Origin: Thiothrix fructosivorans
GTDB lineage: Bacteria; Pseudomonadota; Gammaproteobacteria; Thiotrichales; Thiotrichaceae
Direction of reading: 5' to 3'
NCBI RefSeq assembly: GCF_017349355.1
Contig: NZ_JAFMPM010000006.1
Span: 992,001-1,056,000, forward strand
DNA: 64,000 nucleotides
A program made the position numbers and the translations under genes. Positions 1-64,000 of this stretch are shown here, in pieces. A model generated the notes under the pieces. That model was not told the origin of the DNA. It saw only the letters and a list, made by a program, of their open reading frames with translations, and made no database searches. Position 1 is the stretch's first letter. Each line of letters starts with the position of its first letter.

Positions 1-663
1 ATCCAGCGTGTGCATCTCCCCCTCCGCCACGCGCCGCCCGCGATCCAGAATACAAAACCGATCGCCCACTTTCCGCGCAAACGGCAATTTCTGTTCCACC
101 AGCAACACAGTCAGCCCAATGTCTTTATTGAGCTTGCGGATAATGTCGCCGATTTCCGCCACGATATTCGGCTGAATCCCTTCGGTCGGTTCGTCGAGAA
201 TCAGCAATTTCGGGTCAAGCACCAACGCCCGCCCAATCGCCAACTGTTGCTGTTGCCCGCCGGACAAGTCGCCGCCACGCCGCCCCAGCATTTCCTTCAA
301 CACCGGGAACAGCTCAAAAATGAACGGCGGAATGCTGCGCACCTTGTCACGCCGCGCTGGCAAACCAATCAGCAAATTCTCCTCCACCGTCAGTAGCGGA
401 AAAATCTGCCGCCCTTGTGGCACGTAACCAATGCCGAGGTTGGCACGCTTTTCCGCATCCACCCCCAGCAGGTTTTGCCCTTGATACTGAATCACGCCAT
501 CCCGTGCTTTGATCAAGCCCATGATGCACTGGAGCAAGGTGGTTTTACCCACGCCATTGCGCCCCATCAGCACGGTGCATTGCCCTTCCGGGACGTGCAT
601 TTCCAGATCCCACAGCGTGTGGCTTTCGCCGTAATACTGGTTGAGTTGTTCGACTTTGAGCAT
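1..663 (-). CDS. urtE: Urea ABC transporter ATP-binding subunit UrtE (partial)
   Basis: One of the two cytoplasmic ATPases that power high-affinity urea import. The 221 codons visible begin at an ATG directly abutting the urtD stop (TAAATG), and the C-terminus continues past base 1. The Walker A motif GRNGVGKT lies at residues 34-41, the ABC signature LSGGQQQQ near 132-139, and Walker B LLILDEPTEG near 155. The glutamate-glycine after DEPT (DEPTEGIQP) is typical of the LivF/UrtE branch. Order urtA-B-C-D-E on one strand and the tight junctions make the assignment secure. A branched-chain amino-acid LivF is the alternative, but the UrtB extension and UrtA upstream argue for urea. Confidence 0.93.
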   Translation of the reverse strand, partial: MLKVEQLNQYYGESHTLWDLEMHVPEGQCTVLMGRNGVGKTTLLQCIMGLIKARDGVIQYQGQNLLGVDAEKRANLGIGYVPQGRQIFPLLTVEENLLIGLPARRDKVRSIPPFIFELFPVLKEMLGRRGGDLSGGQQQQLAIGRALVLDPKLLILDEPTEGIQPNIVAEIGDIIRKLNKDIGLTVLLVEQKLPFARKVGDRFCILDRGRRVAEGEMHTLD

Positions 664-1455
664 TTATTCCCCCAGATACACTTCGATCACGCGCTGATCG
701 TTTTGTACGTCGTCCATTGTGCCTTCGGCTAACACGCTGCCTTGGTGTAACACCGTGACTTTGTTGGCGATGGAACGCACAAAATCCATGTCATGTTCCA
801 CCACGACCACCGAATGTTTGCCTGCCAAGGAGGTGAGCAATTCGGCAGTACGCTCCATTTCCTGATGCGTCATTCCCGCCACAGGCTCGTCAACCAGCAA
901 CAAATGCGGTTTTTGCACCAGCAACATGCCGATTTCCAGCCATTGCTTTTGCCCGTGGGATAATGCGCCAGCTTGCTGATGGTAATGGTCAGTCAAGCCG
1001 ATGGTGTGCAAGGTTGCGTCGATCAGGGCTTGCTGTTCGCCGCTTAACCGGGCACGGAGGCTGTACCACACGCTTTTATTGCCGTGCATCGCTAGTTCCA
1101 GATTTTCGGCAACGCTGTGCGACTCGAACACGGTGGGTTTCTGGAATTTGCGCCCGATACCGGCGTTGGCGATTTCGGGTTCGGAGAGTTTCAGCAAATC
1201 CACCGTTTGCCCGAACCACGCCTGCCCGCTATTGGGACGGGTTTTGCCGGTGATAATGTCCATCATGGTGGTTTTGCCCGCACCGTTGGGGCCGATGATG
1301 CAACGCAATTCGCCGGAATCAATGTACAGCGTCAGGTCATTGATAGCCTTGAAACCGTCAAAGCTGACGTTCAACCCTTCCAGATACAGAATCGCCTTGT
1401 GGCTGGCATCCGGTTGCCCCGCTTCCGGTTGGCGTAAATGTGCGCCTTCACTCAT
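664..1455 (-). CDS. urtD: Urea ABC transporter ATP-binding subunit UrtD
   Basis: Second ATPase of the urea importer, LivG-like, 263 aa. Walker A GPNGAGKT is at residues 55-62, the signature region reads LSHGQKQWLEIGM, and Walker B is LLLVDEPVAGM. The start at 1455 was chosen because its ATGA overlaps the urtC stop and the family N-terminus begins close to there. The open frame extends upstream to 1674, but that part is antisense-frame noise inside urtC. The variant signature LSHGQ in place of LSGGQ is usual in UrtD. Confidence 0.94.
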   Translation of the reverse strand: MSEGAHLRQPEAGQPDASHKAILYLEGLNVSFDGFKAINDLTLYIDSGELRCIIGPNGAGKTTMMDIITGKTRPNSGQAWFGQTVDLLKLSEPEIANAGIGRKFQKPTVFESHSVAENLELAMHGNKSVWYSLRARLSGEQQALIDATLHTIGLTDHYHQQAGALSHGQKQWLEIGMLLVQKPHLLLVDEPVAGMTHQEMERTAELLTSLAGKHSVVVVEHDMDFVRSIANKVTVLHQGSVLAEGTMDDVQNDQRVIEVYLGE

Positions 1456-2564
1456 GCCGCAGCCCTCCGTTGTAACCAGCCTTTCGCTTGAAACTGTTGC
1501 ACCAGCCCCGCCAAGCCTTGCGGCAAATACAGCGTGACCAGCACGAATAATGCACCTAACATGAAAATCCACGATTCCGGCATCAGTCCCGTGAACACCG
1601 TTTTGGCGTAGTTGACCAGAATCGCGCCCAACACCGCGCCGTAGAGCGTGGCACGCCCGCCAATCGCCACCCAAATCACGATTTCAATCGAGTTGAGCGG
1701 GGAAAATTCGCCGGGGTTGATAATGCCGACTTGCGGCACGTACAACGCCCCCGCGACACCTGCCAACATTGCCGACACGGTAAACACCCACACCTTGTAG
1801 TGCTCAACACGGTAGCCAACGAAACGGGTACGGCTTTCCGCATCACGAATCGCCACCACAATCCGCCCCAGCTTGGAGTTGATAATGTAACGGCACAGCA
1901 AATAGCCGCCTGCCAACGCCAGTCCCGACAGCACGAACAAAGTCATGCGCGTATTGTCCGATTGCAGGCTGAAACCGAGAATATCTTTAAAGTCGGTCAA
2001 GCCGTTATTGCCGCCAAACCCCATTTCATTGCGGAAAAACGCCAGCAACAGCGCGTAAGTGAGCGCTTGGGTAATGATCGACAAATACACGCCTGTCACC
2101 CGTGAGCGAAACGCCAACCAGCCAAACACAAACGCCAGCAACCCCGGTACGAGCAAGACCATCAGCATCGCAAACCAGAACATATCAAAGCCCTGCCAAA
2201 ACCACGGCAGTTCCTTCCAGTTCAGAAACACCATGAAATCCGGTAAGTTGGCATTGCCATACACGCCGCGATCCCCGATTTGGCGCATCAAATACATGCC
2301 CATCGCGTAACCGCCGAGGGCAAAGAATGCCCCGTGTCCGAGGCTGAGGATTCCCAGATACCCCCACACCAAATCCACCGCTACGGCTAACAGTGCGTAG
2401 GTCAAATACTTGCCGAGTAACGTTACCAAATACGTCGGCATGTGCAGAAAATTGCCTTCCGGCACGAGCAAGTTCAGTACAGGGACAAGCACCAACACCA
2501 GCGCGAGTACCGCCAGCATGATTTGCCCACCCCGATCGTTTTGCAGAATACGTGTGATGAACAT
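1452..2564 (-). CDS. urtC: Urea ABC transporter permease UrtC
   Basis: Inner-membrane permease of the urea importer, 370 aa, LivM-type (BPD_transp_2). Hydrophobic segments alternate along the whole length. The conserved region with GYRVEHYKVWVFTVSAMLAG, followed by the glycine-rich WVAIGGRATLYGAVLGA segment, matches UrtC. A long periplasmic insertion around residues 95-125 (QIGDRGVYGN...) is characteristic of UrtC compared with LivM. The stop overlaps the urtD start by ATGA, and urtB ends 3 bases upstream of its start, so the genes are in one operon. Confidence 0.94.
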   Translation of the reverse strand: MFITRILQNDRGGQIMLAVLALVLVLVPVLNLLVPEGNFLHMPTYLVTLLGKYLTYALLAVAVDLVWGYLGILSLGHGAFFALGGYAMGMYLMRQIGDRGVYGNANLPDFMVFLNWKELPWFWQGFDMFWFAMLMVLLVPGLLAFVFGWLAFRSRVTGVYLSIITQALTYALLLAFFRNEMGFGGNNGLTDFKDILGFSLQSDNTRMTLFVLSGLALAGGYLLCRYIINSKLGRIVVAIRDAESRTRFVGYRVEHYKVWVFTVSAMLAGVAGALYVPQVGIINPGEFSPLNSIEIVIWVAIGGRATLYGAVLGAILVNYAKTVFTGLMPESWIFMLGALFVLVTLYLPQGLAGLVQQFQAKGWLQRRAAA

Positions 2565-2567
2565 GAC

Positions 2568-4130
2568 TTAATCCCCCGCTGCCCGACCTTTTTGCGGGAA
2601 CAACCCGCGTGGACGTTTCTGGATGAACAAAATAATGAACACCAGCACCAGAATTTTGGCAAGCACTGCCCCGGCCCACGGTTCCAGCACCTTGTTGACC
2701 ACGCCCAGCGACAAACCTGCCACCAGCGTTCCCCACAAATTGCCGACCCCGCCGAACACCACCACCATGAACGAATCGATGATGTAAGACTGTCCTAAGT
2801 TGGGACCAACGTTGGTTAACTGACTGAGTGCGACACCCGCGACACCCGCAATGCCCGAACCCAGACCGAAAGTGAGCGCATCGACTCGCGCCGAACGCAC
2901 CCCCATTGCCCGCGCCATTGCCCGATTCTGCGATACCGCCCGTACCTGCAAACCCAGATTGGTATTGCGCAATACGAAATACAGCAGCGCAAACACCAGC
3001 AGGCAAAACAGCACGATGTAGAGGCGGTTATAGGTCAGCGACAACACGCTATTGATTTCCAACGAACCCGACATCCATGACGGATTGGAAACCGGCACGT
3101 TTTGCGGTGAAATCACCGTGCGCACCAGTTGTTGCAGGATCAAGCTAATCCCAAACGTTGCCAGCAAGGTTTCCAGCGGACGCCCGTACAAATGGCGGAT
3201 CACAGTACGTTCGATCAAAATCCCCATTGCACCGGAGACAATGAATGCCGCAGGTACTGCCACAAACAGCGAGTAATCAATGGCGTGGGGCATGAGTTGT
3301 TGCACGATGTAGGTGGTATACGCCCCCAGCATGATCAGCTCGCCGTGCGCCATATTGATTACGCCCATCACGCCAAAGGTAATTGCCAAGCCAATCGCCG
3401 CCAGCACCAGCACCGAACCAAGGCTCAAGCCAAAAAACAGTGTTTCGACATGACCGTACAACGCTGCGGTGTCTTCAATACTGCGCAAGGCTTCCTGCGC
3501 GGCTTTGGCAACCTCCGTATCGCTATCGGTGGTCATGGTGGTCAAACGATTGCGCACACCGGGGTGTAAATTGCCTGCTAATGATTCAATCGCCGTTAGC
3601 CGCACCGCTTTATCGGCTGCATTCAAATCCGCCATTGCCAAACCGAGTGACAGGGCTTCTTTGACGGCGGAGTCGGTTTCTTTGTCCAGCAAGCCGCGTA
3701 ATTGCGCTGCCATTTCTGGCGTAACCGTTTCCAGTAAACCATTGGCGGACTTGAGGCGTACTACGGCATCGGGGTGGCTTAAACTGAGTTGTCCCACTGC
3801 CGCCCGCACGTATTTGCGCAAACTGTTATTGGTAGGAATTTTGCGTAATTCATCGCCAGTGTTGCCATCCTTGGCGATGACTAGCGTTCCTTGTGCTTTG
3901 TGTTGGTAGAGTTGCCCGTCGAGCAAGGCTTGCAAATACGGCACGGCTTCAGCGTCGCCGCTCACTGCCAACAAGTCGACTGCCTCGCGGGTTTTGTCGA
4001 AAGAGGCTGCCTGAAAGAGCGGAACAGCTTGGGTGAGGGTTGCACTTTGCTGCTCAGCTTGTAGCGGTGGGCAAACCCACAACAACACGCTCAATAGCAA
4101 AAGGCGGGTGAAATCATACGTTTTCAGCAT
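2568..4130 (-). CDS. urtB: Urea ABC transporter permease UrtB
   Basis: Inner-membrane permease partner of UrtC, 520 aa from MLKTYDF (a longer frame starts at 4166, inside the inverted-repeat zone). Residues 1-26 look like a signal peptide. About 200 residues follow with HEAT-like helical repeats (for example VPYLQALLDGQ and AVRLTAIESLAG), then a LivH-type membrane domain from about residue 225 (LFFGLSLGSVLVLAAIG). This long N-terminal extension is diagnostic of UrtB relative to LivH. A 165-base gap containing a large inverted repeat separates it from urtA, so expression may differ from that of urtA. Confidence 0.95.
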   Translation of the reverse strand: MLKTYDFTRLLLLSVLLWVCPPLQAEQQSATLTQAVPLFQAASFDKTREAVDLLAVSGDAEAVPYLQALLDGQLYQHKAQGTLVIAKDGNTGDELRKIPTNNSLRKYVRAAVGQLSLSHPDAVVRLKSANGLLETVTPEMAAQLRGLLDKETDSAVKEALSLGLAMADLNAADKAVRLTAIESLAGNLHPGVRNRLTTMTTDSDTEVAKAAQEALRSIEDTAALYGHVETLFFGLSLGSVLVLAAIGLAITFGVMGVINMAHGELIMLGAYTTYIVQQLMPHAIDYSLFVAVPAAFIVSGAMGILIERTVIRHLYGRPLETLLATFGISLILQQLVRTVISPQNVPVSNPSWMSGSLEINSVLSLTYNRLYIVLFCLLVFALLYFVLRNTNLGLQVRAVSQNRAMARAMGVRSARVDALTFGLGSGIAGVAGVALSQLTNVGPNLGQSYIIDSFMVVVFGGVGNLWGTLVAGLSLGVVNKVLEPWAGAVLAKILVLVFIILFIQKRPRGLFPQKGRAAGD

Positions 4131-4158
4131 ACTATTTCCTGAATACCGAGAAAGAGTT

Positions 4159-4292
4159 CCCCCCATCCCCAGCCCGTCCCAGCCGCTTGAACGCGGCGCT
4201 TCGCCCCCCGCAAGGGGTGAAGGGAGTCAAGAGAAAGAAGGGAGTACCCTCTTGTTCCTTCCCCCCTTGCGGGGGAAGGTTAGGATGGGGGG
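4159..4292. repeat. Intergenic long inverted-repeat element, copy 1
   Basis: About 134 bases between urtA and urtB. The outer arms are CCCCCCATCC and GGATGGGGGG, and the inner arms are CCCCGCAAGGGGTGAAGGG and CCCCCCTTGCGGGGGAAGG, so the transcript can fold into a long hairpin. A second copy of the same design lies at 15346-15482. No coding potential is seen. It could be a REP/MITE-like dispersed element, a processing or attenuation site that lets more urtA than urtB be made, or both. Confidence 0.75.
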
Positions 4293-4295
4293 TAT

Positions 4296-5606
4296 TTATT
4301 CGTATTTCTGCCCGGAACACTTCTTGGTTTCGGTGTTGAAGTTGCCGCACGGTTTGCCGTCGGTTTCTTTGCCTGTCCAGTCAGCGACGATGTTTTTGGA
4401 ATCCGGCAAGAAGTCAGACCATGCGTCGCCCGGTACTTCAGGGGTTTTGGAGACGACTTCAAACTGACCATCTGCTTGGATTTCGCCAATCAGCACGGGT
4501 TTAGTCAAATGGTGGTTAGGCAGCATTTTCGCTGTACCGCCGGTGAGGTTAGGCACTTCCTGCCCGATCATGGCTTCAGCCACTTTGTCGGTGTCGGTGG
4601 ATTTGGCTTGTTCAACCGCTTTTACCCACATCTTGAAGCCGATGACGTGCGCTTCCATTGGGTCGTTGGTAACGCGCTTGTCGTTTTTGGTGTATGCCTT
4701 CCACTGTTTGATGAACTCTTTATTGCCGTCATTTTCGACGCTCATGAAGTAGTTCCATGCCGCCAAGTGACCGACCAGTGGCTTGGTGTCGATACCGGAA
4801 AGTTCTTCTTCACCCACCGAGAAGGCTACGACAGGGATGTCTTCCGCAGAAATGCCTTGGTTGCCGAGTTCTTTGTAGAACGGTACGTTGGCATCACCGT
4901 TGATGGTGGAAACCACGGCGGTTTTCTTGCCTTCGCCGCCGAATTTCTTGATGTCAGCCACGATGGACTGCCAATCAGAATGACCGAACGGGGTGTAGTT
5001 GATCATGATGTCTTTTTCGTCGACACCTTTGGATTTCAGATACGCTTCCAGAATCTTGTTGGTGGTGCGTGGGTAAACGTAGTCTGTACCTGCCAATACC
5101 CAGCGTTTCACTTCGCCTTCTTTCATCAGGTAATCAACAGCGGGGATGGCTTGTTGGTTCGGCGCTGCACCGGTATAGAACACGTTTTTGGAGGATTCTT
5201 CACCTTCGTATTGTACGGGGTAGAATAGCAGGCTGTTTTTTTCTTCAAACACGGGCAATACGGATTTGCGGGAAACCGATGTCCAGCAACCGAAGGTTGC
5301 GGCAACTTTGTCTTTCTCGATCAAGTCACGCGCTTTTTCCGCAAACAATGGCCAGTTGGAGGCTGGGTCAACTACAACTGCTTCCAGCTTCTTGCCCAGT
5401 ACGCCGCCTTTTTTGTTTTGTTCATCAATCAGCATCAGCATGGTGTCTTTCAGGGTCGTTTCACTGATCGCCATGGTGCCGGAGAGGGAATGCAACACGC
5501 CGACCTTGATGGTATCGCCATCCGCCATTGCTAAGCTGGATGCACCCAGCGCCGCAGCCATACTGACAACCAACAAAGTGCGTTTGAAAACGTTATTAAG
5601 AAACAT
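4296..5606 (-). CDS. urtA: Urea ABC transporter substrate-binding protein UrtA
   Basis: Periplasmic urea receptor, 436 aa, with a Sec signal peptide (residues 1-28, ending SSLAMA). The mature protein begins DGDTIKVGVLHSLSGTMAISE, the typical start of the amide-binding/peripla_BP_6 group. Segments such as FGCWTSVSRKSVLPVFEE, LFYPVQYEGEESS and the C-terminal CGNFNTETKKCSGQKYE match UrtA. It is the first gene of the urt operon and lies behind a sigma-54-type promoter, as expected for a nitrogen-scavenging system. Confidence 0.96.
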   Translation of the reverse strand: MFLNNVFKRTLLVVSMAAALGASSLAMADGDTIKVGVLHSLSGTMAISETTLKDTMLMLIDEQNKKGGVLGKKLEAVVVDPASNWPLFAEKARDLIEKDKVAATFGCWTSVSRKSVLPVFEEKNSLLFYPVQYEGEESSKNVFYTGAAPNQQAIPAVDYLMKEGEVKRWVLAGTDYVYPRTTNKILEAYLKSKGVDEKDIMINYTPFGHSDWQSIVADIKKFGGEGKKTAVVSTINGDANVPFYKELGNQGISAEDIPVVAFSVGEEELSGIDTKPLVGHLAAWNYFMSVENDGNKEFIKQWKAYTKNDKRVTNDPMEAHVIGFKMWVKAVEQAKSTDTDKVAEAMIGQEVPNLTGGTAKMLPNHHLTKPVLIGEIQADGQFEVVSKTPEVPGDAWSDFLPDSKNIVADWTGKETDGKPCGNFNTETKKCSGQKYE

Positions 5607-5653
5607 TGGGTCACTCCTGAATGATGGATGAAAGGTGTAATCTGTTCAGGAAT

Positions 5654-5671
5654 AAGCACAAAGCGTGCCAG
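5654..5671 (-). promoter_or_regulatory. Candidate sigma-54 promoter of urtA
   Basis: On the minus strand the sequence TGGCACGCTTTGTGCT has the -24 GG and the -12 GC separated by exactly 10 bases and matches the RpoN consensus with one change in the -12 box. Transcription would begin near 5644, leaving about 38 untranslated bases before the urtA ATG. Nitrogen-limited expression through RpoN is well known for urea transporters; its use here is inferred from the sequence. Confidence 0.7.
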
Positions 5672-5692
5672 AGATTGCAGTCGTTGTATTTG

Positions 5693-5737
5693 CGCACCAA
5701 GTCGATGCAAAAAAACAACGTTTGTGGCATTAATGCC
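5693..5737. promoter_or_regulatory. Candidate activator sites upstream of urtA
   Basis: Two dyads lie upstream of the sigma-54 promoter. One is GCACC-N5-GATGCA at 5694-5709, two changes from the NtrC consensus TGCACC-N5-GGTGCA. The other is a perfect 12-base palindrome, GGCATTAATGCC, at 5726-5737. They sit roughly 50-90 bases before the predicted start site, closer than many NtrC enhancers, so the identity of the activator is uncertain. Confidence 0.45.
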
Positions 5738-5760
5738 CTGCAATAAGGCAGTGGGCATAA

Positions 5761-5789
5761 AAAAAGGGATGCGCGTTGCATCCCTTTTT
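5761..5789 (-). terminator. Rho-independent terminator of the Gcw_chp gene
   Basis: Hairpin AAAAAGGGATGC-GCGTT-GCATCCCTTTTT. Read on the minus strand it ends in a T run, placed about 30 bases after the stop of the outer-membrane protein gene. It insulates that gene from the urt promoter. Confidence 0.85.
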
Positions 5790-5818
5790 CTCAACACATG
5801 GCTGATAGTGTGTTGCTA

Positions 5819-6505
5819 TTATTTAGTCAACGGTATGCTGTAGCTCACCAAGAATTGTGGATCTTCATCCACCGTGTCGCTATCCACCACGAATTTGCTC
5901 ATCGCAAAACTGAGGTTGTCGTTGTATTGATAACCGACTTGAACATGACCGGGATTCGCCGCGCCTTCCTTGCTGTGTTGCCCGTAAAGGGCAGAGTATT
6001 TCCCTTTGGTGTAAGCAACGGAGGCGTAACGGGATTCCGCTGCATCATCGCCTGCGACCGTTTCGTATAGCGTCGCTTTCACAGGGCCATAGCCTGCGGA
6101 GACGACGACATCCATCAAGTCGCCCGGTGCATTAGCGGGTTCACCGTCATCATTGGTATAAGTACCTTTATTATCGGGGTAAACATAAGACCAGAGGCTG
6201 GCATCCACATCCACTTTCCCGACCTTACCGGCCCAACCGCCGTACAAGTCATACTCATTGCCGCCTGTCGCATCGCCGGAAGAACCCCAGATACCTGCAT
6301 AAGCGCCAGAATCATGCTTCAGTTTCAAATCACCCGAAATGGCAGCATCGCCATGACCCAGATCATAACCGCGCCACAAGTACATATTGGCAACACCTAC
6401 AGAAGCCGATACTTCAGTACCCGCCTGTGCAGACGGAGCAGCAAACGCAGTTGCGGCTAGCAGGGCTACAAGACTGGTAGCGAACATCTTTTTGGCTTTT
6501 TGCAT
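5819..6505 (-). CDS. TorF/Gcw_chp family putative outer membrane protein
   Basis: 228 aa with a clear signal peptide (residues 1-28, cut after PSAQA). The mature sequence starts GTEVSASVGVANMYLWRGYDLG, the hallmark of the Gcw_chp (TIGR02001) family of beta-barrel proteins, and consists of alternating short amphipathic strands ending in an aromatic-poor SYSIPLTK. The ATG at 6505 was chosen over an upstream one because it begins the signal peptide and has GAGG 8 bases upstream. The function of the family is not established; a porin-like role is suggested. Its place between a urea and an amino-acid importer hints at nitrogen-compound passage, by inference only. Confidence 0.8.
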   Translation of the reverse strand: MQKAKKMFATSLVALLAATAFAAPSAQAGTEVSASVGVANMYLWRGYDLGHGDAAISGDLKLKHDSGAYAGIWGSSGDATGGNEYDLYGGWAGKVGKVDVDASLWSYVYPDNKGTYTNDDGEPANAPGDLMDVVVSAGYGPVKATLYETVAGDDAAESRYASVAYTKGKYSALYGQHSKEGAANPGHVQVGYQYNDNLSFAMSKFVVDSDTVDEDPQFLVSYSIPLTK

Positions 6506-6736
6506 ACGACACCTCAAGTATTTCAATTGTAATAAAAAATCAACACCACCACCCAACAATACGGCTTACGCGTCAGATGAATAGCAAACTGCAAAGCAAG
6601 ATGTGTGCCAGTGTTAATCACCATCATCCTATCGCTTCACGAGAGTGCATCAGCCGAGTACCCCGCACTATTTCAAGGCAGCATAGCGTTATGCAGGTTT
6701 TCCTGCTTAACACTCAAGGGATTTTATGACGGACAT

Positions 6737-6750
6737 CAAGCAATTGCTTG
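6737..6750. promoter_or_regulatory. Perfect palindrome upstream of amino-acid transporter
   Basis: CAAGCAATTGCTTG, a 14-base perfect dyad about 65 bases before the ATPase start, in an otherwise gene-free stretch (6506-6814). It may be an operator; no regulator can be named. Apart from this site and presumed promoters for both flanking genes nothing else is evident there. Confidence 0.35.
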
Positions 6751-6814
6751 CTTTCTTGCCCTGATTGTTTTATTGCTTGCTCTTCGTTACCGTTGCTAGA
6801 GAGAGTTCATCTGA

Positions 6815-7588
6815 ATGCCCCCGGAACACGCCCTCGTCGTCAACAATATCAAAAAACGCTTCGGTGATTTAACCGTCCTCAATGGCATCTCGCTAACCGC
6901 CCACAAAGGCGATGTGATTTCCCTCCTCGGCTCTAGCGGCTCTGGTAAAAGTACCCTGTTACGCTGCATCAATCTGCTCGAAACGCCCGACGAAGGCGAG
7001 GTCTACGTGACCGGCGAACGCATCGAAATGATCCATGACCGCCACGGTAAAACCGTTCCCAAAAGCCAAAAACAAGTCGACCACATCCGCACCCGCTTAG
7101 GCATGGTGTTCCAAGGTTTTAACCTGTGGAGTCACCGCACCATTTTGGAAAACATTATCGAAGCACCCGTGCATGTGCTCGGCATTCCTAAAGCGGAAGC
7201 CAAAGAATACGCGATGGAATTGCTTAACAAAGTCGGTATTGCCAACAAAGCGGACAGCTACCCCGATCACTTATCCGGTGGACAACAGCAGCGCGTGGCG
7301 ATTGCGCGAGCGCTAGCGATGAAACCCGCCGTGATGCTGTTCGATGAACCCACTTCTGCGCTTGACCCCGAATTGGTCGGTGAAGTGTTGCGCGTCATGC
7401 GCCAGCTTGCCGACGAAGGCATGACCATGCTGGTCGTGACCCACGAAATGGGCTTTGCGCGGGAAGTATCCTCCCAAGTCATCTTTTTGCACCAAGGGCA
7501 AATCGAGGAGCAAGGTAGCCCCGAACAGGTATTCAACAATCCACGTTCAGAACGTTGCCAGCAATTTCTCGCCACCCAGCTCAAATAA
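6815..7588 (+). CDS. Basic/polar amino-acid ABC transporter ATP-binding protein
   Basis: 257 aa, HisP/ArtP/AotP type. Walker A is GSSGSGKST (about residues 39-47). The Q-loop is [13 protein letters not shown], in which the NLWSH wording is typical of histidine/arginine/ornithine systems. The signature is [15 protein letters not shown] and Walker B is [11 protein letters not shown]. It couples ATP hydrolysis to uptake through the two permeases downstream. The binding-protein gene starts 17 bases after its stop, so the four genes form one operon. The substrate is probably arginine, ornithine, lysine or histidine. Confidence 0.92.
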
Positions 7589-7605
7589 CCCAACAGGAGA
7601 CAACC

Positions 7606-8385
7606 ATGAAACTACTCACTACCTTACTGTCGAGCGCTGTACTGGCACTGGCTGTGGCTGGTACGGCGCAAGCTGAAGACAAACTACGCCTCGGCACGGA
7701 AGGCGCGTATGCCCCGTTCAATACCGTGGACAAAGATGGCAAGTTAGCAGGCTTTGACATCGACATCGGCAATGCTTTATGCAAAGCGATGGCAACTGAG
7801 TGTGAATGGGTCACCTCCGATTGGGATGGCTTGATTCCGGCACTGGATGCGAAAAAGTTTGATGCCATCGTTGCCTCCATGTCGATCACCGCCGAACGCA
7901 AGGAAAAAATCGACTTTACAGGCAAGTATTACACCACCCCGATTAAATGCATCCGCGCTGTCGGCACGGACGTTGACCCCACCGATGAAGCTAAACTCAA
8001 AGGCAAAATGGTCGGCGTGCAAAGCGGCGTGGTAGCGGATAATTTCGTTCGCGGCAAATTCAAAGACAGCGTGGAAGTAACGGCGTACAAAACCCAAGAC
8101 GAAGCCAATCTGGATTTGCTGGCAGGGCGCGTGGATTTGGTGTGTGCAGATTCGGTGGTGCTTGCCCCCGTGGTCAAGGATGAAAAGAATGTCGGTAAAG
8201 TCGAATTTGTCGGGGGCGATTTCAAGGATGTGGAATTCGTCGGGGAAGGTGTCGGCATCGGTATCCGTAAAGGTGATACCGCTTTAGCAGAAAAGCTCAA
8301 CAAGGCAATTGCCAAAATCCGCGAAGATGGCACTTACGCCGAAATCAATAAGAAATACTTCGACTTCGATTTGTACGGGGAATAA
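7606..8385 (+). CDS. Amino-acid ABC transporter substrate-binding protein
   Basis: 259 aa, SBP_bac_3 family, with a signal peptide at residues 1-23 (ending GTAQA). The mature N-terminus DKLRLGTEGAYAPFNTVD and the motif GKLAGFDIDIGNALCKAM fit the lysine/arginine/ornithine/histidine-binding group. CEWVTSDWDGLIPAL and MSITAERKEKIDFT match the binding-site strands. The start at 7606 has AGGAGA 6 bases upstream; the open frame begins earlier but overlaps the ATPase gene. Periplasmic receptor of this importer. Confidence 0.93.
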   Translation: MKLLTTLLSSAVLALAVAGTAQAEDKLRLGTEGAYAPFNTVDKDGKLAGFDIDIGNALCKAMATECEWVTSDWDGLIPALDAKKFDAIVASMSITAERKEKIDFTGKYYTTPIKCIRAVGTDVDPTDEAKLKGKMVGVQSGVVADNFVRGKFKDSVEVTAYKTQDEANLDLLAGRVDLVCADSVVLAPVVKDEKNVGKVEFVGGDFKDVEFVGEGVGIGIRKGDTALAEKLNKAIAKIREDGTYAEINKKYFDFDLYGE

Positions 8386-8388
8386 GCC

Positions 8389-9075
8389 TTGCTGGATTTA
8401 CAAGGTTACGGTTGGTTACTCCTGCAAGGTCTGCAAATGACCGTGTTGGTGGGGCTGTGCGCCATGTTCGTGGCAATCCTATTCGGATTGCTGGGCGCAT
8501 GGGGTAAGTTTTCGCACTCAAAGTTGGCGAATTGGGCGGCGGATACGTATACCACGGTGGTGCGCGGCGTGCCGGAGCTGATCCTGCTGTTGCTGGTGTA
8601 TTACGGTGTGCCGAAGCTGATTCAGGATGGCGCGGCGGCGTTGGGGTATGAGTTGCGGCTCGACCTCAACCCGTTTGTGGCGGGTTTTATGACCATCGGT
8701 TTTATTTACGGCGCGTTTTGTACCGAAGTGTTGCGCGGGGCGTTTTTATCCGTCCCGCGTGGGCAGATGGAGGCAGCGCGAGCGATTGGCATGAGCAAAA
8801 CGCTGGCATTCCGGCGGGTGCAATTGCCATTGGCGATGCGCATGGCATTACCCGGTTTGGGCAATGTGTGGATGGTGTTGATCAAAGCCACCGCGCTGAT
8901 TTCCTTGATTCAGTTGGATGAGTTAATGCGTAATGCCAAACTCGCCGCCACCGCTACCCGTGAACCGTTTACCTTTTACTTTATTGCGTCCCTGCTGTTC
9001 CTCGCGATTACCTTGGTGTCGATGTTGGTGTTGAAACGCGCTGAAGCGTGGTCAAAACGCGGGGTGCGCGTATGA
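8389..9075 (+). CDS. Amino-acid ABC transporter permease (HisQ/AotQ type)
   Basis: 228 aa inner-membrane permease with about five transmembrane segments and the cytoplasmic EAA loop EAARAIGMSKTLAFRRVQLP that contacts the ATPase. The start is a TTG three bases after the stop of the binding-protein gene; no ATG fits the family N-terminus. The last codons overlap the next permease by ATGA, indicating translational coupling. Confidence 0.9.
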   Translation: MLDLQGYGWLLLQGLQMTVLVGLCAMFVAILFGLLGAWGKFSHSKLANWAADTYTTVVRGVPELILLLLVYYGVPKLIQDGAAALGYELRLDLNPFVAGFMTIGFIYGAFCTEVLRGAFLSVPRGQMEAARAIGMSKTLAFRRVQLPLAMRMALPGLGNVWMVLIKATALISLIQLDELMRNAKLAATATREPFTFYFIASLLFLAITLVSMLVLKRAEAWSKRGVRV

Positions 9076-9764
9076 ACTGGGAATTGATCGGCGAGAGTTT
9101 ACCGAAATTGCTGGCAGGGGCGGGTGTCACCGTGCAACTGACCTTGTTTAGCCTTGCGATTGGTTTGTTGTTGGCTGTGCCGCTGGCATTGGCGCGGTTG
9201 TCACACAACCCCTTGTTGAAGTATCCGACGGCGGGGTTTGTGTTTTATTTTCGGGGTACGCCGTTGCTGGTGCAATTGTTCCTGATTTATTACGGCAGTG
9301 GGCAATTCCGTGACGTGCTGAGTGATATGGGTTTGTGGACGTATTTTCGCAATGCGTGGTTTTGCGCGGTGCTGACCCTGACGCTGAATACGGCAGCGTA
9401 TACGGCGGAAATTTTCCGGGGCGCGATTCAAGCCGTGCCGCGTGGCGAGATTGAGGCGGGCAAAGCGTTTGGGATGTCGGGTTGGTTGCTGTTTCGGCGT
9501 GTAACCTTGCCGAAAGCGTTTCGGATTGCGCTGCCTGCGTATGGCAATGAGGTGGTGTTTTTGCTGCAAGCCACCTCGTTGGTGAGCGCGATTACGGTGA
9601 TTGATTTGACGGGTGCGGCGGATTTGATCCGCTCGAAAACCTTTGCGGTGTATGAAATGTATCTCACCGCTGCGGTGTTGTACCTGATCATGACGTATGG
9701 GTTGGTGTATGCGTTTCGCTTGCTGGAAAAGCGTCTGAATGCTTACCAACACAGATCGGCTTGA
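9072..9764 (+). CDS. Amino-acid ABC transporter permease (HisM/AotM type)
   Basis: 230 aa, partner of the preceding permease. EAA loop EAGKAFGMSGWLLFRRVTLP, preceded by FRGTPLLVQLFLIYYG, typical of HisM. The ATG at 9072 overlaps the previous stop; a GTG upstream in the same frame is ignored. The 3' end overlaps the convergent exporter gene by 22 bases. Confidence 0.91.
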   Translation: MNWELIGESLPKLLAGAGVTVQLTLFSLAIGLLLAVPLALARLSHNPLLKYPTAGFVFYFRGTPLLVQLFLIYYGSGQFRDVLSDMGLWTYFRNAWFCAVLTLTLNTAAYTAEIFRGAIQAVPRGEIEAGKAFGMSGWLLFRRVTLPKAFRIALPAYGNEVVFLLQATSLVSAITVIDLTGAADLIRSKTFAVYEMYLTAAVLYLIMTYGLVYAFRLLEKRLNAYQHRSA

Positions 9765-10366
9765 AGCAATCCCCACGCAATCGTCCACATAATGATGCCG
9801 ATCAGGATGTCGAGGATTTGCCATGTTCTGGGCTTTTGGAAGAGGGGCGAGAGTAATCTTGCGCCGTAGCCTAGCCCGAAAAACCAGATGCCCGATACGC
9901 TGACCGCGCCCAGCAGAAATAAGAGCTTGTCGTGCAAGGGTAGGGCGATGGCAACCCCGCCAAGGATGACCACGGTATCGAGATATACGTGCGGGTTCAG
10001 CAAAGTCAGCGCAAAGGTGGTGGTGATGACTGCTGACAAGCTGGTTTTGGTGGCATCGCTTGCCGCTGCTTCGAGATGGCTAGTGGCTTGATAGGCACTG
10101 CGGAAGGCGTTGAAGCCGTACCAAAATAAGAATGCTGAACCCAATAGTGCAAGGCTGCACGTTGCGATGCTGCTGTCTTTGATTAACGCGCCTAAACCTA
10201 ATACGCCTGCCGACATTAATACCGCATCGCATAGGAAGCAGATCAGCGCGACCCAGAAAATGTGGTGACGGGCTAAGCCTTGCTTCAGCACGAAGGCGTT
10301 TTGTGCGCCGATGGCGATGATTAGACCGCTGGCGATCATCGCGCCTTTGAGGATGGTTTCGAGCAT
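9743..10366 (-). CDS. argO: LysE/ArgO family basic amino-acid exporter
   Basis: 207 aa membrane protein of the LysE superfamily. The N-terminus carries the signature GLIIAIGAQNAFVLKQGLARHH, and the fifth helix region reads LTLLNPHVYLDTVVILGG; both are standard for ArgO-type L-arginine/L-lysine exporters. It faces the amino-acid importer operon and overlaps its end, so import and export of probably the same substrates are encoded tail to tail. Regulation by an ArgP-like protein is common in the family but no argP is seen here. Confidence 0.88.
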   Translation of the reverse strand: MLETILKGAMIASGLIIAIGAQNAFVLKQGLARHHIFWVALICFLCDAVLMSAGVLGLGALIKDSSIATCSLALLGSAFLFWYGFNAFRSAYQATSHLEAAASDATKTSLSAVITTTFALTLLNPHVYLDTVVILGGVAIALPLHDKLLFLLGAVSVSGIWFFGLGYGARLLSPLFQKPRTWQILDILIGIIMWTIAWGLLQADLCW

Positions 10367-10465
10367 AGCGCCTCTTGTTGGCAGAAAGGGGAAAGGGTGA
10401 CAGAGGAAATAGGCTGCCTCCCAAGTCAGGTATAGTAGATACGGGTGTTATTCTCGAAAATGACG

Positions 10466-10503
10466 CACTTTCTACAATATGGATTTTCTTATTGTAGAAA
10501 GTG
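10466..10503. repeat. Perfect 14-bp inverted repeat
   Basis: CACTTTCTACAATA, 10 bases, TATTGTAGAAAGTG. It lies between the dinD remnant and argO, about 100 bases upstream of argO. No T run follows on either strand, so a regulatory dyad or the footprint of a mobile element is as likely as a terminator. Confidence 0.6.
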
Positions 10504-10541
10504 GGTGGGTTTCTCCAATAAGGCAGGGCAAACTGCGCTAT

Positions 10542-10934
10542 TCACTCCTTATCCAGCACGTCTGGTTTCCGTAACACTTTTTTCTCTTCGGATGCCAAGC
10601 GGCGTTCCACTTTTTTCACATCTTCGGCGGGCGGCAGATTTTCTGGACGAATACCGCGTTCCAGCAACGTTTTGCGCACGGCCTGATTGTTGGTGATGTG
10701 TTCGCTGGAAATAGCGGCTTCTGTTTTCATTTTGTGTTCACGGGCGTTGAAGATGGTGATTTCCGTGGCGAAGTCTTTGGCTTTAAGGATGATGGTTGGG
10801 GCGAAATCAGCCAGCGGACGGCTATCTGGCACGTTCCATTGGGCTTTCATGGATTGCGTTGGTTTGCAGAACAAAGCTGTATCGCCTGCATCTGAATAAC
10901 GTTCTTGGGCTGTGTGAACCAATTCCTTTTTCAT
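10542..10934 (-). pseudogene. dinD: DinD-family protein, N-terminally truncated
   Basis: 130 aa corresponding to the C-terminal half of DNA damage-inducible protein D-like proteins: VPDSRPLADFAPTIILKAKDF, then FNAREHKMKTEAAISSEHIT, then NNQAVRKTLLERGIRPENLP and AEDVKKVERRLASEEKK. Full-length members are about 270-290 aa and carry a Bro-N/ANT-type domain first. That domain is missing, and no continuation is seen upstream before the divergent WYL gene. The recognisable part begins near residue 25, so the first residues may be junction sequence. A remnant left by deletion is the most likely reading. Confidence 0.72.
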
Positions 10935-10978
10935 GGCTTATCTCCGTATCACTCAAAATCATCATCATATTGGTTATG

Positions 10979-11018
10979 TATGGTAGCCTATTTTGTTGAA
11001 TTCAGGAATGGTAACCAT
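10979..11018. promoter_or_regulatory. Candidate operator in the dinD remnant/WYL divergent region
   Basis: Contains ATGGTAGCC and, 28 bases on, ATGGTAACC within the dyad ATGG-TAA-CCAT (11008-11018). CapW/BrxR-type regulators bind dyads in front of their own genes, so autoregulation is plausible; the assignment is weak. Confidence 0.3.
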
Positions 11019-11031
11019 CATAATATGCGCT

Positions 11032-11946
11032 ATGAAACAAACCGACACTATGACAACCACTTCTGATGCACTCGCCTCCCTGAGCCTATCGCAGCGCGAA
11101 CGGCTGGCGTACATTGAGTTCCGCCTGTTCTTTTTGGGGGATGTGCGCCGTCAGGATTTGATGGATCGCTTTGCGATTGCCCCCGCTGCCGCAACTCGCG
11201 ATTTTGCGCAATACCGCGAGCTTTGCCCCGATAACCTCAAGCTGGATGGCAGCAGCAAGGCGTATGTGCTGGGCGGTTGCTTTCGGCCTGCGTTTGCGCA
11301 CAATGTCGAGCGGGTGTTGATGATGTTGTCGCAAGGGTTTGGCGATGGCATCAGCCAGATGCAGGATGCGTTTTTGGCGTGTGAACTGCCGCCGATGTTG
11401 AACCGCCCTGTGGTTGACATCCTTGCGCCTGTGACGCGGGCAATTTATCAGCGCAAAGCGGTGCGGATGCGTTATTTCTCGCATTCCAGCGGGGTGTCGG
11501 AGCGGGAAATCGTGCCGTTCGCACTGGCAAATGACGGGCTGCGCTGGCACGTCCGCGCTTTTGACCGCAAATCCGGCGAATTCCGCGACTTTGTGTTTAC
11601 GCGCATGGAATCCACCGAACTGCTGGATGGCAACCCCGCCAAACACGAACTCCCCGCGCAGGACATCCAGTGGAATCGCATTGTCGAACTCGACATCGTG
11701 CCGCACCCTGAGCGTCCGCACCCCGACATCACCGAACGCGACTACGGCATGGTTGATGGCGTGCTGCATTTGAAACTGCGGGCGGCGATGGCGGGGTATG
11801 TGCTGCGGCAATGGCAGGTGGATTGCTCGGCAGATCATAGTGTTAAAGAGCAAGGGTGTCGGTTGTGGTTGCGGGATGTGCTGGCGTTGTATGGGGTGAA
11901 GAATGCGATGCTGGCGTTGGGGATATGTACAGCTAAAAAACAATGA
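11032..11946 (+). CDS. WYL-domain transcriptional regulator, CapW/BrxR-like
   Basis: About 304 aa from the ATG at 11032 (an ATG at 11050 is equally possible; neither has a good ribosome site). The N-terminal winged helix spans roughly residues 15-80 (RLAYIEFRLFFLGDVRRQDL). The WYL domain follows at about 150-220: AVRMRYFSHSSGVSEREIVP, FALANDGLRWHVRAFDRKSG and FRDFVFTRM. A WCX-like C-terminal domain comes next. The architecture matches the BrxR/CapW repressors that control CBASS, BREX and other defence loci. No defence effector is adjacent now: a truncated dinD lies upstream and an Xre/ImmA pair downstream, so its original partner may have been lost. Confidence 0.8.
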   Translation: MKQTDTMTTTSDALASLSLSQRERLAYIEFRLFFLGDVRRQDLMDRFAIAPAAATRDFAQYRELCPDNLKLDGSSKAYVLGGCFRPAFAHNVERVLMMLSQGFGDGISQMQDAFLACELPPMLNRPVVDILAPVTRAIYQRKAVRMRYFSHSSGVSEREIVPFALANDGLRWHVRAFDRKSGEFRDFVFTRMESTELLDGNPAKHELPAQDIQWNRIVELDIVPHPERPHPDITERDYGMVDGVLHLKLRAAMAGYVLRQWQVDCSADHSVKEQGCRLWLRDVLALYGVKNAMLALGICTAKKQ

Positions 11947-12072
11947 CTCACATGAAGTCGCAACTGTTGACATCAGACGCAAACCGTGTAACTCTTGATT
12001 TAACCTTTTTTGGTTTACAAAGTTCTCCTAAAATGGCATTATAATTTAACTTAACTGGGAGGCTAGGCGGCA

Positions 12073-12426
12073 ATGGCAACTACATTTGGAAAATTTGTAC
12101 GTAAACTCAGGATTGATCGAGGCAAAGTATTAGGGGATATGGCAGCAGCGTTAGGCTTATCAAGTGCGTATTTGTCTGCTGTTGAGAATGGGAAAAAGAA
12201 TGTTACTGATCAGTTACTTGTCAGTGTGATTAGTTATTTCTCTTTGGATGAGAAAGCAACGGTAGAACTGCGAGAAGCGGCTGCAAACTCACAAACATCA
12301 GTAAAATTTGACTTACAAGATTCTCCAGAAATGGAGCGTATGTTGGTTAGTTCATTTGCAAGGAAAGTACGAGATCTTTCCCCAAATCAGCAAGGAGACT
12401 TGCTGGATTTTTTAGGTAAATTATAA
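12073..12426 (+). CDS. Xre-type helix-turn-helix regulator
   Basis: 117 aa. HTH_3 fold at residues 5-65, with MAAALGLSSAYLSAVENGKK as the recognition region. The remainder is a helical tail (ERMLVSSFARKVRDLSPNQQ). GGGAGGC lies 8-14 bases before the ATG. It is followed after 16 bases by an ImmA/IrrE-type protease gene, the usual pairing in which the protease cleaves or inactivates the repressor, or the two act as a toxin-antitoxin unit. Lower GC than neighbouring housekeeping genes suggests acquisition. Confidence 0.85.
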   Translation: MATTFGKFVRKLRIDRGKVLGDMAAALGLSSAYLSAVENGKKNVTDQLLVSVISYFSLDEKATVELREAAANSQTSVKFDLQDSPEMERMLVSSFARKVRDLSPNQQGDLLDFLGKL

Positions 12427-12442
12427 CAGGGTGGTTTTATTG

Positions 12443-12973
12443 ATGAATAAAGGACGCAAGGTTAAGCCGCGATATATTAAAGATATAAGAGATCTAAGTC
12501 ATCTGATAAGGCAAGAATTTGATCTCCCAAAAGCATGGTTTCCTATTGTAGAACTGGTTGAGAAACTAGCTGCAAATGAGGCTATAGAATTCATGATTCT
12601 TGCTGAAAATGAAATGCCTCATGATTACGGCTTAACATTTCCGAGGAAAAATCTTATCCAAATAAGAGAAGATGTATATGAGGATGCTGTAAGTAAAGGA
12701 GGATTTGGGCGTTTTACTATGGCACATGAATTAGGACATTTATTTTTACATCGAAATGAGCCAGCCTTTGCAAGAAATCAATCAGTTACCAAACACCAAA
12801 CTATTGAAGACTCAGAATGGCAAGCCAACAAGTTTGCTCAAGAGCTTCTGGTTGATGTTCGTCATCTTGACCCATACTCAACTCCTGAACTAATGGCTAA
12901 AAAATTTGGCATTACCGGACAAGCAGCACAGGTAACATTTAATGCATTGAAAAGAGAAGGGATATTAAGATAG
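12443..12973 (+). CDS. ImmA/IrrE family metallopeptidase
   Basis: 176 aa. Zinc-protease motif HELGH within FTMAHELGHLFLHRNE (about residues 98-110), plus the downstream glutamate in EDSEWQANKFAQELL that completes the COG2856 site. The start at 12443 is preferred because GGGTGG lies about 8 bases upstream; an in-frame GTG at 12431 would overlap it. Probable regulator-cleaving protease paired with the preceding Xre protein. Confidence 0.87.
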   Translation: MNKGRKVKPRYIKDIRDLSHLIRQEFDLPKAWFPIVELVEKLAANEAIEFMILAENEMPHDYGLTFPRKNLIQIREDVYEDAVSKGGFGRFTMAHELGHLFLHRNEPAFARNQSVTKHQTIEDSEWQANKFAQELLVDVRHLDPYSTPELMAKKFGITGQAAQVTFNALKREGILR

Positions 12974-12974
12974 G

Positions 12975-13011
12975 TAAGGCTCTATGCGGGAACACAGAGC
13001 CTTAGTTTTTT
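12975..13011 (+). terminator. Rho-independent terminator after the ImmA gene
   Basis: TAAGGCTCT, 12 bases, AGAGCCTTA, then GTTTTTT. Placed directly after the stop codon of the metallopeptidase gene. Confidence 0.9.
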
Positions 13012-13147
13012 AAGTAGCCTACAGAAAGAAGGTGAACAGAGCGCACCACACTTTCTATATTTGCAGAACCACTTTGTATTGGCGTGCTGAGTATAGTTCT
13101 GAAAATAGGGTATGTCCAATTCGCTCAATAGCAAAGAGGATACTGAC

Positions 13148-13273
13148 ATGAATATGTGTCACTACCCTAGAGCGGTGTTTGTGCGTGCATATCACCGTTT
13201 TCGCTTTGGACAGTGGGAGTTTGTGCGCCAGCACTGCCGTAGCTATCCGGGGCAATTGTCTTTTCCTTGGTAA
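13148..13273 (+). CDS. Possible 41-aa small protein
   Basis: Open frame MNMCHYPRAVFVRAYHRFRF continuing GQWEFVRQHCRSYPGQLSFPW, unusually rich in aromatic residues and arginine. GAGGA lies about 12 bases upstream. It sits alone in the otherwise gene-poor 13012-13425 stretch. No family recognised; it may be a genuine small basic protein or chance. Apart from this and the RhuM scrap, the interval shows no gene. Confidence 0.35.
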   Translation: MNMCHYPRAVFVRAYHRFRFGQWEFVRQHCRSYPGQLSFPW

Positions 13274-13425
13274 ATCATGAATATCATCAACCGATGATGC
13301 TTTATTGGTCAAAAATAGACAAATCCGGTGCTTATGCGCCGGATGATGCTACCTCATGATTAAATGGAAAATATGGAAGATTCTTTAAGGGTTTCTAATC
13401 AATTATTAGTAGACAATTCACTGGA

Positions 13426-13518
13426 GTGACCCCTTCTCTACCCCCTGACGATCAAACCCGCCTCGAAGTCCGCCTGCAAGACAAAACTGTGTGGCTTTCC
13501 CTCACCGACAATATTTAG
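13426..13518 (+). pseudogene. RhuM-family N-terminal scrap
   Basis: Thirty codons from a GTG containing PPDDQTRLEVRLQDKTVWLS, which resembles the first residues of RhuM/virulence-type proteins (pattern TRIEVRLxxETVWLT). The frame ends at TAG soon after and the rest of the gene (about 300 aa in the family) is absent. Best explained as a deletion remnant; the short length keeps confidence modest. Confidence 0.4.
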
Positions 13519-13536
13519 AAATAATGTTTGCCGAGC

Positions 13537-14322
13537 TTACTGAACATTGAGTCCCAAAAACCCCCGCAAATCCCCATTCCCCAACGCCCTCCGACGCGGC
13601 GGCAACTTATCCACATCCGCCGCCATCACCTCTCGATACGCCGCCCGCACAAACGCCATGCACAGCGGATCAACCGCCCCCGTTTCCGCCTCAGTTTTCG
13701 TCGCTTTATCCCAAATCTGTCGCTGAAACGCCTCCAGCACCGCCACATCATCCGTCAAAGCCTGCAACAAATCCGGGAACACCACGGTAGGCATCGTGTG
13801 TTCGCGCATCACCCACAACGCACTCAGCGTGGCGCGGCTGATGTAAAAAAACCGCTTCAGCTTGATGTCCGGCGCATCCAGCGCAGCAATCATGTTGTGC
13901 GCCATCGCGCTATAATGGTGGAAAGTCGCCTTGGCGTTGAAGGTACGCGCCACCATCTCACGCAGCAGCGCCGCCCGTTGCGGGTCTTCGCGGTAAACCA
14001 GTGGTGAAATCAGCCATTCCTGAATCACACTATTGCCGCTGTTAGCGAGTGTCATCGCTTTACGCACATCCCAGCCGCCAATATCCAGCACCGCGTTGAC
14101 GGGCAGTTCGATCACATCGCGTTCCGGGTCAAGCTGGATGTACCACTCCGGCGCATGGGCATACACAAAGCGCACATCGTAATCACTATCCGGTGAAGGA
14201 AACCCCCACGAACGGCTGCCGCTTTCAATCGCACTAATAATCGTCACCTGATGCTGGCGAGCCAGCTCCTCCAGCTTGCCCAACACTTCCGTGCGGATGC
14301 TGGTATTAATCCGTTCCTGCAT
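13537..14322 (-). CDS. RlaP-like nucleotidyltransferase (PF10127), second gene of a pair
   Basis: 261 aa. The polymerase-beta catalytic motif GSRSWGFPSPDSDYDVRFVY is at residues 36-55, with the metal-binding D-x-D pair in DYDVRF. A helical C-terminal region follows. Members of this family (YcgL/RlaP) have been linked to RNA repair in comparative analyses; the exact substrate is unknown. The ATG abuts the stop of the upstream paralogue (TAAATG), so the two are co-translated, suggesting a heteromeric enzyme or tandem activities. Confidence 0.8.
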   Translation of the reverse strand: MQERINTSIRTEVLGKLEELARQHQVTIISAIESGSRSWGFPSPDSDYDVRFVYAHAPEWYIQLDPERDVIELPVNAVLDIGGWDVRKAMTLANSGNSVIQEWLISPLVYREDPQRAALLREMVARTFNAKATFHHYSAMAHNMIAALDAPDIKLKRFFYISRATLSALWVMREHTMPTVVFPDLLQALTDDVAVLEAFQRQIWDKATKTEAETGAVDPLCMAFVRAAYREVMAADVDKLPPRRRALGNGDLRGFLGLNVQ

Positions 14323-15231
14323 TTACACCTTCCCCTGATAACGTTGCAACACCTGCCCAATCTCCTCCAACGCCCGCTCCGCCGCGTGCGGACGACTCAC
14401 CGCCTCGCTAATCGAGCCGAAATGCTGTTCCAGACAATCCGTCAGCAACTGGCGGATGGCGTCAGTATCCGGCGCATCCGGCAAGCGGCTGGCGAGATAC
14501 ACCCGTTCCAGATCGGCTTCCTTGCGGGCAAAGTAATCTTCCAGTTGCGGCAGCGTCCATTCACCCCGGCGGATCGCTTTCATCTGCTCGGCATCGCGCT
14601 GCAAATCCATGTCCTGATGCATCAGCAATTGCTCAACCTCACCCAACAAGCGCACCACGTGATAGGCAAATTTCACGTCGTAACCGAATTGCTCCGTCAA
14701 TTCCTTGCGCTTGCCCTCCGGCTGTTTGGTACGGATTTTGTGCATCTGCCCGTAGGCATAACCCTTGAACTTCGCCCAGCAGCCCTTGTACAGGAACAAT
14801 TGCCGCCGTTCGCGCACCAGCTTGCCGATGGGCGAGGCATACAGCACGCAATTTTCCGGCACATACAGGCTGTCGATAATGTTGGGGTTATTGTCAGCCA
14901 GCAGGCGGAAATACTTGGCAATCGCAAACACCGTCACGTCATACACCCGCCCCTTGCCACCCAACGCCGCCGCATCGCGGATATGGTGCTGCTGGTACTG
15001 CTCGAATTGCACCGAGTAGCTGTCAAAACCCGGAATTTCGCCGCGCAAATGCGGAAACATCATGGTCTTGGGCGGAATCGCAAAGGCGTAGAGGTCCATA
15101 TCGGAACTGTCGTTGCTGACGCCATACGCCACGGAACCCATGATGACTTCGTACTGCACGGCATCGGTCAGAAAGTCGGGTGGGCTGGGCAGGAGCTTTT
15201 TGTGTTGGAGTGACTGGATGTGGCTGCTCAT
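14323..15231 (-). CDS. RlaP-like nucleotidyltransferase (PF10127), first gene of a pair
   Basis: 302 aa. The motif GSVAYGVSNDSSDMDLYAFA (about residues 32-51) has the G-S and D-x-D of polymerase-beta-type nucleotidyltransferases. The remainder includes KFAYHVVRLLGEVEQLL and a charged C-terminal helix bundle, typical of PF10127. It is distinct from the downstream gene, so this is not a recent tandem duplicate. Two such enzymes in one operon, within a region of defence-type genes, point to a role in RNA end repair or conflict; that is inference. Confidence 0.8.
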   Translation of the reverse strand: MSSHIQSLQHKKLLPSPPDFLTDAVQYEVIMGSVAYGVSNDSSDMDLYAFAIPPKTMMFPHLRGEIPGFDSYSVQFEQYQQHHIRDAAALGGKGRVYDVTVFAIAKYFRLLADNNPNIIDSLYVPENCVLYASPIGKLVRERRQLFLYKGCWAKFKGYAYGQMHKIRTKQPEGKRKELTEQFGYDVKFAYHVVRLLGEVEQLLMHQDMDLQRDAEQMKAIRRGEWTLPQLEDYFARKEADLERVYLASRLPDAPDTDAIRQLLTDCLEQHFGSISEAVSRPHAAERALEEIGQVLQRYQGKV

Positions 15232-15345
15232 CGGGTGACTTCTCTGGTTATTTTTCGACTTTTATTCTGCATTTATTCTGCATCCTTTTCTGCAAGTACC
15301 CACTCAGGTGCTTTACGTGAACCGCTGTTGCGGATTTTTCTTGAC

Positions 15346-15482
15346 CTCACTCCGAACTTACCCCCCATCCCCAGCCCTTCCCCCGCAAGGGGTGAAGGGA
15401 GCAAGAATGAAGCGAACCAAGGATCTTGTCCCCTCCACCCCTTGCGGGGGGAGGGTTAGGGAGGGGGGAGGTTCGGAGTGAG
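15346..15482. repeat. Intergenic long inverted-repeat element, copy 2
   Basis: Outer arms CTCACTCCGAAC and GTTCGGAGTGAG are perfect 12-base inverted repeats. Inside them are the same CCCCCCATCCCCAGCCC and CCCCGCAAGGGGTGAAGGG blocks and their complements as in the copy at 4159-4292. It lies in the 400-base gap between the nucleotidyltransferase pair and ygiQ, which otherwise should hold the two divergent promoters. Probably a dispersed non-autonomous element. Confidence 0.78.
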
Positions 15483-15634
15483 AATATTCAAATTTTGGCA
15501 AGGTCGAGTAACGCCTATTGGAGTCTACCAAAGCATGGTGTAAGTTGTTTACCCCACATCAATAATAAGCAAACCACACGCACCGCACAAACTGCGCTAG
15601 AATAGCCGCTTTCACCCGTTATTGAAGCCACCCG

Positions 15635-18019
15635 ATGCTGCCCAACGCCAATCCCCACGTACCTGTCGCCCTGTTCGACCACCCTAAATACTGGGCGGAA
15701 TGCTACGACACCTCGCCGTATCTCCCCATGAGTCGTGCGGAAATGGACGTGCTGGGCTGGGATTCTTGCGACATTATTATCGTCACGGGCGACGCTTACG
15801 TCGACCACCCCTCGTTCGGCATGGCGGTGATCGGGCGGATGCTGGAAGCACAAGGTTTCCGCGTCGGCATCATTGCGCAACCGGATTGGCATTCCAAAGA
15901 CCCGTTCATGGCACTGGGCGTACCCAATCTGTTCTTCGGCGTGGCGGCAGGCAATATGGACTCGATGATCAACCGCTACACCGCCGACCGCAAAACGCGC
16001 TCCGACGACGTTTACACCCCCGGCGGCATGGCAGGCAAACGCCCCGACCGCGCCACGCTGGTGTACACGCACCGCTGCCGCGAAGCCTACCCCGACGTGC
16101 CGATCATTATCGGCGGCATCGAAGCCTCGTTGCGGCGCATTGCGCATTTCGATTACTGGCAGGAAAAAGTGCGCACCTCGATCCTGCTGGATGCCGCTGC
16201 TGACCTATTGCTGTACGGCAATGCCGAACGCGCCGTGGTCGAAGTCGCGCACCGCATCGCTTCCGGCGAACCCGTTTCCAGCATTACCGACGTGCGTGGC
16301 ACAGCCTTCATCCGCCGCGATACCCCGCAGGGCTGGATGGAAATCGACTCCTCCCGCATCGACCAACCGGGCAAAATCGACCGCATTATCAACCCCTACC
16401 TCAACACCACCGAGATGAGCGAATGCGAAGTCGAAAAGCGCAATGTGCAATGGTTTGAATACGAAGACCCGCGCAGCAAACGCCCCGACGAACACAAGCT
16501 GATCTTCCATCCCCGCGCCCGTTTAGACCGCGACACCACCGTGATCCGCCTGCCGTCTTACGAAAAAGTCAGCAAAGACAAAGCCTTGTACGCCCACGCC
16601 AACCGCGTGCTGCACTTGGAAACCAACCCCGGCAACGCTCGCGCCTTGGTGCAAAAACACGGTAACCTTGACGTGTGGCTGAACCCGCCACCGATTCCGC
16701 TGACCACGCCGGAAATGGATTTCGTGTTCGGGCTGCCCTACGCACGCCTGCCGCACCCGTCCTATAACGGCGTAAAAATCCCGGCGTATGACATGATCCG
16801 GTTCTCGGTGAATATCATGCGCGGCTGCTTTGGCGGCTGCACCTTCTGTTCGATTACCGAACACGAAGGGCGCATTATCCAAAGCCGTTCCAAAGAATCC
16901 ATCATCCGTGAAGTCGAGGAAATCCGCGACAAAGTGCCGGGATTTACCGGGGTGATTTCCGATCTTGGTGGCCCCACCGCGAATATGTATCGCCTCGCCT
17001 GCAAAGACCCGAAGATCGAAGCCGCGTGCCGCAAACCTGCGTGCGTCTACCCCGATGTGTGCCACAACCTCAACACCGACCACGCCGCCTTGAAGGAATT
17101 GTACCGCGAAGCGCGTACCCTACCCGGCATCAAGAAAATCCTGATCGGTTCAGGAGTGCGCTATGACCTTGCCATCAAAGACCCCGAATACGTCAAAGAA
17201 TTGGTGACGCACCACGTCGGCGGCTATTTAAAAATCGCACCGGAACACACCGAATCCGGCCCCCTGTCCAAAATGATGAAACCGGGTATCGGCGCGTATG
17301 ACGAATTCAAACGCCTGTTCGAGAAATACACCAAGGAAGCGGGCAAAGAACAATATTTGATCCCTTATTTCATCGCCGCGCACCCCGGCACATCCGACGA
17401 AGACATGCTCAACCTCGCGCTGTGGCTGAAGAAACACGGCTTCCGCGCCGACCAAGTGCAAGCGTTTTACCCCTCACCGATGGCATCCGCCACCACCATG
17501 TACCACACCGACAAAAACCCGCTGCACAAAGTCACCTACAAAAGCGAAAAAGTCGCCACCGCAAAATCACCGGAACAGCGCAAGCTACACAAAGCCTTTT
17601 TGCGCTGGCACGACCCGAAAAACTGGCCACTGCTGCGCAAAGCGATGGCAGAGATGGGGCGGCAGGAACTGATCGGCGATGGCGAGAACCAGTTGATCCC
17701 GCATTACAAAGCGGGCGAGGAACAGTTGGTGTATGAGGCGCATCGGCGCAAGAATAAGGGCGGGGAGCATCAGAAGCGGGTGGGGAAGCCTGTTGCTGCA
17801 ACGGCTGGGAAGCCGAATTATGGTAAACCTGTGCAAAGTGCAGCGGCTGGTAAACCCAATACTGGCAAACCCGCGCAAACAACAACGAGTAAACCGAATG
17901 CGGGTAAGCCGCAGGGTGGGAAGATGTTGACTCAGCATACGGGGTTGCCGCCGAAGGCGCAGGCGGATGTTGGCGGTAAGCCGAAACCTACAGGGAATAC
18001 AAAGCACCGAAGTAGGTAA
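15635..18019 (+). CDS. ygiQ: YgiQ family radical SAM protein
   Basis: 794 aa. The N-terminal YgiQ domain (UPF0313) includes [20 protein letters not shown] and [17 protein letters not shown]. The radical SAM cluster motif CFGGCTFC (CX3CX2C) lies near residue 397, inside [18 protein letters not shown]. The C-terminal 80 residues are low-complexity GKP repeats, longer than in the partial copy downstream. Biochemical function of YgiQ is not established. The gene is intact, but bases 16396-18010 are duplicated at 28342-29790, and the AT-rich helicase operon ends only 11 bases after its stop. Confidence 0.93.
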
Positions 18020-18030
18020 TATCTACACAC

Positions 18031-20673
18031 TCAACCGGAGAGGTGAGCTAAAAAAACACTATGCTCGGTAACTTCAGGATAACTAAATGGCAAATTTAGT
18101 TTCCCTAAATTATTTGTGACGAATAACTTTGCCTTGTCCAATTCGTCAACCGCAAATTCATTTGGAATCTCTGATGTTAGTTCCTTTTCGAGAGGGGATG
18201 TCTTATTAAGCTCTAGTAATAAGCACTCGTCTTTCAATAATTCATAACTTTCACTAGCACGGACAGCCACCAATACAGAATTAACTTGTCCCTCGCTAGT
18301 TGTTACTCTATCAATAATTGAAAAAATATAGATAGAGGCATCTAGTGTTGGCAAGAACGTCACTCTCGACTTAAAGTCAATCGCTTGCCCAATTGCTTGA
18401 TCCATCATCGGATGCCCAACTCCCATAATGTCACTATCAGGATATGTTTCTCGGCTGAATAGCATTTTCTCATAGCGTCGCTTGATAGCAGGCGATTTCT
18501 TCCGCCAGTTATCAGGCGTTATAAAATCAAAACCTCTTTCTTGATTCTTACTTAAGCGATTGCCATTCATAGAGAGCATTGCTTTGAAGAATGGTTGTAA
18601 ATCTGCCAAGTCAAGTTTAGGTACGCCTTTCAAGCCACTTAGATCAAAACTTTGAGCTTTTCCAATCAGTTCTGAAACAGTTTGAACAACATCCTTTCCA
18701 CCGAGTGTTTGCGTTTTTTCATCAAACCATGAATCCAGTGATTCAGCAGAAATGCTATTTGCATCTGTAAATAATTCATCAAACAGTGCAGGGGATGCCA
18801 TGCCCAAGACCAATTGCATCAAATCTTCCGATTCTGTCATGGCTGCGCCCAATGCCAACATGATAGAACGAATTTTTTCCTCCAGTTTTCTCCAGATTTT
18901 GGATTCAACTGTGCTAGGGTTGCGTAATGACACGACTTCAACCGGATATTTTTGACCATAACGGTTCAAACGCCCCACCCGTTGATGTAAACGCATGGGA
19001 TTCCAAGGCAAATCTGCATGAATCAGACAATGGCAGTTCTTTTGTAAGTCGATACCTTCCCCTGCCGCTTCAGTTGAAACTAAATATTTGAGCTTCCCTG
19101 AATTGAACTGGTCTGCGGCAATATCACGGGTCGCATTCAGTTGTTTAATTGAGCCATCGGGATAGCGGATATTGCGCAGTGTATTTTCACCATTAATAAA
19201 ACCAACGACCTCCGCACCGTACTCTTTAATCAGAGATGAGACGATCAATGCTTGAGTCGTTTTATATTCAGTGAAAATCAGTACTGGTCTGGCATTAAAT
19301 CGCTCTTTGGTAATATCAATGATCCGTTGCACACGTGTTTCTTGAGTAACGACTTTAGCAGATTGAATGAGTTGTTCAAGGTGCTGAACTTCATTTTCCA
19401 TGAGATTAATTTTGGATTTTTTATCCGCTTTAATCCAGCTTTCAAACAGATGTTCAATCTCATCAGCTTTATGTTCTTCACCAAGGTCAAGTGCATCACC
19501 TTCCTCAACTTCCTTACGTAATTCTCCTGCTTGTTTAAGCAAATTGTTACGTCGCGTTTGCAGTGCAGCCAAAACCGCCGCAACGGAACTAGAAGCCAGT
19601 TTCTGCAAGGCAATCAAGACGAGCGTGACCTGTCCACGCCCTTTGCTACTCAGATTAGAAGCATAAGCATGACCTGCTTGTATGAATCGTGTCATCAATT
19701 GGTAAAACGCTGCTTCATCTTCACTGTATTGATAAGTTTCAGGGTATTGTTGGATAGGCTTAAATAAAGGAGTGCCCTCCATATCCACTACTTTTTGTTT
19801 GTTGTTTCTAATAAGAAAACTGGATAAATGGGTAAGTTGCTCAATGTCTTTCTTACTGGGATTAAACAGTGTGTTATCCAACAGGCTCATCAATGACCAA
19901 AAGCCGTAGGGTTTTCCACGGTGGGGTGTACCCGTGAATAACAGCAAAGAGGTAATTTTGTCGTGTTCCTGCATTTTTTCTAATAGCTTAAACCCTAGTG
20001 TCTTTCCTGTGGTCTCGGTGGCATGTAAATGGTGCGCTTCATCAACGACGACTAAATCCCAAGACTCAGAGTCTAGTAAGCGTTCATGGCGGTTATTGTT
20101 ATCTGCACGGAGTGTGGGAAGTGATGCGACGACTTGAGAATGCGTATTCCAGAAATCCGCCTTACCACGATCCAGTTCAGGGCGGTAAATGGCTAGGCGT
20201 ATGTCGAACATCTCACGCATACGTTGTTGCCATTGTTCCACTAAAGGGGCAGGTGTCAGAATTAATAAGCGTTTTACTTTTCCGCTAGAAATTAGTGGCC
20301 ATAGAATTAAACCCGCTTCAATGGTTTTACCTAAACCTACATCATCGGCAATTAATTTGCGGATAGGCCAATGACGCAGGGCTTGGTGACACGTCCATAA
20401 TTGATGCGGTAACAATTTAATGCGGGAGCGTGAGAATACTCCCCACGACATATTGATGGATTGGATAGCGGCAGCTTGAGCACGTAAAACTGTTTCTAGC
20501 GGCGAAGAAAAATGACCTGAGACTAAGGCTTCTCGGACGCTTAGGCGTGTTTCCAGTTCACTGCTTGGAACTTCTTCAATACCGTGGTCGAAGCGGATGA
20601 TTTTGGTTTGTCCATTGTCGAGGATAACCGTGCCTAAACCAAATTTAGGATGGTTGACTTGTGGGGTGCTCAT
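18031..20673 (-). CDS. SNF2-family DEAD/DEAH helicase of a putative defence operon
   Basis: 880 aa. Residues 8-40 (HPKFGLGTVILDNGQTKIIR...) look like a small SH3/Tudor-like module similar to that in UvrD-type proteins. The helicase core has motif I DVGLGKT (111-117), motif II DEAH (211-214), motif III FTGTP (246-250), motif V STEAAGEGIDLQ (about 533-545) and motif VI QRVGRLNRYGQ (about 563-573). About 250 uncharacterised residues follow. It is nearest to RapA/DrmD-like bacterial SNF2 ATPases, which translocate on double-stranded DNA. Its ATG overlaps the stop of the 2494-aa gene (ATGA), so the two are coupled and probably form one complex. No methylase or nuclease domain is recognised. Confidence 0.88.
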   Translation of the reverse strand: MSTPQVNHPKFGLGTVILDNGQTKIIRFDHGIEEVPSSELETRLSVREALVSGHFSSPLETVLRAQAAAIQSINMSWGVFSRSRIKLLPHQLWTCHQALRHWPIRKLIADDVGLGKTIEAGLILWPLISSGKVKRLLILTPAPLVEQWQQRMREMFDIRLAIYRPELDRGKADFWNTHSQVVASLPTLRADNNNRHERLLDSESWDLVVVDEAHHLHATETTGKTLGFKLLEKMQEHDKITSLLLFTGTPHRGKPYGFWSLMSLLDNTLFNPSKKDIEQLTHLSSFLIRNNKQKVVDMEGTPLFKPIQQYPETYQYSEDEAAFYQLMTRFIQAGHAYASNLSSKGRGQVTLVLIALQKLASSSVAAVLAALQTRRNNLLKQAGELRKEVEEGDALDLGEEHKADEIEHLFESWIKADKKSKINLMENEVQHLEQLIQSAKVVTQETRVQRIIDITKERFNARPVLIFTEYKTTQALIVSSLIKEYGAEVVGFINGENTLRNIRYPDGSIKQLNATRDIAADQFNSGKLKYLVSTEAAGEGIDLQKNCHCLIHADLPWNPMRLHQRVGRLNRYGQKYPVEVVSLRNPSTVESKIWRKLEEKIRSIMLALGAAMTESEDLMQLVLGMASPALFDELFTDANSISAESLDSWFDEKTQTLGGKDVVQTVSELIGKAQSFDLSGLKGVPKLDLADLQPFFKAMLSMNGNRLSKNQERGFDFITPDNWRKKSPAIKRRYEKMLFSRETYPDSDIMGVGHPMMDQAIGQAIDFKSRVTFLPTLDASIYIFSIIDRVTTSEGQVNSVLVAVRASESYELLKDECLLLELNKTSPLEKELTSEIPNEFAVDELDKAKLFVTNNLGKLNLPFSYPEVTEHSVFLAHLSG

Positions 20674-23600
20674 TCAAACAGTCCTTCTACTTCGTCATCT
20701 TCTTCTAACTTTATGCCAGAAATTTTAGTTAATAAATCTTTATTACTGGCAAGAACGAGCAATGGAATATCAAAATCTCCACCAAACGTTGCTTTTTCCT
20801 CACCTAAGCTGTCAAGAAGTAATTGGTAAATTGTAAGACTTTCTTCATAAGTTTCCCAATCAGTATCGCTAAGCTGGGCTAGTATTCGCTGAACACGTGG
20901 AGCTGCCATATAAGCGTGAGCGTGAGCCTCTTTAGTATCAATAATCCCCGTTCTCAGTAGCTCACGCACAACCAGACTGAAGCCTTTTCGCAGCGTTCGA
21001 CGAATCGGTGAAATATGTCCGAAGCCAGAACCTTGTAGTAAGGGATCAAGGTTGGGATTTAAGACGTTTGGTATATTTTCTTGCTGGCGATATTGAATAC
21101 CTTCAAATAAAGTGACATAGCTATTTAAGTTCAATGCAACCTTGAACAAATTCGGTAACATGGTCATCCAGTAACTATACTCTTCATCGTAATCTTGGCT
21201 TTCAGAGTATTCATACAGCATATTCAGCCATCCCTCACCATTTTCTTTGGGGTTTGTGCAGAATGTGTCCCACCAGCCTTTGTGCTGCAAGTATTCTATA
21301 AATCCCTTTGTACCAAAATCTCGCACACGTCCAAGACGTTGAAATACACCAATGCTCAAGAGGAGCATCCAGCCTTGACGGCTGTAATCACCATTTTCAT
21401 GGATGGTGAGATTAGGTATTTCGCCTCTCGGATAAAGCTGAGATAAATACTTATTTCGGTAGTATTTGCGTCCTTCTTCTTCCCACCATTGATGAATTTG
21501 AGCTAGGCTAGCTTGGGATTCTGGAGGTTCAGGTGGTGATGAAAAGACAATAGGCGAAAGGCTCACATCACTATCTGACTGAAGTCGATGGCGAATTATT
21601 TTTTTGTCATTATCATCCCAAGTTTTTATCAGACTTTCCAAGGATGTTTTATCAAACCATTTACTTGTTCTTTGATTTCTTACCTTATCTGCTAATTTCT
21701 GTCCATCATCACTTTTTGCTATGTATCGTAATGCTGCTTCTTGTTTTTCAGCCGATGCACTGATAAACCATTGTTCTAATTCTTCCGCACAGTCCATTTG
21801 TTTGCGGCAATTCCTAAAAAATTTCTTACCATTTTCTTGATAGGTATCAGATAACACATGCTTATCAGGTGCAAACGCAACTCGAAGTTTTTCTTCTTTG
21901 TCTGCTCCATGCGCTGACAGCAGTTTACCAGATGGCTGATAAGTGTCTTGTTTTGATAAGAACTGTATGTCACTAAGCTGATTTTTTTCGTTATCAGTTG
22001 GTTTTTCATCTTGATAAACAATAGCAAAGAAACTACCTAATTTATCAGCAAGTTCTACATTGCATTTTTTATCTTCGATGAGGTCAATGAGATTGCCCAA
22101 GCCAAGTTCAGAAATTCTCGAATCTGGCCTAAGCTCCCGCCAAATTTGCATAACCCAAGCAGTAACAACTTTATTGCTTGGATACGCTTTATCAAAAGTA
22201 GCCCATCCTCTTAAATACTGAAGTGCATTACTTGAATGCCAATTTTCAGGAATAGAATGACTAATACTGTCAGCTTGAACCAATCTTGCTTGTTCTTGAG
22301 GCAAACCATTAGGAATCAACCTTGTGTTTTCAGACCATGACAATAACAATGACTTAACGAAAGATTTTGCCAAGTGAAAAGGTGCATCATCTTTTTTCCA
22401 AGTGTCACTGTCAGAAAATTGTTTCCAAAGTGATGTCCACCATTCAGCCTTTGACACATCTTCAGCCAATCCCAATTGTGGCATCAGCACTGCCCAATCC
22501 ATTTTATAAAGATCAGCTAAGGCAAATCCGAATCGTTTGCCAAGTTGTTCCGCTAAAGCTTTGTTTTGATCGTCGTGTGTACCAGCACCTGCTAATTTTC
22601 CGCGTCCTGCATCAATCTGAAATGGCGCACTAATAACAAAACCAACACTTGCCGTTTCACGAGTCGGTGCCACTACCCAGAAAGAAGGCGTTTCATCAGT
22701 CAAAAGCTCAAAACCACGGGCGGAAACATGAAAGATAACAGCTACATAACCCTGTTCTAATTGATCACGAAATACTAAGTAGTGTTTTCCATCTAGTCCG
22801 CCGAACTCTAAGGTTTTACTAGCATTCAAATGATTTGGCTGCCATGTAACAGCAATATCATTGATCACAATGCTACGTAGCATCTTTCCTGTCAGGCACA
22901 ACATGGCTTGCTGTTTCTGAAAACGAGATAGCACGTCGGCTGGTTGCGCTTCGTTACTCAATGGTAAAACTACTAATGTCCCTTGATAACGTGGATTATT
23001 AGTTTGCTCTATCAAAATGTTGACTGCTTCTATACATTCATCCCCACCCCAAACCTCAGGAAGAAAACCTGCTACAATGTTGACTTTTAAATCTCCACTG
23101 ATAATTTTGGGTGAGTCACAAGCTAAAAAAACGCTTTTAAAGCCTAAGCCAAATCGACCAGTCACTCCAGTATCATCAGATTTTCCACTAGCCGAAAGTG
23201 TAAGCATCTTTTTTAGGTCGTAAGCAAAGTGAGGCCACTTTTTTTGAACTTCTGAAGTTCCACGATAATTAATAGGTCTTCCCCAGTGGGAAATATAAAG
23301 TACATTTCCTTCAAGCTTTATATTAAAATGCTTAGTTTTATTATCAAAGTCTTCTTCTTGTAAATATCGCCTCATTTCCAGTACAGCATCGTCAGCATTC
23401 TGAAATAATTCAAATGGTATGCTACTTGCCTCATACTGATAATCAGATAGTTTATCTCTTAACTTACGAAGAATATAATTATGGACATTTAATTCTTTTA
23501 AGCTAATAATTATCTTTTCTTGATTGATTTTTAATTCTCTTTCTAGTTTTTCTTTCTCTTCTTGATTATTGCTTTTTTCATTAATAGCAAGACCAAATTC

Positions 23601-26600
23601 TATATTTTTGGCTTCACTCAAGTATTCTTTTAGTGGAGACTCATTATTCGCATTTAATAACTCATCTAGGTATGGAACCATATGTTTGAAGATAACTCTT
23701 CGAGTAACATCAATATCTAATTGATGGCTTTCTGATAATTGATCAAATAGCTTATTTAGACTGTCTTCATCTTGTAGGTAAAGCTCAGTCCATAACCAAC
23801 GGCATGTTTCTCTTACTATTTTGTTTGCATGTTCGCTATTGTTTAACGAAATTGATTTGTTATCCCATAAGTATAATCTAGTGCTAACCTTTTGCTCTTT
23901 TTTATCAATAAATAGATTGCTTTTATCTATAAAGAGATTATCTATATTTTCTTTTAATTTAAAGGTGGTTCTATTACCTAGTATATTATTGGTCTCTGCG
24001 AATTTACTATTTTTCTGTTGTTTCTCCAACTTAATATGTAATCCGTTGACTAGAGCTGACTCGCATGATTTTTTGTTCTCCACTTCAAACGAACGGGTGA
24101 TTTTAAAATCATAATTGAGTATATTTAATGAGTTTAATATAGGTGGATTCCACTTTAAACTATTAAATATTTCATCAATACGAAAAGGATTAAGATAGGC
24201 TTTTATTTGCTCTTGTTTATCTTTTGATTTTCCAAGCAATATTAATAGTAAGCCTAATAGTTGGTTTTTCGATAAGCCTTCAAATAACTTCAAGTAATTA
24301 TCAAGCTGGGCTGACTGAGATGAATCATTGGTTTGCTTATCAACCAGTTCATTGCCATAATTTAAATGATTTTTGAGAATTGAGCGTTGTTCATCACACA
24401 ATACAAATGCATCATCAACGCCTGGTGCGTCAATACACAACTCACTTGCTAGTTTCCAGCTTTTACCATCTTTCGCTAATAACTTGATCTGAGGTAGCAA
24501 TTCCTCTACATAACCCGCCACTACCATTTGGCGCAAGTAAAAAGCATAAGCTGATTGTGCTTGTTGGGAGTTTTTCTTTTGCAACCAGTCGAATATATTG
24601 ATTAACGTTTCTTTTTCAGGAAGCCTATTAAAATTAGCCAACAAATGACGTTTACAATCATCCAGTGTAAATTTTGCTTTTTGATCATCATTGGAAATTT
24701 TAACATCAAGTAATGCTTTAATAATTCCCCAGCTTGGTGCAGATTCGCAATCCGCTAAAGTCTTTGCCAGCTTGCCAATATCATCAGACTCACATAAAGA
24801 ACCAATTGCATAGGCGGAAACTTCATTCATCAATAAAGCCAGTGTTTCCAAAACCGACTCTGACTTAGTAAAAAATAGAGGTTTTACTTTTTTGTCAAAG
24901 GCAGAATGCTGAATAATGCTGTCATGCAAGTCTTTATCACTGGCATAGGCATAACTAGCGGATGCTGCCAATTTTTGAATAGCATCTTCCAGTCCTGTAA
25001 TGGTAATAATATCATTAGGTGACAAGATTTGATTGTTTTTTAATAACAACCATTTTGTAGATTTAAGTTTTTCTTGTGACTCAAGATTGAGTTTATCTTT
25101 ACCTAACCAAGTCAGAATTTCTTTGTTATATTCGCTAGATTTACCGCTATCTAGTGCAATACTGATAGCTACTTGTTCATCTAGTTTGGTAATCCAATTT
25201 TGCTTTTCAGAAATTTCACTAACAGGCTCAATAATACTAATATCATCTTTCAAGGAGCTAGGTAATTCAATCGATGTTTTTAAATAAGTATTGGCTTCAA
25301 TGGATACCCAGCGCCCATCAACCGTTTTGTGCCAAGGCAAACGACACCAGAAATTTTTATCAGCAATCTTATTAAGAATTTCAGTACGTTCATCTGTTGT
25401 AAAATCTTCAGCTTGTAATGATGTAAGACTCTCTAACTTTTCAAGTTCTTCTAGAATTTTATCAGGTTTGATTTCTTTAATACTAAGAATTCCCGAAGTA
25501 TTACGAGAAAGCACATTAACCAGTTCTGGCCCTATGACTTGCCAATGATTATTACCTATAAGTTTGCGCTGTAATTTTTCCCATGCTGACGATTGATCGT
25601 GAGCATTTATCCATAAAACTGCATCAGTATTATCTTTATATGCACAATTCGCATGAAGGACATAACGGACTCCTTTTATTACATGAGCCTTGTCAGTGAT
25701 TTGGCAGATTTCTAATATTTTCTTCCTCGGCAATAGTTCTGGATTCAATTTTTCATCAGATTTCACTAACGCATTAAATATTGCTTCATCTTCATTTTCT
25801 TTAGGTAAAATTTTATCAAAAAGTATTTCATTATACTCTGCATCAATCGCTAAAACCAAAGAACTCGACAAGCAATTAGATAGTACTTTTATTTTTTCAT
25901 GCATATCTTTTCCTGCAAATGAAAACAGTAAAGACTTTTCGTTTGATTTTGATAGTTCTCGATAGCTAACTACTATTTTTTTGTCTTGTTTCGCATCATA
26001 AGCAGAAATAATTCTCCAATCTTGATTTTCTTTAATGAGCAGTAAGCAATCATTTTTATCTAAATCTTTTAAAACAGTCTTCGTTAAATGCAATATTTTT
26101 TCAGGTTTAAATTCCTGCAAAGATTTCAACCATTGTTCTGCTGCTTGTTTTGTTGGTTTTCCTTGTGCAGATTTATCATTGCTATCAAGGAAAGCAGGTA
26201 TGGGTAGAATTTCTCCTTCACATTGCCATAATGCTTTTAAAATATCATCACTAATATTTGATTGTGATTTTTCTTCAAGAGCACCAAATCGCCAGCGTTT
26301 TTCAGCAGGAACATGCTCTAATACTCTGGCAATTTTAGTCTTATTGTGTCTAAGTCGTTGTTGTCCATGATGGCTAATGGCTTCTCGAATAAATTTCAAT
26401 AAGGCTTGTTGTACCTTTCCAAAACCAAGTTGAGGATTAATGAGACTGAGAAAGTCATTAAAATAATCTAACTGAATAGATTCAGCAAATAAGCTAGCCG
26501 ATGGTTTTTGCAAAATAGATAAAATACTTTCTTCATTCCATTGGTAATGTGCTACAGATATAGCCGTGCTATTATTATCTGCAAAAAATGTATTTTGCAA

Positions 26601-28154
26601 TTCTGCTAAACAAGGCAGCACTTCCCACGGGCGTTTGGTTGAATCTTGAGGCGGAGCAGGCAAAGGCAGAATATTTATTGCATCACTATTTTTATGTAAT
26701 CGCCATTGACTGCCAGATGGTAATAACTCACGAAACCAACTATACTCATTGCAAATAAATTTTAGATACTCAAAGCCCTCTAGTGCTTGCTTAAACGCTA
26801 TAGTGAGTTCTTCGATTTCATTATTTTTGAGTTGGTTGGCTTTAATATATTCATTTAATGCTGGCAAAATCAAAGGGAAACACATTTCCTGAGCTAATGC
26901 TTGATTCCAAACTTGACGTAGTGATTGCTCATTTTTTACATCATCTATGTTTATACATAGCTTGCTGAGACTATCGAAAGAATGAATTCCAAGTCGCCCC
27001 GCATCAATAAAAAACTGACCATGCAGTACAAAATGATAATGTCGGGAGCTATTAGGTATTTTAACTTCTTTAATATGGGTCTTTTCTTCAAGAGGTAAAA
27101 ATACTGCCCACTGCATTGTAAGCTTTCCTGACACTCCATCTTGATGAGAAATAAGAATAGCTCCTTCTGCACTAGATTTATCTTCTTTTGTCTTTTCTTC
27201 GCCATATTCCTTATCTATATAACGTATTTCTGGCCAATATTGATGGTGTTTTAATTTATCAAATAACGTACCGCATTGATTTATTCGATTTCTTTTTCCC
27301 CATATTGGCATTTCAACAATAGTACCAATTTTTATTTTCCCAATACTAGTAACGCTATTCTCTCCATCTGGTTTAATCAATCGCGGCTTTATATCTAAAT
27401 GAATAGTAAACTCATATTTTTTCCAATTTTCCATATTAACAAGAAAACTAACTTCTTTGATGTTGGCTAATAAAGGTAATAATTTTCCTATTTGTATTGA
27501 TAGGTTTTCATTGGTCAGAAAATTCAGTTCTTCTAACTTATCACCTGGGCGATTAGGTGTAATGCTGCTATATTTTTTATCTGTTCGATTTGGAATTTTT
27601 AGATGACACTCCGTCCTTAATGGAATCCATAACAAAAACCATGAGCTTTCTTTATTAATAAGTCCAGCAAACTCATTTTTTAGTATTCGTATGTCTTCTG
27701 ATTCATAATTAACCCAATCATCTTCCCAGTTTTTATGTGGGTAATTATCTTTATGATTATTCCAAGGATTTATTAAATCCGAGCAATTAATAGATTTTTC
27801 TTTATCAAATGCAATATACAAAAATGATTCACACCAATGAAAAACACTTTTCATCCCCAAACCAAACTTACCAATTGGTTCACTCTCACCTGCTTTAGCA
27901 TTAATCCCCATTGAGCCAATAGATTCTTTATCAGCAGTTTTGAATTCACCATCATTGAAGCACCATAAGCCTACGCCTTGCAACAATGGATGTTTACAAT
28001 CAGGTATTCCACTATGAATACCAAAGACAAAGCGAGGTGCTTTGGCATCATCGGCATTTTGGATTAGCTCTTTGATGATAGGAAAATCTGATTTGTAACG
28101 ATCACTGAGGTTTTTCTTGATGTCGCTAATATTATCATTGGTGAGAGCTGTCAT
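20670..28154 (-). CDS. Giant sacsin-like protein with two Hsp90-type (GHKL) ATPase modules
   Basis: 2494 aa, AT-rich and lysine/asparagine-rich unlike its neighbours. First GHKL module: N-box ELIQNADDA (29-37), G1 box CFNDGEF (65-71), G2 box GKFGLGMKSVF (95-105). Second module: ELFQNADDA (1582-1590), an altered G1 region ISHWGRPIN, G2 box GRFGLGFKSVF (1666-1676). A charged coiled-coil-prone stretch (about 1510-1545) precedes the second module. The two copies plus intervening helical sequence resemble the repeat plan of sacsin. GHKL ATPases of MORC/Hsp90 type combined with SF2 helicases have been described in bacterial restriction-like loci (Iyer, Abhiman and Aravind, 2008), which supports a defence role. 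No nuclease motif was recognised. Expressed first in a two-gene operon with the SNF2 helicase. Confidence 0.85.
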   Translation of the reverse strand: MTALTNDNISDIKKNLSDRYKSDFPIIKELIQNADDAKAPRFVFGIHSGIPDCKHPLLQGVGLWCFNDGEFKTADKESIGSMGINAKAGESEPIGKFGLGMKSVFHWCESFLYIAFDKEKSINCSDLINPWNNHKDNYPHKNWEDDWVNYESEDIRILKNEFAGLINKESSWFLLWIPLRTECHLKIPNRTDKKYSSITPNRPGDKLEELNFLTNENLSIQIGKLLPLLANIKEVSFLVNMENWKKYEFTIHLDIKPRLIKPDGENSVTSIGKIKIGTIVEMPIWGKRNRINQCGTLFDKLKHHQYWPEIRYIDKEYGEEKTKEDKSSAEGAILISHQDGVSGKLTMQWAVFLPLEEKTHIKEVKIPNSSRHYHFVLHGQFFIDAGRLGIHSFDSLSKLCINIDDVKNEQSLRQVWNQALAQEMCFPLILPALNEYIKANQLKNNEIEELTIAFKQALEGFEYLKFICNEYSWFRELLPSGSQWRLHKNSDAINILPLPAPPQDSTKRPWEVLPCLAELQNTFFADNNSTAISVAHYQWNEESILSILQKPSASLFAESIQLDYFNDFLSLINPQLGFGKVQQALLKFIREAISHHGQQRLRHNKTKIARVLEHVPAEKRWRFGALEEKSQSNISDDILKALWQCEGEILPIPAFLDSNDKSAQGKPTKQAAEQWLKSLQEFKPEKILHLTKTVLKDLDKNDCLLLIKENQDWRIISAYDAKQDKKIVVSYRELSKSNEKSLLFSFAGKDMHEKIKVLSNCLSSSLVLAIDAEYNEILFDKILPKENEDEAIFNALVKSDEKLNPELLPRKKILEICQITDKAHVIKGVRYVLHANCAYKDNTDAVLWINAHDQSSAWEKLQRKLIGNNHWQVIGPELVNVLSRNTSGILSIKEIKPDKILEELEKLESLTSLQAEDFTTDERTEILNKIADKNFWCRLPWHKTVDGRWVSIEANTYLKTSIELPSSLKDDISIIEPVSEISEKQNWITKLDEQVAISIALDSGKSSEYNKEILTWLGKDKLNLESQEKLKSTKWLLLKNNQILSPNDIITITGLEDAIQKLAASASYAYASDKDLHDSIIQHSAFDKKVKPLFFTKSESVLETLALLMNEVSAYAIGSLCESDDIGKLAKTLADCESAPSWGIIKALLDVKISNDDQKAKFTLDDCKRHLLANFNRLPEKETLINIFDWLQKKNSQQAQSAYAFYLRQMVVAGYVEELLPQIKLLAKDGKSWKLASELCIDAPGVDDAFVLCDEQRSILKNHLNYGNELVDKQTNDSSQSAQLDNYLKLFEGLSKNQLLGLLLILLGKSKDKQEQIKAYLNPFRIDEIFNSLKWNPPILNSLNILNYDFKITRSFEVENKKSCESALVNGLHIKLEKQQKNSKFAETNNILGNRTTFKLKENIDNLFIDKSNLFIDKKEQKVSTRLYLWDNKSISLNNSEHANKIVRETCRWLWTELYLQDEDSLNKLFDQLSESHQLDIDVTRRVIFKHMVPYLDELLNANNESPLKEYLSEAKNIEFGLAINEKSNNQEEKEKLERELKINQEKIIISLKELNVHNYILRKLRDKLSDYQYEASSIPFELFQNADDAVLEMRRYLQEEDFDNKTKHFNIKLEGNVLYISHWGRPINYRGTSEVQKKWPHFAYDLKKMLTLSASGKSDDTGVTGRFGLGFKSVFLACDSPKIISGDLKVNIVAGFLPEVWGGDECIEAVNILIEQTNNPRYQGTLVVLPLSNEAQPADVLSRFQKQQAMLCLTGKMLRSIVINDIAVTWQPNHLNASKTLEFGGLDGKHYLVFRDQLEQGYVAVIFHVSARGFELLTDETPSFWVVAPTRETASVGFVISAPFQIDAGRGKLAGAGTHDDQNKALAEQLGKRFGFALADLYKMDWAVLMPQLGLAEDVSKAEWWTSLWKQFSDSDTWKKDDAPFHLAKSFVKSLLLSWSENTRLIPNGLPQEQARLVQADSISHSIPENWHSSNALQYLRGWATFDKAYPSNKVVTAWVMQIWRELRPDSRISELGLGNLIDLIEDKKCNVELADKLGSFFAIVYQDEKPTDNEKNQLSDIQFLSKQDTYQPSGKLLSAHGADKEEKLRVAFAPDKHVLSDTYQENGKKFFRNCRKQMDCAEELEQWFISASAEKQEAALRYIAKSDDGQKLADKVRNQRTSKWFDKTSLESLIKTWDDNDKKIIRHRLQSDSDVSLSPIVFSSPPEPPESQASLAQIHQWWEEEGRKYYRNKYLSQLYPRGEIPNLTIHENGDYSRQGWMLLLSIGVFQRLGRVRDFGTKGFIEYLQHKGWWDTFCTNPKENGEGWLNMLYEYSESQDYDEEYSYWMTMLPNLFKVALNLNSYVTLFEGIQYRQQENIPNVLNPNLDPLLQGSGFGHISPIRRTLRKGFSLVVRELLRTGIIDTKEAHAHAYMAAPRVQRILAQLSDTDWETYEESLTIYQLLLDSLGEEKATFGGDFDIPLLVLASNKDLLTKISGIKLEEDDEVEGLFE

Positions 28155-28341
28155 ACTTGTTTATCCATCGCTGTGAAGAGGTAAGGTGATTATCTATAAA
28201 AATTACCTATTACAGAAGACAATTTTAGTCAGAAAAATAAATTTCAACCAACATCGTTTCCGTGATTTGGAAAATTTCCATCAAACACCTTCACGAATGA
28301 GGTAGGCTAATAGCCCCTTTGAGCAACAAAGTGATCCTCCA

Positions 28342-29798
28342 CTACCTCAACACCACCGAGATGAGTGAATGCGAAGTCGAAAAGCGCAATGTGCAGTGGT
28401 TTGAATACGAAGACCCGCGCAGCAAACGCCCCGACGAACACAAGCTGATCTTCCACCCCCGCGCCCGTTTAGACCGCGACACCACCGTGATCCGCCTGCC
28501 GTCTTACGAAAAAGTCAGCAAAGACAAAGCCTTGTACGCTCACGCCAACCGCGTGCTGCACTTGGAAACCAACCCCGGCAACGCCCGCGCCTTGGTGCAA
28601 AAACACGGCAACCTTGACGTGTGGCTGAACCCGCCACCGATTCCGCTGACCACGCCCGAAATGGATTTCGTGTTTGGGCTGCCCTACGCTCGCTTGCCGC
28701 ACCCGTCCTATAACGGCGTAAAAATCCCCGCTTATGACATGATTCGTTTCTCGGTGAATATCATGCGCGGCTGCTTTGGCGGCTGCACCTTCTGTTCGAT
28801 TACCGAACACGAAGGGCGCATTATCCAAAGCCGTTCCAAAGAATCCATCATCCGCGAAGTCGAGGAAATCCGCGACAAAGTACCGGGATTTACCGGGGTA
28901 ATTTCCGACCTTGGCGGCCCCACCGCGAATATGTACCGCCTCGCCTGCAAAGACCCGAAGATCGAAGCCGCGTGCCGCAAACCTGCGTGCGTTTACCCCG
29001 ACGTGTGCCACAACCTCAATACCGACCACGCCGCATTGAAGGAATTGTACCGCGAAGCGCGTACCTTACCCGGTATCAAGAAAATCCTGATCGGTTCAGG
29101 GGTGCGCTATGACCTTGCCATCAAAGACCCCGAATACGTCAAAGAATTGGTGACACACCACGTCGGCGGCTATTTAAAAATTGCACCGGAACACACCGAA
29201 TCCGGCCCCCTATCCAAAATGATGAAACCGGGCATCGGCGCGTATGACGAATTCAAACGCCGCCCCCCTCAACCTCGCGCTGTGGCTGAAGAAACACGGC
29301 TTCCGCGCCGACCAAGTGCAGGCGTTTTACCCCTCACCGATGGCCTCCGCCACCACCATGTACCACACCGACAAAAACCCGCTGCACAAAGTCACCTACA
29401 AGAGCGAAAAGGTGGCAACGGCGAAATCACCGGAACAGCGCAAGCTGCACAAAGCGTTCTTGCGCTGGCACGACCCGAAAAACTGGCCGCTGCTGCGCAA
29501 AGCGATGGCAGAGATGGGGCGGCAGGAACTGATCGGCGATGGCGAGAACCAGTTGATCCCGCATTACAAGGCGGGTGAGGAACAGTTGGTGTATGAGGCG
29601 CATCGGCGCAAGAATAAGGGCGGGGAGCATCAGAAGCGGGTGGGGAAGCCTGCGCAAGTGGCAGCGAAACCGAATGCGGGTAAGCCGCAGAGTGGGAAGG
29701 TGTTGACGCAGCATACGGGGTTGCCGTCGAAGCCACGCTCAGACTTTGGCGGCAAACCGAAGCCGACGGGGAAGCCCAAACAGCGTAGCGATCGATAG
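28342..29798 (+). pseudogene. ygiQ: 5'-truncated, frameshifted second copy of ygiQ
   Basis: Homology to ygiQ begins abruptly at 28342 (equivalent to 16396), so the first 254 codons are missing. At 29261-29267 seven bases replace 93 bases of the intact gene (17315-17407), a net loss of 86 that shifts the frame; the original frame resumes through the ATG region near 29244-29798. Up to the deletion the encoded protein appears identical to the intact copy although many codons differ silently. The GKP-repeat tail is shorter than in the intact copy. The radical SAM cysteines are kept, but no full protein can be made. This copy marks the far edge of the inserted helicase operon. Confidence 0.92.
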
Positions 29799-29861
29799 AC
29801 TCTTGCCCCAGCTTGCGTCCGGCGTATACTGTTAAGCATTAACCACTTGCAGACTAATACC

Positions 29862-30113
29862 ATGCAAACTTTTGACCAGATTGTTGACCAGACACGCAAC
29901 CTGCCGGAAAGCATTCAGCGGGAAATCCTGCACTTTGTGGAGTTCATCGTTACCAAGTACCGCTCTGCCCCAGTGCTTGAGCAACAGGCAGTGCCGAATG
30001 CGTTTGCCATCTACCAATCACTGGATTTGGGGCAAGGCGGCTACGCCAAAGTACCGTCGAATCGGGCGAAGCAGGGAATCCGTGAACTGCTGCTGAAAAA
30101 GCACGCCCGATGA
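29862..30113 (+). CDS. DUF2281-type antitoxin
   Basis: 83 aa. Begins MQTFDQIVDQTRNLPESIQR with EILHFVEFIVTKY, the helical N-terminus of DUF2281 antitoxins; the tail (KVPSNRAKQGIRELLLKKHAR) is basic. The ATG at 29862 was taken as start because the frame homologous to the family begins there. Its stop overlaps the toxin ATG by ATGA. It neutralises the PIN-domain toxin next door and probably represses the operon. Confidence 0.78.
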   Translation: MQTFDQIVDQTRNLPESIQREILHFVEFIVTKYRSAPVLEQQAVPNAFAIYQSLDLGQGGYAKVPSNRAKQGIRELLLKKHAR

Positions 30114-30523
30114 TTTTAATGGATACCGGGCCATTGGTAGCCCTGTTTGACCCGCAAGACCCTTACCACAAGCATTGTAGCGGTTTGCTGAAAACCATCC
30201 GTGAGCCGCTGATCACAACCATTCCAGTATTGACCGAAGTATTTCATCTGTTATCCCCCGATAGCCAAGGCAGCAAAGCGTTGCGCCAGTTCATTGAGCG
30301 CAAAGCCTTAAGCGTCTGGTTTATGGATGAATCTGCCCTCAGTACCGCATTGAACCTAATGGAAAAGTACATTGACCGCCCGATGGATCTCGCCGATGCG
30401 TCATTGGTTGTGGCAGCACAACGGCTGGGAACAAATCGTGTATTCACCGTTGATCGCAATGACTTTTTTGTTTATCGCGTGGCAGTCGGACATGAGTTGC
30501 GGGCGTTTGATGTGATTATTTGA
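30110..30523 (+). CDS. PIN-domain ribonuclease toxin (VapC-like)
   Basis: 137 aa. PIN acidic residues: D in MDTGPLVALFD (residue 5), E in TTIPVLTEVFHLL (about 44), D in MDLADASLVVAA (about 98) and D in VFTVDRNDF (about 118), a complete set. Paired through a 4-base overlap with the DUF2281 antitoxin. Likely cleaves RNA when freed from its antitoxin. Confidence 0.86.
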   Translation: MILMDTGPLVALFDPQDPYHKHCSGLLKTIREPLITTIPVLTEVFHLLSPDSQGSKALRQFIERKALSVWFMDESALSTALNLMEKYIDRPMDLADASLVVAAQRLGTNRVFTVDRNDFFVYRVAVGHELRAFDVII

Positions 30524-30639
30524 ACAGTTAGGCATTAAGACACTACTCCCCATGCCTAGCCATAAGCAGAGCGGCGGTAGATAGCTTCAAACCAACAAGC
30601 GTAATATCATCATCTGCCTCCCTTGATAGGTAAACGATT

Positions 30640-30816
30640 ATGAAGGTGATCATGCTGATACCTGAAAAAACGGAAACGGCACAAGCAACCTCTCAAACAG
30701 CACTCAAAGAACGGTTGTTAACGATTGCCAAACGTTGTGCAGCGTTGCCTCTGCTTGATCGGCACACACCTGATGAAATTCTGGGTTACGATCAATTTGG
30801 GATGCCCAGCGCATGA
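30640..30816 (+). CDS. VapB-type antitoxin (Rv0623-like), shortened
   Basis: 58 aa, too short for the ORF cutoffs often used. ALKERLLTIAKRCAALPLLD followed by HTPDEILGYDQFGMPS is the conserved C-terminal part of PSK_trans_fac/VapB antitoxins. The usual N-terminal DNA-binding strand is replaced by an unrelated stretch, so the operator-binding part is probably lost. The stop overlaps a decayed toxin start (ATGA), preserving the vapBC layout. Confidence 0.6.
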   Translation: MKVIMLIPEKTETAQATSQTALKERLLTIAKRCAALPLLDRHTPDEILGYDQFGMPSA

Positions 30817-30926
30817 TGATTGCCCCCTCGGTGCTAATCGCCTATGGCATTCAACCACTCTTGAATCCCTGCATATACAAGGCATGTACTAACCTCACGT
30901 TTCCAAACAAGAGGGTATTGCCATGA
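30813..30926 (+). pseudogene. Decayed vapC start
   Basis: Opens MMIAPSVLIAYG, which resembles the PIN-toxin start MxIDTSxLIA but with the catalytic aspartate position changed, and then loses any similarity before a TGA. Only about ten codons are toxin-like. The position directly after a VapB-like gene, with ATGA overlap, is the main support. Confidence 0.4.
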
Positions 30927-31156
30927 CTGCCATAGCCGCCAAATTATTCAAAAACGGAAAAAGCCAAGCCGTCCGCATCCCGCGCATCTTCCAGTTTGAA
31001 GGCATTGATGAAGTACTAATTCGACGCGAAGGCGATGCGCTCATCATCACGCCCAAGCGCAAAAGCTGGACATCGTTTGCGGACATCCCGAGTGCCGACG
31101 ATGATTTCATGGCAGAACGCCCTGATCTTTTTGACCTTGGACGGGTGGTATTCTGA
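30923..31156 (+). CDS. vapB: VapB antitoxin, SpoVT/AbrB type
   Basis: 77 aa. AKLFKNGKSQAVRIPRIFQF is the swapped-hairpin AbrB/MazE DNA-binding motif typical of VapB; the C-terminal tail (ADDDFMAERPDLFDLGRVVF) would bind the toxin. The cognate vapC is absent: after the stop only a five-codon PIN-like start (MLDTN) remains. An orphan antitoxin. Confidence 0.82.
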   Translation: MTAIAAKLFKNGKSQAVRIPRIFQFEGIDEVLIRREGDALIITPKRKSWTSFADIPSADDDFMAERPDLFDLGRVVF

Positions 31157-31164
31157 TACTTTAC

Positions 31165-31221
31165 ATGCTTGATACGAACGATAAAGGCATTGCAGGAACG
31201 CCTGCATCAACAGCAGAGGGA
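31165..31221 (+). pseudogene. vapC stub joined in frame to the methionine gamma-lyase gene
   Basis: ATG CTT GAT ACG AAC (MLDTN) nine bases after the vapB stop is exactly how VapC toxins begin. The frame then runs without a stop through about 15 unrelated codons into the lyase start. A deletion apparently removed the toxin and placed its first codons upstream of the metabolic gene. Confidence 0.45.
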
Positions 31222-31224
31222 ATG

Positions 31225-32424
31225 ATGAGCAAACCAACCCACGACAAACAAGGATTTTCCACCCGTGCCATTCACCACGCCTACGATGCTTATGCAGGTA
31301 CAGGCGATTTGAATCCGCCGATACACCTGAGTTCCACCTACACCTTCCCCACGGTGGAAGACGGCAGTGCGCGGTTTGCCGGTGAGCAGCAAGGCTTCGT
31401 CTATTCCCGCGTTGGCAACCCCACCACGGTCTTGCTGGAACAACGCCTCGCCGATTTGGAAGGCGGGGAAGCCGCGCTGGTGACAGCCTCTGGCATGGGT
31501 GCAACCGCTGCCTTGCTGTGGACGCTGCTCAAACCGGGCGACGAAATCATTGCCGACAAAACGCTGTACGGTTGCACCTATGCGTTTTTCAATCACGGGC
31601 TGGCGAAATTCGGCGTAACCATTACCCACGTCGATATGGCTGACCCTGCCAACCTTGCGGCTGCCATCAGCGCGAACACCCGTATTGTGTTCTTTGAATC
31701 GCCCGCCAATCCCAATATGCGGCTGGTGGATATTCCGGCGGTTGCCGCTATTGCTCACCAGCACGACAACTGCAAAGTCGTAGTTGATAACACCTATTGC
31801 ACGCCTTACCTGCAACGTCCGCTGGAATTGGGCGCGGATTATGTGGTGCACTCCGCCACCAAATACCTCGGCGGACACGGCGACCTGATTGCGGGGGCGA
31901 TTGTCGGCGATGCCGAAACGCTGACTCAAGTACGCTTTTACGGCATCAAGGATATGACGGGTGCGGTGATGTCCTCGCAGGATGCGTTTCTGGTATTACG
32001 CGGTTTGAAAACCCTCGCGCTGCGGATGGATCGGCACTGCCAGAATGCGCAAGCAATTGCCGCCTTCCTTGCCAATCATCCCAAGGTGGAAGTCTGCCAT
32101 TACCCCGGTCTGGAAAGTTTCCCGCAATACGCTTTGGCGCAGCGGCAAATGGTGCAACCCGGCGGTATGATTGCGTTTGAACTCAAGGGCGGCTTTGCGG
32201 CGGGTTGCCGTTTCATGAATGCCTTGAACCTGATCACCCGTGCAGTGAGTTTGGGCGATGCGGAAAGTTTGGCGCAACATCCTGCCAGCATGACGCATTC
32301 CACGTATACGCCGGAAGAGCGAGCGGAACACATGATCAGCGAAGGGCTGGTCAGGGTGTCGGCGGGGTTGGAAGATGTGGCGGATTTGCTGTCCGATGTT
32401 GAACAGGCGTTGGCGTTTGCCTGA
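31225..32424 (+). CDS. megL: Methionine gamma-lyase
   Basis: 399 aa PLP enzyme that splits L-methionine into methanethiol, ammonia and 2-oxobutyrate. Key positions from MSKP: Tyr115 and Cys117 in LYGCTY (the cysteine separates methionine gamma-lyases from other gamma-family enzymes), Asp188 in VVVDNT and PLP-binding Lys213 in SATKYLGGHGD. The C-terminal ASMTHSTYTPEERA is also standard. GAGGGA just before 31222/31225 marks the start; an in-frame ATG at 31165 belongs to a vapC stub and would add 20 unrelated residues. Cystathionine gamma-lyase is less likely. Confidence 0.92.
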   Translation: MSKPTHDKQGFSTRAIHHAYDAYAGTGDLNPPIHLSSTYTFPTVEDGSARFAGEQQGFVYSRVGNPTTVLLEQRLADLEGGEAALVTASGMGATAALLWTLLKPGDEIIADKTLYGCTYAFFNHGLAKFGVTITHVDMADPANLAAAISANTRIVFFESPANPNMRLVDIPAVAAIAHQHDNCKVVVDNTYCTPYLQRPLELGADYVVHSATKYLGGHGDLIAGAIVGDAETLTQVRFYGIKDMTGAVMSSQDAFLVLRGLKTLALRMDRHCQNAQAIAAFLANHPKVEVCHYPGLESFPQYALAQRQMVQPGGMIAFELKGGFAAGCRFMNALNLITRAVSLGDAESLAQHPASMTHSTYTPEERAEHMISEGLVRVSAGLEDVADLLSDVEQALAFA

Positions 32425-32466
32425 GTGTGCGGCTAGGTTGCCGGTTTGTGCTATAGTTGAATGAAA

Positions 32467-32484
32467 GGGGCGGATCTCCGCCCC
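32467..32484. terminator. GC hairpin between convergent genes
   Basis: GGGGCGGA-TC-TCCGCCCC between the convergent lyase and apyrase genes. No long T run follows, so it may be a weak or bidirectional terminator. Confidence 0.5.
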
Positions 32485-32496
32485 AGTGCGGTTTGC

Positions 32497-33705
32497 CTAT
32501 TGCAGGCATCCCTTGTTTGTCCAGTCACAGGCGGGGGGCTTGGCTTGTTGCAGGCAATCATCTGCTGTGCATTGCACCGCACCCCGTGTCCAACTGACAT
32601 CCATTTTTGCCGAATCGGCAGGCACGTCCAGATTGCGCAGGTATTCCTTCAGGTAAACGGCACGGAAGCAGGAGGTTTGTTCTTCAAAGCACTTGTCCGT
32701 GCCACCGCAACAGGTGTCGATATTTTTATCATCCATGTAGTTGAATGCCCCGGTCAGATACCATTTTCCGGCATCCGCCAAGCGGCTGGGAACCTGTTCG
32801 TGCGCCCCACGCTGATTGCCTGCGAAGTTGTAAGGGTTACGGATGCCCAGCTTGTCGGTCAGGCGCATACTTTGTGCGCACATGCTTTCCTGCCAAGTTG
32901 GCATGATGGTTTTGACACCGTATGCACAGGCGGAAGCCATTCCCAATGATTTCGGCGCTTCATCCTGCCCCAGTCCGAGGAAGGAATAGCTGTACATTTG
33001 CAGCGGTTTGCCATCCACCTGCACGGTTTTCACCGCTTCATCAGCGGCATTGCACTGGGTGCAGGGGAAGGCAATCTGGGTCGAGGCTCCGCCCATTTCG
33101 ACAATGCCAAACTGGTTGTCTTTTTGTTCTGAGCGGGCTGCCAGCCAAGCATACAAGCCTTCTTCAAAGCCGGTCAGTGTGCGTGCATTCACTGCCACGT
33201 TGTTGCCTACCTTGGCTTGCAACTTTTGTTTCAGGTTGCTCCACAAGGTGGCACTGACCGCGCGGTTTTCTTGTTCGGCAATGCGCATCCCAGCAGTGGC
33301 AAACACATTGGCAGAAACCGGACGGCATTGCTCGCTCCAGTCAAACGCTTGCCATTTGGGTTTGCCATCTTTCAGCGGGCCATCCTGCTGGATACTGTCC
33401 AGTGCGGCAACGACTTCGGTAGTGACCGCATCCAGATCGCGGGGACTTTTGCCCCGGATGGAACGCACCGGGTCAGCCAGTGCACTGACCTTGGGGCCTG
33501 CGTGTTCCACCCATGTCTCGCCTTGCTGTTGATAGATGTACAGGCGTGTACCACTGCTGCCAGCGTCATAGACGATGTGGCAATCGGTCTGGGTTGTTTG
33601 GGAAGGGGTTCCATCGGATTTGGTGGTAGTCTGTTCCATGGTGGCACAGCCGTGCAGCAACACAATAAACAGACCGATAAACAAGGCTTTGGCGGTGATA
33701 CGCAT
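32497..33705 (-). CDS. Apyrase-like NTPDase lipoprotein (GDA1/CD39 family)
   Basis: 402 aa. Lipoprotein signal with lipobox LLHGC (Cys20), predicting an envelope anchor. Apyrase conserved regions: ACR1 DAGSSGTRL (47-55), ACR3 FATAGMRI, ACR4 GIVEMGGASTQIAF and a cysteine-rich C-terminus that could form disulfides. The family hydrolyses nucleoside tri- and diphosphates outside the cytoplasm. AGGAG precedes the ATG at 33705; the open frame starts 21 codons earlier without support. Such enzymes are common in eukaryotes and rare in bacteria (for example Legionella). Role here, perhaps nucleotide phosphate salvage, is inferred. Confidence 0.86.
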   Translation of the reverse strand: MRITAKALFIGLFIVLLHGCATMEQTTTKSDGTPSQTTQTDCHIVYDAGSSGTRLYIYQQQGETWVEHAGPKVSALADPVRSIRGKSPRDLDAVTTEVVAALDSIQQDGPLKDGKPKWQAFDWSEQCRPVSANVFATAGMRIAEQENRAVSATLWSNLKQKLQAKVGNNVAVNARTLTGFEEGLYAWLAARSEQKDNQFGIVEMGGASTQIAFPCTQCNAADEAVKTVQVDGKPLQMYSYSFLGLGQDEAPKSLGMASACAYGVKTIMPTWQESMCAQSMRLTDKLGIRNPYNFAGNQRGAHEQVPSRLADAGKWYLTGAFNYMDDKNIDTCCGGTDKCFEEQTSCFRAVYLKEYLRNLDVPADSAKMDVSWTRGAVQCTADDCLQQAKPPACDWTNKGCLQ

Positions 33706-33830
33706 CAATACTCTCCTGCAAGTTGGGGTAAGTATGAAAGTAGCACAGTTTTTATCCTTTTCTATCAAGCTGAACGGTCGATAATGCTATACTTTTCCTA
33801 TTCCTACCCATCATCAAAAGGAGCTTGTTC

Positions 33831-33869
33831 ATGATTGTTTACCACGTTGCACAGGCCGCGAAACGCTGA
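33831..33869 (+). CDS. Putative 12-codon leader peptide
   Basis: MIVYHVAQAAKR then TGA, with a strong ribosome site AAGGAG seven bases before the ATG, stronger than that of most genes nearby. It lies 110 bases upstream of the RsgA-like GTPase gene and just before a series of alternative hairpins ending in a terminator. Not a family I recognise. Confidence 0.6.
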   Translation: MIVYHVAQAAKR

Positions 33870-33888
33870 TCTTCTGATCTCTTTGCGT

Positions 33889-33969
33889 CCCGGTTTGTGC
33901 CGGGATTCTGCCGAATCCCCAATAACTTTCGCCTGACAACAGGCGGGTGTTTTGTTTTTGCTTATTGGG
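33889..33969 (+). promoter_or_regulatory. Putative transcription attenuator of the RsgA-like gene
   Basis: Sequential, mutually exclusive pairings: CCCGG/CCGGG (33889-33893 with 33900-33904); GGGATTC/GAATCCC (33902-33908 with 33913-33919, 4-base loop); a terminator hairpin CGCCTG-ACAA-CAGGCG (33930-33945) followed by GGTGTTTTGTTTTT; and CCAATAA/TTATTGG (about 33919-33925 with 33962-33968) enclosing the terminator. Together with the leader peptide this is the layout of ribosome-mediated attenuation. The signal sensed is unknown. Confidence 0.6.
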
Positions 33970-33978
33970 AATACAGTC

Positions 33979-35049
33979 ATGCAAATCACACATCTCCATG
34001 AACTGGGATGGAATCATTTTTTTCAGTCACAACTTACGCTGGAAGCGCTGGCAACCAGCCTGCCGTTTCGTGTCACTGGCGTGCAACGCAACCTGATTGA
34101 ATGCCTAGGGCTGGATGCGCAAGGGCAGGCGCAATCGCTCCAGCTTTCCACCTATCCGTGGCGGCACGAAGCGCCCGAAAATCATCCCACGGTCGGCGAT
34201 TGGCTGCTGCTGGACAGGGACTTGCAGCCACTGCATCTGCTGGAACGTAAAACGCTAATCAAGCGCCGCAGCGCAGGCAGTGAAGCCGTACTCCAGCTTA
34301 TTGCCGCCAATATCGACACGCTGTTTGTAGTGACTTCCTGCAATGAGGAATTCAGCCTTAACCGGCTGGAACGCTATCTGGCGTTGGCGGCGGAGGCTGC
34401 GATTGATGTGGTGGTAGTGCTGACCAAAAAAGACTTGTGCGCGGATACGTCGGAGTACGTGGATGCGCTCCGCAAGCCTTACCCCAGCCTTCCAATTGAA
34501 GTCATCAACGCGACCGATGCGCAGGATGTTGCAACACTCGCCATGTGGTGCAGCAGTGGGCAAACCATTGCCTTGCTGGGGTCATCCGGCGTGGGCAAAT
34601 CCACCCTCCTCAACAGCCTGCAAGGCGATGATGGGCAGGCGACCGCGCCCATTCGGGAAAAGGACAGCAAGGGGCGGCACACCACCACATCCCGCAGCCT
34701 GCATCGTTTACAGGGCGGCGGCATCCTGCTGGATACGCCGGGAATGCGCGAGTTGCAAATGGTGGATTGCGAGGAAGGGATTCAGTCCACCTTCGCCGAC
34801 ATTGAACAGCTAGCGCGGCAATGCCACTTCCACGACTGCCAGCATCTGGCTGAACCAGAGTGCGCCGTCCGGCAAGCGGTCGAGGCTGGCAAGCTGGAAC
34901 AACGGCGGCTGGATAATTACCACAAGTTGCTGGCAGAACAGGCACGCAACAGCGGCTCAGTCGCGGAACGACGTGAGCAGGATCGGGCGTTGGGGCGTTT
35001 TTACAAGCAGGCGAAAGCGTCTGCCAAACGCTTTAAGTCGCGGGACTAG
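33979..35049 (+). CDS. RsgA-like circularly permuted ribosome-assembly GTPase
   Basis: 356 aa from MQITHLHELGW. An OB-fold region comes first, then the permuted GTPase with TKKD (G4), P-loop GSSGVGKST, and G3 DTPGM in that permuted order. The C-terminal zinc site contains CHFHDCQHLAEPEC. RsgA (YjeQ) helps mature the 30S subunit; the divergent N-terminus and an upstream attenuator suggest a regulated paralogue rather than the housekeeping copy. Its stop overlaps the end of the convergent MocR gene by 3 bases. The upstream in-frame start at 33952 lies inside the attenuator and was rejected. Confidence 0.86.
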   Translation: MQITHLHELGWNHFFQSQLTLEALATSLPFRVTGVQRNLIECLGLDAQGQAQSLQLSTYPWRHEAPENHPTVGDWLLLDRDLQPLHLLERKTLIKRRSAGSEAVLQLIAANIDTLFVVTSCNEEFSLNRLERYLALAAEAAIDVVVVLTKKDLCADTSEYVDALRKPYPSLPIEVINATDAQDVATLAMWCSSGQTIALLGSSGVGKSTLLNSLQGDDGQATAPIREKDSKGRHTTTSRSLHRLQGGGILLDTPGMRELQMVDCEEGIQSTFADIEQLARQCHFHDCQHLAEPECAVRQAVEAGKLEQRRLDNYHKLLAEQARNSGSVAERREQDRALGRFYKQAKASAKRFKSRD

Positions 35050-36479
35050 CGGGCTTCGTTTACCGAGTCTGCCCGTTTGCCGACCGTTACCAACGCCTGC
35101 TCCACCTCCGCCGTCCATGGCTGCGCACAACTGAGGCGGATACAGTGGCGGTATTTTTGCGTGGCGGAAAAGATTTGCCCCGGTGCAATGCTAATCCCTT
35201 GCTTCAGCAAGTCTTGCGTCATGCGCAAGGTATCCGTGCCTTCCGCCAATTCCACCCACAAGACGAAGCCACCTTTGGGTTGTGTGACCCGTGTGCCTGC
35301 GGGGAAATGCTGACTGATGGCATGGCTGAACAAATCGACTTGGCGGGCATAGCGGGTTTGCACTTGGCGCAAATAACGTTCGTAGCCGCCGTGCGCGAGG
35401 AAGTCCGCCAGTGCCAATTGGGGCAAGGTCGGCGCGGCAAGGTTGGCGACGTACTTGAGGTATTCCGCACGGCAGAAAAAGCGTTCCGGCAATACCATCC
35501 AGCCGATACGCAAGCCTTGCGCCACAGTTTTGGAAAACGATGAACAGTAAATCACATTGCCGTTGGCAGGGTCTGGTTCAACACTGAGCAGGTTGGGCGG
35601 GCGTGCGCCGTTGAAACCGAGGTCGCCGTAAATATCGTCTTCGATCAGCAGCAAGTTGTGACGGTGGGCGAGGGCGACCAGTTGCCGCTTGCGCTCCACT
35701 GGCATCAAACTGCCGAGCGGGTTGCTGAAGTTGGGGATTAGCACGCAGGCTTTTACCGTCCACTGTGTCAGCGCGAGTTCGAGGGCGGGCAGGCTGATAC
35801 CTTCTTGCGGGTCGGTAGGGATTTCCAGCGCCTTCATGCCCAGCGCTTCAATGACTTGCAGCAAGCCGTAAAAGGTCGGTGATTCGATAGCGATAATATC
35901 GCCCGCACTGGCAACGGTTTGCAAGGCAAGGGAAAGCGCTTCCTGACAGCCGTTGGTGATGAGGATACGGTTGGCAGCAACGGGGCTGCCGCACAAGTGC
36001 ATTCGCCGTGCTAATTGTTGCTGCAATTCGGGCAAACCGGGTGGGAAGGCGTAGTTGGCGGCGCGTTTGCCATAGTGCCGCACGGTTTTGGCGAGGCTGC
36101 GCTGGAAGGCTCGCATCGGCATGAACGATTCGTCTGGCACGGCAGCACCAAGCTGCACGAAACCCGCGCGGCTGGTGGCTTGCGCGAGTTGTAACACCAG
36201 TTCTTGACCCGTTACGGGCGTGGGTTTGAGGACAGGTTGTGAAGTGGTAGGCAATTCGGGTTTGAGCCAGGGGCGCAGGCGAATGTAATAACCGGAACGC
36301 GGGCGGGCTTCGATCAGACAAAGGTTTTCGAGCTGGCGTTGCGCTTGCACGATGGTGGAAATGCTTACGCCGAATTGCTGGCTGAGGCGGCGTACACCGG
36401 GCAGGCGTGAGCCTTGTGGGTAAACGCCGTTGTCGATGTGCGCAGTGAGTTGGGTGGCTATGCCGTGGTAGAGGGTCAT
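35046..36479 (-). CDS. MocR/PdxR-type GntR regulator with aminotransferase domain
   Basis: 477 aa. N-terminal GntR winged helix (residues 1-70, LPGVRRLSQQFGVSISTIVQ) joined to a fold-type I aminotransferase domain. The PLP lysine is in YCSSFSKTVAQGLRIGW and IEDDIYGDLGF is the conserved aspartate-tyrosine segment. MocR proteins sense PLP or amino compounds and usually control the divergent operon, here the cupin/PhzF/NAT genes starting at 36664. The roughly 180-base divergent region is the expected operator area. Confidence 0.9.
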   Translation of the reverse strand: MTLYHGIATQLTAHIDNGVYPQGSRLPGVRRLSQQFGVSISTIVQAQRQLENLCLIEARPRSGYYIRLRPWLKPELPTTSQPVLKPTPVTGQELVLQLAQATSRAGFVQLGAAVPDESFMPMRAFQRSLAKTVRHYGKRAANYAFPPGLPELQQQLARRMHLCGSPVAANRILITNGCQEALSLALQTVASAGDIIAIESPTFYGLLQVIEALGMKALEIPTDPQEGISLPALELALTQWTVKACVLIPNFSNPLGSLMPVERKRQLVALAHRHNLLLIEDDIYGDLGFNGARPPNLLSVEPDPANGNVIYCSSFSKTVAQGLRIGWMVLPERFFCRAEYLKYVANLAAPTLPQLALADFLAHGGYERYLRQVQTRYARQVDLFSHAISQHFPAGTRVTQPKGGFVLWVELAEGTDTLRMTQDLLKQGISIAPGQIFSATQKYRHCIRLSCAQPWTAEVEQALVTVGKRADSVNEAR

Positions 36480-36591
36480 GGGTATTCCATTAAACTGTAC
36501 TGCTAATTTAAACAGAATCTACACCTGTACCGCTATATTGCGCGACCTATAAACTGCTATGCCTGACAAGTAACTATTGGGACAGTCCACC

Positions 36592-36657
36592 ATGTTTGAA
36601 CAAGCCCGCTGCTGGCAAGCATTTTCCGCCCTGATCCAACAAGAAACCGGAGGCTGA
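36592..36657 (+). CDS. Possible 21-aa leader/small ORF before the cupin gene
   Basis: MFEQARCWQAFSALIQQETG plus a final Gly, then TGA seven bases before the cupin ATG. Its last codons supply the GGAGG ribosome site for the cupin gene, so translation of the two could be linked. It could equally be a remnant of a larger gene. No family recognised. Confidence 0.3.
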   Translation: MFEQARCWQAFSALIQQETGG

Positions 36658-36663
36658 TACACT

Positions 36664-37134
36664 ATGAAAAACAGCGCCATCAACGCCACTGACATTCCGC
36701 CCCGCATCAAGCCCTCCGTTTACCCGGAACCCTTCGCCTCGCGTATGACCGGGCGGGAAAAACGCCAGCTTGGCGACTTTTTCGGGCTGAATAATTTTGG
36801 TGTCAACCTGACCCAGCTGACTCCCGGTGCGATTTCTGCCTTGCGCCATTCCCACACCAAGCAGGATGAGTTTGTGTATATCCTGCAAGGCTGCCCGACC
36901 CTGCACACCAACGACGGCGCAACCCGGCTTGAACCCGGTATGTGTGCAGGTTTTCCAGCAGGTGCTGGTAATGCTGCCAATCTGAGCAACGACACGGATA
37001 GCGACGTGCTGTATCTCGAAATCGGCGACCGGATGGCAGGCGATTCAGCCAACTACCCAGACGATGATCTTCAGGCTGTGCAAGTTGCTGGAGAATGGTT
37101 ATTCACCCACAAGGATGGTACACCGTATGAATAA
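36664..37134 (+). CDS. Cupin-domain protein
   Basis: 156 aa. Cupin motif 1 is seen in GAISALRHSHTKQDEFVYIL with the histidines and glutamate that usually bind a metal, and motif 2 around EPGMCAGFPAGAGNAANLSN. Similar small cupins of the COG3837 type accompany amino-acid and sugar metabolism genes; the reaction is unknown. GGAGG lies upstream. The 3' end overlaps the PhzF-like gene by 8 bases. Under likely control of the divergent MocR regulator. Confidence 0.82.
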   Translation: MKNSAINATDIPPRIKPSVYPEPFASRMTGREKRQLGDFFGLNNFGVNLTQLTPGAISALRHSHTKQDEFVYILQGCPTLHTNDGATRLEPGMCAGFPAGAGNAANLSNDTDSDVLYLEIGDRMAGDSANYPDDDLQAVQVAGEWLFTHKDGTPYE

Positions 37135-37924
37135 CATACCTTTATTTCAAGTCGATGCCTTCACCAGTCAACCATTTTCCGGCAATCCAGCCGCCGTGTG
37201 CCTGTTGGATAAGGCAGCCGATGCACGTTGGATGCAAGCGGTCGGGGCGGAAATGAACCTGAGCGAAACCGCGTTCGTGTGGCGCGAAGCCGACGGTTTT
37301 GCATTACGCTGGTTTACCCCAACGGTTGAAGTTGATTTGTGCGGACATGCCACGCTGGCTACTGCCCACATTCTTTGGCAGGAAGGTTGGTTAGCCAGCA
37401 ACGCAATCGCACGTTTTTATACCCGCAGCGGTGTTCTGACGGCGCAACTCGTCGGCAAGCGGATTATGCTGGATTTTCCCGCGACACCTGCAACAGCGGC
37501 ATCAGCACCCAGCGGGCTGTTGGCAGCCTTGGGCGTGACGGACGCGACGGTATTTTCCAACCATGTCGATTATTTGGTGCTGCTGGAGAGTGAAGCCGAA
37601 GTAGGGCGGATACAAGTGGACTTTGCCGCCCTCAAAGCCTGCCAAGTCACACGCGGCATCATAGTGACGGCTGCGGCGCACGGCACGGAATATGATTTCG
37701 TGTCACGCTTTTTTGCCCCTGCTGCTGGCATTGACGAAGACCCAGTAACAGGCTCGGCGCATTGCACGCTTGCCCCTTTTTGGGCGGAGCGTTTGGGTAA
37801 AAACAGCCTGCAAGCGTATCAAGCATCCGCCCGTGGTGGTGAAGTATTGGTTGAATGGCTGGGTGAACGGGTATTGCTGGCGGGTTCAGCCGTGACGGTA
37901 TTCAGCGGAACATTGTGGGTTTGA
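37127..37924 (+). CDS. PhzF family isomerase/epimerase-like protein
   Basis: 265 aa. Starts MNNIPLFQVDAFTSQPFSGN with the family segment GNPAAVCLL. The catalytic glutamate is in NLSETAFVW, followed by RWFTPTVEVDLCGHATLA, with DEDPVTGSAHC near the C-terminus; all are diagnostic of the PhzF/YddE fold. Substrate unknown in most members. Translationally overlapped with the cupin gene and followed after 33 bases by an N-acetyltransferase gene, implying a shared small-molecule pathway. Confidence 0.9.
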   Translation: MNNIPLFQVDAFTSQPFSGNPAAVCLLDKAADARWMQAVGAEMNLSETAFVWREADGFALRWFTPTVEVDLCGHATLATAHILWQEGWLASNAIARFYTRSGVLTAQLVGKRIMLDFPATPATAASAPSGLLAALGVTDATVFSNHVDYLVLLESEAEVGRIQVDFAALKACQVTRGIIVTAAAHGTEYDFVSRFFAPAAGIDEDPVTGSAHCTLAPFWAERLGKNSLQAYQASARGGEVLVEWLGERVLLAGSAVTVFSGTLWV

Positions 37925-37957
37925 GTTTAAAAAACCAAATATTGGAAGGAAAAAAGC

Positions 37958-38722
37958 ATGGAATCAGCAATATTCAACCTCACCGCTTACTGCCAGCGCA
38001 TCGGCTACACGGGTGAATTACGCCCCGACCTTGCCACCGTGCAAGCCTTGATGCAACACCAGTTGCGCAGTGTACCCTTTGAAAATCTGGATGTATTGGC
38101 AGGCAAACCCATTTCCCTCAACCCCGCCGACATTGTGGCGAAAATCGTTGGCAAGCAGCGCGGCGGCTACTGCTACGAAGTCAATGGACTGTTTGCAATG
38201 GCACTGCAAGCGCTGCAAATCCCTTACCAATTCGTTGCCGCCCGCCCGATGTTTTACCCCATGAAACGCCCGCGTACCCACATGGCCTTGCTGGTCACGC
38301 TGGAGGGTACGGAATGGCTGTGTGATTTAGGTTTTGGCAGCTACGGCATCCGCGCACCGCTACGGTTGGATGTGTTGGAAGCGCCAATTCCACAAGGCTG
38401 TGACACTTTCATGCTGAGTGGGGAAGGCGGCGATATTGTCCTCAAAGCGCAAGTAGATGACGCATGGGTGAAGCAATACGGTTTTAACCGCTGCCCGGTC
38501 GAGTGGATTGATTTTGCCCCGGCAAACTGGTTGAACTCTACCCATCCTGACGCGGTGTTTACCCAGAAACCGTTGGTGGTGCGCTTCACGGTTAGCGGGC
38601 GCAATATCCTGTTTGGCGACAGTTTTAAGCAGGTGGAGGAAGGTTTGACCACGCAACACACCCTTGCCCCACACGAACAAGCGGCGGTATTGGCGGAACA
38701 TTTCGGCCTCGGTGCAGTTTAG
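37958..38722 (+). CDS. nat: Arylamine N-acetyltransferase
   Basis: 254 aa. The complete Cys-His-Asp triad is visible: Cys72 in RGGYCYEVNG, His108 in RTHMALLV and Asp123 in LCDLGFG, at nearly the same positions as in characterised NATs. The enzyme transfers acetyl from acetyl-CoA to aromatic amines or hydrazines. GGAAGGA lies upstream of the ATG. Third gene of the putative MocR-controlled cluster; its 3' end overlaps a convergent PIN-toxin gene by 4 bases. Confidence 0.92.
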   Translation: MESAIFNLTAYCQRIGYTGELRPDLATVQALMQHQLRSVPFENLDVLAGKPISLNPADIVAKIVGKQRGGYCYEVNGLFAMALQALQIPYQFVAARPMFYPMKRPRTHMALLVTLEGTEWLCDLGFGSYGIRAPLRLDVLEAPIPQGCDTFMLSGEGGDIVLKAQVDDAWVKQYGFNRCPVEWIDFAPANWLNSTHPDAVFTQKPLVVRFTVSGRNILFGDSFKQVEEGLTTQHTLAPHEQAAVLAEHFGLGAV

Positions 38723-39156
38723 CGGTTAGATTGGCTGGAGGCGGCGAAATCCGTACTACTCATAAGCGTCAAGTTTTTGGCTACAAAACCGGCATCATTC
38801 GACAGGATAATGTCACATCCCGCTTGTGTTGCCAGCACGTATTGCACCGTATCCTCAAGATCGGTGTAATCGGTATCTTGTTGCATCAAGGTAATCGCAT
38901 CGGCTAACTGGTTATTGCCAAACGGCACAATCTCAAAAATGGCATTGACCTGTTCCAGTGCATCCAATGCTTTGGCACGGTCTTGGCTTTTGGCGGTGAT
39001 GTAGTACACCGTGGTCACAATGTCACAAGTCGTTACCAAGGTCAGCCCTTGCTCTAGGCAGTATTCAAGGCATTGGTAACTAGCTTCGTGAAAACGCCGC
39101 TTGGCATCGAAAATGTCATTGATAACGTTGGCATCGACGAAAATCCGTTGGCTCAT
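38719..39156 (-). CDS. PIN-domain toxin
   Basis: 145 aa. PIN residues: D in IFVDANVINDIFD, a T-rich region CDIVTTVYYIT, D/E in TDYTDLEDTVQYVLA and D in DIILSNDAGF. Resembles COG1569-like or similar PIN nucleases with the VDANVxxD start. Overlaps the antitoxin stop by ATGA. Confidence 0.82.
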   Translation of the reverse strand: MSQRIFVDANVINDIFDAKRRFHEASYQCLEYCLEQGLTLVTTCDIVTTVYYITAKSQDRAKALDALEQVNAIFEIVPFGNNQLADAITLMQQDTDYTDLEDTVQYVLATQAGCDIILSNDAGFVAKNLTLMSSTDFAASSQSNR

Positions 39157-39419
39157 AGCGTGCGCTCACTTTTCATGCGTTGAATCGACTGTTCGTCGCC
39201 AATCAAACCCGTAAAAGCTCCTTTCAATTGCTTTAGCTTGGCAAGGCGCAGGTCATTACGCAGAGCTGCCGATGCGTTGTGAATCAATTCCTGAATGACC
39301 TGACTTTGCTTCTTGTGGAGAAACGTTGCCAGAAAATCCAATTCCCGCGCTGTTTCATCGGGCATGGTGAAGTTTTTGCGCGTGGCTTTGGATGGGGGGA
39401 TTTTGTGTGCTGTTATCAT
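39153..39419 (-). CDS. Ribbon-helix-helix-like antitoxin
   Basis: 88 aa from MITAHKIPPSKATRKNFTMP. The segment FTMPDETARELDFLATFLHK followed by KQSQVIQELIHNA fits a beta-strand/helix/helix RHH DNA-binding fold. An in-frame start at 39482 is further upstream but lacks a ribosome site. First gene of the PIN toxin pair. Confidence 0.75.
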   Translation of the reverse strand: MITAHKIPPSKATRKNFTMPDETARELDFLATFLHKKQSQVIQELIHNASAALRNDLRLAKLKQLKGAFTGLIGDEQSIQRMKSERTL

Positions 39420-39491
39420 GATGTATTCAAAAGTGTGTATTTTATTATGTGTATGGTACGCCTTGCTCCTTCGTATTGGCAATATGCCTAA

Positions 39492-39992
39492 CTATCTATA
39501 ACGTTGCTCCAATGTCAGCAAAAACTGCTTCGCTGCCAACCCGCCTGCGTACCCCGCGAGTTTGCCCGATTTGGCAATCACGCGGTGGCAGGGAATCACA
39601 ATACTGATCGGGTTCAAACTGTTGGTGTGCCCAATTGCCCGCACCGCTTGCGGCTGCCCTACGGCATTCGCTTGTTCGGAATAGCTGCGGGTTTCGCCGT
39701 AGGGGATGTTACGTAAGGTTTGCCAAGTGCGCTGCTGGAAAGGTGTGCCGTTCAAGTGTAAGGGCAACTCAAACGTCTGGCATTCGCCCGCGAAATAGGC
39801 TTGTAACTGTACGATGGTTTGCACAATCAGCGGGTTGGTTTGTGCCTGCATTGTACCCAGCGTGGCACGGATTCGTGCCCAATTGCTTTCAAACGCAATG
39901 GCGCGTAAAGCATCGTGATCGGCGGCGATAAACAGTCGCCCTAAGGGTGAATCCCACGTTTGAAAACTGATGCTGAGGGTCGAAGCGCTCAT
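39492..39992 (-). CDS. ogt: Methylated-DNA-protein cysteine methyltransferase
   Basis: 166 aa. Active-site motif PCHRV within ISIVIPCHRVIAKSGKLAGYAGG; the N-terminal half is the ribonuclease-H-like domain of Ogt. Removes alkyl groups from O6-alkylguanine in DNA by transfer to its own cysteine. The ATG at 39992 (MSASTLS) is chosen; the frame extends to a TTG at 40043 with no support. The other alkylation repair gene, tag, lies 3 kb away. Confidence 0.9.
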   Translation of the reverse strand: MSASTLSISFQTWDSPLGRLFIAADHDALRAIAFESNWARIRATLGTMQAQTNPLIVQTIVQLQAYFAGECQTFELPLHLNGTPFQQRTWQTLRNIPYGETRSYSEQANAVGQPQAVRAIGHTNSLNPISIVIPCHRVIAKSGKLAGYAGGLAAKQFLLTLEQRYR

Positions 39993-40043
39993 GTGTCGTG
40001 CCAGCGGTGAATAATACGCGTTAGTATAGTGGATGCTGGGCAA

Positions 40044-40616
40044 CTAACACGGCGGGATTAATGCCGCCAATTCTTTGCCATCCACCGCTTGGCGCAAATC
40101 GTAATCGACCAACAAGGGCAGATAGCCCGACTCCCTATCCAATTGCAGGAAGGTCGTGGCGGGGATTTTGCCTGCGGGCAACTCAGTCTTGCGGCACGCA
40201 TCCACGCTTACGCCCATCGTACTTTCCGGCTTCTTGCCACCATCGGCTTTTTTTGCTTGCAGCGTGTCGCGGAAGTGTTGAAGGCGTGGAATATCCGCCG
40301 GTGCAAGCCGATACGCATATAGTTTATAGCCCGATTTGTCGGCATCGGTAAGCGTTTTGCCTTCCAGCGCCAAGGGGATGGCTTCGAGGTTGAAGTGTTC
40401 GTTAATGGGTGTTTCACCGTCACGCTTCATGCCGAGTTCCAGCTTGACGCCATCAGGGCGTGGCGCCACCCAATCCGGCATTTGCGCGGCAACCCGTAAA
40501 ATGCTTGGATCAACCGTCATCAAGTCAGCGGTGGCGAGTTTGTACAGCGTTTTGACAGGGATGGAAGTACATGCGCCGAGCATGACAGCGGCAGCGATGG
40601 GGATGAATCGTTTCAT
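40044..40616 (-). CDS. Uncharacterised lipoprotein
   Basis: 190 aa with lipobox MLGAC (Cys16), so anchored in the envelope. A region rich in polar residues and loops follows (LYKLATADLMTVDPSILRVA). No catalytic motif is visible; not recognised as a named family. It precedes ogt on the same strand with about 50 bases between. Confidence 0.7.
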   Translation of the reverse strand: MKRFIPIAAAVMLGACTSIPVKTLYKLATADLMTVDPSILRVAAQMPDWVAPRPDGVKLELGMKRDGETPINEHFNLEAIPLALEGKTLTDADKSGYKLYAYRLAPADIPRLQHFRDTLQAKKADGGKKPESTMGVSVDACRKTELPAGKIPATTFLQLDRESGYLPLLVDYDLRQAVDGKELAALIPPC

Positions 40617-40696
40617 GTTTTAATACCTTTTTGGTTGAAGTAATTATTGTATTACGATAATATTTTCAAACTCAATAAGAAATTCAGGTAACTACC

Positions 40697-41227
40697 ATGC
40701 GCTTGCACACCACCCGTCTGAAACATTGGCTTGCACCTGCTGCGAAAGTGATTTCAGTACTATTGCTCTTATCCAACACGCTGCTATGGTGGCTATCCGA
40801 TGGGCAGGCGCTTATCCTAAAAAACTTTGCCACCCTCACCAATGAACCACTCCAGTTGACACCTTTTGGCGTGTGGATGGGCTGGGGACTTTCTACCCTA
40901 CACTTGTTGATTATGATGTGGGGGATTTGGGCAATGGCGGGGGTGTTTCGTTGGTTGGCGCAAGGCGACTATTTTCACGCGGACATTGCGCGGCAATTGC
41001 GGCGTTTTGGCGTGGCGTTGATGGTGTTTGGCGTAGCTAGCCCCGTGGTGCGATTGTTGATGGTGCTGGCGGTAACGTTGGAGAACCCAGAAGGGCATCA
41101 GGTGATAGCGATTAGCCTTGAGATGAATGATGTGCTGGTGGTGTTAATCGGGGCGTTAATGGTGATGCTTGCCCATGCCTTGCAAGCCGCTGCTGTGATT
41201 GCCGACGATAACCGCCAGATTGTGTGA
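40697..41227 (+). CDS. DUF2975 membrane protein
   Basis: 176 aa with four hydrophobic segments (about 15-40, 65-90, 105-135, 140-165). The GDYFHADIARQLRRFGVALMVFG stretch between helices 2 and 3 is the usual DUF2975 signature. Such genes are almost always followed by a short Xre regulator, as here 4 bases downstream. Function unknown. Confidence 0.82.
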   Translation: MRLHTTRLKHWLAPAAKVISVLLLLSNTLLWWLSDGQALILKNFATLTNEPLQLTPFGVWMGWGLSTLHLLIMMWGIWAMAGVFRWLAQGDYFHADIARQLRRFGVALMVFGVASPVVRLLMVLAVTLENPEGHQVIAISLEMNDVLVVLIGALMVMLAHALQAAAVIADDNRQIV

Positions 41228-41231
41228 CCCC

Positions 41232-41456
41232 ATGCCTATTATTGTGAACCTTGATGTGATGCTCGCCAAACGTAAGATGCGCTCGAAAGAGTTGGCGGAA
41301 CGCATTGGCATTACCGAACAGAATGTGTCCCTGCTCAAATCCGGCAAGGTCAAAGGCATCCGCTTTGATACGCTGGAGAAAATTTGCGAGGTGTTGCAAT
41401 GCCAGCCGGGGGATATTTTGGTGTTTGAAGCGGAGAGTGCGGGAATTCTACCGTGA
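41232..41456 (+). CDS. YozG-like Xre regulator
   Basis: 74 aa. MPIIVNLDVMLAKRKMRSKE followed by LAERIGITEQNVSLLKSGK is the short HTH_26 type; FDTLEKICEVLQCQPGDIL completes it. Pairs with the DUF2975 gene upstream. Its stop overlaps the next gene's GTG (GTGA). Confidence 0.88.
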   Translation: MPIIVNLDVMLAKRKMRSKELAERIGITEQNVSLLKSGKVKGIRFDTLEKICEVLQCQPGDILVFEAESAGILP

Positions 41457-41827
41457 TTAATAAAACAGATATTAAGTGTCCTGCTTGCGGTGAAAACACT
41501 ATTTCTACACTGAGTTTGTTTAGATCAGTTATTGGCATCGGTTTTCACCCTGAATGCTCCGCTTGTCATACGCAGTGGTCGGTTAGTTCAATCTGGCAAG
41601 GTGGTTATGCTGGCTTAATCCTATTGTCTTTTGTTTTATCAGCAGTTTTTAGTATCAAATTACATAGCTATGTTCCGTATTACTGGTTGATAGTTGCTTT
41701 GTTCTTAGCTGCATATAGCGTTGTCCGCTTTGCTAAACCAATGTTAAGAAAGCCGATACCCTACTGGTTGCAATTGTTGCATTACGTCGTTTTTGGACTG
41801 CTTATTTTTATTTTCATGAAAATTTAG
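41453..41827 (+). CDS. Zinc-ribbon membrane protein
   Basis: 124 aa from a GTG overlapping the Xre stop. Two CxxC knuckles (CPAC at about 9-12 and CSAC at about 35-38) form a zinc ribbon, followed by two or three transmembrane helices. AT-richer than its neighbours. Function unknown; tight linkage suggests a partner of the DUF2975/Xre pair. Confidence 0.65.
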   Translation: MINKTDIKCPACGENTISTLSLFRSVIGIGFHPECSACHTQWSVSSIWQGGYAGLILLSFVLSAVFSIKLHSYVPYYWLIVALFLAAYSVVRFAKPMLRKPIPYWLQLLHYVVFGLLIFIFMKI

Positions 41828-41841
41828 TGAAAATTTGATTT

Positions 41842-42150
41842 ATGGTTATTTTTATGTATCTATTTATTCTAATATTGTCGGTGATTTCTTGCTTTGTTGG
41901 GTTTGTCTTAGAGGTTGCCGAGGGGAATATTTGCCACATTCAGAATGGACGTTTACCCAATGCAGGTGTTGCGATTTTTCCGAATATTCCCGTTGTGCCG
42001 CTTATCTATGTGCTGGTGGTGTGGCTGCTCAACCATCTGTATCAAGACCTTGGGTTTATCGTTGTGGCTACTTATGCGGTTCTGGGTATCGGTGTTCAGC
42101 TATTTCAGTACAGGAAAGCTAACCGCCAATTGAAAACGCTAAATACATGA
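41842..42150 (+). CDS. Small membrane protein of unknown function
   Basis: 102 aa with hydrophobic segments at about 3-25 and 45-90. No recognised family. It starts 14 bases after the zinc-ribbon gene and probably ends that operon. An ATG at 41854 is an alternative start. Confidence 0.55.
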   Translation: MVIFMYLFILILSVISCFVGFVLEVAEGNICHIQNGRLPNAGVAIFPNIPVVPLIYVLVVWLLNHLYQDLGFIVVATYAVLGIGVQLFQYRKANRQLKTLNT

Positions 42151-42231
42151 CATTTGAGACGGGCGCAGTGGAGTAATCGTCTGATATGCAACAAGTGGTA
42201 TACTCCGATCATACCAACCATTGACAGGTAA

Positions 42232-42639
42232 ATGCTGATGTCGAGCATACAAATCACCTCACAAGTATCTACCGATGAGCTGCTGCATGGGGTAGAAAGT
42301 CTGCCAATTGAAGAATTGGAGCAGTTCGTTGCGCGGGTATTAGCACTTTGTGCCAGACGCAAAGCCAACAGTTTGAGTACCCAAGAAACACGTTTGCTGC
42401 AACTGATTAATCGCCCCGTCCCCTCAGTGCTGCAAAGCCGTTACGACGCATTGATTCAACAGCAACGTGCTGGCACTCTCACGCATCCGCAGGGTGATGA
42501 GCTAAACAATGTCATTGAGCAAATTGAGCTGTTTGATGCCGAACGTGTCCAACATTTGGTGAGCTTGGCGGCATTGCGGCAAGTATCTATAGATAAGTTA
42601 ATGAAAGATCTGGGTATTCGCCAGCCTGATTATGTCTGA
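42232..42639 (+). CDS. Helical protein of an HNH-associated pair
   Basis: 135 aa, almost entirely predicted helical. Segments such as SLPIEELEQFVARVLALCAR and VIEQIELFDAERVQHLVSLA are of a type found immediately upstream of short HNH endonuclease genes in filamentous sulfur bacteria and cyanobacteria. Its last codons overlap the start of an HNH fragment here. Possibly an antitoxin-like partner; function not established. Confidence 0.65.
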   Translation: MLMSSIQITSQVSTDELLHGVESLPIEELEQFVARVLALCARRKANSLSTQETRLLQLINRPVPSVLQSRYDALIQQQRAGTLTHPQGDELNNVIEQIELFDAERVQHLVSLAALRQVSIDKLMKDLGIRQPDYV

Positions 42640-42793
42640 CTACCTATCTAAAGCACTACGTACCACGGTTGCAACACGCGCAAACGGTTGTTGTGAATAT
42701 TGTCGTAGCCAGGCGCGATTTGCCACCCATGAATCGAGGGCCTTTGGTCAATTTGCGGCGGGCACTGTATGGAATAGGGGAGCATCCGCCTGA
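42632..42793 (+). pseudogene. Truncated HNH endonuclease
   Basis: 53 aa. YLSKALRTTVATRANGCCEY with the CxxC of CEYC is the N-terminal zinc-binding part of McrA-like HNH nucleases, but the following frame (RFATHESRAFGQFAAG) runs out before the HNH histidines. It overlaps the upstream gene by 8 bases, as in intact pairs. An internal deletion is the likely cause of loss. Confidence 0.65.
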
Positions 42794-42827
42794 ATAAAAT
42801 ACAGTACTCACAAGGAGAAATGTTGCC

Positions 42828-43409
42828 ATGAGCCATGCCGTACCTGATGCCCCTTGCCGTTGCGCATGGGTAGATCTGAGCAAACCCGATTACGTCGCCT
42901 ACCACGACGAAGAATGGGGCGTACCCATCCACGATGACCGCAAATTGTTCGAGTTCATCGTGCTGGAATCGGCGCAAGCAGGCTTGAGTTGGTACACCAT
43001 CCTGCGCAAGCGCGACAATTACCGCCAAGCCTTCGACGATTTCGACCCCGAAAAAATCGTGCTCTACGATGCTGCCAAAGTCGAGGAGTTGCTGGGCAAT
43101 GCCGGGATTATCCGCAATCGCCTGAAAGTGTTGGCAACCATCAATAACGCACAACGCTTTCTGGCAGTGCAGGCAGCATTCGGCAGTTTCGATGCCTATC
43201 TGTGGCAGTTTGTCGGCGGCAAACCCATCGTCAACCACCGCAAAACCTTGGCAGAATACACCACCACTACCCCAGAATCGGATGCGATGAGCAAGGATTT
43301 GAAAAAGCGTGGCTTCAAATTCATGGGTTCAACCGTGTGTTACGCGTTTATGCAGGCGACGGGGATGGTGAATGACCATACGCTCGACTGCTTCCGACGC
43401 AATATCTGA
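42828..43409 (+). CDS. tag: DNA-3-methyladenine glycosylase I
   Basis: 193 aa. RCAWVDLSKPDYVAYHDEEW carries the N-terminal zinc ligands (Cys and His) and the essential glutamates; LESAQAGLSWYTILRKRDNY is the family signature; the C-terminal zinc ligands are in NDHTLDC. Excises 3-methyladenine from alkylated DNA. AAGGAG is 8 bases upstream. Confidence 0.94.
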   Translation: MSHAVPDAPCRCAWVDLSKPDYVAYHDEEWGVPIHDDRKLFEFIVLESAQAGLSWYTILRKRDNYRQAFDDFDPEKIVLYDAAKVEELLGNAGIIRNRLKVLATINNAQRFLAVQAAFGSFDAYLWQFVGGKPIVNHRKTLAEYTTTTPESDAMSKDLKKRGFKFMGSTVCYAFMQATGMVNDHTLDCFRRNI

Positions 43410-43449
43410 CGTATGGTCAATGCTTCTTTCATCCCAACGGCTTGTCAAA

Positions 43450-43691
43450 TCAAGCTTTTAGCGATGCCATGTCGATCACGAAGCGGTATTTCACATCGCT
43501 TTTCAACATGCGCTCGTAGGCTGCATTAATTTCCTGAATCTGGATGACTTCGATGTCGGAGGTAATGCCATGTTCGCCGCAGAAATCCAGCATCTCCTGC
43601 GTTTCGGCAATGCCACCGATGAGAGAACCCGCCACCGACTTGCGTCCCAATACCAGCGGCGCGGAATTCAGGAAGGCAACTTTACCCAGCC
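43450..43691 (-). pseudogene. C-terminal fragment of a zinc alcohol dehydrogenase
   Basis: [40 protein letters not shown] and [20 protein letters not shown] are the last 70 or so residues of YahK/AdhC-like NADP-dependent aldehyde reductases. The catalytic domain and Rossmann motif are absent. In many genomes such a gene is divergent from an AraC-type (YqhC-like) regulator; here the two genes have been fused tail to tail by a deletion near 43684-43691. Confidence 0.75.
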
Positions 43692-43971
43692 GCTGCGTAT
43701 TGATGCCCTCGCCAAGCAAGTCAATATGAGTACCTCCACCTTGCATCATCATTTCCGTGCGTTGACAGCCAAGAGTCCGCTCCAGTATCAGAAATGGTTA
43801 CGCTTGCACGAAGCACGCCGCCTGATGCTGACCGAACATCAGGATGTTGCCAGCGCTGCTTTTGAGGTCGGTTATGAAAGCCCCTCGCAATTCAGCCGCG
43901 AATACCATCGCTTGTTTGGTGCGCCGCCCTTGCGCGATATTAGCTATTTACGCAATAGTTCAACAAACTGA
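43684..43971 (+). pseudogene. C-terminal fragment of an AraC-family regulator
   Basis: Ninety-five residues with both HTH motifs: [20 protein letters not shown] and [20 protein letters not shown]. This is the DNA-binding half of YqhC-like regulators; the sensor domain is missing. The open frame extends to 43570 only because it reads antisense through the ADH fragment. Together with that fragment it marks a single deletion that removed the start of both genes. Confidence 0.75.
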
Positions 43972-44184
43972 AATTGCCAAGAGGATTGTCAGCGTGTGCA
44001 TTTTATCCTACCACCCAATGCTGACGCACTCGCACCTTCGCGCCCATGCGCTCAAAGATTTTGGATAAGTGTAATGGCACGATTCGTTGGAAGCGGCCGA
44101 GCAAGGTGCTGCAATAACACCAGCACCGATAAATCTGTATGATGTGTCACCCAAGCCATCCGCTCATTTTGTAAGGAGTCCGCC

Positions 44185-45009
44185 GTGAACCCCACGATTA
44201 CCACCAAAGCCATTGCCGTCCTGTTTTCCCTGTCAACCTTGGCGGCGTGTTCCAGCACGGGCATGAATGCCACCGCCAACACCTCCGGCTCAAATGCGGG
44301 GGCAACTTCATCCGTAGGAAGTGGTGACGCTTGCGCGGCGCAATACGTGGATGGCACGCAACCGCAATTGACCAACGCCAAACTTGCGCCGAAAACACGG
44401 GCGATTTGCTTTTCGGAATACGCGGTGCTGCATTCGGGGGTAACACGCACGCCGTTGTGGGCAAGCGAACACCTGACCTACAACGAGTTGCTGATGGATA
44501 TTGATCGTAAAGACAATTTCCACGCTGAACAGTCCTTGCCGGAAGACGAACGTGCGGAATTGGCGGACTACGCTGGTTCGGGCTACGACCGTGGTCACCT
44601 TGCCCCCGCAGGCGATATGCCCTCGGTGGAAGCGATGAGCGAAAGCTTTTCCTTAGCCAATATGACTCCGCAAAACCCGACCAATAACCGAGGTTTGTGG
44701 TCGAGTATTGAGGCGAAAACCCGCAATCTGGCAAAGGAACGTGGTGAGCTGTTTGTGGTGTCTGGGGCGATTTTCGAGGGGTCATCCATCAAGCGCTTGA
44801 ACAATCGCGTGTTTGTGCCGAGCAGCTATTTTAAAGCGATTTACGATGCCAACACGGGCGAGAGCGGTGCATATTGGGTTGCAAACGATGCCAATAAGAA
44901 CTACAAGATGTTGAGTATTAACGAGTTGGTGCAAACGGCGGGTATCGACCCGTTTCCGAGCATCAGCGAAACCAGCAAAAATAACGTTATGGCATTACCG
45001 CAACCTTGA
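44185..45009 (+). CDS. DNA/RNA non-specific endonuclease lipoprotein (NUC1 family)
   Basis: 274 aa starting with GTG. The lipoprotein signal is at residues 1-22 (lipobox LAAC), predicting a surface or periplasmic anchor. Catalytic motif DRGH at 135-138 within GYDRGHLAPAGDM, and the metal asparagine in NMTPQNPTNNRGLW. Degrades single- and double-stranded nucleic acids, probably for nutrient recovery outside the cytoplasm. The 213 bases upstream contain no gene that I recognise. Confidence 0.9.
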   Translation: MNPTITTKAIAVLFSLSTLAACSSTGMNATANTSGSNAGATSSVGSGDACAAQYVDGTQPQLTNAKLAPKTRAICFSEYAVLHSGVTRTPLWASEHLTYNELLMDIDRKDNFHAEQSLPEDERAELADYAGSGYDRGHLAPAGDMPSVEAMSESFSLANMTPQNPTNNRGLWSSIEAKTRNLAKERGELFVVSGAIFEGSSIKRLNNRVFVPSSYFKAIYDANTGESGAYWVANDANKNYKMLSINELVQTAGIDPFPSISETSKNNVMALPQP

Positions 45010-45016
45010 GACACAA

Positions 45017-45268
45017 ATGGATTATTTCAAGAACGAATCGGAAACCCACATCCTGCACGAATTGAATATTGAAAACCGTTTGGATCGTGTGTCCCTGCAC
45101 GGCAGCGTGGATATTACTCACGATGCCGCAGGGCTAGCGTTAGCGTGCCAGTTGCAGGCGATGTTGGCGGGGATGATTGCCGTATTGCAGACGGAGCAAG
45201 CAAATGGTGCGTTGCCTGAGCAGATCAGTCTTGCTAGCGCGGCTGAGGTGGATAATCCGTTTTTGTGA
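45017..45268 (+). CDS. Small protein of unknown function
   Basis: 83 aa, acidic and helical, with LHGSVDITHDAAGLALACQL as the most regular segment. It starts 7 bases after the nuclease gene, so it is probably co-transcribed. No signal peptide, so a cytoplasmic partner is more likely than a nuclease inhibitor exported with it; no family recognised. Confidence 0.55.
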   Translation: MDYFKNESETHILHELNIENRLDRVSLHGSVDITHDAAGLALACQLQAMLAGMIAVLQTEQANGALPEQISLASAAEVDNPFL

Positions 45269-45290
45269 ATCTTCTGTAATACCGTAATCT

Positions 45291-46451
45291 TCAGCGTTTG
45301 CACGCTGGCAAGGTGAATTCGATACGCCGATCCAGCGCATCGCGTTCATCATCACTGCCCGTCCCCACAATATTCTCACTGAAGCCTTTGCCAGCGGTAC
45401 GGATCTTACTGGCGGTAGCAGGAAAAGCGGTTTTCATCATGTCCCGAACGTGATTGGCACGGCGTAACGACAAAGCATTGTTGAACGCTGCCGAACCGGA
45501 ATGACTGCCATGCCCCGTAACACCGATACACTTTGGCTGTGCATCCAAGTAAGCGGCAATTTTGTCGACCCACAACGTGTATTGTTCCTGCGTCATTGGA
45601 TTGCCCGCAAACTGTTCAGTTCCCACTTTGAAGAGGATTTTCAGTGCCAATTCCTTGTTTTGGGTGAAACTCAGTGCCAGCAGTTTGTCGAATGCTTGCT
45701 CTGATTGGTCGTTCTGCCCCAGCCGTAAATGGCTGATGTATAAGCCTGCATAGGTGCGCGGGGTCAAGCCGTCGGCGTGTTGGGCGGCAGCCTGATAGAG
45801 ACGGATTGCTTTGCTGTATTGCTGTTTGGCGTAAGCCTCGCCCGCTTCATTTAACAGTGCCAAGGTCGCAAAGCCTTGCCGCTGGTGGGGAACAATGGTG
45901 GTGGGGTGCGGCGATTTCTGGAGCGTGTAAGACGGGCTGTCCTTAAATTCGGGGTAGCGTTGGTAATTCAGATTTTTATCCGTAATCCAAGCATCCGCCC
46001 GCGCAATGACTGTGCCATCTTGCGCTTTACGGATGATACCTTGCTGGTGATACAGCTTACCTAACGTTGGGTTGGGGTGTTGTTCCAACGCAATACTGCT
46101 TTGCAGCACGTAGTTGCTGTCACGCAGCGACTCGCGGGACAGCGGTAGGATGGGTTCGTCGGTGTACGCTTTTGCCGTTTGCTGGATGTATTGTGTCACT
46201 TGCTTGTTGAGCAGTAATTGTTCTTGTGAATACGCATCCACCATCACATCAAGCGCCATGCTCTTGGGGCGTAGTTGACCCCATAGCCCTTGGTTTGCGT
46301 GGATGCCTGCAAAAAGCTGGCGAGTGATGCTGGTTGTGGCGGCTTGCAAGGGCTGGGGCTGATCACTGGGTTGGATGACCTGCGTGCTGCAAGCGTTCAG
46401 GAAGGTTAGGCACAAGGCGAAGGATACGGCTAATCGTTGTTTTTTCAACAT
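45291..46451 (-). CDS. OmpA-family lipoprotein with TPR-like region
   Basis: 386 aa. Lipobox FLNAC (Cys21). A middle region at about 200-265 looks like TPR helices (YAKQQYSKAIRLYQAAAQHA). The C-terminal OmpA/peptidoglycan-binding domain holds GVTGHGSHSGSAAFNNALSL, RRANHVRDMM and the closing DALDRRIEF. Likely anchors the outer membrane to peptidoglycan. Follows a proline-rich membrane protein gene on the same strand. Confidence 0.85.
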   Translation of the reverse strand: MLKKQRLAVSFALCLTFLNACSTQVIQPSDQPQPLQAATTSITRQLFAGIHANQGLWGQLRPKSMALDVMVDAYSQEQLLLNKQVTQYIQQTAKAYTDEPILPLSRESLRDSNYVLQSSIALEQHPNPTLGKLYHQQGIIRKAQDGTVIARADAWITDKNLNYQRYPEFKDSPSYTLQKSPHPTTIVPHQRQGFATLALLNEAGEAYAKQQYSKAIRLYQAAAQHADGLTPRTYAGLYISHLRLGQNDQSEQAFDKLLALSFTQNKELALKILFKVGTEQFAGNPMTQEQYTLWVDKIAAYLDAQPKCIGVTGHGSHSGSAAFNNALSLRRANHVRDMMKTAFPATASKIRTAGKGFSENIVGTGSDDERDALDRRIEFTLPACKR

Positions 46452-46471
46452 GGCGGTGAGTATTGATGTAG

Positions 46472-46918
46472 TTATGGGGTGAGGTTTAAGGACTGTTCCA
46501 GCATTTTAAACGCATCGGGTGCTTTTTTATGTTTAAGCGGTTGCCCTTTGGCGGGTTTATTGGCGCGTTTAATCGGAATGTCGGCTTTTGCGCTAACCGT
46601 GCGGGCTGGCGTGTGCGGTTTAATGCGGGGTTTGGCGAGAACAGGTTGGGCGGTTGTTCGTGTGACCTGCACAGGGGGCGGTGTAGCGACGGTGTTGACG
46701 ACCGGCAGAATAGTTACCGTTACCGCTGTGGGCAGTGTCGTTATTTTCTGCGGAGGGATGAGAGGTGCTACCGCTTGAGGTGTAAGGTGTTTAGGTGGAT
46801 CTTTCACAAAGAACAGCATGATGATGCCAATAATGGGCGCTGTCAACAGGATCGACTCTGCTAAGATTTTTAGAACCCATTTGAACGGATTTTGGGGTGT
46901 GTGAGTCGATTGCAACAT
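46472..46918 (-). CDS. Single-pass membrane protein with proline/lysine-rich tail
   Basis: 148 aa. One transmembrane helix at about residues 20-40 (ESILLTAPIIGIIMLFF). A low-complexity Pro/Val/Thr/Lys-rich region follows, reminiscent of periplasm-spanning linkers of the TonB type, but without a recognised TonB C-terminal domain. Lies 20 bases upstream of the OmpA-like lipoprotein gene, so both probably act in the envelope. Confidence 0.6.
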   Translation of the reverse strand: MLQSTHTPQNPFKWVLKILAESILLTAPIIGIIMLFFVKDPPKHLTPQAVAPLIPPQKITTLPTAVTVTILPVVNTVATPPPVQVTRTTAQPVLAKPRIKPHTPARTVSAKADIPIKRANKPAKGQPLKHKKAPDAFKMLEQSLNLTP

Positions 46919-47023
46919 GGGGGCAGCTTCCTGCTTGGTTAACTCCGTGTGCTGCTAACAGCAAATTTATATTAGCACATGTAGGAAATAGCCCTTGGTT
47001 ATTTTATAATTAATGATTAAATT

Positions 47024-47035
47024 CTATACGTATAG
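47024..47035. promoter_or_regulatory. Perfect palindrome CTATACGTATAG
   Basis: A 12-base dyad in an AT-rich stretch just after the yihY stop and about 105 bases upstream of the 46918 start. Candidate operator or part of the promoter of the envelope-protein operon; no regulator can be named. Confidence 0.3.
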
Positions 47036-47039
47036 GGAT

Positions 47040-47903
47040 TCAGGTGTGCATTCCTTCGTCATCTGCTCGCTGTTCGGTGCGTTCGCATTCGGCAATCGCT
47101 TGCGCTCCGAACAGCAAAATAATCGCAGCAACTTCCAGAAATACCAAGGCAAGCACAGCGGTGGTGAGTGAGCCGTAGATGATGTTTACCATCGACAAGG
47201 TGGAAAAGTACCAGACCAAGATGTGACGGGTGATTTCCCACAACACCGCGACGCACACACTGCCCATCATGGCGTGCCGCCAGGAGATATTGCCGACCGG
47301 CATGACCATGTAAAATGAGGTCAGTAGCAAGCTCAAGCCGAAAATACCGAATAAATACAAAATGCCGCCGGTCACATTATCCAATTCCACTGCCCAGAAA
47401 AATACCGTGATGACTTGCCCGTGCCAAACGCTTAATGCGCCGCTGATGACCGTGATCAGCAAGATGCCTAGCCCCAACATTAAAATATACAAATACGGGA
47501 TAATGGCGGAAATCAAGAAATGCCGCCGATGGATTTTAACGCGGTGAAAAAAGATTACCGACATGGCATTTTCCAGCACGGTAAACGCGATGGAACTGAA
47601 AAAGATCAAGATCGCAAAGCCGACTGTGCCGACTGTGTGGCGATTTTCCAGAAAAATGTGCATTTGTTCGGTGAGCAAGCCAGCGCGTTCCCCGAAAATC
47701 AGGCTGAGGTTATTGCGCACAATGTGCAATAGCTCTTGCTCGTCAATCAAGTGCGACAATGCCACAATCAGCAGCGTGAACAGCGGAATAATCGACAGCA
47801 AGGTATAATAGGCAATCGCCCCGGCCAACAGAATTCCTTGATTAGCGCGGAAGCTAACCAAGGTGCGTTTGAAAAAATCCCAGCCTTCGTGGAGGAGTGG
47901 CAT
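47040..47903 (-). CDS. yihY: YihY/BrkB family inner membrane protein
   Basis: 287 aa with about six membrane helices. LAGAIAYYTLLSIIPLFTLL is the first-helix signature of the Virul_fac_BrkB family, and MPVGNISWRHAMMGSVCVAV that of the later helices. Formerly annotated as ribonuclease BN; real function is unknown. The ATG at 47903 has GGAGG directly upstream; the frame extends much further but overlaps the small gene upstream. Confidence 0.88.
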   Translation of the reverse strand: MPLLHEGWDFFKRTLVSFRANQGILLAGAIAYYTLLSIIPLFTLLIVALSHLIDEQELLHIVRNNLSLIFGERAGLLTEQMHIFLENRHTVGTVGFAILIFFSSIAFTVLENAMSVIFFHRVKIHRRHFLISAIIPYLYILMLGLGILLITVISGALSVWHGQVITVFFWAVELDNVTGGILYLFGIFGLSLLLTSFYMVMPVGNISWRHAMMGSVCVAVLWEITRHILVWYFSTLSMVNIIYGSLTTAVLALVFLEVAAIILLFGAQAIAECERTEQRADDEGMHT

Positions 47904-47911
47904 GTGCTGGC

Positions 47912-48070
47912 TTAGCTCTTCATGATGAAGTAAGTACCAGCGGCGGCTAATGCCATCCACAAAATTACTGCACCAACGCCCAACATTTCCGAGAGCGTGC
48001 CCATGAACAGCAGAATCAGTAAAGCGGCGGCAAGCAAGCCATTGCCAATCCAGAAATTGGTGTTTTTCAT
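47912..48070 (-). CDS. 52-aa two-helix membrane protein
   Basis: MKNTNFWIGNGLLAAALLIL followed by a second helix (VGAVILWMALAAAGTYFIMK). Eight bases separate it from yihY, so the two are co-transcribed. The frame upstream of the ATG at 48070 is unsupported. Function unknown; perhaps an accessory subunit. Confidence 0.65.
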   Translation of the reverse strand: MKNTNFWIGNGLLAAALLILLFMGTLSEMLGVGAVILWMALAAAGTYFIMKS

Positions 48071-48303
48071 TAACGCATCCCCAAGTGTTGCTAAGTGCGC
48101 CCATTGTAGGGGAATAGCGTAGCAACAGGTATCCTTAGCAAGGGATAATTCAGACGCGTCCGTCGTATTGATAAATAATACTATGTCTTGCGCTATGCCG
48201 TTTATCCGTTGCTTTAAACCGTCGCCGCTGTTCGGCACTCAATAACGCTGACGCGTGACCTATACCCCATCCCATTAGCAAACAGTAAACGGATGGGATC
48301 ACG

Positions 48304-49491
48304 ATGGCAAAACCAGCATGGCAAACAAAGTTGTGGGTAAGTACGACTGCATTGCTGCTGTTACTCTCAGGTTGCGGGGGCGGTAGCATGGCGCAAAGTC
48401 AAATTAACATTATTGCCCGTGCGGTCACACCGCCACAGCCTACAGTGGTCAGCACCGCGTTACTGTTTGAAGGTTCACCCACGGCAGCACGTTATGTTCG
48501 CACCGAGGGGATGATGACCACCACGCAACCGTTCCGCGTCGCCAGTATCGCCAAAGTGTTGACGGCGACAGTGGTGCTGCAATTGGTGGAAGAGGGCTAT
48601 TTCACGCTGGATACGCCGCTGTCGCGCTTGCTGGATGATACGCTGTTGCCTGCGGGTTATACGCTGGATGATTTGCATGTGATGGGCAATCGTAAAGCGG
48701 GTGGCAGCATCACCGTGCGTCAATTGTTGCAACACACGGCGGGCTTGCGCGATTACATTGCGGATTCCCCGACGGCGCAGGATAGCAATGGCTTGTTTGC
48801 GCAAATGATCACGGATGTGCTGAACAATGACGGGCGCGGTATTGCCTCACGGCATTGGGATGGCAAAGCCTTGCTGGGTCATTACTTGACCACGGGTTTG
48901 GGACGCAATGCGTTGTCTGCGCCGGGGCAGCGCTTTGATTACAGCGACACGGATTATTTGCTGTTAGGTTTGGTGGTGGAGCGTGTCACCGGACAGACGC
49001 TAACCAGCCATTACCGTGGACGCATTTTCAACCGTTTGGGAATGGCGAATACGTGGCACGAAGGTTTTGAGGCGAATCGTGGCACAGTGGCACAGCATTT
49101 CCACACCGTTGCAACGTCGGGCAATTCGCGTACCCTTGACATGACGGCGACGCGCTTGGATATGTCAGCGGCGTGGGCAAGCGGTGCGCTGGTGTCTACA
49201 CCGGACGAGTTGGCGGTATTTTTGCGGGCATTGATGCGGGGCGAGTTATTCCGCAATCCGGCGACGTTGGCGAAGATGAAGCAAATCAGCAAGGTCAGCC
49301 CGAATTACGGTTTGGGTTTGCAACGGGCGGTTTTGAATGGGCGTGAAGTGTGGGGTCATGCGGGGTTCTGGGGCACGATTATGTTGCACGATGCCAGCAA
49401 GGATGCGTTATTGGTGATGACGGTAAATGAAACCGGTCACGATATGTACCAAGAAGCAGCGAAGGTGTTGAGCATGGCAACGGGTTGGTAG
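48304..49491 (+). CDS. Beta-lactamase-fold serine hydrolase, lipoprotein
   Basis: 395 aa with lipobox LLSGC (Cys24). Catalytic SxxK in VASIAKVL; the second motif is YSDTD in place of YxN; the third is WGHAGFWG, the HxG form of class C/DD-peptidase-like esterases. LLQHTAGLRDYI is a further family marker. Periplasm-facing hydrolase, substrate unknown (peptide or ester). GGGATC precedes the ATG; no neighbour clarifies the role. Confidence 0.85.
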   Translation: MAKPAWQTKLWVSTTALLLLLSGCGGGSMAQSQINIIARAVTPPQPTVVSTALLFEGSPTAARYVRTEGMMTTTQPFRVASIAKVLTATVVLQLVEEGYFTLDTPLSRLLDDTLLPAGYTLDDLHVMGNRKAGGSITVRQLLQHTAGLRDYIADSPTAQDSNGLFAQMITDVLNNDGRGIASRHWDGKALLGHYLTTGLGRNALSAPGQRFDYSDTDYLLLGLVVERVTGQTLTSHYRGRIFNRLGMANTWHEGFEANRGTVAQHFHTVATSGNSRTLDMTATRLDMSAAWASGALVSTPDELAVFLRALMRGELFRNPATLAKMKQISKVSPNYGLGLQRAVLNGREVWGHAGFWGTIMLHDASKDALLVMTVNETGHDMYQEAAKVLSMATGW

Positions 49492-49582
49492 TGGTAGACC
49501 TGACATTGTTATGGGTCATTGTGCTGGGGGCGGGGATTGTTTACGCTCTGTGCCATTCAACCCACTCCACTAGGATACGACA

Positions 49583-49978
49583 ATGACTCAGCAAACAATG
49601 AACGAAGCGGAAGAGCTGTTAGTGAAAGCCTTGGCTGGTGAACTGGAAGGCGATGCTTTCATTCAGCAGTTGATGGAAGTGACGCTGTTCATGCCGATCT
49701 ACGAAAAACACCAGATTGGTGGCTTGCAACCCACTACCAGCGATCAGGCCGTGCCGCTCACGTTGGATGATGAACAGGGCAATAAGATTCTGATCTTATT
49801 CACCAGCCCCGATCGCGCCAAGGTGTTTGTGCGTGATTTCCCCGGTTACGGCGGTGGCTTGCTGGCGGAATTTAAGTGGATTATTGAGAAAGTGGGTGTC
49901 GGTTACAGCATTTCGATCAATCCCGATCATGAGATGGGGATTGATTTGGAAGTAGGGATGTTGCAGGGCTTACATTAA
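49583..49978 (+). CDS. SseB N-terminal domain protein
   Basis: 131 aa. MNEAEELLVKALAGELEGDA then FMPIYEKHQIGGLQPTTSDQ and ILILFTSPDRAKVFVRDFPG follow the SseB_N (PF07179) pattern: a strand-rich core ending with SISINPDHEMGIDL. Family role unclear (enhanced serine sensitivity in E. coli for the longer relative). Its stop overlaps that of the convergent cysQ. Confidence 0.78.
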   Translation: MTQQTMNEAEELLVKALAGELEGDAFIQQLMEVTLFMPIYEKHQIGGLQPTTSDQAVPLTLDDEQGNKILILFTSPDRAKVFVRDFPGYGGGLLAEFKWIIEKVGVGYSISINPDHEMGIDLEVGMLQGLH

Positions 49979-50772
49979 GGCGTAGGCAAATACTGCGACC
50001 AGTCATGGTAATCCTTGCCGAATACGAAGAAATGCGGGTTCAGCAGGGATTCTTTGGTGTTGTAACGCATAGGCTGCATGTCGGTGCGGGTGAAATGCCC
50101 ACCCGCTTCTTCGACAATGATTTGTGCGGCGGCGGTATCCCATTCGGAGGTTAAGCCAAGGCGTGGGTAAATATCGGCTGTGCCTTCGGCGACTAAACAC
50201 GCTTTCAGGATGCTGCCCAGCACGGCGTAATCGTGTTCGCCAATGCGTTCCAAAAAGTGCGGCATGATCGGGTCACGGTGCGATTTGCTGCCCATGACTT
50301 TGAGCGGCTTGCCCGTCGGGCGCGTGCTGATCGGGAAAGTTTCCCCGTTGGCTTGTTTGAATGCGCCGCCGCCTTGATGGGCAAACCACGTTTCATTGAG
50401 GGCGGGGGCGTGAACCACACCGAGGATGGGAACGTGGTTGTGGATCAGCGCAATCAGCGTGCCAAATTCGCCATTGCGTTTGATGAATTCGCGCGTGCCG
50501 TCCAGCGGGTCAACCAGCCAGTAGGTTTGCCATTGGCTGCGTTCGCTGAACGGGAGTTTGGCGGATTCTTCGGATAGCACGGGGTATTGCGGGGTCAGCG
50601 CGGTTAACGCATCCACAATGTGGTGGTGCGAAGCCATATCCGCAGCGGTGAGCGGCGAGTCGTCGGCTTTGTGTTCCACTGAGAAATCGGCTGAGTTATA
50701 GACCTCCATAATTTTGTCGCCTGCTGTTTGCGCAATGCAAACGGTGGCGTGGAGGAGGTTAGGCAAGTCCAT
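49975..50772 (-). CDS. cysQ: 3'(2'),5'-bisphosphate nucleotidase CysQ
   Basis: 265 aa, inositol-monophosphatase fold. Metal sites: Glu in VLSEESA, and DPLDGTREFIKRNGEF with the first-ring aspartates; WDTAAAQIIVEEAGGHF provides the distal aspartate. Converts PAP to AMP, clearing a by-product of sulfate assimilation. Placed 20 bases after nudE on the same strand, the common gammaproteobacterial order. Confidence 0.93.
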   Translation of the reverse strand: MDLPNLLHATVCIAQTAGDKIMEVYNSADFSVEHKADDSPLTAADMASHHHIVDALTALTPQYPVLSEESAKLPFSERSQWQTYWLVDPLDGTREFIKRNGEFGTLIALIHNHVPILGVVHAPALNETWFAHQGGGAFKQANGETFPISTRPTGKPLKVMGSKSHRDPIMPHFLERIGEHDYAVLGSILKACLVAEGTADIYPRLGLTSEWDTAAAQIIVEEAGGHFTRTDMQPMRYNTKESLLNPHFFVFGKDYHDWSQYLPTP

Positions 50773-50792
50773 GAAAATCCCTGTGTGTCATT

Positions 50793-51341
50793 TTAATCGT
50801 GTTGTTTGAGCCAATCCTGCGCCAAATACAACGCCAGCAAGCTGCGCCCTTCGGTGAAATCATCCTGCAACAGCAAGTCGGCAGCGTCGGACAATTTCCA
50901 CGGCACGACTTCCAGCGGCTCAGGTTCGTCGCCTTCCGTTCGCTGCGGGTAGAGGTCGCGGGCAAGAATCAGGTGGGTGCTGTGTTGCATATAGCCGGGG
51001 GAGAGGCTGACGCGCCGCAATACGTGTAAATCGCGTGCGCCGTAGCCGACTTCTTCCATGATTTCGCGGTTGGCAGCGTCGAGGACATCTTCGCCGCGTT
51101 CTACTTTGCCTTTGGGGAAGCCGAGTTCGTAGCGTCCCGTTCCGGCAGAATATTCGCGGATCAACAGCAGGGTGTCGTCATCCAGCAGCGGCACGATGAG
51201 CACCGCGCCATTGCCACGGTTGGCAAGGCGCTCGTAGGTGCGGCGTTCACCGTTGCTGAATTCCAAATGGAGTTCTTCCACATGGAACAAGCGGCTGCTG
51301 GTGACGGGGTGTATGGCGTGTATCGTGGGTGGTTTTTGCAT
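50793..51341 (-). CDS. nudE: ADP compounds hydrolase NudE
   Basis: 182 aa. The Nudix box is complete: GKVERGEDVLDAANREIMEE then VGY, preceded by ELGFPKG as in NudE. Hydrolyses ADP-ribose, Ap3A and NADH type substrates. Upstream partner of cysQ. The start at 51341 gives the usual family length. Confidence 0.93.
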   Translation of the reverse strand: MQKPPTIHAIHPVTSSRLFHVEELHLEFSNGERRTYERLANRGNGAVLIVPLLDDDTLLLIREYSAGTGRYELGFPKGKVERGEDVLDAANREIMEEVGYGARDLHVLRRVSLSPGYMQHSTHLILARDLYPQRTEGDEPEPLEVVPWKLSDAADLLLQDDFTEGRSLLALYLAQDWLKQHD

Positions 51342-51355
51342 CCCGCGATTCTAAC

Positions 51356-53428
51356 CTACCACGCCTGACTTATCACCTTGTCCCCGTGCAGGTAATGGAT
51401 GAATTCGCCAATCATCACCGAACGGTCATTTGGCCATTGGTAGCTGGAGTAGCTGTATGGGTCGGTGGCTGAGGCGGTTTTGCTAACGATGGGCGCAAGT
51501 GCTTGCATCGTGCCGGTTTGGGTGTTGATGTTGAGGCGGTAAAGCTCATCCTGTGTCCAGTTGTAGTAGGTGCTGGGTGCTGCGGAACTATCGCTGGCTG
51601 CCCCGTCATGTAGGCTGAGTGGCAATGCCATTTGCAGGTTAGCCCCTTGTTGCAACGTGGTTAACGCATGATGACTTTGGGAAACAGCGGTTTCTGTGCC
51701 ACGTTTGCCAAGAATGATCTTTTGCTTCTCGTAAGGTGTTGCCGGATTGGTGATGTCGATCAGGGAAAGTTTCACGCCCTGATACCATGCGCCGCGTCCC
51801 TCATCACCACCTGCTGTGGCAATGGCATCTTTACCAATACCCAACAAGTAATTGTCGCCAACCGGGTGTAGGTAATCGGAATAGCCGTCAATTTTTAATT
51901 CGCTGGCAACGAACGGATCGGATGGATTCGACAAGTCTAATAAGTACAACGGGTCAGTCGTGCGGAAGGTGACGATATAGCCTTTATCGCCAAGGAAGCG
52001 AGTCGCATAAATCTGTTCGCCCGGTTTACCCAACGCGGTCGGACGGTTTTTGTTGGGTAAGGTTGCGAGAATATCGAGCGCTTGATTCGCGGTATTTTCC
52101 TGCAAGGTGGTCAAACGTGCGGGCGATGGATTCGTCGATAAATCGTTATCACCGTTGTAAGTAACCACGCGCAGCACATCCTTATGTTCGCTCATGCGGA
52201 ATGGTTTTTGCTCTTGATTCCAACCAAGGTGTCCATCCACACGCCCAGAGCCACGGTAATTGATGCCCCCCGCGAGTGAGAATTTGTGTAAATCGGTGGT
52301 GATATTTGGTGCGTAAACAATGCTGGTACTGGTGCTATTGCCAGACGCATCGACACTCACGGGGACAGGGTAATTGTAACTGGTGGTTGCTAGATAAATC
52401 GCATCGGTGGAGGCGTACAAGGTTTCGGTATCACCCGCGAAACACTTGCCTTGTGGTGTTAGTGTGGCGCTATTCATGTCAATCGCTAGCAGACTGACAA
52501 TGCTGGTCTGGTAGCTTTTCTTGTCGGTGTATTGCGTCATGAAGCAATCATCGCCGCTGAAGATTTCGTTTTTGCTGCCGCCATTGAGTTGGTAATCGGG
52601 CAGGAAATCGGCAAGCGTAGCCTTATCGATCAGTGCGCGGTTGGCTGCTGCTTCGGCTTCAGTGGTTGGGTATTGATTCAAATTGGGTAGGTTGGGGCTG
52701 TGACGCGTGGCGACGTACAGTGTTGAACCGATACGGCGGCTGCTAATCACTTGTCCATCCACCGTGAGTTTGGCGGTTTGGGTGGGGTTTTCAGGATTGG
52801 CAACGTTCAGCAAATACATCTGGCTTTGTTGGTTTTGCCAAAAGCTGGGGATGAACCAACGACTCCAGATATTGTAGATTTGCTGTTCTTCCGCGAGGGC
52901 GACCAGTTTTGCACCATCGAGGTACAGACCACTCAAGCGGGTATTGGTGTCATTCCCCACTGGTAGGTCTTTCACCAGCGTGTTGCTTGCGCCATTGGTT
53001 TTGAAAATGCGCACATTCGGCTGGTCGGTTGCGGTGGTGTAGAGGTACGTGCCGTCGGTTTTAATGCGGTCGGCTTCATCGACATTGGTTTCTTGGGTAT
53101 TGGTGCTAGAAACGCTTTTGGAGGTGTCGGCAACAACGGAAGGTGTGGTTGTTGCCATTACCGGCATAATGCACATATCACTGCCTTTACCACAGGGATA
53201 CATATTGGAACGTACCGTGCCGTACATTTCCAGCATTTGCTGTTTGATCAGTGTTTCGAGTTCTGCGTTGTTAGCGGCTTGTTTCAAAGCCGGTTTGCTC
53301 GCCGTGGTGCTGGGTGTGGTCGTCGTACCCGTGTTATTCGTGCTAACTGTCGTGCTAGAGCCGCCGCCACACGCGCTGAGTAACAAGGCGATAGAAATGC
53401 TTAAGCCAAACTGATGCGGATTTTTCAT
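51356..53428 (-). CDS. Lipoprotein with C-terminal beta-propeller domain (PF09826)
   Basis: 690 aa. Lipobox LLSAC (Cys20) followed by a Gly/Ser/Thr linker. The propeller begins near residue 100 with TNVDEADRIKTDGTYLYTTA, the hallmark start of the Beta_propel family. Repeated strands such as NEIFSGDDCFMTQYTD and TRFLGDKGYIVTFRTTDPLY follow. Surface-exposed; function unknown. Its start sits behind a hairpin that encloses the ribosome site. Confidence 0.85.
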   Translation of the reverse strand: MKNPHQFGLSISIALLLSACGGGSSTTVSTNNTGTTTTPSTTASKPALKQAANNAELETLIKQQMLEMYGTVRSNMYPCGKGSDMCIMPVMATTTPSVVADTSKSVSSTNTQETNVDEADRIKTDGTYLYTTATDQPNVRIFKTNGASNTLVKDLPVGNDTNTRLSGLYLDGAKLVALAEEQQIYNIWSRWFIPSFWQNQQSQMYLLNVANPENPTQTAKLTVDGQVISSRRIGSTLYVATRHSPNLPNLNQYPTTEAEAAANRALIDKATLADFLPDYQLNGGSKNEIFSGDDCFMTQYTDKKSYQTSIVSLLAIDMNSATLTPQGKCFAGDTETLYASTDAIYLATTSYNYPVPVSVDASGNSTSTSIVYAPNITTDLHKFSLAGGINYRGSGRVDGHLGWNQEQKPFRMSEHKDVLRVVTYNGDNDLSTNPSPARLTTLQENTANQALDILATLPNKNRPTALGKPGEQIYATRFLGDKGYIVTFRTTDPLYLLDLSNPSDPFVASELKIDGYSDYLHPVGDNYLLGIGKDAIATAGGDEGRGAWYQGVKLSLIDITNPATPYEKQKIILGKRGTETAVSQSHHALTTLQQGANLQMALPLSLHDGAASDSSAAPSTYYNWTQDELYRLNINTQTGTMQALAPIVSKTASATDPYSYSSYQWPNDRSVMIGEFIHYLHGDKVISQAW

Positions 53429-53429
53429 G

Positions 53430-53443
53430 ATACCCTCCGGTAT
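53430..53443 (-). promoter_or_regulatory. Hairpin enclosing the ribosome site of the beta-propeller gene
   Basis: On the minus strand ATACC-GGAG-GGTAT, ending 2 bases before the ATG. The Shine-Dalgarno bases are in the loop and 3' arm, so translation could depend on opening this small stem. A 5-bp stem may also arise by chance. Confidence 0.35.
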
Positions 53444-53477
53444 GATGTATTTTTAGTGGTATGTGGAAGCCCATAAG

Positions 53478-54146
53478 ATGAATTATAGCGCAATCAATTT
53501 AAATTGGTATGACATTAACACCGTGTTTTTGGACATGGATGGCACGCTGTTGGATTTGCATTTCGACAACCATTTTTGGCTGGAACATTTGCCGGTTCGC
53601 TTGGCAGAACAGCGCGGTGCTACGCCGGATGAAATCCGCGCTTACTTGCACGCCCGTTACACCGAAATGGAAGGCACGTTGGATTGGTATTGCCTTGATT
53701 TTTGGCAGAATCATCTAGGTACAGATTTGGTGGCGCTCAAACACGAAATCGCCGATAGAGTGGCGATTCGGGCGCATGTTGAACAGTTTTTGCAATCCCT
53801 GCACGCACGCGGCAAACGGGTGGTGTTGCTAACTAATGCACATCAAAAAAGCGTGGGGATGAAATTCGGTTACGTGGCGTTAGAGCACTATTTTGACCGG
53901 ATTATCACCTCGCATTCGCTTGGCTTACCGAAAGAGCACTCTGATTTTTGGCAGAAATTGAGCGAAGTGGAAGCCTACGATCCGGCGCATTCGCTGTTTA
54001 TCGACGATAACCTGCATGTGCTGCGGGCGGCGCAAGCACATGGGGTTAAATACTTGCTGGCAATCCATCAACCGGATTCACAACAGCCGCCGAAAGACAC
54101 GGAAGACTTTACGGCGGTGGAGTGTTATACGCAGTTGTTGGGGTGA
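53478..54146 (+). CDS. yrfG: GMP/IMP nucleotidase YrfG (HAD family)
   Basis: 222 aa from MNYSAINLNW, the same length as the E. coli protein. HAD motif I DMDGTLLD, motif II LTNAH, and motif IV FIDDNLHVLRAAQAHG. Dephosphorylates purine nucleotides. The in-frame GTG at 53463 is rejected for lack of conservation. It diverges from the propeller lipoprotein gene and meets glcB tail to tail. Confidence 0.9.
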   Translation: MNYSAINLNWYDINTVFLDMDGTLLDLHFDNHFWLEHLPVRLAEQRGATPDEIRAYLHARYTEMEGTLDWYCLDFWQNHLGTDLVALKHEIADRVAIRAHVEQFLQSLHARGKRVVLLTNAHQKSVGMKFGYVALEHYFDRIITSHSLGLPKEHSDFWQKLSEVEAYDPAHSLFIDDNLHVLRAAQAHGVKYLLAIHQPDSQQPPKDTEDFTAVECYTQLLG

Positions 54147-54160
54147 GCGAAAAGCAGCGT

Positions 54161-56338
54161 TTAGAAGAACAACGCCACTTTAGCCTCAGCCCGATACTTA
54201 TGCAGCAACGGCTCGGTATACCCGTTCGGCTGCTCACGCCCTTTGAACACCAAATCGCAAGCCGCTTTGAACGCGACGCTCTTGTCAGCATTGCCGCCCA
54301 TCTTGGTGTAAGTCGGGTCGCCTTCGTTCTGCCCGTCAACCTTGCCCGCCATGCGCTTGAAGGCTTCCATGATTTGCGCTTCGGTACAGATACCGTGATG
54401 CAGCCAGTTTGCCATGTGCTGGCTGGAAATACGCAAGGTAGCGCGGTCTTCCATCAAACCCACGTCATTCACGTCCGGCACTTTGGAACAGCCCACGCCT
54501 TGGTTGACCCAACGCACGACGTAACCGAGGATGCCTTGCGCATTGTTATCCAGTTCTTGCTGGATTTCTTCAGCACTCCAGTTCGGGTTAGCCGCAACCG
54601 GAATGGTGAGGATGTCGTCGATATTGGCACGCGGACGGCTCTTCAGTTCTTCCTGACGCGCAAATACGTTGACCTTGTGGTAATGCAGGGCGTGTAAGGC
54701 GGCGGCGGTCGGGGATGGCACCCACGCCGTGTTTGCACCTGCTAACGGATGTCCAATCTTGGTAGCAAGCATGTTTGCCATTTGATCAGGAATAGCCCAC
54801 ATGCCTTTGCCGATTTGCGCGTGACCCGGCAAGCCGCATTCCAAACCAATATCCACGTTCCAGTCTTCGTAAGCCTTGATCCAAGCGGCGGTTTTCATGT
54901 CGCCTTTGCGGATCATCGGGCCTGCTTCCATCGAGGTGTGCATTTCGTCGCCGGTACGGTCGAGGAAGCCGGTGTTGATGAACACGACGCGTTCCTTGGC
55001 AGCGCGAATGCACTCTTTCAGGTTGACAGTGGTGCGGCGCTCTTCATCCATAATACCGACTTTCAGGGTATTGCGGGGCAAGCCCAGTGCGTCTTCGATG
55101 CTACCGAACAGTTCGTTGGTGAACGCGACTTCTTCAGGGCCGTGCATTTTCGGTTTAACGATGTACACCGAGCCAGTGCGCGAGTTGCTGAATTTTGCAC
55201 TACCATTTAGGTTGTGGATGGCGATGGCGGCGGTCATGTAACCATCCAATATGCCTTCAGGAATTTCGTTGCCGTCTTTGTCGAGAATCGCGGGGTTAGT
55301 CATCAAGTGACCAACGTTACGCACAAACAGCAAGCTGCGACCCGGCAAGGAAACCGTGCCACCATTTGCAACGGTGTATTCGCGGTCAGGGTTCATGGCG
55401 CGGGTAAAGGTTTTGCCACCTTTGCTGACCTGTTCGGTCAAATCGCCTTTCATCAGACCCAACCAGTTGGTGTAAATCAGCACTTTATCGACATCATCGA
55501 CCGCTGCAACGGAATCTTCGCAGTCCATAATGGTGGTGAGTGCCGCTTCCATGAGGATGTCGTTCACGCCAGCGGCATCTTCTTTGCCGATCAGCCCATC
55601 GCGGTCGATTTGAATTTCAAAGTGCAAGCCATTGTTGCGGATCAGAATGGCGGAAGGCGCATCTGCTGTGCCACGATAGCCGACAAACTGGTTGCTATCG
55701 CGCAGTGCTACGACTGAACCGCCGATCATGTCCACGACCAACGAGCCGCCTTCATCAACACGGTAGCCGCTAGCATTGTGGTGCGAGAGGAAGGAGAGCG
55801 GCGCGGCTTCGTCGAGGAAGTTACGGGCAAAGTCGATAACTTTTTTACCGCGCACAGGGTTGTAGGCTTTGCCAGCGGCAGCGCCATCGGTGGCTGGAAT
55901 CGCATCTGTGCCGTACAGCGCATCGTACAAGCTGCCCCAACGCGCATTGGCTGCGTTCAGCGCGAAACGGGCATTCATAACGGGCACAACCAATTGCGCT
56001 CCGGCGGTGTGGGTGATTTCGTTATCAACATTAGCGGTGGTGACGTGGAAGGCATCACCTTCTGGCAGCAAGTAGCCGATGTCTTGCAGGAATGCTTTGT
56101 ACGCCGCAAAATCAAATGCGCCTTTATTGGCAATGTGCCAAGCGTCGATTTGTGCTTGCAGCGCATCGCGTTTTGCCAGCAGTTCGCGGTTGCGCGGGGC
56201 ATAGCGGTTTACGATAGTTTCTAATCCAGTCCAGAACGCGGCTGCGTCTACACCAGTACCCGGTAAGGCTTGTTGTGTTACAAAGTCATGCAGTAGTGTT
56301 GACACTTGTAAACCACCAACGGTAATCCTATTGCCCAT
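54161..56338 (-). CDS. glcB: Malate synthase G
   Basis: 725 aa, the usual length of the G isoform. Condenses glyoxylate with acetyl-CoA to malate. Features: active-site segments [59 protein letters not shown] and [15 protein letters not shown], and the catalytic aspartate in the later [17 protein letters not shown] region. No isocitrate lyase or glycolate oxidase gene is in the window, so the glyoxylate source cannot be told. An IS605-type element lies about 110 bases upstream of its start, which may affect its promoter. Confidence 0.96.
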
Positions 56339-56452
56339 GCGTCACGATCCTCTCAGAAAAACAAACAAAATTGTCGACATTTTCCGGTTATAACCCAATA
56401 TTAGCGTTGGCAAAAATTGGAATTCTCAATACTAATGATTAAATTGACATCC

Positions 56453-56474
56453 TCCCCTCCCTAAAAGGAGGGGA
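56453..56474 (-). promoter_or_regulatory. Right-end hairpin / predicted omega-RNA 3' region
   Basis: Eight-base stem TCCCCTCC/GGAGGGGA with loop CTAAAA just after the tnpB stop. In TnpB systems the right end doubles as the 3' scaffold of the guide RNA, and the guide would be the bases just outside it (leftwards from about 56446). Prediction by family analogy. Confidence 0.5.
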
Positions 56475-56486
56475 TTCCTACTGCAT

Positions 56487-57701
56487 TCAGTTAAGGATTA
56501 GCTGACTTACTTCGGTGAGTTCCTGCTTCATCGAGCGACTGAATGCCGCATCTCCACAGGCTAACAAGCGGTGTCCCCGCTCTAAAACATTGACCGCCCC
56601 AACCACGTCGGCGTGGTTTTTATAGCCACATTCCACACACGCAAACCGCGCTTGGGTCTGGCGGTTATCCGCTGAGACGTGATGGCATTCGGGGCATTCT
56701 TGACTGGTGTAGTGGGCGGGAACGGCGAACAATATGCCGCCATTCCATGCCATTTTATAGTCGAGTTGCCGCCGGAATTCACCCCAGCCTTGGTCGAGAA
56801 TGGCTTTGTTTAAACCGGACTTTGCCGCCACGTTCTTGCTGGGGTTTTCTGCCGTGCCTGCCGCTGATTTGGACATATTCCGTACCTGCAAATCTTCGAC
56901 GAACACCACCGCGTGGTTTTGGCTGATGGTGGTCGTGGCTTTATTCAGGAAATCACGGCGGGCATTGGCGATTTTAGTGTGAAGTTTTTGAACTTTGGCT
57001 TTTGCCTTTTTCCAGTTGTTGCTGAATTTCTGCTTGTTTGCCATGCGCCGTTGGTATTTGGCGAGCTTGGCTTGTTGGGTTTTAAAGCTGTTGAGCGGGG
57101 CGATATAGCTGCCATCTGAGAAAGTGGCAAAACGGGCTATTCCCAAGTCGATACCGATAGCCGTTGTTGCGGTGGACACGGGTTGTTCTACTTCCCGCTG
57201 GGTTTGGATACTCACAAACCATTTCCCGTTTTTGCTAGAAACCGTGACATTGCGCAACTCGCCTAACACCTCGCGGCTATTGCGGTAGCGTATCCAGCCT
57301 AATTTGGGCAGGAAAAGACGGCTGTTGGCTTGGTCGAGTTTGATTTGTTTGGGGTCAGGGTAGCGGAAGCTGTCGCTACTGCCTTTGCGTTTGAACCGAG
57401 GGAAGTCGGCACGCTTGGCAAAGAAGTTTTTGTAGGCTGTTTCCAAGTCCTTTAAGGCGTGCTGTAAGGGATGGACAGGGGCATCTTTCAGCCACGGCGT
57501 TTCTTCCCCATTGCGCCACGCCGTCAGGTACTTTGCCATTGCCACGTAACCAATGAACTTCTCACCCGCTTCATGGTTGGCTTGCTGCAATGCCAACGCC
57601 TTGTTGTAAACAAAGCGACACGAACCAGCGTAACGACGCAAATTGCGCTGTTGTCCGCCGTCTGGCTTGAGTTCGTATTTAAAGGCTTGTAAGCGTTGCA
57701 T
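56487..57701 (-). CDS. tnpB: IS605-family TnpB RNA-guided nuclease
   Basis: 404 aa from MQRLQAFKYELKPDGGQQRN. Complete RuvC residues: Asp in GIDLGIARFATF, Glu in VVFVEDLQVRN, Asp in NHADVVGAVNVLERG. The zinc ribbon CPEC...CVECGY is intact. The frame upstream to 57863 is antisense to the tnpA remnant and is not part of the protein. The nuclease would cut DNA next to a TTGAT-like motif under guide-RNA direction, favouring retention of the element. Confidence 0.92.
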   Translation of the reverse strand: MQRLQAFKYELKPDGGQQRNLRRYAGSCRFVYNKALALQQANHEAGEKFIGYVAMAKYLTAWRNGEETPWLKDAPVHPLQHALKDLETAYKNFFAKRADFPRFKRKGSSDSFRYPDPKQIKLDQANSRLFLPKLGWIRYRNSREVLGELRNVTVSSKNGKWFVSIQTQREVEQPVSTATTAIGIDLGIARFATFSDGSYIAPLNSFKTQQAKLAKYQRRMANKQKFSNNWKKAKAKVQKLHTKIANARRDFLNKATTTISQNHAVVFVEDLQVRNMSKSAAGTAENPSKNVAAKSGLNKAILDQGWGEFRRQLDYKMAWNGGILFAVPAHYTSQECPECHHVSADNRQTQARFACVECGYKNHADVVGAVNVLERGHRLLACGDAAFSRSMKQELTEVSQLILN

Positions 57702-57707
57702 AGGCTT

Positions 57708-57845
57708 GATTATACACCAAAAGTGGCGATGTCGGCTTTGGTGAACAACCTGAAAGGCGTTTCTAGCCGGATTAACGCCGCTAAAAACTATCTCAGCATA
57801 CGTAAGAATTTGGGCGGGGCGTTGTGGTCGATCCCCCATTTCAGC
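57708..57845 (+). pseudogene. tnpA (Y1 transposase) C-terminal remnant
   Basis: PKVAMSALVNNLKGVSSRIN, then KNYLSIRKNLGGALWS, corresponds to the last third of IS200/IS605 TnpA proteins, divergent from tnpB as in IS605. The HUH and catalytic tyrosine parts are absent because the sequence runs directly into the tnpB start, and the end of the frame degenerates after ALWS. Confidence 0.65.
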
Positions 57846-58010
57846 GATTCGCCAATACATCAAGCAGCAACAAACACCACATTAATCACTCCGAACATAG
57901 GGCGGCTTCGCCACCCGCGCTATCCTCCCCTCCCTGAAGGGCGAGGTTTGCCGCGCAATCTGATCAACGATTTTTCTATCTGATGAGGGGCATGATGTAT
58001 ACTTTTGCGC

Positions 58011-59600
58011 ATGATCAATGTTCAGCACTTAGCTTTTCTGCATCGGCTCGCCAATATAATGGCACTCAGCGTCATGTTGGTGGGGGGAATTGTGTTATTC
58101 GGTTGGGGAAATCATTTACCCGCCTTGTACCGTGTTAACGATAATTTGCCGATGATGACACCGGTAGCGGCGTTCTCGTTTATTTTCACGGGGGCGGCGT
58201 TGTTTTTGGTGCAGCCCGCCAAACTGTCAGCGCTGCGGCGGCTGGCAGCGCAAGTATTGGCGTTTGGTGGTATTGCGCTGGGTATCTTGATGCTGTTGAG
58301 CTATTGGCATCCACTACCTGACCAATGGCTGGGACGCGGCTTGGTGTCGTTACAAGTGTTTAATTTGTCGCCTGAGAAAGACTCGCTGCAAACGGCAGTC
58401 GCCTTCATTCTGACCTGTACCGGCTTATTTCTGCTTAGTTTGCAACGCCCTATCCTGATCAGTGTGGCGCAATGGTCGGCGTTTATTAGTTTGATGTTGT
58501 TGGTGACGGTGTTCTTTGGCTTCGCGCATCAAGAAGATATGTTTGCCGTATTTACGCACGAACGGGGTATGGCGTTACCGACGGCGACGGCGTTTGCGTT
58601 GGTGGGTTGGGGCATTATTTTAGCCAAGGTGGAAAACGGTTTTTTCAGCATTATGGCGCACGACGCCTCCAGCGGTTTAGTGGTGCGGTGGGTCATGTTC
58701 CTGATGGCATGGTTTCCGCCGCTATTGGGGTGGTTGCCTGTGCTGTTGGTGTCGGATTGGTTAACGCATACCCGCGTGGAATCGTTGCTGGCATCGGTGA
58801 TGGTGGTGGCGATTGTGCTGACGATTATCCATTTGGCGTATCGCTTGGAGCGTGAGGAACGTTTGCGTACCCAAGCGCAAGAAGAGGCGGAGCAACACCA
58901 AACCGAACTGTCACGCATGGTGAATCTCAATACGATGGGGGAAATGGCATCCGGTATTGCCCACGAATTGAATCAACCCTTAGCGGCGGTTGCCAATTAT
59001 GCGAGTGCTTGCCAACGCTTGTTAAGCGCGGGGGAAGATGCGCAGCGTTTGTCCGAGCCATTGCGGGCGATTCAGCAGCAAGCTTTGCGTGCTTCCGAAA
59101 TTATTCGCCGCTTGCGTACTTTGGTGCGTAAACAGCCGCCGCATAAAACCCATGCTTGTTTGGAACAGGTGATTCACGAAGCCTTGCATTTAACTAAAAG
59201 CAGTAGCCGCAAGCTGAATGTGCCGCTGTTACTGGAATTGGATGATGCCGTGCCAGACATTGCGATTGACACGATTCAGATTCAACAGGTGATTTTGAAT
59301 ATTGTGCAAAACGCCATTGATGCAATGCAGGCTATCCCGATTCAGCGTCGTCAGGTGTTGGTGCGGAGTTTTGTGCCCGCTGAGGGTTGGGTGCAAGTGG
59401 CGATTTCGGATACTGGACCTGGCATAGCAGAAGAATTGAAAGCGCGAGTATTTGAAGCGTTTGTGACCACGAAAGGCAAGCATGGCATGGGAATTGGCTT
59501 GTCCTTGTGCCGTTCGATTATCGAAGCACACGGCGGACGCTTGTGGGTGGAATCAGAACCGGGGCAGGGTGCAACATTTGCGTTCACCCTGCCGGTATGA
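58011..59600 (+). CDS. Membrane-bound sensor histidine kinase
   Basis: 529 aa. Eight or so membrane helices fill residues 10-285 (a MASE-like sensor region). A short coiled coil follows, then the HisKA box GIAHELNQPLAAVANYASAC (His near 318), the N box QVILNIVQNAIDAM, G1 ISDTGPGIAEE, F box FEAFVTTKGKHGMGIGLSLC and G2 GQGATFAFTL. Similar to FixL/DctS-type kinases. No response regulator is adjacent, so it is an orphan here. The ATG at 58011 is one of several possible starts. Confidence 0.88.
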   Translation: MINVQHLAFLHRLANIMALSVMLVGGIVLFGWGNHLPALYRVNDNLPMMTPVAAFSFIFTGAALFLVQPAKLSALRRLAAQVLAFGGIALGILMLLSYWHPLPDQWLGRGLVSLQVFNLSPEKDSLQTAVAFILTCTGLFLLSLQRPILISVAQWSAFISLMLLVTVFFGFAHQEDMFAVFTHERGMALPTATAFALVGWGIILAKVENGFFSIMAHDASSGLVVRWVMFLMAWFPPLLGWLPVLLVSDWLTHTRVESLLASVMVVAIVLTIIHLAYRLEREERLRTQAQEEAEQHQTELSRMVNLNTMGEMASGIAHELNQPLAAVANYASACQRLLSAGEDAQRLSEPLRAIQQQALRASEIIRRLRTLVRKQPPHKTHACLEQVIHEALHLTKSSSRKLNVPLLLELDDAVPDIAIDTIQIQQVILNIVQNAIDAMQAIPIQRRQVLVRSFVPAEGWVQVAISDTGPGIAEELKARVFEAFVTTKGKHGMGIGLSLCRSIIEAHGGRLWVESEPGQGATFAFTLPV

Positions 59601-59602
59601 TG

Positions 59603-59797
59603 TTAGGCTTTGATGAATGGCAGTTTCTTCAGAACCATTGCCGCTGGGCAGAAGCCCGTGAAAGCCGATTGAATCAGGTTAATGCCGATGAAAGCGAGGA
59701 AAAGAACGGAAAAAGTGCCGAAGCCGAGAGCGCCAAGCAACAATGCGAATAAAATCATAGTGCCTGCGAAAACTTGTACTGCGTTACTGAGAGTCAT
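59603..59797 (-). CDS. DUF2892 membrane protein (YgaP-type)
   Basis: 64 aa. Two hydrophobic helices (VFAGTMILFALLLGALG and SVLFLAFIGINLIQSAF) ending in FCPAAMVLKKLPF, the signature of DUF2892. In longer relatives this module is fused to rhodanese domains; here it stands alone. It meets the kinase gene tail to tail. Downstream of its start, 59798-60051 shows no gene I would support. Confidence 0.82.
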   Translation of the reverse strand: MTLSNAVQVFAGTMILFALLLGALGFGTFSVLFLAFIGINLIQSAFTGFCPAAMVLKKLPFIKA

Positions 59798-60051
59798 GGC
59801 GTATTCCTTATTGGTTTATCAGGTGGTTAAATTTACATATTTTGGTGAAGCCTAGTGTATTAGAGTTTGTTAATAAACACAATTGACTCATTGCCATGCA
59901 GTATAGCCACTGGTCTGAGAGGTTGCTGCGCCTTTCGTTTCATCGTTAACCCAGCTTGAGTACTTCCACGCGCTGGGTATCCGTCACGATCAGCCAAGCA
60001 CTCAAGTTTTTGAGGGCGGTGCGAGTTGGTAAGTAGCTTGCTGTTGTAGAT

Positions 60052-60387
60052 TCAATCAAGCTCATCATAACAGCGTGCAAACTCTTCCAACGTCCCTTGG
60101 AAAAGCAACTTCTGTTGGAATCCGTGAATCGTGATCTTGTACTGATTTTGGCTAATATCAACTTCGCACAAGTAGTTCATATTTTCATCTCCGCCGCCGT
60201 CATACAATCCTACCAAGGCAAACATCTGAAATAGTCTTTTCACGTTGAGAATGTCAGCAGGCGTTACACTTTGTAGGGCTAAAATTAAATTTGGGGCAAA
60301 TTTACTGACGAATCCATCCATGTGTATGTAAGTTGCTGCTATCACTTTGCCATCGTTCACAAGCTTGATGCGAGCGCGTGTACCCAT
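60052..60387 (-). CDS. Uncharacterised 111-aa protein
   Basis: Begins MGTRARIKLVNDGKVIAATY followed by IHMDGFVSKFAPNLILALQ. Proteins with this MGTRAxI...HxDG start occur in phage- and plasmid-linked contexts and are of unknown function. The middle contains a DGGGDENMNYLCEVDI acidic stretch. GGAGTATT precedes the ATG. Next to the integrated element, so possibly acquired. Confidence 0.6.
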   Translation of the reverse strand: MGTRARIKLVNDGKVIAATYIHMDGFVSKFAPNLILALQSVTPADILNVKRLFQMFALVGLYDGGGDENMNYLCEVDISQNQYKITIHGFQQKLLFQGTLEEFARCYDELD

Positions 60388-60557
60388 AGTTTAATACTCC
60401 TAAAAAAACAGATGATGGGAGCAGTAAACGGTGCGGACGCATCAAGAATAAGTAGCTTGTCCACAGTAGGGGATTTTGAGGTTCATGGATGCCTGCCGAC
60501 TGCTCTGAGGGTTACAGTTTAGCATACGGGCAAAAGCACGGTGTGCTCTGTGTCGTG

Positions 60558-61384
60558 CTACAACCCGCGTAGCCACTCTGGCCGTAACTGCACACTGCCC
60601 GGCTGGTGAATCGCCTGATCCACGGTGTGTAACAGCTTGGCCTTATCCTTGTTGAGCACGCCTTTGAGCACCAGATAGTTGGAGGCGTGGTCGCTGCGGA
60701 AAATGGTTTTTTCCAGTTCCAGCGTTGCTAGCATCAGGCGGATTTCGCGGAACAGGTCGAGCTGTTCCAGCGCTTCATATTGCCCGTTATAGCCTTGCTG
60801 TATGCGTTCCATGCTGTGGAACGTTACGACCAGTGTTGCCAGATAGTCGGGTTGGGCGGCGTTCATGAGGCGGGCGGAGTTGATGGCGTGCTGTTCGGAA
60901 TAGCGTTTGCCGCCCATGCCGTTGAGGATCATGACCGAGCTTTTCATGCCTGCCGCTTTGATTTTCTGTAAGGCTGCCAGTGAACTGGCGAAGGTTTCGC
61001 CTTTGTGGATGGCTGCCAGCACGGTGTCGTCGCCGCTTTCGCAGCCGACATACATCAGCGACAAGCCGAGTTGGCGCAGTTCTGCTAGCTCTTCCGCGCT
61101 TTTGTTGTGCAGATTGCGCGGCAGGCAATAGGAGGACACGCGCTGCACGGTGGGCAGGTAGTGCCGAATCGCCTGCATGATGGCGAGCAAGCGCCGGAAC
61201 GAGAGCGTCATCGCGTCGCCATCCGCTAGAAACACGCGGCGTATCGGCCAGCCTTGCGCGGCGGCGGTCTGCAATTCGCGCTCGATGTCGGCTTGTGCTT
61301 TGGGGCGGAAACGCTTTTGCGGCGCGGTGTACATCTCGCAAAAGGTACAGTTGTTCCACGAGCAAATGCACGAATGAAAAGAGC
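60558..61384 (-). pseudogene. Radical SAM protein gene, 5' end removed by an integrated element
   Basis: The visible part holds the cluster motif CSWNNCTFCEMY (CX4CX2C, about 61330-61365), then FLADGDAMTLSFRRLLAIMQ, GLSLMYVGCESGDDTVLAAI and AAGMKSSVMILNGMGG, as in COG1032-like radical SAM enzymes. Just before the cysteines the frame closes with TAA at the junction with the integrase gene, so no start codon remains; the first ATG (61334) lies after the cysteines. Sequence upstream of the motif belongs to the element. The missing first part is expected beyond the right edge of the window. Confidence 0.78.
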
Positions 61385-61392
61385 CTTATTTT

Positions 61393-62526
61393 TCAGTCTA
61401 TTGGCTTGCCGTTGTAAGGTTTTTGTAAGTCTTTTGTATCCGGTGATGTGCTTTTCAGGTTCAAGGTGTGCCAGTCATCGCCCCTAGTGTCGTGGTATCT
61501 TTCTGTTGATTTGGCGGATTTGTGCGCCAGCAGCGTTTGGGTATTGATTCCCTGCTCACCATAAAGCCGCTCGGATAGGCTTCTTACTTCGTACAACGTG
61601 CCGGGTTTCTTGTCGCCCCAGTCAATACCCGCTTTTATAGCCAGTGCCTTGAATGTGTCGGTAAGGAGTCTAGGTGAAATTTTATGACCGCGCTTCGCCC
61701 CGCCAATGTCTCTGATGTGATGCAGCAAGTAAGGCGACAATATTTTAGTGGATGCGCATTTCTGCACGGTATCCCCTAGATTCCAGCCTAGGCGCTCTAG
61801 GGTGAGTTCTAAGGGGATTTTGACACCTTCGCCTGTCTTGGTGCGTCGAATCCATAGAAACCCGTCTTTCGGCTTTTGCAGCGTCGAAAGGTCAGCAGTT
61901 CCCGCGTGACTTGTCAGAATCGCCAGCTCTAGCATTCTCTTTTCCCATTCCTCAGTAGCTTGCGCGTAAATCAGTTTGAACTGTTCGAGTGTTAGTCTGG
62001 CGCGTTGCGTCCTCACTTTGGGGGAACGGGTGAGTTTTGCGGGGTTGTTGTTTGCTTCCATCCAGCCCGTAGAAATAGCCTCAGTGAAAATGTCTGACAG
62101 GCTGTTGCGTATGCTTTGCGCCGTCCGAGCCTTGCCCCGCTCAACGTATCCATCCATGAATTCACTGATTAGGCGTGTAGATACCTCTGTTAGTGGCTTT
62201 TCTCCGAACTGCTTAACCAGTAGCTTTGCGTAATGCTTTCGCCCCTTGCGGGTACTTGGCTTCATGTCGGTGGCTTCGATCATTGGTAGATACTTGGTTT
62301 CAATGAAGGTGGCGAATGTCTTACCGCTGCCGTTGATGCGGTTAAGTATTTGCTGCTCCCGATCGGTGCGGTATTGCGCTTGCAGAGAATGAAGGACTTT
62401 GCAGGCGATAACAAAATCCTTTCCCAGTGAATGACGTTTGCCAGTTTCAGGGTGAAGGCAGGTGTAGTACACCGTGCCATTCGCCGCTTTGAAGCTATGC
62501 AAACCTTGTGGCTTGCGTTTTTTCAC
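61393..62526 (-). CDS. int: Lambda-type tyrosine integrase with atypical active site
   Basis: 377 aa. Arm-type N-terminal domain, core-binding helices (residues about 75-175), and a catalytic domain closely parallel to lambda Int. In alignment by eye, the arginine I position (lambda TGQRVGDL) is SHAGTADL here, and the histidine before arginine II (FHELRSL) is tyrosine (LYEVRSL). Arg II, the histidine in LLAHKS and the nucleophile in ERYHDTRGDDW are present. Activity is therefore doubtful. Its 3' end abuts the interrupted radical SAM gene; its start overlaps the excisionase stop. Confidence 0.87.
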   Translation of the reverse strand: MKKRKPQGLHSFKAANGTVYYTCLHPETGKRHSLGKDFVIACKVLHSLQAQYRTDREQQILNRINGSGKTFATFIETKYLPMIEATDMKPSTRKGRKHYAKLLVKQFGEKPLTEVSTRLISEFMDGYVERGKARTAQSIRNSLSDIFTEAISTGWMEANNNPAKLTRSPKVRTQRARLTLEQFKLIYAQATEEWEKRMLELAILTSHAGTADLSTLQKPKDGFLWIRRTKTGEGVKIPLELTLERLGWNLGDTVQKCASTKILSPYLLHHIRDIGGAKRGHKISPRLLTDTFKALAIKAGIDWGDKKPGTLYEVRSLSERLYGEQGINTQTLLAHKSAKSTERYHDTRGDDWHTLNLKSTSPDTKDLQKPYNGKPID

Positions 62527-62711
62527 TCACTGATACCCTCGTATGGGTCATAGAATTTCGCATCCTCACGAACGCGGTAGTATTTGCCGTGCCGGATTGG
62601 TTGCGGCTGGATTTTCCCAGCTTTCACCCATGCACGAAGTACCCTAATGCTAGGGGTGTGATCTGGATAGCGCAATCCTGCCCATGTTTCAAGTGTGAGT
62701 AACTTTTTCAT
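62523..62711 (-). CDS. xis: Excisionase (Xis-like)
   Basis: 62 aa. MKKLLTLETWAGLRYPDHTP followed by SIRVLRAWVKAGKIQPQPIR is the winged-helix start of the phage excisionase family; VREDAKFYDP completes it. Overlaps both neighbours by 4 bases. Would bind the attachment sites and direct excision. Confidence 0.85.
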   Translation of the reverse strand: MKKLLTLETWAGLRYPDHTPSIRVLRAWVKAGKIQPQPIRHGKYYRVREDAKFYDPYEGISE

Positions 62712-63067
62712 TGTGCAGCTCTCCGTAGCGGATAAACATAAGCAAACCATTCGCAAGCCTTGCGGATACCAGCAGGCGAAACACCGCCGCTCCCAAAGTC
62801 GTGAATATCGCCATCAAAGAATGCTAATAGTTCGGCAAAGTCTAGGGGCAAGCCTTGCGCCGCCATTGATAGCAGTTCAACGCCATTGAGCCTGATTGCG
62901 GCTCGTTGTGCTTCAAGCTCTTGCCTTATCGGCTCTTTTTGTTGCCGTGCAATCTCTAGCAAATCGTCCGGTATGGGGCGATCAAGCCACACATCGCCAG
63001 CATCCACCACGAAACGCGCACCAGTAGCGGTGATGTCATTGATAAAACGCTGCACCGGATTACTCAT
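62708..63067 (-). CDS. Small phage-associated protein
   Basis: 119 aa. The first 50 residues (ATGARFVVDAGDVWLDRPIP and a following helix) resemble the short TubC_N-like docking fold found in some phage-region proteins; the rest includes HDFGSGGVSPAGIRKACEWF. Function unknown. Overlaps the excisionase and the primase genes. Confidence 0.55.
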   Translation of the reverse strand: MSNPVQRFINDITATGARFVVDAGDVWLDRPIPDDLLEIARQQKEPIRQELEAQRAAIRLNGVELLSMAAQGLPLDFAELLAFFDGDIHDFGSGGVSPAGIRKACEWFAYVYPLRRAAQ

Positions 63068-63999
63068 AAATTCACCGCCTTTTTATGCCCGAATGTTGTA
63101 GACGTTTTAAGTTCATCACGTTCATCACATCCATCACTACTGCGGGTTTGCTTCATAACAACTTCATCACAAACACCCCTAAGTTCATCACAAGAAGATA
63201 TTAAGGGTAATTTCTTAGAGTCAAATTCTGTACGAAGTCTAAGTCCTGAAAGAATAGCGCCTTGACCACCTTTAGTTTTGAGGCGATAACCTTGCTTATG
63301 GGTTGTCTGGATGCCGTATGTCCGGCAATTGTCCAGCACAATGGAACTAAAGCGCTGAAGAGCCATTGGTTCGCGCCCTTGACCTTCACAGTAGTTGCAA
63401 TAGTTAGGGTAAAGCCCTTCGGATGGAAGTTGCTTTTTTGTGCCGATGTAATCCTCTTCCTGATTGGGCGAACACTGCACCACCCTTTCATCCAGCCACG
63501 CCAGCACGGGATTCACTTTTAGTTCCGCTTCAACTTTTTGGCGTTTCATTTCGCCGTCTGGATTGTTGATAAGCTCCACTACTTCGGATTCATCCAGCGA
63601 GAGAAGCCAATTCACTAATCCTGACATTTGCGCCTGCATAGCCTTGATGATGCCGCCGCGCTTGCGGTAGCGACGTTTTTGCTTTTCAGTTGCGCGGTGC
63701 TCAAATTGAACGGGTATTTTCCGACGTGCCAGACCGCTGGTGTAGTCGCTGCTTTGAATGGACTCATTTGCCGCGATCATCACAAGCCCACTAAATACGA
63801 ACGGTTCAGTAGCCTGAATGCCCTTTTTTTCGTAGCGTATAGGGTCGCCGCCTGTAATGGCTTTTAGTACAGCAACTTCGCCGCCGTGCCTGCCTGAATC
63901 TGTGATCTGTGCAAGACGCTTGCCTTTCAGGTTCGCGGTTTCAAACTGGCTTTTTTCCAGTTGCTTCAAGTCGGTAATCACGCGGTTTTCATCGCCCAC
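63064..63999 (-). CDS. Phage/plasmid primase-helicase, C-terminal part (partial)
   Basis: At least 311 residues; the N-terminus lies beyond the window. The SF3 helicase segment LAQITDSGRHGGEVAVLKAI, TGGDPIRYEKKGIQATEPFV then FSGLVMIAANESIQSSDYTS, GLARRKIPVQF is typical of P4/D5-type proteins (motif C asparagine in MIAANE, and the arginine finger region). A C-terminal winged-helix area with a possible CNYCEGQG turn follows. Likely replicates the element after excision. Confidence 0.85.
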   Translation of the reverse strand: MGDENRVITDLKQLEKSQFETANLKGKRLAQITDSGRHGGEVAVLKAITGGDPIRYEKKGIQATEPFVFSGLVMIAANESIQSSDYTSGLARRKIPVQFEHRATEKQKRRYRKRGGIIKAMQAQMSGLVNWLLSLDESEVVELINNPDGEMKRQKVEAELKVNPVLAWLDERVVQCSPNQEEDYIGTKKQLPSEGLYPNYCNYCEGQGREPMALQRFSSIVLDNCRTYGIQTTHKQGYRLKTKGGQGAILSGLRLRTEFDSKKLPLISSCDELRGVCDEVVMKQTRSSDGCDERDELKTSTTFGHKKAVNL

Positions 64000-64000
64000 A

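Follow-up and report, generated by a model that had tools for sequence, protein, structure and literature searches.

A giant double-GHKL sacsin-like ATPase and an SNF2 motor form a recurrent mobile gene pair with a putative role in immunity

What might a bacterium gain from a giant protein with two Hsp90-type ATPase modules, encoded directly ahead of a DNA motor? The question is raised by two genes in a 64,000-nt stretch of the Thiothrix fructosivorans genome (contig NZ_JAFMPM010000006.1, positions 992,001 to 1,056,000), referred to here as the window. The pair and its borders are as follows.

20670..28154, minus strand: giant double-GHKL sacsin-like ATPase, 2494 aa (ORF with ATG start; Pfam SACS over two stretches; PDB relative sacsin SR1)
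18031..20673, minus strand: SNF2-family (RapA/BrxHII-like) motor protein, 880 aa (ORF with ATG start; Pfam SNF2-rel_dom and Helicase_C; PDB relative RapA)
20670..20673, minus strand: ATGA stop/start overlap, 4 nt common to the giant and SNF2 genes, read from the sequence
28155..28338, no strand assigned: presumed promoter, placed by coordinates between the start of the giant and the ygiQ remnant
15635..18019, plus strand: complete ygiQ-type radical-SAM gene, left border of the insert, ending 11 bases before the end of the SNF2 ORF
28339..29773, plus strand: second ygiQ copy, 5'-truncated and decayed, right border of the insert (blastn pieces)

The original prediction was of an AT-rich, translationally coupled pair of recent arrival, set among defence-type genes. 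The ATGA overlap is indeed present, and the GC content of the pair is 37.3%, compared to 52.6% in the remaining window and 43.8–55.5% in 20 stretches of this contig used as controls. Recent arrival is likewise upheld. The surroundings are of defence type only in part. We scanned 18 window proteins, counting the pair itself; this description fits a WYL protein, an IrrE/M78 protein, two RlaP proteins and one PIN protein; the others are two ygiQ products, transport proteins, a Cys/Met enzyme, a GntR-aminotransferase, a GDA1/CD39 phosphatase and an RsgA GTPase.

The flanking gene duplication, read in the prediction as a sign of arrival, is real. Pieces at the right border match ygiQ nucleotides 759–1681, 1774–2195 and 2257–2363 with 84–96.5% identity (blastn). 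It is not a lone scar, however: 19 partial ygiQ copies, this one among them, occur across the host genus, counting as one the copy in genome G013 that is split by an IS66 element. Within the genus, 9 of 16 genomes have extra partial copies between cargo blocks, and in the window the pair sits at this site alongside other conflict genes (a selected 30 ORFs at ygiQ sites were scanned with Pfam). The flanking duplication thus belongs to a genus-wide accretion hotspot at ygiQ.

Does the pair exist as a unit elsewhere? We scanned genomes for relatives of the SNF2 protein and divided the best 80 loci into 45 close and 35 distant ones. The SNF2 gene is preceded by giant sequence at 44 of the 45 close-relative loci; the remaining one offers just 33 bases of sequence to judge by. 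A profile search found a giant upstream in 2 of the 35 distant loci. These two, L094 and L103 (both Verrucomicrobia), carry a GHKL protein of the module-2 type immediately upstream of the SNF2 gene, while a third distant locus (L105) has a weak module-1 match located away from it. The distant loci are no neutral control, because the five helicases scanned from them all score best with BrxH models and two of the loci encode their own GHKL giant. A scan queried with the giant alone returned zero relatives, its short patterns having fallen in variable stretches. The pair also occurs on Deinococcus, Trichormus and Sphingomonas plasmids, and its genes stand side by side in what we take to be ten phyla. 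The predicted pairing therefore survives comparison with other genomes: the adjacency is repeated in dozens of loci, which chance does not explain.

The two proteins have also been inherited together. Their pairwise distances are correlated (Mantel r 0.90, 0 of 5000 permutations, 30 pairs), in a test from which L042 was omitted because its giant, alone among 31 aligned, is without the N-terminal portion of module 1. Giant and SNF2 trees have 11 of 27 splits in common, and nine pairs of supported splits conflict. Both genes are under purifying selection, with dN/dS far under 1 in four pairs not near saturation. The giant occurs without the SNF2 gene on two plasmids, and genome L058 retains only its second half. 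The pair is rare, being found in 1 of 369 genomes of the host's class, the window's own. A search of 50,697 phage records gave no match to the giant and only partial matches to the helicase; one IMG/VR contig carries the pair.

Neighbouring genes of the relatives include integrases, conjugation genes, BREX, GmrSD, a methylase and other conflict genes. Giant–SNF2 adjacency recurs, but no third gene is constant: no neighbour cluster exceeds 5 of 50 loci (blastp, E 1e-6, a setting at which divergent families may be split). A separate neighbour set, for matching to models, comprised 121 proteins from 37 loci, at most three downstream and two upstream per locus, and left out plasmid loci, L065 and ORFs below 150 or above 1400 aa; the comparison tallies matched models rather than proteins, with one genome as control. 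Taken together, it is near certain that these genes form a real two-gene mobile module.

The giant contains these elements.

27417..28118, minus strand: GHKL module 1, sacsin type, aa 13–246 (N-box E29, Q32, N33, D36; G2 FGLGMK)
26994..27023, minus strand: HGxFFxDAGR motif after module 1, aa 378–387, with a putative sensor arginine
22920..23471, minus strand: GHKL module 2, about aa 1562–1745 (N-box FELFQNADDA; G2 FGLGFK; from alignments)
22602..22622, minus strand: FxxDxGR motif after module 2, aa 1845–1851, with a putative functional role (G1850 and R1851 conserved)
20955..21254, minus strand: conserved C-terminal block, aa 2301–2400, a candidate partner interface (identity peak)

Pfam SACS matches the giant over two stretches (119.3 bits, cut-off 32.8), as does NCBIfam P_loop_sacsin, which confirms the two predicted ATPase modules; the PDB relative is sacsin SR1 (E ∼1e-5). 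Foldseek places module 1 nearest to sacsin SR1 (5v44), followed by Hsp90, MORC2 and SMCHD1, and module 2 nearest to TRAP1/Hsp90. Across the aligned family both modules keep the N-box Glu/Asn and the glycine motifs, and the domain after each has a conserved basic residue; H378 and R387 are unchanged throughout 28 aligned giants. At the G1 position module 2 replaces the usual motif with a family signature, GRxxN (mostly HWGRxIN). The region between the modules (about aa 600–1540) consists of mixed helices and short strands and matched nothing in our searches. For aa 1895–2494 the prediction is largely helical, strands being limited to six of 3–4 residues each. Identity peaks at aa 2301–2400 in most of six compared pairs, and G2391, R2397, E2398 and R2401 are conserved. 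No discrete swappable specificity domain is visible in these six profiles; in the pair L055/L069, the first 1300 residues of the giants are more diverged than the remainder. Structure models of the giant leave out aa 1201–1294, and structure alignments of giants left out plasmid loci and L065, a near-duplicate of L060. Significant fold matches among the 50 listed were essentially GHKL-type proteins.

The partner is an SNF2-family motor protein.

18844..20430, minus strand: SNF2 two-lobe motor core, about aa 82–610 (DDVGLGKT, DEAHH, QRVGRLNR)
20524..20658, minus strand: putative N-terminal TUDOR-like segment, about aa 6–50 (profile alignment)

SNF2-rel_dom and Helicase_C score above the Pfam cut-offs, and the best PDB relative is RapA (E ∼1e-46). 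The motor, like both GHKL modules, retains its ATPase motifs. Members of the family share 41–55% identity, with a gap to ≤33% outside it. The name TUDOR is borrowed from a paper on the type-3 BREX helicase BrxHII (PMC12839542), whose RapA-like architecture the motor resembles in a profile alignment with distant helicases over 828 columns. Unlike BREX, the pair has no constant PglZ, BrxC or methylase adjoining its helicase; PglZ appears in 2 of 121 neighbour proteins.

Could the pair belong to a system that already has a name? The prediction found none that fitted with confidence, and this stands, with one apparent exception. In a PADLOC search the DrmD model PDLC02634 matches the SNF2 protein over its full length (887 bits), giving it the name of a DISARM helicase. 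The same model scores 2174 bits on the Trichormus relative, over positions 1–900 of 900. Since it fits this family member end to end, the label looks circular, appears to derive from the family's own Trichormus member and is probably not evidence for DISARM. The SNF2 protein misses the cut-offs of both NCBI DrmD models (282.6 versus 610 bits; 173.9 versus 950). The DISARM core (DrmA, DrmB/DUF1998, DrmC) is absent from the window, as judged for DrmA with a partial query, and DUF1998 and DrmC had no match in the genome in a search run without a positive control. Near 52 loci, in flanks of at most 10–12 kb, tblastn found DrmC at two, DUF1998 at three and DrmA at two, four different loci in all. 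Although drmA, a DUF1998 gene and drmC lie close to the Trichormus locus, and annotated DUF1998 and helicase-related genes close to the Synechocystis giant, the idea that the pair is a DISARM variant is largely refuted and highly implausible. These data suggest that the DrmD label conceals a separate system.

Druantia type III and Hachiman also combine a large protein with a helicase. Neither is among the 25 of 59 PADLOC families listed for the helicase, nor among the 4 for the giant. The PADLOC model TmtA, which we take to be Tiamat, matches the GHKL regions (E 6e-23), but its best stretches span only the ATP-binding region of models 1370–1782 positions long, which argues against Tiamat membership. 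The giant has the SACS GHKL domain of the sacsin family. Like eukaryotic sacsin, as described in PMC3710099, it combines several Hsp90-like sacsin modules within a single giant chain, SR1 being the solved structure nearest to module 1; unlike it, the giant lacks ubiquitin-like, DnaJ and HEPN matches (Pfam, NCBIfam; for DnaJ and HEPN, none in Pfam at E ≤ 0.1), and its partner is a DNA motor.

The prediction had pointed to the GHKL–helicase loci noted by Iyer, Abhiman and Aravind (2008). The available text of that paper (PMC2292703) describes MORC/paraMORC loci in which a GHKL ATPase adjoins a SWI2/SNF2 (SF2) helicase in mobile neighbourhoods, an arrangement shared by our pair. Those proteins are of MORC type, whereas ours is a 2500-aa double sacsin-type protein, and their operons often include nucleases or methylases, which here occur at single loci only. 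The word 'sacsin' was not found in that text, so the pair is probably not among the loci described there. No named system for the pair turned up in open-licence PMC papers, nor is the pair described in the available portions of PMC11090510, PMC12137116 and PMC8195603. Most likely, then, it is an unnamed system.

An immune role is likely. As a tentative reading, still open to serious doubt, we favour a mobile two-gene immune module in which an ATP-driven clamp and a DNA translocase block invading DNA without cutting it. Because the giant unites two non-equivalent Hsp90/sacsin-type ATPase modules in a single chain, it may act as an internal clamp gated by ATP. The TUDOR-SNF2 motor, made from the overlapping gene, would be expected to travel on double-stranded DNA, presumably that of an invader, and could put the clamp on DNA or push it along. 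Closed clamps would then stop transcription or replication by MORC-like entrapment. This mechanism is inferred. Its most specific version, a nuclease-free machine with an internal heterodimeric clamp and a RapA-like motor that silences by topological entrapment, as a bacterial counterpart of MORC/SMCHD1, is doubtful as a whole.

The original prediction also remarked on a missing nuclease or methylase, and none was recognised in either protein or recurrently at their side. This bears on an unlikely but serious alternative, restriction, in which clamp and motor recognise foreign DNA and leave the cutting to a cryptic domain of the giant, to nucleases of the host or to nucleases encoded nearby. 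Some relatives adjoin methylases, a NucS-like gene or GmrSD genes, and published MORC/paraMORC–helicase loci (PMC2292703) frequently contain nucleases; Pfam and NCBIfam nevertheless show no nuclease family in the giant, and the small neighbour clusters speak against a dedicated partner. A divergent nuclease may lie within its unmatched middle part (about aa 600–1540, including the unmodelled aa 1201–1294). Rather improbable is a second alternative, that the pair has no part in immunity and serves a mobile element in maintenance, repair or competition. Its rarity, its plasmids and the nearby integrases and conjugation genes are consistent with this, but no element partner is constant and in the window the pair lies amid conflict genes at a hotspot with no recognisable element. 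Less probable again is action on transcription or proteins, the motor working on RNA polymerase and the giant chaperoning phage or host proteins: among solved structures the motor is closest to RapA, and the folds closest to the giant are those of sacsin and Hsp90, yet full-length relatives of the motor include BrxH-type defence helicases, and module 1 also resembles MORC2 and SMCHD1. The latter two proteins act on DNA.

The best-known carrier of sacsin modules is a human protein linked to neurodegeneration (PMC3710099). Here such modules are joined to a DNA motor in a clonable pair with no constant nuclease, which could serve to ask how sacsin/Hsp90-type clamps act on DNA. Our results further point to the core gene ygiQ as a site of cassette accretion within a single genus. 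Rare and mobile, the pair of giant and motor turns up in bacteria that are only distantly related, and it resembles a putative, as yet unnamed, anti-virus system.

The two ORFs of the module overlap on the minus strand of the window, with the SNF2 gene downstream of the giant:

18031–20673, minus strand, SNF2-family ORF, 880 aa
20670–28154, minus strand, giant double-GHKL sacsin-like ORF, 2494 aa

The original prediction was correct in observing this pair. The ORF coordinates and the sequence, in which an ATGA is common to both frames, bear out its positions, lengths and translational coupling. Pfam SACS and NCBIfam P_loop_sacsin each match the giant in two stretches, and Pfam places an SNF2-family motor in the second protein (motifs DDVGLGKT, DEAHH and QRVGRLNR), in agreement with the two Hsp90-type ATPase modules and SNF2 helicase that had been proposed. 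The pair is also AT-rich as described, with a GC content of 37.3%, compared to 52.6% in the rest of the window and 43.8–55.5% in 20 control stretches of the same contig.

We scanned the genome collection with a five-member SNF2 alignment (window, two Deinococcus, Trichormus and Sphingomonas) and used the best 80 of at least 542 relatives. These separate cleanly into two groups, 45 close loci at 41–55% identity and 35 distant loci at 26–33%. Of the close loci within this best 80, 42 of 45 carry a giant-matching ORF upstream of SNF2. At L053 and L062 (L-numbers denote related loci in other genomes, plasmids and viral contigs), the C-terminal end of the giant occupies this position, with the L062 contig diverging from the family farther upstream, and at L037 the upstream sequence consists of only 33 bases. 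A profile search of the 45 close loci recovered module 2 in 44 and module 1 in 35. For nine of the ten loci without module 1, the contig stops within the giant or, in the case of L062, breaks from the family. The tenth (L058, Rhodoblastus acidophilus, 5960–9977) has more upstream DNA and carries the giant's second half alone, as two ORFs upstream of the SNF2 gene. In a Thiocystis MAG (L034, 223–8575), the giant is reduced to ∼166 N-terminal residues, 95% identical to L033, followed by other ORFs; this remnant lies ∼7.8 kb upstream, and the system here is either broken or misassembled.

In the distant group, single-sequence search found no giant at any of the 35 loci, 28 of which have at least 2 kb of upstream sequence. 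With profile search, two of the 35, both from Verrucomicrobia, proved to have a divergent GHKL giant immediately upstream of an SNF2 relative that is 28–30% identical to that of the window:

L094, 4000–9720, divergent GHKL giant
L103, 4060–9858, divergent GHKL giant

Because these giants adjoin the SNF2 gene, the module has at least one further, more distant branch.

We combined the 45 close loci with four plasmid loci (L027, L028, L029 and L031) and a viral contig (L113) into a set of 50. The giant is matched at the ORF level in 47, where the junction permits a 4-nt overlap in 18, another start within 40 nt in 23, and neither in six. Judging from record titles and plasmid records, the hosts span ten phyla: Pseudomonadota, Desulfobacterota, Acidobacteriota, Planctomycetota, Chloroflexota, Gemmatimonadota, Cyanobacteriota, Spirochaetota, Verrucomicrobiota and Deinococcota. 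As read, the helicase of the Deinococcus wulumuqiensis record (L029, 19317–21947) is interrupted by an in-frame stop at about codon 51.

The reverse search, from giant to SNF2, gave seven plasmid records, five with an adjacent SNF2 relative. The other two giants are a fragmented one in Synechocystis that adjoins insertion sequences and a divergent 2103-aa protein in Haematobacter. Among viral contigs, the giant search returned one contig, identical to that carrying the SNF2 gene. Within the class (369 genomes), the window's own genome was the sole one to match the SNF2 family (E 1e-150 or better) and likewise the sole one to match the giant's second half (E 1e-40 or better). When the helicase was searched against 144 genomes from the genus and its wider kin, the strongest match in another genome had 34% identity and 249 bits, comparable to members of the distant group. 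The two genes do co-occur in other genomes, a point on which the original prediction had staked itself.

Pairwise distances of giant and SNF2 protein are correlated (r 0.90; 30 pairs), with none of 5000 permutations equally high. The two trees agree in part only, sharing 11 of 27 splits, with nine conflicting pairs of supported splits. For the four closest of six pairs, dN/dS is ∼0.13–0.20 for the giant and 0.05–0.12 for the SNF2 gene, the remaining two pairs being near or at saturation. The giant evolves faster than the helicase (dN 0.467 versus 0.084 between L033 and L035). Between the L055 and L069 giants, residues 1–1300 are 67–89% identical and residues 1401–2494 82–95%, the N-terminal half diverging faster.

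In both modules, the GHKL N-box and the glycine-rich G2 loop are retained by at least 90% of 31 aligned giants. At the G1 position, module 1 has NDG or NNG as a rule; in module 2, this position is taken by a family signature, GRxxN, which does not vary across 28 sequences and mostly reads HWGRxIN. A conserved-arginine motif downstream of each module (R387, R1851) may supply the sensor residue of the second ATPase domain. AlphaFold models of aa 1–1200 and 1295–2494 have mean pLDDT of 83.7 and 83.0. With Foldseek, module 1 matches sacsin SR1, then Hsp90, MORC2 and SMCHD1, and the second model matches TRAP1/Hsp90. Residues 600–1200 mix helices with short strands and matched nothing, while residues 1895–2494 are chiefly helical, with six strands of 3–4 residues. 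Since the former region is unmatched and the models cover only these two segments, the lack of a nuclease fold in the giant is weak evidence. A conserved C-terminal block (aa 2301–2400) is a candidate contact with the SNF2 protein. The latter aligns by profile with distant helicases over 828 columns; its nearest solved relative is RapA, and five distant helicases that we scanned scored best against BrxH models. In the fold search, the best viral structural match of aa 1295–2494 was a phage RIIA-like protector protein, and one homologue weakly matches the RIIA PHROG; speculatively, RIIA might imitate such clamps or counteract them.

In cyanobacterial loci L027 and L050, module 1 is encoded by its own gene, of about 700–830 aa (split further in L075), and in L076 profile search finds it as a separate, more distant ORF. 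The GHKL modules are thus separable, and either fusion produced the double-module giant or the cyanobacterial genes are splits.

The insert is bordered by a ygiQ-type radical-SAM gene and a decayed second copy:

15635–18019, ygiQ-type radical-SAM gene, left border
28339–29773, ygiQ-type remnant, right border

All 16 genomes that we searched in the genus carry this gene, nine of them with extra copies, and we regard it as a hotspot for cargo accretion. By our count there are 19 partial copies (sites including L139–L148, L156 and L157), one on another contig in genome G014 and one split by an IS66 element in G013. Copies on one contig all share the same orientation and separate blocks of cargo. 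Most extend to the 3′ end, G003 and G005 holding the exceptions, and they vary in 5′ truncation point, which as a rule tracks the cargo, with conserved junctions: nt 1694–1703 behind a shared HNH pair in four genomes, and nt 478 behind a shared DUF6402 block in two. In G005, exceptionally, a related HNH pair precedes a fragment from nt 1102. Cargo includes HNH with C5-methylase, HNH pairs, TIR, nSTAND1, HEPN/Toprim, peptidases and DUF6402 proteins, as well as metabolic and transposase genes; no integrase was found among 30 proteins scanned at the site. Cassettes may have spread by homologous recombination via the shared ygiQ arms. In Photobacterium damselae, a YgiQ-flanked site has been proposed as an acquisition hotspot (PMC7690375). 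Three further genes lie nearby, two adjacent RlaP-type (RNA-repair polymerase-beta family) genes just outside the left copy and a PIN-domain gene beside the remnant, whose product has cluster relatives at the ygiQ site in G004, G007 and G009:

13537–14322, minus strand, RlaP-type gene
14323–15231, minus strand, RlaP-type gene
30110–30523, plus strand, PIN-domain gene

Neighbour clusters recur in five of the 50 loci at most, so the reported absence of a recognisable nuclease or methylase stands for constant partners. We scanned 121 neighbouring proteins from 37 loci with Pfam. Among the matches listed (25 of 89 families) are phage integrases (5), the conjugation proteins TraH (3), TraF (3) and TraG (2), C5-methylases (3), AbiEii-type AAA (3), transposases, PglZ (2), BrxL (2), GmrSD (2) and Fic (2). 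At E 1e-10 or better, 313 PADLOC models matched the 121 neighbours, compared to 27 for 77 controls, counting models rather than proteins and with the window's own genome as the single control.

As anticipated, no named system fits with confidence. The SNF2 protein misses the NCBI DrmD cut-offs, and no published name for the pair was found in the open-licence PMC literature. PADLOC calls this protein 'DrmD' (PDLC02634, 887 bits). However, this 900-position model scores 2174 bits over positions 1–900 of the 900-aa Trichormus member (L027, 20011–22713), near which drmA, a DUF1998 gene and drmC lie on the same plasmid. Given this end-to-end fit, PDLC02634 was most likely built on that member of the SNF2 family, chosen for its DISARM-like neighbours. 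By tblastn, DISARM relatives lie near four different loci out of 52 (DrmC at two, DUF1998 at three and DrmA, with a partial query, at two), and the Synechocystis locus has annotated DUF1998 and helicase-related genes.

Collectively, these data describe two ATP-driven machines that are nearly always together, in a mobile and rare module with a fast-evolving large subunit and often among conflict genes. The pair is probably an immune system. Its target would be DNA, and we tentatively suggest that clamp and motor might act together by blocking rather than cutting. It is of the same broad kind as known GHKL plus SF2 helicase loci but differs in its double sacsin architecture and in having no constant nuclease or methylase. 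As a module the pair is real and as yet unnamed, and tools that include PDLC02634 may mislabel its SNF2 family as DISARM.
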